Origin: a virus
Direction: 5' to 3' (one strand)
Virus record (IMG/VR): IMGVR_UViG_3300009593_000039
Span: 1-40,963 of that record
Length of the DNA: 40,963 bases
The translations under genes and the position numbers were made by a program. Shown piece by piece: positions 1 through 40,963 of the stretch (its first letter is position 1; each line of letters begins with the position of its first letter). The notes below the pieces were generated by a model, which saw only the letters and a list, made by a program, of their open reading frames with translations, did no database searches and was not told the DNA's origin.

Positions 1-2
1 AT

Positions 3-3000
3 GCAGTACTATATGACTATACCGGCGAAGAGTGTGTAGAACTAGGTGGTATTGATGTTCAACTAACACCTTATGAGTATATGTCCAGAATAGGATTCAG
101 TCCTCACTATGCATGGGATTTTGAATCTACCGACGTTGTTATATTAGGTGCAGATGCAGATCCTTCGGATCCCGGTCTTTCTTACGATAATCATTTTACC
201 GGTGAGATGGCACATTTTGCTGTTTGGTCAAAGGCAATTGACGGATTATCTGCAAAAGCAATTTATAACTTACGTTCTGGGTACTATAAGTCAGCTAACG
301 AAAATAGCATTTCTTTAAAAGGTAACATCCCAACTAGTTTTAATTCCGGTGTTGAGACGGGATTTAAGATAAGAACCTCAGTCACACCTCCAAACATAGC
401 ATCAAGCCAGGATTACGATTTTCACGAAAAGTTGCTGGCTAGGTACACCGTGGACGCTACAAACCTGGCAATTCGAGCGACCGGCCCTACGGCATATACT
501 CCGTCTCTAATAGGGCAACCGGCATTTTGTGTTGATACTCCTTATATACCTGATGGTAATACAGTCTTATCAGATAAAGACCGATTCTCTGTTGACCTTT
601 CTGGTAAGTCATATATGAAACTTGCCCGGGCAGCCACATATTTTCCAGGCCATGTGGAAGACAAAGCACCCGATTTTTCATTCTTTACTTGGATCAAAAT
701 CTCAGAAATTCAAGGAAGAAACCCTGTAATATTCTCGATCAATGATGAAGCCGGTCGTAACCGGCTAGCATTCATGGTTGACACAGCTGATTCAATTTAC
801 GTAAAAACCGGCGCAAGTGCTGCCAAACCAAAGGGCAACCGGCTTTGCCTAGCAATATCATCAGCACCAAATGCAGACTCACAAGACGCAGCTGGTTTCC
901 GCGATGCTATCTTTACTGACGACACCGGAGTTGATCTAAACTTAAGAAAAAGCTATAGAATATTAACAGACCGTATTGGTACCCCTCTTTCCTCGCCTGA
1001 TCCTTCGATAAAGCAAGTAGATGATGATGACTGGCACCTTGTTGGGTTTACACACTCTGCAACAAACGCTAAATCAACATTTACAATATATTTTGATGGC
1101 ATTGCACAACACACACATGTACAAACTGTGTGGCGCAAAGATGGCCCTGCAAACGACAAAATATTATTTGATTTTATGAATTCTGGTGACATGACCCAAG
1201 CCGACACACAATATCACGACGATGTGTGGGCCGATGTGGGCTGGTATGAAGATACCACCGGTGATGGTAATGGTGACACAAAACGCCTCTACCGCAGGGC
1301 GGCTGCACCTGGTGTTCCTGTCGAAGATATTCCCGGGTTAGGGATTGGATCATTATACCATGAGCCTATGTTGTTTAAAGCAACAGATCGCCTCTCTATC
1401 GGCCAAGAATATGATACGGCATACAGGCGGTTCTATAAAACCTCAATTACGGGCGAAAGAAAGTATAGAACTCGCCGCTACAGAAAACCGTCACAATTAT
1501 TTGAAGGTAAGATAACCGACGCAACGTTGTGGTCTGGTAAGATAAATGAAGCAGAGGCTAAAAAGATACATGATCTTAGGTTTGGTGATGTGGAAGGTTC
1601 AATGTGGAATGATAATTCCAAAGGTACCGCACGTGATCTAGTTACATTCGGGCAATGGTGTATCCATGGTGCTGTTGACGAATCAGCTACTAATATCGAT
1701 GATGTTTTGGCTAGTGGGTTATCTAGGGAGGTTAATACTCCTGCTACATTTATAGATGAAGACGGTGAGCATATTGAATTTGACAAGTCTCCTGCAACAA
1801 TTATACATGTACAAGGCAAGTATAAAATGGAAGGTGCTGTTAAGCGACCTGCTGCACACCAAGCCGGCCTTTCATACCGTATTGGCAGAAGTGCTAAGAT
1901 TAGTGGGAATAAGTCTCTTTATGCCACTAGCCATAATGGTACCCGAACCGGACAGGAAAATGACATATTTTCCGCCCGGGCAATCTCAAACACTGTCCCT
2001 GGCTCAAAACCAACATCAATAGGGTATGACTTCGGTCAAGAACGCCGCGGCCTGGATCGGACTGAGGTACCGGTAATGGATAGTTATGAAAATAATAGTC
2101 CTTACATAGTTATGCCTGATGACAAGTTAGTCTTTGGGTGGCAATGTGCCATGCCGTTTGACTTTATTAGGGCAACAGATAAAGGCACGGGCCCACACAT
2201 GACGTTAGGCCCTGAGGCAACAGTTGATAATATATCAAATATGAAGATAACGCTATACGGCTCATATATTCAAGACCACAAAGAGCTGCATGACGGAATG
2301 TCTCAAAACCTAACATCTGATGCTATCCATGAATCTCTAGAGTTTGAAACCCCAGTATTTGATAATTTTCAATTAGAAGATATAGGCTACATGGCTGGTT
2401 CTTATACTGATGATGTTATAGAGGGGGAGATGCTGCGTACTGATGATCATTCCCGTTCTTACGCTAGCGAGGGGTTTGGCACGATCAGATCAACCCTTAA
2501 TAGGCAAAAGATAGCATCTGTAGCAAAGCATACTCAAGGTTCTAAAGGCTCATGTTTGAGAGGGGTAAAGCTAGTTGATGAAAGGGAGAGGTATTTTGAT
2601 ACTGTTGTCCCTAGCCCAGCAGACTACCACGAATTTAACGGAAACGGGATTGTAGAGTGGAGTAGCCCGTTATTAGCCGGTGGCCGCACGTTTAGATCAA
2701 TCTGTGTTGGTGAACCCAAACCTTCCGATGTGAAAATATCTCAACCTGAGATCACGAATATTATGTGCCAACCAGATGGCTGGTATGAACCCTTACCTCA
2801 AGGAGTTATTAAGCTAACATTTAACCAGCTTTGGACTGCGGATGACCGTTATGGAGATACTAGCGTGACAATGTTGGATTATAGCACCGGTGGTAATGGC
2901 GTCTCAACCCCTGTTGATGTATCGGTGGGGTGGAAAATAAGTAACCCATCTCAAACCTCGAATTTGATAACTGTCAATAACCAAGGCACACCAGCCAACC

Positions 3001-5420
3001 CCGCCGACGACACATACTCATATAGTCATGATGCACTCGGTACTCTACCCTTTAGGCCTGTCATAGCATATGCCGCTGGTCTTAATTATATGTTCTCCAC
3101 TTCGGCAGAAAGTTTAAATGAGATTACAACTGGTGATTTGCAGGATTCATACTTTACTATATTTGATGCAAACGGAGATCCACATCATATAAACCTGCAA
3201 TGGGACTTAGCTCAAGCAACGCCCAGCGGGATTGAGGGCTCTGCAAATATCCTGAATGTAAACCTATCAGGTTGGGCCGATGGAACCAACGGCTGGAACA
3301 ACGTTTCTGCGACTGCCGTGGCTATCGATGCCCTGCACCCAGGTACCCCGGCAGATGATATGGAAACTGCCTTAGGTGCTCTTTTGCCTTCCGACACAGG
3401 ATTACCATATCAGTGGGATGATGTTTATAAGCCACTCCCTGTTGGTTCACGTACCCAAAGTGCCTCATCCTTCGCTCAAAAGGTTGCTAATCAGATCAAT
3501 TCATCATCTATGTTTGAAGTATTAGAAAACCCTAACGGTACGCATGTATGGTCCGACGCCTTCACCGAAGACGGATGCCACATATATGTCCGAACAGTAG
3601 CCGGTGGCCTAGACGCTGTCAATATCGATGATGAGACTGGCCCAACTGTATCTGGTGGCGGTATCCCCGGAGTTCATTACGCTCCACCCAACATATATTC
3701 TTACTATTTGAGATATACTTCATATAAGTTCAATACTGTCCGCCTGGATGGTGGGTCAATCGTTTCTAAAAAATACACTGAGCAAGACTTTATCAATGAC
3801 GCGCCTCTTCACTGGAACGGGTGGGGAATGATAACAAAATACAACCCGTCAGGCTCAGCCATAGGGTATAATGCAACACCACCGGCCACTGGGCCGGAAG
3901 ATAGCTACAGTTATGTCGTTCAGAATAGTCCTGATGATATTGACATACCATCTGCAGCCGCGGAGAAGGGGTTAGATTCTAACCTCCCTGGTGTCTCTGA
4001 GTTTATTAGCAATATTAGGCCCAACAATACATCACAGTTTAGGCACCAATACCCGATCATTGAAGAAAAAGACGGATTTGAAAGAATTTCAGGGTATACC
4101 TTAGATGGCTGCTTCATGCAAATCCATGATGCAAGTGATAATGCCTATAATATATGGTATAAGCTAGATGACGGGAATGCAAGCGCGCCACCGGCACCAT
4201 CTGAATCAGGTATTCTAGTGGCAGTAGACTCAGTTACACCTGGATCTCCTGCTTCATCTGTTGCCTCTGCAACAGCAGCAGCATTATCTGCTTCTTACCC
4301 ACAGGCTTTCAATATATCATATGAAGATGGTGGAACATACTTTACCGTTGAAAATGTTAGGGACGGTGATACAAAGGATGCTGATTCAACTATCATGGGC
4401 TTGCCTTTAACTACTGGCTTTTTCTTGGTTGATGAATCTGGTATTGAGTATGATAATGAGACAGTACGTTGGTCATGGTTATCATTTGGTAGCGGGTTCT
4501 TTACATTTGCAAGATCATCGTCGGTATCAAATGAGTCATTCTCATCTGGTCGTACTGGCGAAGAGACTGAAGAGGTTTATTGGCATGGTGATCCTATACA
4601 AGAAGGCACAAACCCATACCACGATAACACAAATAACACAATTGATGCATACTGGTTAGGCTCTTACCCGTTCGAACCAAAGTACTCCTCTCTATTTAGG
4701 GGTAGATATTATAAAACGGATAGAGAATGGAAGGTGACTAATTGGGACGATGAGACAGGCGAGTTCACTGAGACAAACTCAGTTGGTAGCCGCTTCGATT
4801 CAATCATTGTCACCGGCTCGAGCGTTATAACTACGATGCAAGATGCCACACTTGATAGTGAGGCTGGCTACCCTGTTTTACCATTTCTGGGCACCGGCGG
4901 CTCTGACTTTGCTAGCGTCTATCTATCAAAGCAAACTGATATGCGCCGCACTTTCTTTAAGTTCTATTTTGGAACGGGTGACACATGGCAAAAGAACCCT
5001 GAGTTAGAATTAACAAATATATATTCTGATGGCTACGACTGGCCTTCATATACACCTAAGATAAGAGGGTGGAAGTATGGCCTGCTATCTGCATTACCGG
5101 CTAATAGTAATGCAGTTTACCGGCATGATAATTTTGGACAATTCAGGGATATGCTAGAGCAAAGAAACGATACAAGGTTCTTTAAGACTTTATCTAGAGG
5201 CCGCTGGAAAGGAAAGAGCTCTATATCACCATCACCTGTGAGAGTAAAGTTCGTCGATGTGGATGGTTCTCTAACTACGCCTGAGAAAACGTGGTCCCAA
5301 AACTTAAGCAGGTTTTGTACATCATCGCTACCATTCTTTGATGATGGGTCCGCAAGGAACAGGGAATACCCACTTGATGAGACTCAACTGAATACGTCTT
5401 TTGGGATAATAGAGGACTAG
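3..5420 (+). CDS. Giant LamG-like phage structural/adhesion protein (5'-truncated by window)
   Basis: The frame is open from base 3 with no stop, so the ATG at 81 is probably internal and the gene starts before the window; 1805 residues are visible. The first 80 or so residues look like the end of a concanavalin/LamG fold (FTGEMAHFAVWSKAI). A fuller LamG-like domain lies at about bases 580-1590: a FSFFTWIKI strand, then DDDWHLVGFTHSA, FTIYFDGI and a closing ITDATLWSGKINEAEAKKIH. Further on, two segments (about 3150-3400 and 4110-4420) resemble each other: a FxIxDAxxxxYxI strand, a PGxPA linker, an Ala-rich helix. The rest is beta-rich and unrecognised. A virion surface protein such as a fibre, baseplate or neck appendage that binds glycans is the likely role; this rests on fold resemblance only. 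It is followed after 1 nt by the collagen-like gene, so the two are probably co-transcribed and may form one appendage. Confidence 0.75.
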   Translation, partial: AVLYDYTGEECVELGGIDVQLTPYEYMSRIGFSPHYAWDFESTDVVILGADADPSDPGLSYDNHFTGEMAHFAVWSKAIDGLSAKAIYNLRSGYYKSANENSISLKGNIPTSFNSGVETGFKIRTSVTPPNIASSQDYDFHEKLLARYTVDATNLAIRATGPTAYTPSLIGQPAFCVDTPYIPDGNTVLSDKDRFSVDLSGKSYMKLARAATYFPGHVEDKAPDFSFFTWIKISEIQGRNPVIFSINDEAGRNRLAFMVDTADSIYVKTGASAAKPKGNRLCLAISSAPNADSQDAAGFRDAIFTDDTGVDLNLRKSYRILTDRIGTPLSSPDPSIKQVDDDDWHLVGFTHSATNAKSTFTIYFDGIAQHTHVQTVWRKDGPANDKILFDFMNSGDMTQADTQYHDDVWADVGWYEDTTGDGNGDTKRLYRRAAAPGVPVEDIPGLGIGSLYHEPMLFKATDRLSIGQEYDTAYRRFYKTSITGERKYRTRRYRKPSQLFEGKITDATLWSGKINEAEAKKIHDLRFGDVEGSMWNDNSKGTARDLVTFGQWCIHGAVDESATNIDDVLASGLSREVNTPATFIDEDGEHIEFDKSPATIIHVQGKYKMEGAVKRPAAHQAGLSYRIGRSAKISGNKSLYATSHNGTRTGQENDIFSARAISNTVPGSKPTSIGYDFGQERRGLDRTEVPVMDSYENNSPYIVMPDDKLVFGWQCAMPFDFIRATDKGTGPHMTLGPEATVDNISNMKITLYGSYIQDHKELHDGMSQNLTSDAIHESLEFETPVFDNFQLEDIGYMAGSYTDDVIEGEMLRTDDHSRSYASEGFGTIRSTLNRQKIASVAKHTQGSKGSCLRGVKLVDERERYFDTVVPSPADYHEFNGNGIVEWSSPLLAGGRTFRSICVGEPKPSDVKISQPEITNIMCQPDGWYEPLPQGVIKLTFNQLWTADDRYGDTSVTMLDYSTGGNGVSTPVDVSVGWKISNPSQTSNLITVNNQGTPANPADDTYSYSHDALGTLPFRPVIAYAAGLNYMFSTSAESLNEITTGDLQDSYFTIFDANGDPHHINLQWDLAQATPSGIEGSANILNVNLSGWADGTNGWNNVSATAVAIDALHPGTPADDMETALGALLPSDTGLPYQWDDVYKPLPVGSRTQSASSFAQKVANQINSSSMFEVLENPNGTHVWSDAFTEDGCHIYVRTVAGGLDAVNIDDETGPTVSGGGIPGVHYAPPNIYSYYLRYTSYKFNTVRLDGGSIVSKKYTEQDFINDAPLHWNGWGMITKYNPSGSAIGYNATPPATGPEDSYSYVVQNSPDDIDIPSAAAEKGLDSNLPGVSEFISNIRPNNTSQFRHQYPIIEEKDGFERISGYTLDGCFMQIHDASDNAYNIWYKLDDGNASAPPAPSESGILVAVDSVTPGSPASSVASATAAALSASYPQAFNISYEDGGTYFTVENVRDGDTKDADSTIMGLPLTTGFFLVDESGIEYDNETVRWSWLSFGSGFFTFARSSSVSNESFSSGRTGEETEEVYWHGDPIQEGTNPYHDNTNNTIDAYWLGSYPFEPKYSSLFRGRYYKTDREWKVTNWDDETGEFTETNSVGSRFDSIIVTGSSVITTMQDATLDSEAGYPVLPFLGTGGSDFASVYLSKQTDMRRTFFKFYFGTGDTWQKNPELELTNIYSDGYDWPSYTPKIRGWKYGLLSALPANSNAVYRHDNFGQFRDMLEQRNDTRFFKTLSRGRWKGKSSISPSPVRVKFVDVDGSLTTPEKTWSQNLSRFCTSSLPFFDDGSARNREYPLDETQLNTSFGIIED

Positions 5421-5421
5421 T

Positions 5422-6501
5422 ATGTCTGGGTACTCAAAGAAAGAACAAAAAAAATCTATTTTTACCGTAAAACGAAACTCTGAAGGTAACATCGTAGTCT
5501 CTAGGGCATCTGGACACAACGGCGGAGAGATAAGAGGAAGCATACTTAGGACAAATAAGGGGAAACCATATTTAGTATCGGGTAAAGGTATAGACATCCT
5601 CTCAGGCTCAAATACTGGGTACCCTGGCCCAGGCCAAATACAACTACAGGTTAATGTTGATGACATAAGAACAGAGTTATATACTTTAGTTTCTTCATTT
5701 GGTATCGCCGGCACCCCAGGCCCTGCAGGGCAGCCTGGTGCCCGTGGTGCCGATGGTGCGGCAGGATCTCCTGGCACTGATGGATCAGAAGGCCCTCCTG
5801 GTGATCCAGGCGCCGGCATAACGTTGATAGAGACCGAGCCGACAGGAGAGCTAGTGATAACTTACGGTTCGACTGGAGCAACTCATACTACTGATCCGCT
5901 AAAAGGCGATGCCGGTGCAGACGGTGCAGACGGTGCAGACGGTGCAGATGGTGCAGACGGTGCAGACGGTGCAGATGGTACAGATGGTGTGGGGTTTGAA
6001 TCTGGTGACGTATATTCATTCTTTGTTCCCATCTTGTCGGCAACAACCGAACAAGCACTCACAGCACTCACCGCAAATGCATTAGGGGAGTCACACCTAA
6101 TTGAAATAGGTCGAACATTTTTTAATTCTGCTGACTATAGCATAGCTTCTGCAACTCAAAATCTTTCATGGGAGATTATGTATAACGTCTCCGAAGACAA
6201 CATCGACCCAGATGAGTCATGGCAATACCTATTTAAAGTACAATATTGGGATAACGTATCCGCATCATGGGTGGACACTACTTCAGATACTCAACCGCTT
6301 GCTGGTCATATTAATGCGCCAACATCACCGGTAGATATGTTTTCGGCCGGATTAGTCTTTTCGCTTCCTGGGGCCGGCGTCCATAGCATCCGCCTGGTAT
6401 GTGATACCATAGCTTTTGATGTGGCAGATCTAACAATTAGTGATACCCTCACTATCAAGACTTATATGGCTAGAATCAAAGTTCAATATACCATTCCCTG
6501 A
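5422..6501 (+). CDS. Collagen-like fibre protein
   Basis: 359 residues. An N-terminal region of about 95 residues is followed by two Gly-X-Y blocks. The first, near residues 96-133, is rich in Pro (GTPGPAGQPGARGADG). The second, near 161-190, is almost pure (GAD)n. A short globular insert separates them. The C-terminal 165 residues are beta-rich (WEIMYNVSEDN, HSIRLVCDTIAF) and look like a trimeric head or knob. Collagen-like triple helices are known in phage tail fibres, where they act as stiff trimeric shafts; the role here is inferred from that. ATG 5422 has the Shine-Dalgarno AGAGGA just upstream, overlapping the end of the previous gene, which implies coupling. Which tip the protein attaches to cannot be told from sequence. 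Confidence 0.85.
   Translation: MSGYSKKEQKKSIFTVKRNSEGNIVVSRASGHNGGEIRGSILRTNKGKPYLVSGKGIDILSGSNTGYPGPGQIQLQVNVDDIRTELYTLVSSFGIAGTPGPAGQPGARGADGAAGSPGTDGSEGPPGDPGAGITLIETEPTGELVITYGSTGATHTTDPLKGDAGADGADGADGADGADGADGADGTDGVGFESGDVYSFFVPILSATTEQALTALTANALGESHLIEIGRTFFNSADYSIASATQNLSWEIMYNVSEDNIDPDESWQYLFKVQYWDNVSASWVDTTSDTQPLAGHINAPTSPVDMFSAGLVFSLPGAGVHSIRLVCDTIAFDVADLTISDTLTIKTYMARIKVQYTIP
5914..5985 (+). repeat. Tandem 9-bp repeat encoding Gly-Ala-Asp
   Basis: Eight units of GGTGCAGAC, with third-position variants GGTGCAGAT and one GGTACAGAT, run without interruption and in frame inside the collagen-like gene. Such units expand and contract easily by slippage, so the shaft length may vary between related phages. 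An assembly error in copy number is possible. Confidence 0.95.
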
Positions 6502-6587
6502 TTTTGTGTTAGGTTTACTATAGCACAAGCGTTCATAATGCATGTCTTTCATGCTCTAAAACTTCGTGAAGAGGATAGTTATAAGGT
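6502..6587 (+). other. Intergenic gap with weak hairpin
   Basis: This 86-nt gap holds a 5-bp inverted repeat, GCATG-TCTTT-CATGC, at 6540-6554 with no following U-tract. GAGG at 6571-6574 is the best ribosome-binding candidate for the next gene but sits about 13 nt from its ATG; AAGG lies closer, at 6583-6586. No convincing promoter is visible. Confidence 0.35.
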
Positions 6588-7514
6588 ATGGCTGGTATAT
6601 TAGACAATAAGACTAGAATGTTAGACACAATTTTGACTCGTGAGGGCCGTAGGCAGATCGCGTCTGGTGACTTAAGAATAAAGTTTGTAACGTTTACAGA
6701 TAGGCATACGTTTTATACCCAGGAGGATGCTGACGCGTCCGATGACGCTGATGATCGCATATTCCTGGAATCATTTCACCGTTCACAAGATCAAATTGTG
6801 TTTGAAACTGATGACGAGGGAAGGTTTTTGCCTTTTGATGGTTCTGATATAAAGATCCGCCGTGGTAAACTATATAGAGCATCCGGCCCAGCCCATGAAG
6901 AGATAAAAGGTGAAGATGTTAAGACTGCGATATACGAGCTGTTAGAGTCATCTGCAAATAACTTTTCTGATCAGCGGGTAATTGGTACTAAGGATATTTA
7001 CTCGAGTACAAACGGGTTTGAAATCTCACCTAGCAGCATTTCATTTACGGTAACTGATGATATTCCTTTTCGTAGAAATGAAATATCCGAGATAGAGCTA
7101 GAGAAGGTCGAGTCACTTTATCAGGATAAGCGCCTTCAACATTTGCCTTTCTACAAATACTTACCTCCTGTTAATAAGCCTAAGGCTGGGTTCCTAGAGG
7201 GCGAAGCACTAGGGTATTATGCTAGATTAAACCAAGATCCTCCGGAGACATATGAAGATATTCTAGAAGATCTTGCCGGAAAGCAAAGTATAGAGCTTGA
7301 GTATTTAGACACTAGTATGGAAAACAACTTAGTTATGCAGTTGCTTGAGGTTAAACCTGGTGCTGTGGAAAAGTTAGCATTGATTGATTGTGGCGAGTTT
7401 CCATCATCTGATCCTGAAAATGCCGGTACCCGTGTATATTTTGCTGGAAAAGTACTAGAAGATGGCAATGGCATGCAAACATTTATTAATATGTTCACAA
7501 TTGTATTTGAGTAG
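6588..7514 (+). CDS. Structural protein with LDxxT-LTxxGR N-terminal motif
   Basis: 308 residues. The N-terminus carries ILDNKTRMLDTILTREGRRQ then ASGDLRIKFVTFTDRHTFY. The protein encoded at 16916-17629 has the same signature (LD-T-D-LT-GR-A, then I/V-F-D-Y), so the two look like diverged paralogs. I have seen this N-terminal pattern in structural proteins of distant T4-like phages, but no biochemical role is known to me. The middle is acidic (DADASDDADD near residue 48); no membrane segment or signal peptide is apparent. It is followed after 5 nt by the 871-residue basic protein. A baseplate, neck or fibre-attachment role is the likeliest guess from context. Confidence 0.7.
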   Translation: MAGILDNKTRMLDTILTREGRRQIASGDLRIKFVTFTDRHTFYTQEDADASDDADDRIFLESFHRSQDQIVFETDDEGRFLPFDGSDIKIRRGKLYRASGPAHEEIKGEDVKTAIYELLESSANNFSDQRVIGTKDIYSSTNGFEISPSSISFTVTDDIPFRRNEISEIELEKVESLYQDKRLQHLPFYKYLPPVNKPKAGFLEGEALGYYARLNQDPPETYEDILEDLAGKQSIELEYLDTSMENNLVMQLLEVKPGAVEKLALIDCGEFPSSDPENAGTRVYFAGKVLEDGNGMQTFINMFTIVFE

Positions 7515-7519
7515 TTTAT

Positions 7520-10135
7520 ATGAAATTTAACAGCGAAAAAGTAAGAAATATCATATATCTTAAAAAAGACTTTGTCGATATAGATGGTATAGACAGATAT
7601 GGCAGGTATGTTTATGATTTTAGTTATTGGGCTAATATCCCTAGAGCTATAAAAAATAATTCAGTGATAGTAAAAGTGTCTGCATATGCAACTAACCCTA
7701 TAGTTTCTACTAGCATGTTTGAGAACGCAAAGACCTCTAGAGAGGTCATTCGTGGGTTAAAGCAGTATGATGCAAAACTTAAATCATTAACAAGATCAGC
7801 TAGAGCAAATCCTTTAGCCGTAAAGTATTCTGACATCAGTGCTAACGTTAATAATGAGATTGCTAAAAAAGTAAAGAATGATCCAGAGAATGCTGACAAG
7901 TATTTAGGCGTGCAGCGCCAGATATTGGCTGTACCTACATCAAAGGTTTCTGGTGAAGAGCTTGATGCTTCTCCCAATCTCAATGTATCCAAAGTAGAAA
8001 AACGTACTAGCTCAAGCCGCTCCATCCGTCGCGCAGCGATCAAATCAATATTAACCGCAGGACTTGACCCGTCATCAGTGGGCGAGGCATCATTCCCTAT
8101 TAATAACTACTGGTCTTCCATCCAGGGTACCAATAGAAAACATTCATCTAGGAATAGCTTTAGAATTCGCAGAAAGAAAAAATCATCATCACGATGGTCA
8201 ACACCCACTAGAAGAAGTATGGTCCAGACAAGGGCTAATAATAAGATCAAGACAAACTCTTGGGCAAAGCACATTCGCAAAAGCCTGCGAAGGTCCGCAT
8301 ACAAGGATTCAAAGTCTGTGTCTCTAGCACCTACTCGTTCACAGGTTACTACTAGACTAGTATCAAACCGATGGGCCGAGATCACAGAAGAGATTAGAAT
8401 ATCTAGCGAGTCGATTAAAGGCATCCAAACAATCCATTTCCTTATTGAATTATTCAACTCTGATGGGGACGTGATAGACGTTAAGCACAAGATAGTTAAT
8501 CAAGACGCTGAAGTTGAAGAATTCTTGACGCCTGATTATGCTCCTCGAGTAAGAACAAAAGCTACTAGGATGGGTATGAATACCATATACTTAAGGCAGG
8601 TCGACCGGGTAGGCACTGAGATATGGTTGTATAGAAAGATATTAAACCCTGCCTCACCTGAGGTTTCTGGTAAATATAAACTTATAAAAAAAATTAGGGC
8701 TTCAAGAAAAGATAGGTACCGCCGCGTAGTTGACTGGGTAAATAATTCATCTACATGCATATATCGTGCTGTAGCAGTAGGCCCCAGAAATAGAGTTTCC
8801 CGGGCATTCAAGAACTCAGTAGCTAAACCTTATAGACACAGCTTAATTAACAAAAAGACTATAGAAGAGTTAACCCATGTTTCAATCTTTGCACAAACAG
8901 AAGGTAATGCAGTCACAGTAAGGGTCTCGAATATCCCAGAAGGCCCCGCGGCGATATACGTTATAGCGGATGACCTAACTAGGAAACCTTCAACTAGAAG
9001 AATAAACGACTCATCATATATTGTCGGCTCTGAACCTCAAGATCAAACTCATGTAATTAACTCAGATACAACTGATGTTGTATTCAAAGACATGAAAGTT
9101 CAACATGGCCACATATATGAATATCGTGTTGTTATGATATACCCTAATGGTAGTGAAACAAAGTCTCAGATTACGGAAGTGCATGAGTTTTTTAAGCAGG
9201 TTACAGAAGAAGAAAAGATTGTAGTAGATTTGACAGGCTTAGCCATCCAATCCGATGACTCAGCCAATGTTAGCGTTTCATTTGATATAGAACCTTCATT
9301 TACCGATACAGGCATGGAGACCATTATAGGGTCCCTTCAAGCCGCCGGCGCAGAAAATAACTTCGTCTCTGAGGTCCAATCAGATCGCTCAAAGCTAAAT
9401 AATCTTTTAGCATTTTTAGTCCAAAGACAAGACAGCGTATCTGGTGAAACTGAAACTTTTGGTGTCTTAAGCACTGGCCAGTTTGTAGATGATCAGACAA
9501 CAAGAAAATATACTGGTGTTAGTGAAATAAGGCCAGGCAGAAACTATAGGTATATAGTTAGAGTATTGTTGCGCTCTGCAGAGACAATTTTTGATACATC
9601 CTTAAGTGAAGAGATTGACTTAGAGACCGCGAAGAAGTTTAAGAGAAAAATATCAAAGTTTATGAATCCCTCAACGCTAAGGAATGGTACATTACCTTCA
9701 ACAGGCCAAGCACTTGGCAGAAACCAAAAATCAAGGTTAAAGCCTGAAGATAAGTTTATGCAAGGCAGGACTGGTATTGAGGTTGCAATTGACGTTGAGG
9801 TACCTTCTTTTGCCCCTGAGGTTGAAGATGTTGTAGCACAACGAGTTGGAATGTCAAAGGTACTATTATACTGGACTATCTCTGGTGATCAAGACGATGT
9901 TGATCATTTTATAATAATGGCTGAACTCCATGGGATTAAGTCGACTGTAGGCACGTGCCATAATATGTCATATCAAGGGAAATATTACTTTTTCGATAAA
10001 GAGGTCTCCTCTGAGCCAGGTACAGTAAAATATAGTATCATTCCAGTTTTATCAGATTATACTTATGGAAATGAAGTATCAGCTGAGGAGGTGACCCTGG
10101 AGTCAGACATGCCTTCTTTTACGGTGGAGACATAG
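7520..10135 (+). CDS. Large basic structural protein with C-terminal FnIII-like domain
   Basis: 871 residues, unrecognised overall. A strongly basic and Ser-rich stretch (RIRRKKKSSSRW, then many Arg/Lys) occupies residues 165-275. From about residue 285 the protein is beta-rich with repeated Ig/FnIII-like strand patterns. The last domain, residues 760-860, reads as a fibronectin-III-like fold: PSFAPEVEDVVAQRVGMSKV then LLYWTI. The basic segment suggests contact with DNA, with acidic partners or with another virion part; this is inference. ATG 7520 lies 5 nt after the previous stop with no strong Shine-Dalgarno, so translation is probably coupled. It is the first of three consecutive large basic proteins. 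Confidence 0.65.
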   Translation: MKFNSEKVRNIIYLKKDFVDIDGIDRYGRYVYDFSYWANIPRAIKNNSVIVKVSAYATNPIVSTSMFENAKTSREVIRGLKQYDAKLKSLTRSARANPLAVKYSDISANVNNEIAKKVKNDPENADKYLGVQRQILAVPTSKVSGEELDASPNLNVSKVEKRTSSSRSIRRAAIKSILTAGLDPSSVGEASFPINNYWSSIQGTNRKHSSRNSFRIRRKKKSSSRWSTPTRRSMVQTRANNKIKTNSWAKHIRKSLRRSAYKDSKSVSLAPTRSQVTTRLVSNRWAEITEEIRISSESIKGIQTIHFLIELFNSDGDVIDVKHKIVNQDAEVEEFLTPDYAPRVRTKATRMGMNTIYLRQVDRVGTEIWLYRKILNPASPEVSGKYKLIKKIRASRKDRYRRVVDWVNNSSTCIYRAVAVGPRNRVSRAFKNSVAKPYRHSLINKKTIEELTHVSIFAQTEGNAVTVRVSNIPEGPAAIYVIADDLTRKPSTRRINDSSYIVGSEPQDQTHVINSDTTDVVFKDMKVQHGHIYEYRVVMIYPNGSETKSQITEVHEFFKQVTEEEKIVVDLTGLAIQSDDSANVSVSFDIEPSFTDTGMETIIGSLQAAGAENNFVSEVQSDRSKLNNLLAFLVQRQDSVSGETETFGVLSTGQFVDDQTTRKYTGVSEIRPGRNYRYIVRVLLRSAETIFDTSLSEEIDLETAKKFKRKISKFMNPSTLRNGTLPSTGQALGRNQKSRLKPEDKFMQGRTGIEVAIDVEVPSFAPEVEDVVAQRVGMSKVLLYWTISGDQDDVDHFIIMAELHGIKSTVGTCHNMSYQGKYYFFDKEVSSEPGTVKYSIIPVLSDYTYGNEVSAEEVTLESDMPSFTVET

Positions 10136-10136
10136 C

Positions 10137-13100
10137 ATGCCAATTAAGAATTTCCGGCGATTGTCAACGTTGAACGTTCAATCTGATCCTGTAGACCATG
10201 GCAATAATTTAAATGATGATGCACAAGGTGCTTCCTCTGACAAGAATGTTTCGATTGTATATAAGGATCAAGAAACGCGTGGCAAAGACCCGTTGTCCGA
10301 CAATAACCAGTTGTCATTCTCTACTATCAAAAGGAATAAGACACGTAGAAAGCAAACAACATCTTATTCTATAGCAAAGAGTATTCCATCCTCATCATTC
10401 TCTAGAACTACTTCCGGACTTATATCACCATCATTGTCCATTAGAGACTTTAGCGATTCAACACTTTATAATCCATATTATAATAAGCAAAAAAAAGACA
10501 TAAAAGCAAAGTCATCAAAAAGTGAAGTAAAAATTGGCTCTATGTGGGGGATGAATCGCTACATGTTGGAGAGCTCAATATCAAACTTGCGACCTGAAAT
10601 TATTGCTTCTTTTGATTGGATGCCGGCAAGAACCACATCAGGCCGAAAAGGCTGGATAGAGTCTTTAATAGAATTCCGGTGGGCCATGAGAATGCTTCAA
10701 GTTGAAAACGTTGAAGAAACCATCAAGAGGCTTAAGGATGTAGACTTAGGTGGTGCATATTCACGACTAGAGTCAAAATATGAATATTATGTTGAGAAAG
10801 AACAATTATGGCTGGAGTGGCGTGAGAAAATTCTTCAAACTTTAAACTCTGCTAGATTAGCACTAGACATAAAAGATAATGAAGTTCGCCTCAGAGGCAG
10901 TGTATCAAAATATTATGGCGAAAAATTCACACAAAAAACCTCGGGTTCAAAGAGTACATCACTAAAGGATCTTTTTACTAACGAGTTAAGTTTTTCTGAG
11001 GATGGGTACGAAAGATTTAGTAACAGCAAGGTTTATGGACAAATTATATATGATTTGTATTATGCTTGCCGGTACCATTCGCCATTACTGATTACTGCGA
11101 AAGGTCATAGAGATAAAGATCTAAATTCAACGTCAATAAACACTAGGATTATTCCTAGATCTAAAAATTATAAATTTAGGTTATGGCAATTAGGGAACGC
11201 AAAAAACAGGCGCAAAGAGGTAAAGTTCGATGCGACACAATATAAGGATTATAGCAAGTTCCTGACCGATCTCCCGTCAGATGAATCTGACAAAATTAAG
11301 GTGCTGGTTACCAGTCTATCAAATGAACTATTAGTAAGTGCCGGCGTTGGTCATTTAGCAGATAAATCTTTAGGTAAGAGATTCAATGTCGACTTATTTA
11401 ACCCATTATGGTATCCATTAGGCAGGGTCCGGAAGAACATCTTAACAGATGGCTGGCCCCGGGGCAGTTTATCTAGCCTTGTATTACTAGAAGATTCTTC
11501 AAAAAGATTAATTCTACCATTTGAGACTAGGGATTTTTCTGACACAGATGGAAAGACCGCGGTCGCTGGTTCAAAGGCCCTCGTTGATGGTATCATGCGC
11601 TTTGGGATGTTAAGTGATGGTATGGATTATGAACCATATTATAAGTTTGGTAAAGAGTTAGATGAGACAACTCAGGATGTTGCCACTTACCTAGATGAGT
11701 TAATGAACCTGTCTGATGAAAGTGAAATACTTCATTCAAAAAGTATATACATAGACATTATCAACACACTTCTACCCTGTATACATGGGATATGTGCAGA
11801 CAACTCTAAGAATGAGCAACAACTAACCATCGCCTCATTAATGAATCTTGCATCTGAGAACCCCAGGATACGCCATATGATCTTAAGGTATATACTGGAA
11901 ATTAGAGACGCTCGTGATCAGTTAGTTGCAGATACAGGGAATGACGACTTCTTAATTCCTGATGCTGACAACCCTCCTGCCAGGATACCAAACCCAAGAC
12001 TCCAGCTATCTCGTATTGGGAAATTTAAGGAACAACAACCTCTAACTTCTGCTACAATAAGCAAAAGGTACGGATTACAACCTGATCTTGCATCAAATCT
12101 TATCAGCAAAACGCTAACTGCACGCGCAAAATACCAGCGTGCCAAGCTAGCGGCAGCAAGAGAAGAAGAGGTTCGGCGAAAGAATTACTACAGATTATCC
12201 AGAAACTGGCAGAGAACTAGCTTGTGGCTATCAATGCTTTCCCGCAACTCTATCGACAGCTCTCGCCGACCTCCTCAGGAGACCAATACAAGATCTATTG
12301 TAAAGGTAAGTGATAGTGCAGTTGTTTCGACACTCCGAAAGTCCGCAACCGGGATTAGTTCATACTATTCCCCATTTTCTCACATTCTTAGATTAGCTAG
12401 AAGGCTTCAGGTTCAGTCAGCAAACCTTGCAGATAGGGACAATACTGGTGGCCGATACATATCAGCAAAAGGGCTATCTAGATATAACGGCTGGGATGAG
12501 AATGCCTTAATTGCTGTCATATTTGAGATTTACTGTTCTTTATACTCTAGATTTATTGATGCAGAAATGATATCTCATGGAGATGATCTTTACATTAAAT
12601 ATAATCCTGAAACGAATGCTAGAGTTAGGTCCTCTATTCTAGACACACTGTCAATATCAAGAAATTCAAACGAAACATCAAAGGCAAAACAGTTAGCTTC
12701 CAAGCGAGATAGCTTAGAATCAAATGACGATATAAAGTTAACAAAGGATATGCTGGAAGGAAAGCTATCTGTCTTAGATGCGTTACAATCAGCATCAAAC
12801 CAGTCATCTGAATTAGCAGTATTTTCTGATCTATATTCTTTCGTTGAATCTTTTGAAAAAGAGCTTGAGTTTAAAGTATTAATGATTAGCCACCTCCAAG
12901 CGATCGGTAATAATTTAGGAAGAACAGCAGATAAGATCAAGGTATTTTTTAATACTAGGGATGAAGACCTGACCCCTGCCGGCACTATGAAATATAAGGC
13001 AGTAGGCCGCCACGTAGAATCATCAAGGATCCGACGCTACATGGCATGGAAGACAAAGACTAGCTTCGGCAGAGATATTTTGAGGACTATGACAGAGCAC

Positions 13101-15044
13101 CAGGTTGCACTACAACGTGTTGCCGCACAGAAGCTGTCCAGGAAACCAGGCGATGATTCATACCTACCATCAGAAATGATTATTGAGGCTGAAGAAATAG
13201 CGGCCCTGAAATCGTTTGTGTCAACACCGCAAATGAGAGGGGTACGTGGAGGTAATATCCGCGTCATGACCGTAGGTGTACCATCGGAGACGATTGATAT
13301 TTTGCAAAACCCACCTTATACACTGGGTAGGAGAAATTCAGAACTCACCGGTTCAAGAGATACCTTTGAAGTCCATGTGCATAAACGCGATCTAGAGTAT
13401 GAAGACATTATATTTAAGCCAAAGAAGTTTATTTATGACCGATCAATATTTTTAATGCCAGATGCGTTTAAGTCAGTAAACCCGTCAGTCCGAAGAGGTC
13501 GCCGGCGAAGGACTAAGAGTTGGAACTTTGATCAAGTTGTTAAGAATTGTAAGTTTACTGAGGCATTATATTCAGGCCTTAACGAAAAGACGGCAGTCCA
13601 ACTATATAAGTCTAGAAAGTATAAAGGTATACCTGAGTCTAGGCGTACTGAGTTAATTTCAAATCATGTCTCTAATAGGTTATTGCATCTATACTATCGG
13701 TTGCTTAACGGTATGACGATGGACGAGAACACATTCCTTAAAGATGGAGACTGGGGCCAACTTTTAATTGATTCAGATGCTGGTAAACTATTACAATTAT
13801 CTCAAATGGCCGGGGAAACAAAAAACTGGATTTACACAGGGACAGTACCGGTTGGAAACCTACTGATTAACACAAAGATCCAGTCGCAGAATCGAACTCG
13901 CATTGCTACATTTAAGGATGCAGAGATCTTTGCACGCCCGACACTAGCACAGCTCTCAAGGCTAGCTAGAGACTTGAGGGTTGCCAGGTATGGATACATA
14001 CCTGCATATAAAAGATATAAGAAGACGTATACAACTGGTGAGGTATATCAAGTACTAGGAAAACGTGCTGACAGATCCCGGGCTGTAAAGTACAACAGGG
14101 CTATAGAGAAAAAGCACGTTATTAAAAAGACAAGGACTTTTGCTAATCCAAAGACTAATCTAATAACGAAGAGTATGAGATCATTATCTAGCGAGTATTG
14201 GACAAAGCTCAATACTGTACCTAATGTAAAGCATCCTATTTGGGCAAAATGGTCTGCATTTAAAAGTGAGGCCGGTTCTGCCTTAGGGGCATTAAATAGA
14301 AAAAAAGCAATCCTAAAGAAAACCGAAGATAATCTTCGCCAAGTACGAGCTGAGCTAAAAAGAAAAGTATATAAACCTAAGGCTAAGAGAAACCGGAGAG
14401 ATCGTTATAAAAAAGAGATCGCTGCACTAAAGAAAGAAGTAAGTGAATTGTCTGCTAACTACAAAAAAGCAGAAAAGAATAAAAATAACGAGTTCCGAGA
14501 AGTAAAGCTTAAAATTAACAAAAACATTAGAGGAAAGGTTGCCGCCACCAAGAAAGAGTGGAATAAGCAAGTAAGAAAACGAAATAAGCAAATAAAGAAA
14601 GACAATCAGGAGATCAGGAAAAAAAGGTCGAAATTAAAGAAGTACCAACGTAAAGCATTTAAGCATATATCTCGAAGGTTCTACCGAAAGAAGCCTAGAT
14701 TATCATCAACCCACCTTCAGCATTTTAGGATGGTCTGCTCTTCTTCTATACTCGGGCCCTGCGCTATGATTAACAAGGTGCTAGCACCCCGTACATTTGA
14801 TAGAGTACTTATGATTCCCGTCGACCCTGATGATTTTGAGATTAATATGAGAGCAACTAAGAACTTGCTTAGTAAAAAAACAATAGAAGAACGCGCAGAG
14901 TTTAACGCTATGACAGATAGAACTGTTAATGAGGCAGGTGATGTCGTCGTTAAGCTTAAACCGCGCCGGCGTGGTGAGAACTATAGTTCATTTAATGACT
15001 TCTTCGTGACTATCTCTACAGTTACTATAGATGAGGATTCATAA
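10137..15044 (+). CDS. Giant basic protein with C-terminal Lys-rich coiled coil
   Basis: 1635 residues, no family recognised. The N-terminal 120 residues are low-complexity, Ser/Lys/Arg-rich and probably disordered. The bulk is mixed helical with many Arg/Lys. Residues about 1385-1515 form a long Lys/Glu heptad-like region (ILKKTEDNLRQVRAELKRKV onwards), a predicted coiled coil. A C-terminal domain follows from CSSSILGPCAMINKVLAP. Start ATG 10137 is 1 nt after the previous stop, with GGTGGAG upstream. Its stop overlaps the next ATG by one base (TAATG), so translation is coupled. The T4 baseplate wedge protein gp7 (1032 residues) shows that giant structural proteins sit in such clusters, but I see no homology signal to it. 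Confidence 0.65.
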   Translation: MPIKNFRRLSTLNVQSDPVDHGNNLNDDAQGASSDKNVSIVYKDQETRGKDPLSDNNQLSFSTIKRNKTRRKQTTSYSIAKSIPSSSFSRTTSGLISPSLSIRDFSDSTLYNPYYNKQKKDIKAKSSKSEVKIGSMWGMNRYMLESSISNLRPEIIASFDWMPARTTSGRKGWIESLIEFRWAMRMLQVENVEETIKRLKDVDLGGAYSRLESKYEYYVEKEQLWLEWREKILQTLNSARLALDIKDNEVRLRGSVSKYYGEKFTQKTSGSKSTSLKDLFTNELSFSEDGYERFSNSKVYGQIIYDLYYACRYHSPLLITAKGHRDKDLNSTSINTRIIPRSKNYKFRLWQLGNAKNRRKEVKFDATQYKDYSKFLTDLPSDESDKIKVLVTSLSNELLVSAGVGHLADKSLGKRFNVDLFNPLWYPLGRVRKNILTDGWPRGSLSSLVLLEDSSKRLILPFETRDFSDTDGKTAVAGSKALVDGIMRFGMLSDGMDYEPYYKFGKELDETTQDVATYLDELMNLSDESEILHSKSIYIDIINTLLPCIHGICADNSKNEQQLTIASLMNLASENPRIRHMILRYILEIRDARDQLVADTGNDDFLIPDADNPPARIPNPRLQLSRIGKFKEQQPLTSATISKRYGLQPDLASNLISKTLTARAKYQRAKLAAAREEEVRRKNYYRLSRNWQRTSLWLSMLSRNSIDSSRRPPQETNTRSIVKVSDSAVVSTLRKSATGISSYYSPFSHILRLARRLQVQSANLADRDNTGGRYISAKGLSRYNGWDENALIAVIFEIYCSLYSRFIDAEMISHGDDLYIKYNPETNARVRSSILDTLSISRNSNETSKAKQLASKRDSLESNDDIKLTKDMLEGKLSVLDALQSASNQSSELAVFSDLYSFVESFEKELEFKVLMISHLQAIGNNLGRTADKIKVFFNTRDEDLTPAGTMKYKAVGRHVESSRIRRYMAWKTKTSFGRDILRTMTEHQVALQRVAAQKLSRKPGDDSYLPSEMIIEAEEIAALKSFVSTPQMRGVRGGNIRVMTVGVPSETIDILQNPPYTLGRRNSELTGSRDTFEVHVHKRDLEYEDIIFKPKKFIYDRSIFLMPDAFKSVNPSVRRGRRRRTKSWNFDQVVKNCKFTEALYSGLNEKTAVQLYKSRKYKGIPESRRTELISNHVSNRLLHLYYRLLNGMTMDENTFLKDGDWGQLLIDSDAGKLLQLSQMAGETKNWIYTGTVPVGNLLINTKIQSQNRTRIATFKDAEIFARPTLAQLSRLARDLRVARYGYIPAYKRYKKTYTTGEVYQVLGKRADRSRAVKYNRAIEKKHVIKKTRTFANPKTNLITKSMRSLSSEYWTKLNTVPNVKHPIWAKWSAFKSEAGSALGALNRKKAILKKTEDNLRQVRAELKRKVYKPKAKRNRRDRYKKEIAALKKEVSELSANYKKAEKNKNNEFREVKLKINKNIRGKVAATKKEWNKQVRKRNKQIKKDNQEIRKKRSKLKKYQRKAFKHISRRFYRKKPRLSSTHLQHFRMVCSSSILGPCAMINKVLAPRTFDRVLMIPVDPDDFEINMRATKNLLSKKTIEERAEFNAMTDRTVNEAGDVVVKLKPRRRGENYSSFNDFFVTISTVTIDEDS

Positions 15045-16885
15045 TGCCTATTTCATATCCATCAAAAGTTTTAACTGTTTTAGACGTTCCTGAGGTATGG
15101 CGATTTAAAGCATCATTTAAGTATAATTTCTTTGTTGCTAATGAGAAGACTGACGTGTCTGGTGATCCTAGAGCCCATGGGGCAACAACTGATGATGTAA
15201 AAGCATCTCTTAGGAAGAGGATCCCCCGCTGGATAGAGTTCCGCTTTGATCCGGCAGATGTAAGAACGAACTCTTCTGCAGATAACGAGTTTGTACAAAA
15301 ACTCTCTGATCCCAAAAAGGTCGAAAGGTTAATCCTAGACAACATGGATAAGATCCAGAAAGAAGTTGATGTTGCCAGCAAAGGATATTCTACATTAAAC
15401 CTCCAAGATCGTTCAATAGGGTATAAGGCATCTAAACTGGTAAGATTATCAACTAGAATTAGAGGCCGATCGCTGGGATACAAATCACCATACTGGAAGA
15501 AGAAAAAAGGGTGGCAGTACACTAGATCAAATGTTGCCAAGCTCTTAAATGAGATTACGGGAGACTATATCTCCGGTAAGTGGATTATTCGGATGATGGG
15601 TAGTCTTAGGCACAGGTCTGTATTTTATTATAGGACAAGATCAGGTCGCCGGCGATATTACCGGCCTAAGTGGATTAGAAAATTTAGGTCTATTAAGCAA
15701 TATTCACAGATTAATGATAAGTTTTTGCATGATATTCTGGTCAAGTCCGTTGCTGATCCCACCTCACCTTTTATGAATGAGCTTTCACAAAAGATAAAAG
15801 ATGCAGATCAGATTCAGGCCGCGGCAAGGAAAGATGAGAATCCAGGTGTTATATCAGATTATGAGTATGCACCCAACGTAATTCCGATATCTGTCGATCG
15901 AGTTAATCCAGGTGAGTTTACCTCTGCAGTAAAAATAATAGGCTATGTGATCGATAAGTGGGAAATGCAACCTAACCGCAGGTTAAAGAAGTGTGATCCG
16001 GTTATTGTTGCTGGCTCTGCTGCTAAGACTGCTGTTGACACAAAGATTAAATACGGTGCATATTATGTGTATTCTATTAGGGCAATCGCATTAGCACAAT
16101 TTCAAGCTGTTGATGAAGAAACAGCACAAATTTATGCAGTTTCTGGATTACTTTCATCTAGATCATCTAGGAAAAGAAGGGTAAGGTGTAGAGAATATCG
16201 GCCCCCTCAACCTCCAGGCGATTTAGATTTTGTTTGGGATTACTCTGAACAGAAGCTAATGGTAATGTGGAGTTTTCCTGTAGTGCCTCAAAGGGATGTA
16301 AAAAGGTTTCAGGTTTTTAAGAGGCCCAATATTTATGAACCATTTGAGCTACAGATAGAGTATGACTTTGATGACAGTGAGATACCAGATCCCCGTTCAG
16401 AACAACCTCGGCGTTCAAGGGTTGTAGAGATGGAAGAGCCACTAACGATATACTGGGATGAAGAGTTCACAAAGCAATCTGTTGCCATATATTCATTATG
16501 TAGCATTGATGCACATGATTTTAGTTCAAACTATTCAGCACAATATGCGGTATGGTTTGATGAGTCGAAGAATAGGCTAATGAAGAAATTAATATCCCCA
16601 TCAGGGGCCCCAAAACCTTATCCAAACTTTTATTTGGTAGAAGGCTCTGATCCAGTAAACGGGGAAATTAATCTTACGAGTGATTGTATGAAAGATAGTG
16701 GCCATACTTCTTGTAAGATATTCTTTGACCCTGAATATTTATCTATTAAGGGCGAGAATGATGAGGAATTAGATTTATGGTCCACCTTACAGGAAGGTGG
16801 GTCATATAAATTACAGGTTATCAACGTAGATAGACAGAAGAGTCAAGTGGTTGATATTGAAATAGATGATTTACGGACTAAATAG
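15044..16885 (+). CDS. Basic structural protein with FnIII-like domain
   Basis: 613 residues. The N-terminal half is basic and Tyr/Trp-rich (KSPYWKKKKGWQYTR; RTRSGRRRYYRPKWIRKFRS around residues 196-215). An FnIII-like domain starts near residue 387 (PPQPPGDLDFVWDYS, then LMVMWSFP and DVKRFQVFKR), resembling the C-terminus of the 871-residue protein at 7520. It shares composition with the two preceding genes, and all three are contiguous and coupled, which suggests one complex. GAGGA lies about 10 nt before the ATG. Function unknown; a virion baseplate or neck component is inferred. Confidence 0.65.
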   Translation: MPISYPSKVLTVLDVPEVWRFKASFKYNFFVANEKTDVSGDPRAHGATTDDVKASLRKRIPRWIEFRFDPADVRTNSSADNEFVQKLSDPKKVERLILDNMDKIQKEVDVASKGYSTLNLQDRSIGYKASKLVRLSTRIRGRSLGYKSPYWKKKKGWQYTRSNVAKLLNEITGDYISGKWIIRMMGSLRHRSVFYYRTRSGRRRYYRPKWIRKFRSIKQYSQINDKFLHDILVKSVADPTSPFMNELSQKIKDADQIQAAARKDENPGVISDYEYAPNVIPISVDRVNPGEFTSAVKIIGYVIDKWEMQPNRRLKKCDPVIVAGSAAKTAVDTKIKYGAYYVYSIRAIALAQFQAVDEETAQIYAVSGLLSSRSSRKRRVRCREYRPPQPPGDLDFVWDYSEQKLMVMWSFPVVPQRDVKRFQVFKRPNIYEPFELQIEYDFDDSEIPDPRSEQPRRSRVVEMEEPLTIYWDEEFTKQSVAIYSLCSIDAHDFSSNYSAQYAVWFDESKNRLMKKLISPSGAPKPYPNFYLVEGSDPVNGEINLTSDCMKDSGHTSCKIFFDPEYLSIKGENDEELDLWSTLQEGGSYKLQVINVDRQKSQVVDIEIDDLRTK

Positions 16886-16888
16886 TAA

Positions 16889-16900
16889 CGATATATTTAT
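16889..16900 (+). promoter_or_regulatory. Candidate late-promoter motif CGATATATTTAT
   Basis: The 12-mer CGATATATTTAT lies 15 nt before the ATG at 16916. An identical 12-mer lies before the scaffold gene (38594-38605). T4-type late promoters are AT-rich octamers (TATAAATA) close to late start codons, so position and composition fit; the sequence does not match T4 on this strand, although its complement contains ATAAATA. Promoter activity is inferred. Confidence 0.4.
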
Positions 16901-16915
16901 CTGAGGAGCATATAG

Positions 16916-17629
16916 ATGGGTTTTTTAGATCACTCAACAAATAACATCATTGTGGATGCAGTTTTAACTGATACAGGTCGAGCATTTCTGGCTAGAAATG
17001 ACGGTTCTTTTTCTATAGTTAAGTTTGCACTTGGCGATGATGAAGTAGATTATACAATAATAGAGAAGTTTGGAAGAACGGTGGGGAAAGAAAAAATTGA
17101 AAAGAATACCCCCATCTTTGAAGCACAAACTAGCGGTAATTTAGCGCTTAAACATAAATTAGTAAGTGTCTCTAACCCGAACTTAGTTCGGCTACCCAGT
17201 TTATCGCTGGCCGGGGATGGGTTAGACTCTTCCGGGACGACACTATCAATGTCTCGAACAGGCGCTGGGTCAGGTGTTACATTAACAATAACACAAGAGA
17301 TTCAAAATGAAAGCAGCATTGATGTAGAATTAAGAGATCAGGCATTTATCGTAAAGGTACCTTCTAGATTTCTACAACTTAGGGGAATGACCCCTGATAA
17401 TGTCGATTCTGACAATATCGCAACATATATTATTACTAGAGACCCTACTACAACTTCAGTAGGCGGTTCTAGAGTTACGATTCCTGTTGAAACAAAGTCA
17501 ATTACAGATGCACAATTCTTAATATATGGTAACGCTAGTGACAAGAGCATGATCTCTTCAGTTATCAGTATAGTAGGAATTCAATCTGGTGCCGTAAAAG
17601 AGTTTGAAGTTCAGGTTTCTAAGAATTAA
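16916..17629 (+). CDS. Small structural protein, paralog of the 6588-7514 product
   Basis: 237 residues. The N-terminus (GFLDHSTNNIIVDAVLTDTG then RAFLARNDGSFSIVKFALGD) shares the LD-T-D-LT-GR-A pattern of the 308-residue protein. The rest is beta-rich with a late strand cluster (SVGGSRVTIPVETKSI). Strong Shine-Dalgarno GAGGAG sits 9 nt before ATG 16916. I recognise the N-terminal pattern from structural proteins of marine T4-like phages but know no assigned function. It begins a group of three genes (16916, 17647, 19318), the last two of which share a module, so it may belong to the same virion part. Confidence 0.7.
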   Translation: MGFLDHSTNNIIVDAVLTDTGRAFLARNDGSFSIVKFALGDDEVDYTIIEKFGRTVGKEKIEKNTPIFEAQTSGNLALKHKLVSVSNPNLVRLPSLSLAGDGLDSSGTTLSMSRTGAGSGVTLTITQEIQNESSIDVELRDQAFIVKVPSRFLQLRGMTPDNVDSDNIATYIITRDPTTTSVGGSRVTIPVETKSITDAQFLIYGNASDKSMISSVISIVGIQSGAVKEFEVQVSKN

Positions 17630-17646
17630 AGAGGGTTATAGTAGTC

Positions 17647-19221
17647 ATGGCAACGTTTAAAGAAATTTCTGCGGCAGATATAAAAACTAGTCGCTCAGCA
17701 CTAAATCAGCTGGTCGATATTATCCAAGAAGATATATCAGGCTCAGATACTAGAAGACAATTTCAAGTCTTTGTAACCGGTGGTATAGGTCAGGGTGTAA
17801 CATCATCATTGTTCCAAACGATTTATGATCAAGATCATACATTACAAAGCTCTAATGCTGTGATGGATATGACGGTTGGTTTATATTTTAGCGGTTCAAC
17901 CGTACAGGATTCAGTTATCTCTGAGGATGCATCAGGCAAACTGCTTTTCCCGTCTGAGTCAATGATGATGAGAGAAAAGGTTGACGTCTATAAGCAATTT
18001 GCTGCCACACTTTTAGGTGACAGCGATGCATATTTCTCGACTCCATTTGGCTCTGATGAAGAGGCCGACCGCGTTGATAATGCATTCTTTGTTTGTTTTA
18101 AGAGATTGTTCGCTAGGGACAAGATAAAAAGAGAAACCTTTGCAATGAGGTTTTACCAATCTGCATCCTTAGCCGGTAACTCTTACCGCTGTTGGCGTGA
18201 ACAGGATTTAGTAGATCGTGATATGATCCCGATTGGGAACCCTGAGTTAGAACTTGATGCCGATGGTGCCCACGTTCTTTCACCACCACCTTATTGGGCT
18301 GATGGCGTTACAACAAACCTTCGTACGACATCAACTGGTAGTGTAGCAATTTTCACTGACATTGGTGCTGCTACTAGTAAAAGAACGACATTCGGTGGTG
18401 AAGTTGCAGATATCGTTGATTCTTCTGACACATCTAAAAAGGTTGGCCTGTTATTTTATGATGCCGGTATTGCAGTATTCAACATTAACCGTACAATCGA
18501 TCCTGATCAGGCATGTATGGGGATTATTGACGGTATGAATGCAACAACGACAGATACGATTAAGTGTAGTTCTGCTTGGGTAAGTTGGGATGGGGTCGAT
18601 ACACCTGATGGTCTAGATATTGATGCTACCGACATTGTCGAGGCCGAGTTTGATGGCCTTACTACTGAGCCAGTTAGCGTGTCAAATGGACAGGTTGCCA
18701 TAGGGTATGGGTGGCAAGGTCACCCAGTCACCGGTACACTAGCGGAATACTCAAACCAGGCACTGGACTCAAACGATGAAGATGACCTGAATCCAGGGTA
18801 TATGGATTTAACCGGCGATGACTACGGATCCGGAAACCCATATGCACGCTTTGTTCCAGACTTCTTAGTTTCAGGTTCTATAGACAATATTGTTGATCAC
18901 TTCGCAACATGTAGGTTTGGCAGTGATTCCCTAACTGCAATAACGTTTCAAAATGTCACAACAATCAACTCAACGCTTATTTTCTGTAGGGCAACTGCAG
19001 ATGAATTTAATTATTCTTCAAACCCGACCTACGCTGATGATGAAAATCGAATCGTTGTAATTGATGAAGGACAAGAAGATACGCAGCGTTCATTTACATT
19101 CCCAACTACAATCGGGATGTATGACGCAAATGACAACCTTTTAGCTGTTGCCAAACTTTCGAGACCAATTGAGAAAAATGACGAGAAGGATGTTACAATT
19201 CGTGTTAGACTAGACTTCTAA
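17647..19221 (+). CDS. Phage structural protein with conserved C-terminal module
   Basis: 524 residues. An N-terminal helical/beta region contains VTGGIGQGVTSSLFQTIYDQ and FKRLFARDKIKRETFAMRFY. From about residue 266 (VGLLFYDAGIAV) it shares a module with the end of the giant protein at 19318-24747: the VG-xLxYxxGIAV strand, a NxSSNPxx motif (FNYSSNPTYADD near residue 457), and the C-terminus GMYDANDNLLAVAKLSRPIE followed by RVRLDF. No enzyme motif is seen. AGAGGG precedes ATG 17647 by about 12 nt. A tail, neck or baseplate structural component is likely. Confidence 0.7.
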   Translation: MATFKEISAADIKTSRSALNQLVDIIQEDISGSDTRRQFQVFVTGGIGQGVTSSLFQTIYDQDHTLQSSNAVMDMTVGLYFSGSTVQDSVISEDASGKLLFPSESMMMREKVDVYKQFAATLLGDSDAYFSTPFGSDEEADRVDNAFFVCFKRLFARDKIKRETFAMRFYQSASLAGNSYRCWREQDLVDRDMIPIGNPELELDADGAHVLSPPPYWADGVTTNLRTTSTGSVAIFTDIGAATSKRTTFGGEVADIVDSSDTSKKVGLLFYDAGIAVFNINRTIDPDQACMGIIDGMNATTTDTIKCSSAWVSWDGVDTPDGLDIDATDIVEAEFDGLTTEPVSVSNGQVAIGYGWQGHPVTGTLAEYSNQALDSNDEDDLNPGYMDLTGDDYGSGNPYARFVPDFLVSGSIDNIVDHFATCRFGSDSLTAITFQNVTTINSTLIFCRATADEFNYSSNPTYADDENRIVVIDEGQEDTQRSFTFPTTIGMYDANDNLLAVAKLSRPIEKNDEKDVTIRVRLDF

Positions 19222-19317
19222 GGTGTATTGTAGTGATATTAAATCTAAGACAAATCTCTATTGAGACAGCCGATAACAAAAGGCATTATCTTCAATGTTG
19301 GTGTATAGGTGTATTAA
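19222..19317 (+). promoter_or_regulatory. Intergenic region with candidate promoter motif GATATTAAATC
   Basis: This 96-nt gap contains GATATTAAATC at 19235-19245, identical to an 11-mer before the capsid gene (40430-40440). It also holds a direct repeat AGGTGTATT (near 19221 and near 19305) and a small inverted repeat GATAA/TTATC. The copy of AGGTG nearest 19318 is the only Shine-Dalgarno candidate for the giant gene and is weak. Confidence 0.35.
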
Positions 19318-22300
19318 ATGGCGATTTTTCAATTAGATAAACATTGGTTTGAAAACTTAACAATCCAGACGCAGCCGAAACGACATTTCTCATCGGCCTC
19401 ACTAGCTAGTCCACAAGCTACCGGTATCTCAGGGTCAGTCTACGTATTCTCAGAGCGTTCAAAGTTTGAAAAAGAAGCTCAGTCTTTGCAGGCGTTCTCT
19501 GACGGTGGTGAGGGCAGTATATACGGTGACGATACTTTAGAGTCATTCCGAGAGGCAATGATATTATCGTCCTCAATTTCTGAACCAGAACAAGTTAGCC
19601 AAGTAACACAGCTTACATTTTCAACAGAAGATGCACTTACAACATTATCTGGTGGTAATGGTACAGAAGGCTCCTTTGACTATAGGGACCTTCTTGGCCA
19701 TTCTTCATATGAATATATAGATAAGGCATACTTTGACCTGTATGAGCCTTCTGGGGTCCCCAGGCGGTTTTATTTTTATAATAGTAACTGGGCTGACTCT
19801 AAGAAGAAACCGCCAGTTCCGTTTCGCGGTTCGAGACATATGATTGACCTAAGCCAAGTACAAGGTTTGGGTGATCCTACATTGCCTCCTGAGTCATATG
19901 ATGTTACGTCAGCAATGACGCTTGTTGTTAGTGCAACCAACACAACGATAAACTCAGTCCAAGCGTTTAGCTCTTCATATTTATATGACGCTGCTACTTC
20001 TAAGGCCTTTGTTGAGATAACAAACTCAACTTATGGTGATTGCCTTGAGCCGGTTACCGGTACTATAGTGCATCCCATTACCGGGAAGCAAATACTTGAT
20101 CTAGATCTCGATGCTGATGGCATTGGTGATCAGGATTTGCCTACTTTTCCTTATAATATTTTTAATGTAGAAGTAATAACATCTGGCTCATTAACATCTA
20201 TCACTGGTATGCTTGAAAAATACATGTCATTGATTAATGATTGTGATGTTTCCTCTAGAAAACAAACGGAGGTTGCGATCACTAGGTTCGAGCCTTCATT
20301 TAAGATGACCAGTGATACTCTTCGTAAGAATGTAGTAAAGGATTCGCTTTTTCCATATTATAGAACAAAATATCCGGATGTCCATTGGGCATACACAAAC
20401 TATAATACAATTAACTTTTTTACATCATCACTAGTTCCAGAATCTTCTGCCTTGATATATCCTTCATTCACAGATGAGACTACGGCACCCAGCACAATAC
20501 CATATAGCCCATCTGGTTCTTTTACGTTTGAGTTCTATATTAATCCTAGATATTCAATAGATGAAGAGGATTCTTACGCAACTGGATCATTTACTGTTTA
20601 TGATTGGGAAAAATTATTAATTGATCACCATGGTGGCGGCCGCGGCGCACATGACAGCGATTGGGACACAGATTACCTGTATGAGTTTGATATTGACAGT
20701 GATGGCAATATAGAATGGGTTACCGCAGAGTCCGCCGGCTACACCGGATATTACCTGATAGCTGATAACACAGATGCCCTAGCTGCTGATGCTGATCCTG
20801 ACGGGGATGGTGTTGTTGATGATGCAGTGACTTATGCATCTTGGGATGAAGCGTCCTGGTTTGCTCAACGTCAAGCAGACGGTACAGTCCTTGTCCGCCA
20901 TGAAAACCTAATAACTGACAAAGGCGATGAGTCCCCTGATTATGACTTTAGATCTGGAGACCCAATAAAGAAGTATGTTAGTATCACGCTAAATGATGGC
21001 GTAACATCGGGCGCACAGACTTTCAATTTTGCAGCTCCAGGTTCTATAAAAAATGCCAGTGACTGGACAATAGGTAAAAATGAGCTAGGTGACTTTGATA
21101 ACTTCGAGACAGCTAAGAATATTGCCAAAACGATAGACGGAAATCAATACTTTACGTCTTGGGCTGAAAAGATAGAGGTGATTGATGAAACAGGACAACA
21201 GAAGGTAGACGAAGCATTATCTTTATTATGGACTGATGACAACGGCCTTAACGAATATTCCCTTTCACAGGCTTTATCCAAGGATGGTGCATCCGGTATT
21301 AATGACTACCAAGCAACATCTTCAGGGTTACTACTGTGGAATGATGGAGCCTTGGTCTTTACTGCTCGCTCGAAAGGCTATGGTGATATCGTTGCATGGG
21401 AAACACCTATAACTATTGATACAGCAACAACACTAGGATATACTGGGTGGTATGATCCCTCAACGTCAATGGATGTTGAAGGGCCCTTTGAACCAGATGG
21501 AGCCCAGAGATGGGTCGATCCCACAGTTGATATCAGTGTATATTTTCGTGCTGACACCGCTATAGCTCCTGCCGGCCCTTTCTCTGGGTACTATGATCCT
21601 AGTGATCCAGCCTTTCCGAACGTGCTAGCAGTTGACTATGATCCTTCTGCTGGGCATAGGACGTGGACAGAGCAGCAATGGGCAAATTATAGGGGGTTTC
21701 GAAAATTCCCTATTGCATATGAAGCAGTCGAGTGGTCTGAACCTGCTTGGGCATTAAGGAATGAGTACAATGCAGTATACCACCAAACAGAAGGTGGTGT
21801 ATTATCTGCCGGGTTGCCTGATGAGGTAACTTGGATGGTGGCTAGCGGGTATAATGTAGAGTACACTAGCTATGCCGATGAAATAGAGTGGGCAGCTGGC
21901 CAGGGATATGATTCTGTCATAACATACAATCCACCAGAAATATATGGAAAAGTCTGGGTCCGGACCAATATCCCTGGGTGGGCAGGAAATGCAGCAACTA
22001 GTACAATCACAACATTTCGCCAAACTGCTTTTGTCTGGTATTCATTTGAAGAAGTTACAGAATGGAACACTGGTACCGAACTAAATTCTGCCCACGCCTT
22101 AGGGTATACTGGGTTTCGATTACTAGCTGACTCAACGGACTCTCCAATAGCATCTGCAGATCCAGATAGCGATGGTGTCGCAGATGACCCTGTTGTTCAT
22201 GAGGCTTGGACTGAGGCGGCCTGGGCAGCAGCAAGGGGTTATGTTGCTACCGGTGACAATACATGGGGCTGGGTAGCTAACTATGAAACAACAGCAGTGT

Positions 22301-24747
22301 CAGAAGATGCCAGGGAAGCTTTTAGGTTAACGCCTCTAGATGAGCTACCATGGTCACTTGGTCCTGATGTATTCAATGCACCGATAACTGTTGACGGGGG
22401 CCTAGACCACGTAATTGTTGATCGCGATAAGTCCCATCAATTCAAGGCCGGGACTATTCTACATATGTCCTCAAGCTATGCAATTAGTTTAGTTACGGGT
22501 AGCCATATAGATTCTGCAGGTCATCCTGATGCATATAGGGTAATGTTGCAACTAAGTTCATCTGCAGATATACCTCCATCAATGATCCCATTACTAAATA
22601 ATGGCGACTATGGCGATTCATGGGTATATGAAGGGGGTACCCCTCTAGAGATTAACTCAGATAAGATTTACCTCTCCTCAGATAATTCCTTGAATAGGAA
22701 CGAGTGGCACCACATTGCCATCCGGTATGGTACAGATCTTATCGACGCCGGAAAAGCTCAAATACTAGTCGACGGCAAGATAGACTCTGAGTTTAACCTA
22801 CCGACTGATCCACTAGGGGTTCAAGAGCTATCAATACCGCAAGAGTTTGGTGACATTACCCCAAAGAAGGTGGACGACTTTACAGCAATTGATCCTGCTG
22901 AAGTTTGTTCCGGACATGAGGATATTGATATTGAGGCTGATCCTTCTGCACTATTTGTCGGTAACTTCTTTGAAGGAAAAAATGCCAGTGTGTATTCACA
23001 AACAAAGATATATGTCGATGCTGATGGTGATCCTACAATGGAAGGTGATCATGTCGCAGAGAAATATGCATGGTATATTCAAGAGGTTGATGACGATTCT
23101 GAACTACTTTGGAAAAACTCTCGAGGTATCCAGGTTCTAGCTAGCGAGGTTGAGCCGGCAACAACTGATCAAGAACTAAGAGATGCTTATTTTAATGCAA
23201 TAATGAATTATGAGCTATCTAGCTTGGAACATGTGCCAGTTTTATCATCAACGTTAGCATACAATCTCGCTGAGCTGACCGGCGATTTCGGACTATCTAG
23301 GGTGTATGATCAAGCATTGTCTATAGACTCATCTGCAACACAGTATATTCAAGGATTTTTTAGTTATGAAAGATCTCAAACAGACGGTGTCACATGGGGC
23401 CGGCTCGATGATGTTGACGCTGAATCTGGGTGGACAGCCGAAGATCCGGATCCTTTAGAACCAAATGCATATACGTTGTCACACCCTTTAAACGCTGAGG
23501 TTCATGAACTTAAGGTATGGAATGAATATCGGACAATAAGCAAAATCTCTGAATCAATGGCCGATGGCCACGATGAGATCGAGGAGACGTTAATGTTCTA
23601 CTTGCCTCCTTTCTTTACAAAGGAGACACGCCACCGGGACGTAATGATAACCCCATTCCAGACAATGCATTCAACAACTGATGATCCTTTTAATGTTGCT
23701 ATGTCATTCGGTGTCGGGGGACATTTATTAAATCTGGAGAACTTTACTAGGGAGATGGTAGTTGGCGAATTTCCTATTCTTCTAAATCTTTCTGGTTCAA
23801 CTATAGATGAGACTACCACGGAGGCCCTTGAGGCAAACGAGATACTCAATAGGGATCCTCAAATAAGAAAGAGGAACCTAACTATTTTACCATGTGACAA
23901 TGGAAACTTTGTTCCTGGTTTTACGCTCTTAGCATCTGGTGCATATGATTCTAAACCGTATGAATATGATGATCTTCCAACATCAAAATTTGTAAATGAT
24001 TATGGTACGCTTGATTATAGTAAGGTATCACTTAGGAACATGGTGCCTGAGTCAATGATGCAACCCGGCCTAATATCAATTTCCTCTGATGGTACGGATG
24101 ATACCACCGCCGGCTCTATATTTGCTCAGGTTGCAGGCTCTACGCCAGAAAACCCAGGTGTTGCACCAGGATCTGTTTTAGCAATCCTCCAACGTACTCG
24201 CGACACATCATCAAATGAAGTGGTATTCTTTGATTCATCTAATTTATTTTATGGTCAAAAAATAAAGCCTGGTTCATTTAAGTTAGTTGATCAAGACATC
24301 ATGGGATCTGGAAATAAGGTCAAGGTTACCCTACGTGATAATGGGTTTGGAGTACTCTACCGAGCTGACTCAGTAGGTAAACACCCACGTTGGGCTGCAG
24401 TTGGTAATATATTGTATGAAGAAGGGATTGCTGTCGTAACCAGTCCTTGCATACCGTACTTCGGTAAAGAGCAGTTCTCTATAGATATGGAAGGTGTACA
24501 TAATATTCATGTGATGGAAGTATTGGTGCCTTGTAACGCCGGCTTAGTTAATTCAAGCTCAAACCCTAATTTCGAATCACTTAAGGCCGGTATGGCAGCT
24601 AGCGATGAAGACACCGACTTCGTCTATATAACAGGCTTGAACTTTCATGATGAAAACCTTAATATTATAGCAAGGACTAATTTAGCCCAACCTGTTGCTA
24701 AGCGGGATGCGGATTCAATAGCCTTTAGAATCAAGGTTGATTTTTAG
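19318..24747 (+). CDS. Giant LamG-type structural protein with inserted repeat region
   Basis: 1809 residues. A LamG/concanavalin-like domain appears to begin near residue 400 (SFTFEFYINPRYSID) but only resumes near 1040 (QFKAGTILHMSSSYAISLVT, then EWHHIAIRYG, ILVDGKIDSEF and ELKVWNEYRTISK to about 1420). The intervening 600 residues hold diverged repeats: GYTGYYLIADNTD (474), GYTGWYDPS (707), GYTGFRLLADSTD (929). Two of these are followed by DPDGDGVVDD or DPDSDGVADD, a DxDxDG calcium-loop pattern. Trp-rich motifs like AWTEAAWAAARGY recur. The last 120 residues are the module shared with the 524-residue neighbour (VGNILYEEGIAV, NSSSNPNF, FRIKVDF). Probably a host-binding virion appendage. Its TAG overlaps the next GTG start. 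Confidence 0.75.
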   Translation: MAIFQLDKHWFENLTIQTQPKRHFSSASLASPQATGISGSVYVFSERSKFEKEAQSLQAFSDGGEGSIYGDDTLESFREAMILSSSISEPEQVSQVTQLTFSTEDALTTLSGGNGTEGSFDYRDLLGHSSYEYIDKAYFDLYEPSGVPRRFYFYNSNWADSKKKPPVPFRGSRHMIDLSQVQGLGDPTLPPESYDVTSAMTLVVSATNTTINSVQAFSSSYLYDAATSKAFVEITNSTYGDCLEPVTGTIVHPITGKQILDLDLDADGIGDQDLPTFPYNIFNVEVITSGSLTSITGMLEKYMSLINDCDVSSRKQTEVAITRFEPSFKMTSDTLRKNVVKDSLFPYYRTKYPDVHWAYTNYNTINFFTSSLVPESSALIYPSFTDETTAPSTIPYSPSGSFTFEFYINPRYSIDEEDSYATGSFTVYDWEKLLIDHHGGGRGAHDSDWDTDYLYEFDIDSDGNIEWVTAESAGYTGYYLIADNTDALAADADPDGDGVVDDAVTYASWDEASWFAQRQADGTVLVRHENLITDKGDESPDYDFRSGDPIKKYVSITLNDGVTSGAQTFNFAAPGSIKNASDWTIGKNELGDFDNFETAKNIAKTIDGNQYFTSWAEKIEVIDETGQQKVDEALSLLWTDDNGLNEYSLSQALSKDGASGINDYQATSSGLLLWNDGALVFTARSKGYGDIVAWETPITIDTATTLGYTGWYDPSTSMDVEGPFEPDGAQRWVDPTVDISVYFRADTAIAPAGPFSGYYDPSDPAFPNVLAVDYDPSAGHRTWTEQQWANYRGFRKFPIAYEAVEWSEPAWALRNEYNAVYHQTEGGVLSAGLPDEVTWMVASGYNVEYTSYADEIEWAAGQGYDSVITYNPPEIYGKVWVRTNIPGWAGNAATSTITTFRQTAFVWYSFEEVTEWNTGTELNSAHALGYTGFRLLADSTDSPIASADPDSDGVADDPVVHEAWTEAAWAAARGYVATGDNTWGWVANYETTAVSEDAREAFRLTPLDELPWSLGPDVFNAPITVDGGLDHVIVDRDKSHQFKAGTILHMSSSYAISLVTGSHIDSAGHPDAYRVMLQLSSSADIPPSMIPLLNNGDYGDSWVYEGGTPLEINSDKIYLSSDNSLNRNEWHHIAIRYGTDLIDAGKAQILVDGKIDSEFNLPTDPLGVQELSIPQEFGDITPKKVDDFTAIDPAEVCSGHEDIDIEADPSALFVGNFFEGKNASVYSQTKIYVDADGDPTMEGDHVAEKYAWYIQEVDDDSELLWKNSRGIQVLASEVEPATTDQELRDAYFNAIMNYELSSLEHVPVLSSTLAYNLAELTGDFGLSRVYDQALSIDSSATQYIQGFFSYERSQTDGVTWGRLDDVDAESGWTAEDPDPLEPNAYTLSHPLNAEVHELKVWNEYRTISKISESMADGHDEIEETLMFYLPPFFTKETRHRDVMITPFQTMHSTTDDPFNVAMSFGVGGHLLNLENFTREMVVGEFPILLNLSGSTIDETTTEALEANEILNRDPQIRKRNLTILPCDNGNFVPGFTLLASGAYDSKPYEYDDLPTSKFVNDYGTLDYSKVSLRNMVPESMMQPGLISISSDGTDDTTAGSIFAQVAGSTPENPGVAPGSVLAILQRTRDTSSNEVVFFDSSNLFYGQKIKPGSFKLVDQDIMGSGNKVKVTLRDNGFGVLYRADSVGKHPRWAAVGNILYEEGIAVVTSPCIPYFGKEQFSIDMEGVHNIHVMEVLVPCNAGLVNSSSNPNFESLKAGMAASDEDTDFVYITGLNFHDENLNIIARTNLAQPVAKRDADSIAFRIKVDF

Positions 24748-25292
24748 TGAGTCATATATTAGGATTAGATATCTCAACTAGTTGCACTGGATGGTGCATA
24801 ACAAGCCTGTCAGGTGACTTTGTTGACATGGGATATATAGCATTAAGCCCAAAGCTTACGACCTTCCAGAAGGCAAATGTAGTCTCTGATGCCATGGCCA
24901 ATATTCATATAAAGTATGATGTTACAAAAGTAGCCATTGAAGAAAATCTTCAAGCTTTCCGCCCTGGATTTTCATCTGCAAAGACGCTGTTATCATTGGC
25001 TAGGTTTAACGGCGTAGTTTCGTACCTGTCTCAACAGCAGTTTCTTATTGAGCCTGAGTTTATAAATGTTAATGTTGCCCGTAAGGCTGTAGGCCTTAAA
25101 ATTATCTCGAAGAGAAAAGGTGGCCTTCCGACTAAGGAACAAGTATTAAACTGGGTCGACACTCAAGTTGATTATACTTGGCCCATGAAAACATTGAAAT
25201 CAGGGAAGAGAAAAGGCCAATCTATTTTTGAGCCTGGTTGCTTCGATGCTGCAGATGCATATGTTATTGCTTCTGCTAGTAGCATTATTTGA
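24747..25292 (+). CDS. RuvC-like Holliday-junction resolvase / RNase H-fold nuclease
   Basis: 181 residues, close to RuvC's usual length of about 170. RuvC-type acidic residues are in place: D8 in ILGLDISTSCTGW on the first strand, E65/E66 in KVAIEENLQ, and D167/D170 in CFDAADAYVIA. RuvC cuts four-way DNA junctions; T4 uses the unrelated endonuclease VII (gp49) for this before packaging, so this enzyme may fill that role. GTG start at 24747 shares one base with the preceding TAG, so it is coupled to the giant structural gene although its product is enzymatic. No good Shine-Dalgarno is seen. It could instead be another RuvC-like nuclease of the same fold. Confidence 0.85.
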   Translation: MSHILGLDISTSCTGWCITSLSGDFVDMGYIALSPKLTTFQKANVVSDAMANIHIKYDVTKVAIEENLQAFRPGFSSAKTLLSLARFNGVVSYLSQQQFLIEPEFINVNVARKAVGLKIISKRKGGLPTKEQVLNWVDTQVDYTWPMKTLKSGKRKGQSIFEPGCFDAADAYVIASASSII

Positions 25293-25301
25293 TTTGTAAA
25301 T

Positions 25302-25320
25302 AAAAAAAGTCATTTTTTTT
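25302..25320 (+). terminator. Candidate A/T-only terminator-like hairpin
   Basis: A run of seven A, the loop GTCA and a run of eight T lie 9 nt after the resolvase stop. The T-run would be both the 3' stem arm and the U-tract. The stem is A-U only and weak, so this is a low-confidence boundary between the structural block and the replication genes. Confidence 0.35.
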
Positions 25321-25323
25321 CTA

Positions 25324-25342
25324 TACCAATGAACACTTGGTA
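25324..25342 (+). promoter_or_regulatory. Inverted repeat overlapping the primase promoter -35 (operator candidate)
   Basis: TACCAA, then seven bases TGAACAC, then TTGGTA form a perfect 6-bp inverted repeat. Its centre is the proposed -35 hexamer TGAACA (25330-25335). That placement is typical of a repressor or activator half-site pair; a small hairpin in RNA is the alternative. Confidence 0.4.
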
Positions 25343-25358
25343 CTGGTATTGTTATATT
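25330..25358 (+). promoter_or_regulatory. Host-type (sigma70-like) promoter candidate for primase operon
   Basis: TGAACA (4 of 6 matches to TTGACA), a 17-bp spacer, and TATATT (5 of 6 to TATAAT) preceded by TG plus one base (extended -10). Transcription would start near 25365, almost at the ATG at 25367. It would allow primase, the nuclease fusion and the zinc-ribbon gene to be expressed separately from the late structural block. Confidence 0.45.
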
Positions 25359-25366
25359 AGTTTAGC

Positions 25367-26341
25367 ATGTCTACTGTAAGCGATAAAGTTAGGTTTCTTA
25401 ATAAGGTTTTTGGCACCGGTGTGTTAGGCACCGACGGGCTAAATATAGCCGTTTGTTGCCCGAACCCAAAGTGTGGTACTTACGGAGTACCCTCAAAGAA
25501 GAAGCTAGTAATCAAGATCGATTCCGATCAATTCCAGTGTTGGGTTTGTGACGTCCGCGGTCGGTCCTTACATAGTATATTACGTAGGCATTTTCCTGCT
25601 CATTATGAAGAATATAATCGTAGGTTTTCTAAAAAGCTAGACGTGTCTAGTCATTTAGAGATTGAGCCTGAGGTCGTTATCCCCCCTGCTGGGTTTAAGC
25701 TATTAGCAACAAGCATGCTTTCAAAAGATCCAGACGTAAAGGATACTATCCGTTATGCAAGATCTAGAAACTTATCAAATCGTGATTTTTGGTACTTTAA
25801 GCTTGGTACATGTACTAGGGGCAAGTTTAGGAGAAGGCTTATTATGCCATCCTTTAATGAGGACGGTGACCTAAACTATTATGTCGCAAGAACAATTGAT
25901 AACTCTGCCGGCGGCATGAAATATCTAAATGCTAAAGTACCTAAGAAAAGCGTTATTTTTAATGAAATTAATATAGATTGGTCTCAAGAGCTCACTTTGG
26001 TTGAGGGCCCTATGGATTTAACAAAGTGTGATAGTAATGCTAGTTGCCTACTGGGCTCACATTTTTCTGAAGAGTATGCATTATGTCAAAAGATAATCAA
26101 GAATAGGACTCCTGTCCTGTTAGCGATGGATTCTGACATGGGTGACAAGATACAAAAATACTGCAAGCTTTTATCTTCATATGGTATACCAACCAGGGTG
26201 CTTAAGTTAGGCACACACGATGATGTAGGCGAAATGTCAAAGTCTGCATTTTTACAGGCAAAACGAAATGCTAAGCCGTGGCACCAGCGCGACAGGCTTT
26301 ATCACTTAATCGGCTCAATTAAGAGCGGATCATTATTATAG
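25367..26341 (+). CDS. DNA primase (zinc ribbon + Toprim, gp61/DnaG type)
   Basis: 324 residues, near the size of T4 gp61 (342). The N-terminal zinc ribbon has C30/C31 and C36 (CCPNPKC) paired with C58 and C61 (CWVC). The Toprim domain shows the EG motif at E213 (LVEGPMDLTKC) and the DxD at D255/D257 (AMDSDMGD), which bind catalytic metal. The enzyme would make RNA primers for lagging-strand synthesis with a DnaB-type helicase; no helicase gene is in this window. No Shine-Dalgarno precedes ATG 25367 and the candidate promoter ends only 8 nt upstream, so a leaderless transcript is possible. The nuclease-ATPase fusion follows after 11 nt. Confidence 0.9.
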   Translation: MSTVSDKVRFLNKVFGTGVLGTDGLNIAVCCPNPKCGTYGVPSKKKLVIKIDSDQFQCWVCDVRGRSLHSILRRHFPAHYEEYNRRFSKKLDVSSHLEIEPEVVIPPAGFKLLATSMLSKDPDVKDTIRYARSRNLSNRDFWYFKLGTCTRGKFRRRLIMPSFNEDGDLNYYVARTIDNSAGGMKYLNAKVPKKSVIFNEINIDWSQELTLVEGPMDLTKCDSNASCLLGSHFSEEYALCQKIIKNRTPVLLAMDSDMGDKIQKYCKLLSSYGIPTRVLKLGTHDDVGEMSKSAFLQAKRNAKPWHQRDRLYHLIGSIKSGSLL

Positions 26342-26352
26342 TTGGGATTTAA

Positions 26353-29300
26353 ATGACTTTTAAATGTATACATATCTCTGATATCCACTTTCGAGGGCTG
26401 ACTCGCCACGATGAGTACCGGGAGTCTTTCTCTGCATTCTTCGAGAAGGCAAAAGATCTCAAGCCAGACGCAATATTCGTAGGTGGTGATATTGTACACT
26501 CTAAGACCCAAGGGATATCACCTGAGCTTATTGATATTCTAAATTGGTGGTTTACCAGCTTAGCAGAGGTAGCACCTACACACATCATCTTGGGCAACCA
26601 TGATGGCCTTATGATGAATAAGGATCGCCAAGATGCAATTAGTCCAATAATCTCAGCACTCGATAATCCTAATCTGTTTCTATATAAGGATTCTGGTACA
26701 TATCCAATTAATGGAATTCCAGGATATAACTGGTGTGTCTTTTCATGTTTCGACATGGACTCTTGGGAGGATGTAAAGCCGGTACCTGGTGAAATTAATA
26801 TTGCAACTTTCCATGGAGGTGTCGAAGGGTCACACACAGACATCAATTGGAAAATCGAAGGTGAGGTTAATGTCCAGTTCTTTAAGGATTATGAGTTCAC
26901 ATTTTTGGGTGATATTCATAAACTTCAATATCTAGATAATGATAAGCGGATAGCATATCCTGGTTCAACAATCCAACAGAACTATGGCGAAGATCCTGGT
27001 AAGGGGTTCTTATTTTGGGAAATTGATGATAAGGACAACTTTAGATCTACATTTTATGAGATTCCACACTCACGCCCATTTGTTACTATCGATTGGGATG
27101 AAAGCGTCCAGTCGACTTTAGATCGTGCAGAGAAACACCCTGATGGTTCAAGGTTCCGGATTAGGACTACGAAACAAATATCTCAACATGAAATTAAACA
27201 GCTCCATTCTGCGTTAAAGGAGTTTAAGCATGCAACTGAAATTGTCTATAAGAATGACTTTGAGATTGAGACTAGCTCTGTAATTAAGCTTGGAGATGGT
27301 GAACTATTTAAAGATGATTTACGAGACTACAAGACTCATACAAAGTTAATGAAAGAATTTTATTCTGACGTTGTCATTGACGAAAAGGAATGGGAAGAGC
27401 TAGATGCATTAAATAATAGATACGTATCTCAAATTTGTAATTCTGACTCTGCAAGGAATATAAAGTGGTCTGTTAAGAATCTTAGGTTTGACAACACCTT
27501 TTCATACGGAAAGGGGAACTACATCAACTTTGATGAGTTGAATGGGATTATCGGCTTATTCGGCCCTAACCGATCAGGCAAGTCTTCAATTCCTGGTACG
27601 CTGATGTATACCTTGTTTAACACGACTGATCGGGGTTCAATTAAGAATCTACACATCATTAATTCTCGAAAGGGTTATTGCCTTGGCTCTGTTGATGTAC
27701 AAATTAACGGGCAGCTATATAGGATTGAACGACAGTCAACAAAACATGAGACCCGAGCCGGCCACCTTCATGCAGTAACGCATCTAAACCTATTTAAAAT
27801 TGATGCTGAAGGGAACGTCATTCAAGACCTAAGTGGTAGCCAGCGCACTGAGACAGAGAAAATTATCCGAAAGCTTGTTGGCAACTCCGAAGACTTTTTG
27901 TTAACGTCAATGGCTAGCCAGGGTGAAATGAATAACTTCATTAAATACAAAGCTACCCAGAGAAAAGCCGTCCTCACTAACTTTTTAAACCTTAATATGT
28001 TTGATGACATGTTGTCAATGGCATCCAATGATTCCGCACATATTAAGGCACTAATTAAGAACGCTCCGGACCATGAGTGGGAACACCTGATTATTCAGGC
28101 AAACATGAAGGTTGGTCGTAAATCCATTGAGCGTGACGAGATTGATGAATCCTTATTGGAGAAAAGAGGTAAGCTGCAGGAGCTAACTGTTACATTGGCA
28201 ACGCATAAACACAAGGATCTTGTGACGGCTGAGGATGTAACAGCCCAAGGGCAACGCCTTACGAAGTACAGCGATCGGTATTCATCTCTTAAGGCACGCC
28301 ATGCCGTAGTTGGCCAAGAATTCGATGAAATTAACGGAAAGATTGAAAAGATCAGCTTAATTAAGGAGCAGTTCCCGATTGATGAGCTTAAGGAAAAGTT
28401 AGGCATCCAAGAGGATCTTGAGAAGAGTCTTAAGGATTTAGAACATCAACGAGAGCTTGAGAAACAACTTTTAGAAAGTAAGAAAAAGCTAGCAAAGAAG
28501 CTAGAACCCTGCGATTGTTTCGAACATTTGCCAAGTTGCCAATATGTTAAAAAGTCAGACAAGCATAACAAGGTAGTAGAAAAGCAGAAAGAAAAAGTAT
28601 CATTGCTACTGGATAGTGTTAGGGCAACTCGGAAAGCACTTAAAGCTGTATTGCGGGAAGGGTTAAAGGAAAAACTAGGGAAGTATGACATTATTCTATC
28701 CCAAGAAGCTAAGTTGAAGATTGAGGCATCCGAGAAGGCAGTTGAGATTCATTCTCTAAGTACTGACATTTCTTCTCTAAAGACGCTAATCAAGGAGTGC
28801 GAAAACCTACTAAGTGACATGAAGGTCAGGGTAAGTGATGGCTCAGTAGCTGAAGAGGTTAGCCTTCTTAAGAAAAGGATTAACTCACTTAAAGACGAGA
28901 TCATGGATTTAGACTCAAGAAGAATAAGCGCTTCTGAAACGATCGGGCTCTTGACAAACGAGATATCTAGGCTTGAGACAGAGCGTGATGAGTTTAAACA
29001 ACTAATGGCCCAGTGGAAGGTGTATGATCTTTACATGACAGCAGTGTCTAAGAAAGGGATCCCCTTGCAAATTATTACGGCGCAGTTACCCATTATTAAC
29101 GCCGAGATTTCAAAAATCCTGCAAGATGTTGTTGGCTTCACTGTCGAGCTTGAAGCCGACCCTGCTAGCAACGCTATGGATATTTATATAAACTATGGAG
29201 ATTCCCGACGGATAATTGAATGTGGCTCTGGTATGGAGAAGATGATGGCATCGTTAGCCATTCGTGTTGCCTTAATTAATATAAGCTCATTGCCTAAGAC

Positions 29301-29520
29301 AAATCTATTGATTATTGACGAAGGCTTTGGAGCGTTAGATGAGATGAATGTAGAGGCATGCAACCGGTTGCTTAAGTCTCTTAAGAGGTGGTTCCGAAAC
29401 ATACTGGTTATTTCCCACGTCGATGGTGTTAAGGATGTTGTTGATGTCGTACTTGACATTCGCCACAAAAACCATGACTCGCTGGTCCAATGTGCCGGCG
29501 CGGAGGCATTAAGTGGATAA
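26353..29520 (+). CDS. Fused SbcD-SbcC (gp47-gp46, Mre11-Rad50) recombination nuclease/ATPase
   Basis: 1055 residues joining two proteins that are separate in T4. Residues 1-330 are a Mre11/SbcD metallophosphoesterase: D10-x-H12 (ISDIHF), GGD46, GNH83D, then TFHGG and LGDIHK. From about 365 a Rad50/SbcC ATPase begins, with Walker A GPNRSGKS at 404-411, two coiled-coil arms around a Cys hook (C720, C722, C729), signature CGSGMEK at 957-963, Walker B LLIIDEG with D989/E990, and D-loop GALDE at 993-997. Mre11-Rad50 machines resect DNA ends for recombination-dependent replication, and in T4 gp46/gp47 also drive host DNA breakdown. All catalytic motifs are intact and no stop or frameshift separates the halves. 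The hook spacing (C-D-C, then six residues, then C) differs from the usual CxxC. Confidence 0.92.
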   Translation: MTFKCIHISDIHFRGLTRHDEYRESFSAFFEKAKDLKPDAIFVGGDIVHSKTQGISPELIDILNWWFTSLAEVAPTHIILGNHDGLMMNKDRQDAISPIISALDNPNLFLYKDSGTYPINGIPGYNWCVFSCFDMDSWEDVKPVPGEINIATFHGGVEGSHTDINWKIEGEVNVQFFKDYEFTFLGDIHKLQYLDNDKRIAYPGSTIQQNYGEDPGKGFLFWEIDDKDNFRSTFYEIPHSRPFVTIDWDESVQSTLDRAEKHPDGSRFRIRTTKQISQHEIKQLHSALKEFKHATEIVYKNDFEIETSSVIKLGDGELFKDDLRDYKTHTKLMKEFYSDVVIDEKEWEELDALNNRYVSQICNSDSARNIKWSVKNLRFDNTFSYGKGNYINFDELNGIIGLFGPNRSGKSSIPGTLMYTLFNTTDRGSIKNLHIINSRKGYCLGSVDVQINGQLYRIERQSTKHETRAGHLHAVTHLNLFKIDAEGNVIQDLSGSQRTETEKIIRKLVGNSEDFLLTSMASQGEMNNFIKYKATQRKAVLTNFLNLNMFDDMLSMASNDSAHIKALIKNAPDHEWEHLIIQANMKVGRKSIERDEIDESLLEKRGKLQELTVTLATHKHKDLVTAEDVTAQGQRLTKYSDRYSSLKARHAVVGQEFDEINGKIEKISLIKEQFPIDELKEKLGIQEDLEKSLKDLEHQRELEKQLLESKKKLAKKLEPCDCFEHLPSCQYVKKSDKHNKVVEKQKEKVSLLLDSVRATRKALKAVLREGLKEKLGKYDIILSQEAKLKIEASEKAVEIHSLSTDISSLKTLIKECENLLSDMKVRVSDGSVAEEVSLLKKRINSLKDEIMDLDSRRISASETIGLLTNEISRLETERDEFKQLMAQWKVYDLYMTAVSKKGIPLQIITAQLPIINAEISKILQDVVGFTVELEADPASNAMDIYINYGDSRRIIECGSGMEKMMASLAIRVALINISSLPKTNLLIIDEGFGALDEMNVEACNRLLKSLKRWFRNILVISHVDGVKDVVDVVLDIRHKNHDSLVQCAGAEALSG
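29502..29506 (+). promoter_or_regulatory. Ribosome-binding site deciding the GTG start at 29513
   Basis: GGAGG lies 6 nt before GTG 29513 and inside the end of the nuclease-ATPase gene. It is one of the best Shine-Dalgarno matches in the window and supports this start over the internal ATG at 29549. Confidence 0.7.
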
Positions 29521-29818
29521 TTGGGTAGAAATATCATCAAATAGAAAGATGATAAGATTGAAAAAGTATTCTCTAGTAGTTCCCACTGAAGATATTAGCG
29601 TAGTACCCCTTGAATGTCCGGTATGTAATTTATTAATGTCTTCCTTAGGGGATACATTATCATATCAAGAGTATAATTGTTGTAAGGGCTGTGAATTAAT
29701 GTGGGCATATCCTAATAAGGATCGCTGGCTAGCCGGATGGCGCCCATCTGAAAAGCAACTTAAAGAGTATAAAGATGAAAAAAACAGCATTCCTTCTTTC
29801 ATCTATAAGGTCAAATAG
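29513..29818 (+). CDS. Small zinc-ribbon protein
   Basis: 101 residues from a GTG start that overlaps the preceding gene by 8 nt. Four to five cysteines form a zinc-ribbon pattern: C35-x2-C38 (LECPVCNL), then C56, C57 and C60 (NCCKGCELMW). Conserved-looking Trp/Pro residues follow (YPNKDRWLAGWRPSEKQ). Zinc ribbons of this size often bind nucleic acid or RNA polymerase. Translational coupling to the SbcCD fusion hints at a helper in recombination or transcription, but no function can be assigned. No T4 protein of this kind is known to me at this locus. Confidence 0.75.
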   Translation: MDNWVEISSNRKMIRLKKYSLVVPTEDISVVPLECPVCNLLMSSLGDTLSYQEYNCCKGCELMWAYPNKDRWLAGWRPSEKQLKEYKDEKNSIPSFIYKVK

Positions 29819-29865
29819 TTCCTCATCTAGATAATTAAATAGGGATACTGTCCAGGAGATAAATT
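29819..29865 (+). promoter_or_regulatory. Short intergenic region before the packaging module
   Basis: This 47-nt gap contains the AT-rich string ATAATTAAAT (29831-29840), a possible late-promoter-like element 25 nt before the next ATG, and an AGGAGA Shine-Dalgarno (near 29854-29859). No hairpin is evident. Confidence 0.3.
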
Positions 29866-30240
29866 ATGATTTCAAAAGATGCACTAAACGAGTTAAATGA
29901 TGTTGTTAACAACACATGGGGCAAATCGTCCGGAGACGGCACTATGTCTCTTACATGTTCTATGGAACATGACAAGATGCTGGTAAAGTTCCAGACTGTT
30001 GTACACTTTGCTTCTGAGCAATCGTTACGACAGCAGGTTGATCGCCTTGTTGCTGAGTCAAATGACTTGATTAACAAGAAAGTAGCCCAAGTCAAGAAAG
30101 CTTTTAAAGAAACTTCAGACACATCAGTCAAGTTTTCAGAGATTGATAGCAGGGATGACGTCGAACTAATATCGACCTCAGTACATAACCCTAGAAAGAT
30201 TGCAATATATAGAAGACAGTGTAGCTTAAGAGTAGAATAA
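29866..30240 (+). CDS. Hypothetical phage protein upstream of terminase
   Basis: 124 residues. The N-terminal half is beta-like (MSLTCSMEHDKMLVKFQTVV), followed by a charged helix with coiled-coil character (QSLRQQVDRLVAESNDLINK) and a short C-terminal strand region. It sits directly before terL (stop TAA is followed at once by the terL ATG), the place where T4 carries the small terminase gp16. A small-terminase role is possible from position and the helix, but the sequence is not recognisably gp16-like, so it is left as hypothetical. Good Shine-Dalgarno AGGAGA. Confidence 0.7.
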   Translation: MISKDALNELNDVVNNTWGKSSGDGTMSLTCSMEHDKMLVKFQTVVHFASEQSLRQQVDRLVAESNDLINKKVAQVKKAFKETSDTSVKFSEIDSRDDVELISTSVHNPRKIAIYRRQCSLRVE

Positions 30241-31845
30241 ATGGCCGTTGTTAATAAACAGCGCCAGGTTAAAGAGATAATCCGGTGCGGAAAAGATCCA
30301 AAGTACTTTTTTAATAAGTACGTGAAGATCCAACATCCAACAAAGGGGCTAATTCCCTTTGCCACATTTCCGTTCCAGGATGATTGTATCGATGATTTTG
30401 TAAATCATCGCTTTAACGTCATCTTAAAGTCAAGGCAGCTAGGGATATCAACCCTTTCAGCTGCCTATGCTGTTTGGCTAGCAATATTCTATAAGGATAA
30501 GAATATCTTGGTCATTGCTACAAAGCTTAGTGTAGCAATGAACTTTATAAAAAAGGTTAAGGTTGCCATCAAAGGCCTACCCCCATGGATGATTCTTCCT
30601 GAGATCACTAGCAACAATAAGCAATCTGTCGAGTTTTCAAATGGTTCATCAATTAAGGCAATTCCAACGTCTGATGACGCAGGTCGTTCTGAGGCGCTAA
30701 CGTTGCTGATTGTGGATGAGGCTGCATTTGTAAGAAACTTTGATGAGCTATGGATGGGATTGTATCCTACGCTGTCAACAGGTGGTCGCGCAATTGTATT
30801 GTCAACCCCCAACGGTGTCGGCGGACAGTACTATGATTTATACATGAAGGCAACTGCTTCTGAGAATGAGTTCAACCCTATTAAACTTCCATGGGATGTC
30901 CACCCTGAGCGAGAAGATGCTTGGTTCGAGAATGAATGCAAGAACTTAACACCGAAACAGATTGCACAAGAGTTGTTGTGCGACTTTGCTGCTTCCGGTG
31001 ACACCTTCTTACAGGCAGAGCATATTGAGAACATTCGCACACAAGTCAGAAACCCAATGGAGAAATGGGGCCCTGAGATGGGCGTCTGGGTGTGGAAGTA
31101 TGCTTTAACTGAGCACAAATATGTAATATCTGCTGATGTCGCCCGCGGCGATGCTGGGGATTATTCTGCATTCCATGTCATTGATACTAACGAGTCTGAG
31201 ATTGTGGCTGAGTATAAGGGGAAGATACCCCCCGATCAATTTGCAATACTGTTGAATGAAGCCGGTATGAGATATGGTAAAGCTTTATTATGTCCAGAAA
31301 ATAACACATATGGGTATGCTGTGATTATGAAGCTAATCGAGTTAGGGTACCCGAACCTTTATTACAAAAAAGAAAAGGATCGTTACGCCGCGATGTATTC
31401 TGGTGAAAGCAATATTCATAAAGCCGGTTTTACAACTTCTGGAGTTTCACGCGCACAGATTCTAACAAAGTTAGAACAGGTACTACGTAATGGTTATATT
31501 AGATCATACTCCGATCGCCTCTATTCCGAGCTAAAGACTTTTATTTGGAAAGGCAATAAGGCACAAGCACAAAAGGGCCAGAATGATGACCTGGTAATGT
31601 CTTTAGCTATTGGTGTTTGGTTATATGACACTACACCAGGATTAAACAAGTCTTCGGTAGATATTAATCAAGCAATGCTTAATGCATTTAAAGTGAATAG
31701 AAATACTGTAAAATCTTCAAACTTGCCTAAAAGTGAAGCATTTTCGAACAATCCATTTAAACCAGTGGTCATGGGTAGTGGAGCCCCTTCATCTGATGGT
31801 GACAGTGATGATCCATATGCTGATCTTAAGTGGTTATTAGATTGA
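30241..31845 (+). CDS. terL: Terminase large subunit (gp17-like)
   Basis: 534 residues; T4 gp17 has 610. The N-terminal ATPase has a Walker A variant SRQLGIST (64-71), Walker B LLIVDEAAF with D159/E160, and coupling motif LSTPNG. The C-terminal RNase H-fold nuclease has D299 (ISADVARGD), E353 (CPENN) and D449/D450 (NDDLVMSLA), the metal-binding triad. The protein pumps DNA into the prohead and cuts the concatemer, docking on the portal encoded next. A flexible acidic tail (SDGDSDDPYADLKWLLD) ends it. ATG immediately follows the previous stop, so translation is coupled. In T4, genes 18 (sheath) and 19 (tube) follow 17; here the portal comes next. Confidence 0.96.
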   Translation: MAVVNKQRQVKEIIRCGKDPKYFFNKYVKIQHPTKGLIPFATFPFQDDCIDDFVNHRFNVILKSRQLGISTLSAAYAVWLAIFYKDKNILVIATKLSVAMNFIKKVKVAIKGLPPWMILPEITSNNKQSVEFSNGSSIKAIPTSDDAGRSEALTLLIVDEAAFVRNFDELWMGLYPTLSTGGRAIVLSTPNGVGGQYYDLYMKATASENEFNPIKLPWDVHPEREDAWFENECKNLTPKQIAQELLCDFAASGDTFLQAEHIENIRTQVRNPMEKWGPEMGVWVWKYALTEHKYVISADVARGDAGDYSAFHVIDTNESEIVAEYKGKIPPDQFAILLNEAGMRYGKALLCPENNTYGYAVIMKLIELGYPNLYYKKEKDRYAAMYSGESNIHKAGFTTSGVSRAQILTKLEQVLRNGYIRSYSDRLYSELKTFIWKGNKAQAQKGQNDDLVMSLAIGVWLYDTTPGLNKSSVDINQAMLNAFKVNRNTVKSSNLPKSEAFSNNPFKPVVMGSGAPSSDGDSDDPYADLKWLLD

Positions 31846-31899
31846 GATATTTATCTCGATCTTTTTCTGGTTAATATTGATTAGTGAAAAGAGGAAGTA
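31846..31899 (+). promoter_or_regulatory. Intergenic region before the portal gene with GATATTTAT and small stem
   Basis: GATATTTAT (31846-31854) belongs to the recurring GATAT-type motifs. GAGAT-ATTT-ATCTC (31844-31857) can form a 5-bp stem and is followed by a CTTTTTC run, so a weak terminator-like reading is also possible. A strong Shine-Dalgarno AGAGGAAG precedes ATG 31900. Confidence 0.35.
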
Positions 31900-33969
31900 A
31901 TGCCAAAGAAAAAGACAGATAAGAATCTATTTCAAAAGCTGACTCAGTTATTTAGATCTGGGCCCCAGATAAAGAGGCGTGTTCGAGGCATACCCGCTAC
32001 GTCTGCTGCTTCTACAATGCAGATCTTTGGGCGCGCCCATAACGACTCATATAATAATACAATGAGTACGTACGGCTCATTTGATCGCATGTCTCGTTAT
32101 AGCGATTTTAGCGAAATGGAAGCTACCCCTGAAATATCTGCGGCATTAGACATCTATTCGGAAGAGGCGACTAGTCCTGATGAGAAGGGTATATCGCTTC
32201 ACATTCATTCTGACAATAGAAAAGTTAAAGAGATTTTAGATACTTTATTTTATGATACACTAAACATTGAATTCAATATGACAATGTGGGTTCGTAATCT
32301 ATGCAAGTATGGAGACTTCTTTCTGTTTACAGATGTATCTCCGGAATATGGGGTTATTAATGCATTCCCAATCGCAATCTCAGAAATAGAGAGAGAAGAA
32401 GGATTTGATCCTGAAGATCCAGCAGCAGTAAGATTTAGGTGGATATCAAACGGCAACCAGGTTTTAGAGAACTGGCAGGTTACACACTTTAGGTTGTTGG
32501 GTAACGATGCTTTTTTGCCATATGGTTCATCTGTTTTAGAGCCGGCGCGCCGCATTTGGCGCCAGCTTATTCTAATTGAAGATGCCATGCTGGTTTATAG
32601 AGTCATTCGCGCTCCTGAGAGAAGGGTGTTTTATATTGATGTTGGTAACGTCCCTCCAGAGAATGTTGCTGAGTATCTAGAACAGGCGCAGAGCAGCCTT
32701 AAGCGTTCTGCCGTTGTTGATAAAGATACAGGCCGAGTCGACTTAAGGTATAATCCAATGTCAGTCGACGAGGATTACTTCCTCCCTGTCCGGGGTGGAG
32801 AGTCAGGCACAAAAATTGACACATTATCAGGTGGACAAAATACAGCAGCGATTGAAGACGTAGAGTATATTCAAAAGAAGTTGTTTGCTGCCTTGAAAAT
32901 TCCACGTGCATATCTGGGATACGACGAAGAGGTCGGTTCAAAGGCTACATTGGCCCAAGAAGATATTCGTTTTTCTAGGACTATTCAAAGAATTCAAAAG
33001 ACTATCATTGCTGAGCTCAATAAGTTAGCAATGGTTCATTTGTTTTCTCATGGCTATGATGGCGAAGATCTACTTGATTTTGATTTGTTGCTTAGTAATC
33101 CCTCATCTGTTGCCCAGCAACAAAAGCTGGAATTAATCAGGGCACGCTTTGAAATTGCAGGTACCGCCCCTGAAGGAATGGTCGATCGCCGTTGGATTCG
33201 GAAGAATGTAATGGGCCTTACTGATGATGAGATTAGGTTGATAGAAGAAGGTAAGGTTGAAGACAAGGTTTCCGATCTAGAGCTTGAAGCTACACAGGCA
33301 CCTGGTGCTGAAGGTGGCGGAGATGCAGCCGGCGGCGGTGGCGGAGACGATCTGTTCGGCGGTGGAGATGATGCTGGAGGCGATGATGCTGGAGGAGATG
33401 ATGCTGGAGGTGATGATCTCTTTGCAGCAGATTACACATCAGGTGACCTATTGACTGCCTTACCGGGCGATGCCAAAAAGCCTGATGACGACGACGACGA
33501 TGATGATGATCATGTCAACATATTGTCAATTGACGATGAAGAGTCTCCTGCTCGGGCTCAACAACAAATTAGAAATGCATTTGGTGAACCACTAAAGAAG
33601 TCACGTAAAGTTCGTTTTGGTGCAGCATCAACTCATATGCCTGACTTTTTAAGCATGACATCTACAGGTTCTGCAACTAGAAAACAAGACACTTCAAATA
33701 AACCATTCGACAATGATTTCTTTAAAAATCCATTCAAAGAGAACTTTGGCGCGCCTAGAAATGTAGATCCAGGTATGGATGAATTCATTGATTCAAAAAT
33801 AACCCAACATGCTAAGATGACTAGAGAGATAGAATCTACCTTAGGTAACCTATCTAGCGCAATAGGTATTAATGCAAAACGTGTGATCTTGGAAGGCCAA
33901 GACATAGTCGACGGCGGCATTGATTTAGAGATTACGCTGGATCATGATGAGGATAATATAAATGAGTAA
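31900..33969 (+). CDS. gp20: Portal protein (gp20-like) with long acidic C-terminal extension
   Basis: 689 residues; T4 gp20 has 524. The conserved T4-type portal core covers roughly residues 30-455, with ATPEISAALDIYSEEATSPD, FRWISNGNQVLENWQVTHFR, RAPERRVFYIDVGN, DYFLPVRGG and IPRAYLGYDEE. The portal is the dodecameric ring at the capsid vertex through which DNA enters. After the core comes a low-complexity tail: Gly/Asp repeats (GGDDA, residues 488-507), a run of nine Asp, and a roughly 150-residue segment ending VILEGQDIVDGGIDLEITLD. This tail is not part of T4 gp20. The stop overlaps the next ATG by 8 nt. Portal identity is firm; the role of the extension is unknown. Confidence 0.95.
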   Translation: MPKKKTDKNLFQKLTQLFRSGPQIKRRVRGIPATSAASTMQIFGRAHNDSYNNTMSTYGSFDRMSRYSDFSEMEATPEISAALDIYSEEATSPDEKGISLHIHSDNRKVKEILDTLFYDTLNIEFNMTMWVRNLCKYGDFFLFTDVSPEYGVINAFPIAISEIEREEGFDPEDPAAVRFRWISNGNQVLENWQVTHFRLLGNDAFLPYGSSVLEPARRIWRQLILIEDAMLVYRVIRAPERRVFYIDVGNVPPENVAEYLEQAQSSLKRSAVVDKDTGRVDLRYNPMSVDEDYFLPVRGGESGTKIDTLSGGQNTAAIEDVEYIQKKLFAALKIPRAYLGYDEEVGSKATLAQEDIRFSRTIQRIQKTIIAELNKLAMVHLFSHGYDGEDLLDFDLLLSNPSSVAQQQKLELIRARFEIAGTAPEGMVDRRWIRKNVMGLTDDEIRLIEEGKVEDKVSDLELEATQAPGAEGGGDAAGGGGGDDLFGGGDDAGGDDAGGDDAGGDDLFAADYTSGDLLTALPGDAKKPDDDDDDDDDHVNILSIDDEESPARAQQQIRNAFGEPLKKSRKVRFGAASTHMPDFLSMTSTGSATRKQDTSNKPFDNDFFKNPFKENFGAPRNVDPGMDEFIDSKITQHAKMTREIESTLGNLSSAIGINAKRVILEGQDIVDGGIDLEITLDHDEDNINE
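33361..33420 (+). repeat. Tandem 15-bp repeat encoding Gly-Gly-Asp-Asp-Ala in portal tail
   Basis: Four in-frame 15-bp units (GGDDA three times, then GGDDL) lie in the portal C-terminal extension. A run of nine Asp codons follows at 33484-33510. Acidic, flexible and prone to slippage. Confidence 0.9.
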
Positions 33970-34816
33970 GACTCACAATAAGAAAAGAAACGTAGGTATT
34001 ATCTATGAGCAGCTTTTGCGAACATTGGCTACATCCTTAGTAACTGATGAGACTCAAAAGTATAAAGATACATTGGGGATTATAAGAAAGCACTTCGTTC
34101 CCGGCTCACAGCTATATAGGGAGTTTAGACTATTTAATGCAATGGTCAAGACGTCTGTGGATAAGGAGTCTTTAGCGACCCGTATTTTGCGAGAAGCAAA
34201 GGACGCAGCGCTTGATTTTGATTCTGTAAAGCTCCGAAAAGAAAAGGCAGCATTAATTAAAGAGATAAATTACACCCTCTCAGATCCTACCTTTTATAAC
34301 CAGCGTATTAATGAATATAGAAAGTATGCAACCATCCAAACGCTCCTAAACGATTGGCGCTCTTCTGGCAAGGCTCCCCTTTCAAGGATTGCGGATTACG
34401 AAAATAAAGTTTGTAATTTCCTGCTAACGGAAGCTGCTGACGATCCTCTTACTATTCATAAGAATGACAATGTAAGCTCTTTGACGGTAAGGATAATGAC
34501 TGAAAAATTTAATAATAAGTACGGCCGCCAGCTAAATGATGAACAGCAGTCTCTTATAAAAGAGTATGTATTTAGCACAGAGACAGGGAAGGTTAATGAG
34601 TTTAGCGCATATCTATCTGAGCTTAAGCACAGTTTAGTCACTGAGCTTGATATTTATTCTGGTACTTGCGATAATCAAATATTAAATGAAAAGATGAATA
34701 AAGTGTCATCAAGCGTAAAGTTGCTAGATCCAAACCGGGTTGATGATGAGACAATATCTAGGTTTCTTTTAATATCCCAACTTAAAGAAGAGATCATGGA
34801 GGCAGACAGTGAGTAA
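33962..34816 (+). CDS. Conserved-position hypothetical head-module protein
   Basis: 284 residues, mostly charged helix. N-terminus KKRNVGIIYEQLLRTLATSL, then VPGSQLYREFRLFNAMVKTS and a YRKYATIQTLLNDWRSS helix. It lies between portal and prohead protease, where T4 has the small core proteins gp67 and gp68, but it is larger and not acidic enough to equate with them. ATG 33962 has GAGGAT upstream and overlaps the portal stop by 8 nt; its own stop overlaps the protease GTG by 8 nt. It is therefore made in step with portal and protease, suggesting a head-assembly role (inference). Confidence 0.75.
   Translation: MSKTHNKKRNVGIIYEQLLRTLATSLVTDETQKYKDTLGIIRKHFVPGSQLYREFRLFNAMVKTSVDKESLATRILREAKDAALDFDSVKLRKEKAALIKEINYTLSDPTFYNQRINEYRKYATIQTLLNDWRSSGKAPLSRIADYENKVCNFLLTEAADDPLTIHKNDNVSSLTVRIMTEKFNNKYGRQLNDEQQSLIKEYVFSTETGKVNEFSAYLSELKHSLVTELDIYSGTCDNQILNEKMNKVSSSVKLLDPNRVDDETISRFLLISQLKEEIMEADSE
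34798..34802 (+). promoter_or_regulatory. Ribosome-binding site deciding the GTG start at 34809
   Basis: GGAGG lies 6 nt before GTG 34809, within the end of the preceding gene. Sequence and spacing copy the junction at 29502-29520. Confidence 0.7.
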
Positions 34817-35411
34817 GCTTTTAACAGCATGGACTCCATTTTCCTACACCAAGGAAATGATACAGGAGTCAAAAGAAAAGAATGGCGGTAAGATTATGAT
34901 GAAGGGTATTTTGCAAAAAGCAAATACCTTAAACCAGAATGGACGCGTTTATCCTCTCCCTATTTTAGAACGAGAAGTTAGAAACTATCAAAAGTTTATT
35001 AAAGAGAATAGAGCGTTGGGGGAATGTGATCATCCTGACTCTTCCGTTGTTGAACTTAAGAACGTTTCACATATAATTAGAGAAGCCTGGCTGGAGGGTG
35101 ACGTTTGTTATGGCAACGTCGAGCTGCTAGATACTCCATGCGGAAAGATCCTTCAAAGCTTAGTTGAATCCGGCGTCACTTTAGGTATTTCATCCAGGGG
35201 TGTTGGTTCAACCAAAAATGAAGGTGACTATGATGTTGTCCAAGACGACTTTCAACTTATTTGTTGGGACTTCGTTTCAGAACCTTCGACGCCTGGGGCA
35301 TTTATGATGGCAGAAGGCAAGGTCGTCACACAAAAAGAACTACGTCAACATTTTAACAAAACCGATAGAATTGATAGATTGTTTAATGATATATTGGATT
35401 GGGAGAAATAA
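34809..35411 (+). CDS. gp21: Prohead core protease (gp21-like)
   Basis: 200 residues (T4 gp21: 212). The herpesvirus-protease-like fold of this family is indicated by LNQNGRVYPLPILEREV, the catalytic His in GECDHPDSS (H75) and the Ser in LGISSRGVGS (S128 or S129), followed by the DFVSEPSTPGAFM segment typical of the family. The enzyme sits in the prohead core, activates during assembly, digests the scaffold and trims capsid proteins, with L/I-x-E specificity in T4. GTG start with strong Shine-Dalgarno overlaps the upstream stop by 8 nt. Candidate target sites are visible in downstream proteins. Confidence 0.93.
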   Translation: MSKLLTAWTPFSYTKEMIQESKEKNGGKIMMKGILQKANTLNQNGRVYPLPILEREVRNYQKFIKENRALGECDHPDSSVVELKNVSHIIREAWLEGDVCYGNVELLDTPCGKILQSLVESGVTLGISSRGVGSTKNEGDYDVVQDDFQLICWDFVSEPSTPGAFMMAEGKVVTQKELRQHFNKTDRIDRLFNDILDWEK

Positions 35412-35413
35412 AA

Positions 35414-36016
35414 ATGTCATATTATGATAAAGACAGAGATGATGCGGCACCAAGAATAACCCGGTATCCTGGTCCAGGCCTTAATGCAGTTGCTGAATAC
35501 CAGCAAGCTGGCCGGCCGTTTGTTCAAGTTGCCCAACCAGCAGAGGGCCACTTTAATGGTAATGCAGGTACTGAAGCATTTGGTGACAGCGGAGCCATGG
35601 TTCGAGGTGATGACGTCACAATCGAATTCCCTTTTATCACAAAGCGTGTTACATTAAAAAACCTTGATGTTGCCAATGATGCTTATGTATACTTTTGTTC
35701 GTTAGCAGTGCCTGCCGCAACGGCCGGTGATGAAACACCTCAAGATAGAGGTAACCCGTTAACTGAGGCTGAGATAACTGCAGACCATACCGATGGGGGC
35801 CGCGGTGATTCTGCTGTACTGGCCAATGGTCATTATTATACGCTTGGTACTGGTGAGACAATCGAAATGAATGTTAAGTGCAAAAGAATTTATGTTGCCG
35901 GCAACGGAAATGTTCGCGTCTTCGCTGAATTAACAAATATTGTTCATCCATATAATCTTGATCTACGTGGGATTGAAGGCATTTCTGGCGGTACACCTGG
36001 TACTGTTACGGCATAG
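35414..36016 (+). CDS. Hypothetical beta-rich head protein between gp21 and core genes
   Basis: 200 residues from ATG 35414, chosen over an upstream in-frame TTG at 35399 because GGGAGA sits 7 nt before it and the start lies 2 nt after the protease stop. N-terminus MSYYDKDRDDAAPRITRYPG is polar and probably extended; the rest is beta-rich with alternating hydrophobic strands (VTIEFPFITKRVTLKNLDV; YTLGTGETIEMNVKCKRIYV; VRVFAELTNI), compatible with a jelly-roll or Ig-like decoration domain. A capsid accessory or decoration protein is the best guess from place and fold. No recognised family. Confidence 0.7.
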   Translation: MSYYDKDRDDAAPRITRYPGPGLNAVAEYQQAGRPFVQVAQPAEGHFNGNAGTEAFGDSGAMVRGDDVTIEFPFITKRVTLKNLDVANDAYVYFCSLAVPAATAGDETPQDRGNPLTEAEITADHTDGGRGDSAVLANGHYYTLGTGETIEMNVKCKRIYVAGNGNVRVFAELTNIVHPYNLDLRGIEGISGGTPGTVTA

Positions 36017-36026
36017 GAGATAATTG

Positions 36027-36407
36027 ATGAAGGTTTCTAGAAATCAGCTAAAGAGTGTCGTTAAGGAATGTTTGATGGAGATACTCGCAGAAGGGCTTCT
36101 CCACGGTGAGGCAGTCATTCCACAAAAAAAATCAAAAAAAACTAAGGTCGTTAACGAAGCAAGATCTGTCGAACCAGATCCATTTGATGTCGCCGTTGAG
36201 CGTACGGTTAGCGGCCTGACAAGCGATTCTGTTATGTCAAGTATTCTTGCAGACACTGCCAAGACAACATACCAGGAACAAATAGCTGCAGAGAAATCCC
36301 CCAGAAGTTCACTTTCCCGGGTTAACGAATCAACTCAGGATTTAGATGGTATGTTCGGAGAGTCAGCAGACCGCTGGGCTAGCCTAGCATTTCCAGAGAA
36401 AAAGTAA
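36027..36407 (+). CDS. Putative prohead core/head component with protease-site-like motifs
   Basis: 126 residues from ATG 36027; a TTG one codon upstream is unlikely because AGGAGA favours the ATG. The helical N-terminus is MKVSRNQLKSVVKECLMEIL. A Lys-rich patch (PQKKSKKTK) precedes VNEARS, and a second site, RVNEST, comes later; both resemble relaxed L/I/V-x-E sites for the gp21 protease. The C-terminus ADRWASLAF resembles the last residues of the scaffold protein (ADRWAVLAGL). These shared features suggest an internal head protein assembled with the core and then cut. Inference; no family recognised with certainty. Confidence 0.65.
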   Translation: MKVSRNQLKSVVKECLMEILAEGLLHGEAVIPQKKSKKTKVVNEARSVEPDPFDVAVERTVSGLTSDSVMSSILADTAKTTYQEQIAAEKSPRSSLSRVNESTQDLDGMFGESADRWASLAFPEKK

Positions 36408-36456
36408 TTTATAGAATTTAGATAGAGCGGGTCAAAAATCCGTCTAACGAAATATG

Positions 36457-36462
36457 TATAAT
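36457..36462 (+). promoter_or_regulatory. Candidate promoter -10 (TATAAT) in gap before core gene
   Basis: The 88-nt gap 36408-36495 contains a perfect TATAAT 33 nt before ATG 36496. No TTGACA-like hexamer lies 16-18 nt upstream, so a phage-specific late promoter with only a -10 element is more plausible than a host promoter. A weak stem (CGGGT-CAAAA-ATCCG) lies upstream at about 36428-36442. Confidence 0.4.
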
Positions 36463-36495
36463 TGATTCGTATTTTTTGAATAGGAGTTTAAGAAA

Positions 36496-36789
36496 ATGTC
36501 AAGACGAGTTAAAAGACTTACCCCATCGATGTTACGTCGGTTGGTTTTAGAAGAAAAAGCAAAAATGTTAAAGGAATCTGATCCTATCGATGCTGGTATC
36601 GATGATGTAGCAAAAGTTGTTGCAGATGAAGTTGAAGCCGGCGATGAGGCAGACACCCTTGCGAAAGATATTGATATTATGGCCGCACTCAAAATTGAGG
36701 AAGGCAAGTTGAAGTCTAAGTTACGTAAAGTAAATGAAGCTAAGAAAAAGCTCCGCGGTCGTATCGTTCGTAGCGCACGTCGCGGGTAA
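36496..36789 (+). CDS. Small putative prohead core protein
   Basis: 97 residues with a split charge pattern: basic N-terminus (MSRRVKRLTPSMLRRLVLEE), acidic centre (DDVAKVVADEVEAGDEAD) and basic C-terminus (KLRKVNEAKKKLRGRIVRSA). T4 has the small core proteins gp67 (80 residues) and gp68 (141 residues) in this neighbourhood; size, charge and position fit such a role but no sequence match is claimed. VNEAK resembles a relaxed protease site. AGGAG lies about 9 nt before the ATG, and a TATAAT candidate promoter precedes it. Confidence 0.65.
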   Translation: MSRRVKRLTPSMLRRLVLEEKAKMLKESDPIDAGIDDVAKVVADEVEAGDEADTLAKDIDIMAALKIEEGKLKSKLRKVNEAKKKLRGRIVRSARRG

Positions 36790-36806
36790 TACTAAAGGAG
36801 TTCATC

Positions 36807-37283
36807 ATGCCTACGCATAAACAAGTTACAGTTAATTCTGTAGTTACCAATAAAGACAAGGGTCGCCATGATAGTAAGCAAATGTCTACTATCTTCTCAG
36901 CCTCTCCTATTCATTCGTCTGAAATGACAGCTGAATCTATTAAGGCTCACTTCCAGCGTCTATGCTTGGACGGTGAGATTAATGATGCCGGTCACACATT
37001 TGGTATACTAAACAGAGATTATGTTGATGCACCTGAGTTTGGCGATGTTGAAACAGGCGGCGGCGGGTTACCTGCTAGCGCATGGGTACCTAATCCAACT
37101 TCACCTGGTCCAGGAAGTCAAAATCCTGCTGATCAACCTGAAGCACCAGACGGTTATGGTTCAACGGCAGGAGATACATGGGGCACAGGAGTTGGTTCAC
37201 AGCTCAGTCCTAAGAAATCTTCTGAGGCAATCTCAACGCACACTCTCGGTGACTATGGTTTAGGGAAATCTACACCATCTTAA
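36807..37283 (+). CDS. Tandem paralog A: small Pro/Gly/Ser-rich head-module protein
   Basis: 158 residues. It clearly aligns with the next gene: SPIHSSEMTAES, FQRLCLDGEI, NRDYVDAPE, a Gly-rich linker, VPNPTSPGPGSQNPADQ, then SQLSPKKSSEAISTHTLGDY and LGKS. The Gly/Pro/Ser-rich middle suggests an extended flexible chain rather than a compact enzyme; there are no Cys pairs apart from one lone Cys and no membrane segment. Perfect Shine-Dalgarno AAGGAG. The position between core genes and gp22 points to a virion or assembly protein. Function unknown. Confidence 0.7.
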   Translation: MPTHKQVTVNSVVTNKDKGRHDSKQMSTIFSASPIHSSEMTAESIKAHFQRLCLDGEINDAGHTFGILNRDYVDAPEFGDVETGGGGLPASAWVPNPTSPGPGSQNPADQPEAPDGYGSTAGDTWGTGVGSQLSPKKSSEAISTHTLGDYGLGKSTPS

Positions 37284-37301
37284 TGATTAAAGGATATATT
37301 C

Positions 37302-37829
37302 ATGCCTAGCCACAATCAAAATACTGTTGATACCCCTGAAGGTGGAAATGGGAAATTGGGCAACGTAAGTGAGTTATCCAGATCAAACACAGAGTCTTTA
37401 AAGAAATCATTCCCCGGGTCACCTATCCATCTTGGGCAGATGACCCGGGCGAGTGTACAATCCGATTTTCAAGCTAAAGTATTAGATGGTACCGTTACTA
37501 ACGGGTACTGTTTTTCTTCCTTTAGCCGGGACTATTCTGGTGCCCCAAAAATATCTGAGGAAGTAGCCGGCGCAGGTGCCGGCGGTCCAGGATCATCACA
37601 TATGCCGAATCCGGTTAGTCCAGGTGCCGGTAGTGTTGATCCAACTAAGCAAGCTGATCCTCCTCCAAATCTACAAGAAAGTAAGACTTCCCGCCCTCCC
37701 TTTATAGGGCCTGGTTCCGCATTAGAACCAAAAGGATCTTCTGAACTACAGTCAGCCCATACCGTCAAGAAATATATAATGGGTAAATCTTCCGCAACGT
37801 CAGTCGGTGCATACACACCGAAACAGTAA
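37302..37829 (+). CDS. Tandem paralog B: small Pro/Gly/Ser-rich head-module protein
   Basis: 175 residues, a diverged duplicate of the preceding gene: GSPIHLGQMTRAS, FQAKVLDGTV, SRDYSGAPK, Gly-rich linker (EEVAGAGAGGPGSSH), MPNPVSPGAGSVDPTKQADP, then GSALEPKGSSELQSAHTVKK and MGKSS. It differs by a longer N-terminus and a Pro-rich insert. AAAGGA precedes the ATG. The two copies likely arose by gene duplication and may form a hetero-complex or occupy related sites; this is inference. Confidence 0.7.
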   Translation: MPSHNQNTVDTPEGGNGKLGNVSELSRSNTESLKKSFPGSPIHLGQMTRASVQSDFQAKVLDGTVTNGYCFSSFSRDYSGAPKISEEVAGAGAGGPGSSHMPNPVSPGAGSVDPTKQADPPPNLQESKTSRPPFIGPGSALEPKGSSELQSAHTVKKYIMGKSSATSVGAYTPKQ

Positions 37830-37830
37830 T

Positions 37831-38436
37831 ATGTCTAGTGATTATCTTTCCAAGAGAAAAACTACAGCGGTAAAGGCAAACTACGACGACCGGAAAGGTC
37901 TAGGGTACGGTGTACTTGAACCAAAGTACCACCTACCTTATTTGCAAAATGACAATTATCCTTATGATGATCCAGATCAACACGTAGATACTGATGATCA
38001 ACTTGATTTAGATGACCTAGATTCTTTTGTCGCAAAAACAAACTTAGGTTACCACATCACAGATTTTATGTCAAATAAAAAAAATGATCCATTTTATTTT
38101 GCTGCCGGCAATTCTTCTTTAGGGGAGAGTGTTTCTGCATCTACAATGGTACCAATACCAGATCTATATAAAAAAAGGCAGGTAGCGCTAGGTGGTTCAA
38201 CTGCAGGTAATACCCACATAGGCTCTTCCTATCCCTCTAGAGGACATAATGAGTTACCATATGGAACAACTCATGGTTACTCGAAGGCCCCTCCTCCAAC
38301 CGGTATGAGGCACCATGACCTGCCAGCCTATAATTTGGAGGACATACTACCCTCTGATGAAGATGCGGTGCTCAATATTCGCATGCTTATTGACGATATA
38401 CATGCAGAGCAAGAAGAGGAAAAAAATGAATCTTGA
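37831..38436 (+). CDS. Hypothetical polar head-module protein
   Basis: 201 residues from ATG 37831, chosen because it lies 1 nt after the previous stop; an in-frame GTG at 37807 would overlap the paralog by 23 nt and has no Shine-Dalgarno. The ATG also lacks a strong one, so translation is probably by reinitiation. The N-terminus is rich in Lys/Tyr (KRKTTAVKANYDDRKGLGYG), followed by an Asp-rich segment (DDPDQHVDTDDQLDLDDLDS) and a Pro/Gly/His-rich region; the last 35 residues form an acidic helix (ILPSDEDAVLNIRMLIDDI). No family recognised. Probably an assembly or virion protein by location. Confidence 0.6.
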   Translation: MSSDYLSKRKTTAVKANYDDRKGLGYGVLEPKYHLPYLQNDNYPYDDPDQHVDTDDQLDLDDLDSFVAKTNLGYHITDFMSNKKNDPFYFAAGNSSLGESVSASTMVPIPDLYKKRQVALGGSTAGNTHIGSSYPSRGHNELPYGTTHGYSKAPPPTGMRHHDLPAYNLEDILPSDEDAVLNIRMLIDDIHAEQEEEKNES

Positions 38437-38515
38437 GAATGAATTTAACAAACGTCTACAGATTGAAAATAATATTAGGACTGGAACAACCCTAAAATTA
38501 ATTAAAGAATCTTAG
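38426..38515 (+). CDS. Very small ORF (29 aa) with strong ribosome-binding site
   Basis: ATG 38426 starts a 29-residue peptide (MNLENEFNKRLQIENNIRTG, then TTLKLIKES) that overlaps the end of the preceding gene by 11 nt. AAGAGGA lies about 6 nt upstream and has no other use at that place. The peptide is a charged helix. Short genes between core genes are common in T4-like phages. It may alternatively be a chance ORF used only for translational reinitiation. Confidence 0.45.
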   Translation: MNLENEFNKRLQIENNIRTGTTLKLIKES

Positions 38516-38551
38516 ATATGTTAGTGGAACTGTTGAATCGATGAGAATACA

Positions 38552-38557
38552 TATAAT
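38552..38557 (+). promoter_or_regulatory. Candidate late promoter TATAAT(AAAT) before scaffold gene
   Basis: TATAATAAAT occurs in the 111-nt gap 38516-38626, resembling both a sigma70 -10 box and the T4 late octamer. No TTGACA with proper spacing is present (TTGAAT lies only 13 nt upstream). Confidence 0.4.
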
Positions 38558-38567
38558 AAATGATGCA

Positions 38568-38595
38568 CGCTGGTATGTAACTTTTACACCCAGCG
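38568..38595 (+). promoter_or_regulatory. Two-stem RNA hairpin before the scaffold gene
   Basis: CGCTGG pairs with CCAGCG (6 bp). Inside it, separated by TA on one side and C on the other, TGTAA pairs with TTACA (5 bp) around a CTT loop. It is the strongest inverted repeat I saw between genes. No U-tract follows, so a processing, stability or translation-control element is likelier than an intrinsic terminator. Confidence 0.55.
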
Positions 38596-38605
38596 ATATA
38601 TTTAT
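38594..38605 (+). promoter_or_regulatory. Candidate late-promoter motif CGATATATTTAT (second copy)
   Basis: Identical 12-mer to 16889-16900, here 21 nt before ATG 38627 and starting at the foot of the hairpin. A role as late promoter is inferred from repetition and place. Confidence 0.4.
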
Positions 38606-38626
38606 GAACTGGCATTTCAAAGTGAG

Positions 38627-40396
38627 ATGAGCATGGGAACAAACCTATATCAAGAAGCGATAGCAGAAGCCCGGCAGTTGAGAGACATGGCCGAGCAGAA
38701 CGCTAAGAATAAAATTATTGATGCTGTAACGCCTAAAATCCGCGCCTTAATTGAGCGTGAGCTTTTAAGTGAAGAGGATATGGAGGTCGAAGATCAAGAC
38801 GTAGATTCCCTAGACTCTCTACCGATGCAGCCACCTACAGATGATGCTGACGGCATTGGGGATATCCCAATGGAACCAGCACCTGAACAAATGACATTAG
38901 ATTTAGATGCCATGGCGGCTGTAGGTTCAGAAATACAGGATACTGTGGACACGATGGTAGGGGATTCCCAACCTTCAGTAAATGTTCCGGCAGGTTCTGG
39001 GATGGATGTTGAGATTGATGCCGACGGCTCAGTTAAGATTGATACTGGTAGTGTTGATCTTCATGTGGGCGAAACTTCTGAGGCTGAGGATGATGATATT
39101 CTCTTAAGTCGCCAGATGGCAGAAGCTCTAACTAGTCTTTTGCGCAATGAGCGAAAGGCATCAACAAAGCTGAAGAGGATTCAGCGTCTTGAAGCGAACG
39201 TTAGAAGACTTAGCCGGCTTTTTGAACGTTTAAATGTTAACAATCTACAACCCTCTCATCAAGTAGCAATTCGAAGTACTTACACTAAGATGTTACGAGA
39301 GGCATTCAGTTTGTATAATGATGCAATACTTACTGAAGGAGAGTCGGATAAATTCGGCCTTCGTAGGCAAGCACGATCTATACTTAAGGAGATGAAGCAA
39401 ATGGCTTATAATAAAAAGGACCTCTTTAGCGTTCTAAACCTATTCGAGGCTGAAGAGAAAGAAGAAGAGAAGAAGGAACTCGATGAAGTTGACGCTGAGT
39501 TGACCTTGGAGCCAGCTGACGATGCCGAAGCTGAAGAGCTCGAAGCGTTACTCGGTGACCTCGACCTCGAGTTATCAATTGAAGACCCTGAGGGTGAAGA
39601 AGGTGGCGAAGATTTAGCTGCTGACGACCTTGGTGGCGAAGAAGAGGCAGCTGAAGAGATGCCCTTAGAGTCAGACGGTATTTCAGTTGATGTTGCAGTT
39701 TCAGATGATGATGAAATTGTAGAAATTAGCGAAACAATGTTACGCAGAGAATTACAACGCATGCGACGACAGAGAATTAGGGAAGCAGAAGGTGTAGACG
39801 CTGCTGTTCTTGATAACTTTGGCGACGGTGACGAAGAAGGTGATTCTTTTGTTGATGTTGATGAAGACGCACTATTAAATGCACTAGCTGATGAGCTTGG
39901 TGATGCACCAAGTCCAGATGCTGGCGGACGACCTGCTGGTGGAGACGCAATGCCTGAGAGCTTCCGTCGCCGTAGAGCACGTCGCGCAAGAAATTCTAGA
40001 GTAAATGAGAGCCGTAAGAATCGAGCACTCACTCACCAGTTAACTGAGTATAAGAAAGCGGTTGGATCCCTCCGCACGCAGCTAACTGAAATGAACTTGT
40101 TTAATGCAAAATTATTGTATGCAAACAAGCTTATGCAAAATCGCAATGTTACACCTAAGCAACAACGTGCGATTGTTGAAGGCCTCGATAAGGCTAAGAC
40201 ACTCAGGGAAGCCAAGTTGCTATACCAGAGCCTCACTGCTTCTCTCAATAAGGGAACGGCCAAAAACCGTAGCCTTACAGAGAGTCGCGCATTGCGCGGT
40301 GGCTCATCTTCCAAATCAACCCGGCCTGCAGGGGCCAAGAGTGGTGTTGAGGCAGATCGTTGGGCAGTACTTGCTGGACTTAACAATAATAAATAA
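38627..40396 (+). CDS. gp22: Prohead core scaffolding protein (gp22-like)
   Basis: 589 residues, over twice T4 gp22 (269). The N-terminal helix (YQEAIAEARQLRDMAEQNAK, IIDAVTPKIRALIERELL) matches the T4 core-scaffold style. Helical segments alternate with very acidic stretches (around residues 275-345), a short Arg-rich patch (RRRRARRARNSR near 445-456) and a C-terminal helix ending ADRWAVLAGLNNNK. The protein would form the internal core on which gp23 assembles and then be digested by gp21. Many L/V-x-E sites occur, among them RVNES (E461), HQLTEY and SLTES. It lies directly before gp23 as in T4. The second ATG at 38633 has better Shine-Dalgarno spacing and may be the true start. Confidence 0.85.
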   Translation: MSMGTNLYQEAIAEARQLRDMAEQNAKNKIIDAVTPKIRALIERELLSEEDMEVEDQDVDSLDSLPMQPPTDDADGIGDIPMEPAPEQMTLDLDAMAAVGSEIQDTVDTMVGDSQPSVNVPAGSGMDVEIDADGSVKIDTGSVDLHVGETSEAEDDDILLSRQMAEALTSLLRNERKASTKLKRIQRLEANVRRLSRLFERLNVNNLQPSHQVAIRSTYTKMLREAFSLYNDAILTEGESDKFGLRRQARSILKEMKQMAYNKKDLFSVLNLFEAEEKEEEKKELDEVDAELTLEPADDAEAEELEALLGDLDLELSIEDPEGEEGGEDLAADDLGGEEEAAEEMPLESDGISVDVAVSDDDEIVEISETMLRRELQRMRRQRIREAEGVDAAVLDNFGDGDEEGDSFVDVDEDALLNALADELGDAPSPDAGGRPAGGDAMPESFRRRRARRARNSRVNESRKNRALTHQLTEYKKAVGSLRTQLTEMNLFNAKLLYANKLMQNRNVTPKQQRAIVEGLDKAKTLREAKLLYQSLTASLNKGTAKNRSLTESRALRGGSSSKSTRPAGAKSGVEADRWAVLAGLNNNK

Positions 40397-40399
40397 TTT

Positions 40400-40416
40400 G
40401 TTGTTGAGAACACAAC
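40400..40416 (+). terminator. Weak hairpin between scaffold and capsid genes
   Basis: GTTGT-TGAGAAC-ACAAC forms a 5-bp stem with a 7-nt loop, followed by CTTTTG. Too weak to be sure; it could attenuate read-through or mark RNA processing. Confidence 0.3.
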
Positions 40417-40428
40417 CTTTTGACACAA

Positions 40429-40439
40429 CGATATTAAAT
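40429..40439 (+). promoter_or_regulatory. Candidate late promoter of the capsid gene (CGATATTAAAT)
   Basis: This AT-rich motif ends 18 nt before ATG 40458. The part GATATTAAATC is identical to 19235-19245. Major capsid genes of T4-like phages have their own strong late promoter at this distance. AAGGAGA between it and the ATG is the ribosome-binding site. Confidence 0.45.
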
Positions 40440-40457
40440 CAATAAGGAGATTACAAA

Positions 40458-40963
40458 ATGTCAAAGACTTTTAGTTTAGAACAACTGACTGAAGGCATTA
40501 GAGCACGTCATCTCGGCACTCAAAACCGCCGGTTAGTTGAAAAGTGGAGCCGCACAGGGCTTCTTCGTGGACTCGATGGTGTACACCGCGAGAACATGGC
40601 ATGTATGTTAGAAAATCAGGCAGCACAGGTCCTTAAAGAGGCCAGCACTATTGGTGATGGTTCTATGGGCGACGGAGGCCGCGTACGTGGTTTCTCAAAT
40701 GTTGCTTTCCCAATCGTTCGCCGAGTATTCGGTGGGCTTATCGCTAATGATCTTGTTAGCATCCAACCAATGAGCCTTCCATCCGGCCTCTTATTCTATC
40801 TTGACTATACCTATGGTACAGCCGGATCAGGCGATATGGCTGGAGAGTCTCTGTACAGCAACCCAGCAGGAAAGGGAGTCCAGAGTGGTTCCTTAGGTAC
40901 TGGCGGACAATATGATCTTGCAGGTGGCTTTTCGAAGCTGTTTGTTGAGTCAGATGCGATTGA
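40458..40963 (+). CDS. gp23: Major capsid protein (gp23-like), 3'-truncated by window
   Basis: 168 residues are visible and the frame is open to the window end. T4-type capsid features: LVEKWSRTGLLRGLDG, the NQAAQVLKEAS propeptide junction, and VAFPIVRRVFGGLIANDLVS with IQPMSLPSGLLFYLDYTYGT. T4 gp23 loses its first 65 residues to gp21; here L59-K60-E61 followed by AST is the matching site, so a mature N-terminus at A62 is predicted. LTE at residues 10-12 is another possible cut. Strong Shine-Dalgarno AAGGAGA, own candidate promoter, and position straight after gp22 as in T4. Confidence 0.95.
   Translation, partial: MSKTFSLEQLTEGIRARHLGTQNRRLVEKWSRTGLLRGLDGVHRENMACMLENQAAQVLKEASTIGDGSMGDGGRVRGFSNVAFPIVRRVFGGLIANDLVSIQPMSLPSGLLFYLDYTYGTAGSGDMAGESLYSNPAGKGVQSGSLGTGGQYDLAGGFSKLFVESDAI

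Follow-up and report, generated by a model that had tools for sequence, protein, structure and literature searches.

An Mre11-Rad50 (SbcD-SbcC) gene fusion of a type published in 2011, in a marine-type tailed phage and its relatives

The fused gene and its motifs

The virus record IMGVR_UViG_3300009593_000039 of IMG/VR is a 40,963-bp fragment from a marine-type virus infecting bacteria, a tailed phage, and the window analysed here is this whole stretch (positions 1 to 40,963). An earlier note on this DNA, made from the sequence, had proposed that it encodes an Mre11-like nuclease and a Rad50-like ATPase in a single polypeptide, and this is borne out by a 1055-codon frame and by family matches to each half. 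The N half matches PF00149, the calcineurin-type phosphoesterases (E 1.9e-12), and the SbcD-like phage family phrog_100 (E 7e-31), and the C half matches the SbcC-like phage family phrog_77 (E 8.8e-61) and TIGR00618 sbcC (E 5e-24). Furthermore, a family profile search matches PDB chains of SbcC, Rad50, SbcD and Mre11. The single-chain AlphaFold2 model (mean pLDDT 85.6, pTM 0.51) has fold matches to E. coli and S. aureus SbcD (4m0v, 7dog) and to SbcC/Rad50 (7yzp, 7zr1). The locus carries the following features:

24747-25292, plus strand: RuvC-like Holliday junction resolvase in a conserved position (phrog_159, E 7.7e-11)
25367-26341, plus strand: DNA primase, the upstream conserved operon partner (phrog_47, E 8.5e-35)
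26353-29520, plus strand: Mre11-Rad50 (SbcD-SbcC) fusion gene, 1055 aa, ATG start, without internal stop
26353-27027, plus strand: Mre11/SbcD-like calcineurin-type phosphoesterase domain, about residues 1-225, boundary approximate (PF00149, phrog_100, SbcD fold match)
26380-26388, plus strand: motif I, D10-I-H12, invariant in the family bar one truncated row
26488-26490, plus strand: motif II metal ligand D46 (GGDIVH), from the alignment, invariant bar one truncated row
26593-26604, plus strand: motif III GNHD, residues 81-84, invariant
26812-26814, plus strand: motif IV H154, invariant
26908-26919, plus strand: motif V GDIH, residues 186-189, Asp replacing the first His of GHxH
27028-27255, plus strand: capping-domain region, about 226-301, boundary approximate (secondary structure of the model, fold match to SbcD nuclease and capping domains)
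27328-27438, plus strand: two helices, 326-336 and 344-362, a candidate Rad50-binding helix-loop-helix (secondary structure of the model, profile match)
27439-27462, plus strand: junction linker, residues 363-370
27463-27987, plus strand: Rad50/SbcC N-terminal ABC lobe (PHROG, model and profile matches)
27562-27585, plus strand: Walker A GPNRSGKS, residues 404-411, K410/S411 invariant
27994-28497, plus strand: ascending coiled coil, 548-715 (model)
28429-28572, plus strand: hook-tip cassette, 693-740, with C720-x-C722-x2-H725-x3-C729, the minority allele of a scattered dimorphism
28540-29046, plus strand: descending coiled coil, 730-898 (model)
29047-29493, plus strand: Rad50/SbcC C-terminal ABC lobe, 899-1047 (family match, model and profile matches)
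29227-29241, plus strand: ABC signature SGMEK, 959-963, invariant
29305-29322, plus strand: Walker B with D989/E990, invariant
30241-31845, plus strand: terminase large subunit, conserved downstream (phrog_2, E 5.7e-51)

In the nuclease half, the metal-binding positions of motifs I to V are complete: D10, H12, D46, N82, H154 and H189 are conserved and the first His of motif V is changed to Asp, giving GDIH; in the alignment, T4, SPO1-like phages and E. coli have GHxH at this place. Among 67 aligned relatives, N82, H83, H154, D187 and H189 are invariant, and D10, H12 and D46 are present in all bar one truncated row. In the ATPase half, which also contains the D-loop L995/D996 and H1022, the same holds without exception for K410, S411, S959, G960, D989, E990, D996 and H1022. 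D84 of motif III and the remaining listed motifs are invariant or nearly so. Moreover, positions 171-364 of the family profile, towards the end of the Mre11 side, match E. coli SbcD 208-400.

The C half follows the plan of Rad50/SbcC, a bipartite ABC head (Walker A, signature, Walker B) flanking long coiled coils of about 165 residues each. Its membership in Rad50/SbcC rests on this head and on the coiled coils rather than on a CXXC hook. At the Rad50 apex, a CXXC motif has been described whose conservation extends from archaea to humans and includes viruses (PMC5093744). The window protein has no CXXC and ends its coils with C-x-C-x2-H-x3-C, a tip that keeps cysteines and reads as a variant of the Rad50 plan. 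The motifs listed in the earlier note hold for the phosphoesterase, Walker A, signature and Walker B but not for a canonical Cys hook. Nor is the ATPase half unusually compact for a phage, as had been suggested, since T4 gp46 has 560 aa against about 690 here.

Genome neighbourhood and proposed role

The fusion gene lies within a block whose order, ruvC-primase-fusion-two small ORFs-terL-portal, is conserved. Of the 86 relatives whose available DNA reaches far enough upstream, 72 have the primase within 600 bp ahead of the fusion, and terL lies downstream in 88 of 93; in the window, a T4-type portal gene follows terL. A 101-aa ORF (29513-29818) overlaps the end of the fusion, carries CPVC and CCKGC, which are zinc-ribbon-like, and occupies the same position in most relatives; neither Pfam nor PHROG gave a match to it. 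The window also contains, ahead of the replication genes, three very large ORFs (81-5420, 10137-15044 and 19318-24747, encoding 1779, 1635 and 1809 aa), for which no PHROG match was obtained at E 0.001.

The window itself is a 40,963-bp fragment; a second SbcCD locus and a recombinase were searched for in 14 large phage records (123-320 kb). In all 14, the sole SbcC-like locus is the fusion. The SbcD-like match is likewise at the fusion only in 13 of them, the remaining record having none at threshold. A second, split SbcCD in the same phages is therefore rejected for these 14 large relatives. All 14 encode a RecA/UvsX-type recombinase homologue; a 48-kb fragment searched alongside carries the fusion and gave no recombinase match. 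Separately, the 735-kb phage LR756501 has, besides its fused Mre11-Rad50, a separate 566-aa SbcC-like ORF (670999-672753).

We consider it very probable (about 0.9) that the gene encodes, in a single chain, a phage Mre11-Rad50 (SbcDC) complex that would process DNA ends for recombination-dependent replication and repair. Two chains would dimerise through their Mre11 parts, their ATP-bound heads and the hook, yielding the usual M2R2 machine. This complex would bind DNA ends and resect or cleave them under ATP control. By analogy with T4 gp46/gp47, the phage recombinase would then receive the 3' single strands and use them in replication that depends on recombination and in repair. The fusion itself most likely fixes co-expression and would allow the Rad50-binding helices to dock on the coiled-coil root of the chain to which they belong; a change in stoichiometry or chemistry is improbable. 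A search of the open-access literature retrieved no biochemical study of any member of the clade, and nothing useful on fused SbcCD, Mel-JY01 or genes-in-pieces Mre11.

Alternatively, the fusion may be a nuclease that degrades host DNA or otherwise acts against the host, rather than a replication and repair enzyme. In T4, according to its record, gp46/gp47 are needed for breaking down host DNA as well. However, the conserved linkage to primase and RuvC and the co-occurrence with RecA/UvsX favour recombination and replication, which makes this alternative unlikely, although the two roles are not mutually exclusive.

A slightly less likely alternative is a catalytically altered protein acting mainly as an ATP-driven DNA tether with weak nuclease activity. 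Nuclease activity is indeed predicted from motifs of which the Asp of motif V and the His of GDIVH depart from characterised enzymes. The replacement of GHxH by GDIH and the non-canonical hook would both fit a tether, and canonical zinc-hook dimerisation cannot be taken as established since the hook lacks CXXC. However, every other metal ligand is invariant and Asp is a competent metal ligand. Furthermore, the same change occurs in Mimivirus R555 (PMC3175470) and in T5-like SbcD.

One frame, and probably one chain, conserved among relatives

In the model, the last helix on the Mre11 side ends at residue 362 and the first Rad50 strand begins at 371, leaving a linker of 8 residues (7-11 in relatives). 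In the T. maritima complex, the corresponding ends are about 28 Å apart, a distance that 9-12 residues in extended form would span by the estimate of Yoshida et al. (2011), who also argued that the order Mre11-then-Rad50 fits the geometry of this complex (PMC3175470). Compared with that estimate, the linker makes docking in cis feasible but tight, and its length of 7-11 residues suggests that the usual geometry is retained.

Internal starts occur in phage genes, and the gene could in principle give two products, an internal start yielding extra free Rad50 and a stoichiometry other than 1:1. Some relatives do have an ATG at column 353 or 377, but the relatives share no internal start at the junction that comes with a Shine-Dalgarno-like site: such sites accompany five scattered junction candidates, against 39 of 67 true starts. 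A separately translated Rad50 is thus rejected as very improbable. The short linker and the lack of a conserved internal start together indicate that the protein is probably always made as one chain. The canonical Mre11-Rad50 complex is already M2R2 (2:2), so that the fusion imposes no new stoichiometry and does not "force" a special 1:1 ratio, as had been claimed.

A single-protein scan of IMG/VR retrieved 16 loci; 14 of these cover the full length, with identities of 43-81%. A wider scan with alignment found at least 584 stretches encoding a confirmed relative, of which 80 were kept. Nearly all complete close copies among the loci retrieved are one ORF of about 1040-1110 aa (L099, described below, is the exception), and the same single ORF occurs in independent contigs from many metagenomes at 28-81% identity. 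Judged from these ORFs, the fusion is common to hundreds of related phages. The search for the same fusion in related genomes proposed in the earlier note thus finds it in close and distant relatives, and this conserved ORF excludes, as far as sequence permits, both a stop or frameshift at the join and a situation in which close relatives have only split genes. A false join of two adjacent genes by misassembly or frameshift, conceivable since the two lie close together in T4, SPO1-like and T5-like phages, has a practically negligible probability and is rejected, as independent conserved copies carry the fusion, including that of the annotated Microcystis phage Mel-JY01.

One sequence recovered as a relative, L022, is split as in T5-like phages, with proteins of 324 and 617 aa. 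Fused genes were also seen in three contigs binned as bacteria or archaea: L102 (Halobacteriovorax MAG), L103 (Methylococcaceae MAG) and L105 (Nitrosopelagicus MAG). Since L102 and L103 keep the phage terL/portal context, they are likely to be prophages or contigs of phages, and they give a hint of the hosts.

In a tree built from 26 concatenated sequences, a branch (100/99) separates all split pairs from all rows that are fused or "in pieces"; the long branches of L003, L107, Grass and E. coli make the outer placements unsure. As the fused and "in pieces" rows are grouped together, a single origin of the fusion appears sufficient for this sample and repeated independent fusion is not needed. 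The rows "in pieces", L002 and L099, sit among fused relatives and have the Mre11 domain cut just after GDIHK of motif V. In L002 (2935-7160; LR756508, a 484-kb phage), a 305-aa ORF rich in paired cysteines, possibly a homing endonuclease, lies between the pieces. In L099 (4998-8233), the two pieces are overlapping ORFs. A scan for the hook motif added four loci (L137, L183, L188 and L211) whose downstream piece begins at the same point. In these four and L099, the ORFs are adjacent or overlapping and show a tail that looks conserved, IDExDLxxYPGA, as well as a new start, MSKKxRIK.

The coiled-coil tip and known systems

Tips of three types were found in 67 sequences: VPCGxxFPTC or close (CX6C) in 58, PCDCFEHxPxC or close in seven, including the window, and CXXC in two. 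In IMG/VR motif scans, the CX6C and window tips occur only in members of the fused family. When the tree is computed with the tip columns removed, the window-type tip requires 6 changes for its 7 rows, barely below what randomly assigned labels give (shuffled mean 6.6). Over residues 693-740, the window protein is 79% identical to L012, with only 22-31% in the flanking coils, and 42% identical to its close relative L009 (77% overall). Tip identity therefore tracks the allele and not overall kinship (window, L009, L012, L015 and L042). Exchange of the tip by recombination would be the simplest account, with parallel change as the alternative. This exchange is not recent, since the tips shared by the window and L012 have 67% DNA identity.

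It is tempting, though doubtful, to view the tip as a dimerisation module that comes in at least two incompatible alleles and has passed between phage lineages. With its two cysteines, the common CX6C tip would require a partner for a full zinc site, whereas the window allele, with four potential ligands, could form such a site in one chain. If true, the tip allele would decide which phages' Mre11-Rad50 molecules can bridge DNA together in co-infection. In any case, the scattered alleles are a separate, testable puzzle on the role of the hook.

The novelty implied by the earlier note does not stand: Mre11/Rad50 fusions were first described in 2011 by Yoshida, Claverie and Ogata, who reported Mimivirus R555 together with twelve further proteins, the carriers including plasmids, bacteria, eukaryotes and one Bacillus phage, 0305phi8-36 (PMC3175470). 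In viral-fraction metagenomes they saw many R555-like sequences, and the scaffolds of these aquatic homologues also bore phage-like genes, primases among them; many of the sequences, they argued, belong to phages (PMC3175470). The window protein is a further fusion of this type and fits their prediction of aquatic phage carriers. The R555-like fusions that were inferred by these authors from short metagenomic reads can now be assigned to tailed phages that form a large, coherent group and share a fixed gene context. Moreover, a natural single-chain Mre11-Rad50 of about 1050 residues would be convenient for structural work on the ATP gating of the nuclease.

The window protein shares with R555 the domain order in one chain and two motif changes, GDxxH (His for the third Asp of GDxxD) and Asp for the His of motif V (PMC3175470), both verified in an alignment with the counterparts from T4, S-PM2, SPO1-like and T5-like phages and from E. 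coli. However, R555 is longer (1351 aa against 1055), has longer coiled coils and belongs to a virus of amoebae, whereas the window protein is from a tailed phage. The hook of the window protein is non-CXXC. The best structural matches in BFVD are mimivirus-type proteins (e.g. Tupanvirus A0A6N1NVE8, 22% identity), followed by Tenacibaculum jumbo-phage proteins, all nearly full length. The repair proteins of Tenacibaculum phages pT24 and PTm1 are longer than the window protein (1310 and 1318 aa) and have 15-16% identity with it; from this near full-length match of models, they are apparently fused too. Single-gene fusions are also carried by Mel-JY01 (WWT39521, 1066 aa, 28-29% identity, with a primase nearby) and LR756501 (1202 aa, 23% identity), both with a CXXC tip (CKHC and CVTC, respectively), unlike the window.

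By contrast, T4 gp47/gp46 and the proteins of cyanophage S-PM2, SPO1-like Grass and T5-like PSTCR5 have the same two activities and presumably the same role but are encoded by separate genes, with CXXC hooks in Grass and PSTCR5. Bacillus phage Grass, whose tblastn alignment reads through a stop and so resembles a fusion, has two genes according to its annotation. Finally, E. coli SbcCD and the archaeal and eukaryotic Mre11-Rad50 are alike in fold and motifs but consist of two polypeptides with longer coiled coils and a CXXC zinc hook, and E. coli SbcD has GHxH in motif V where the window protein has GDIH.
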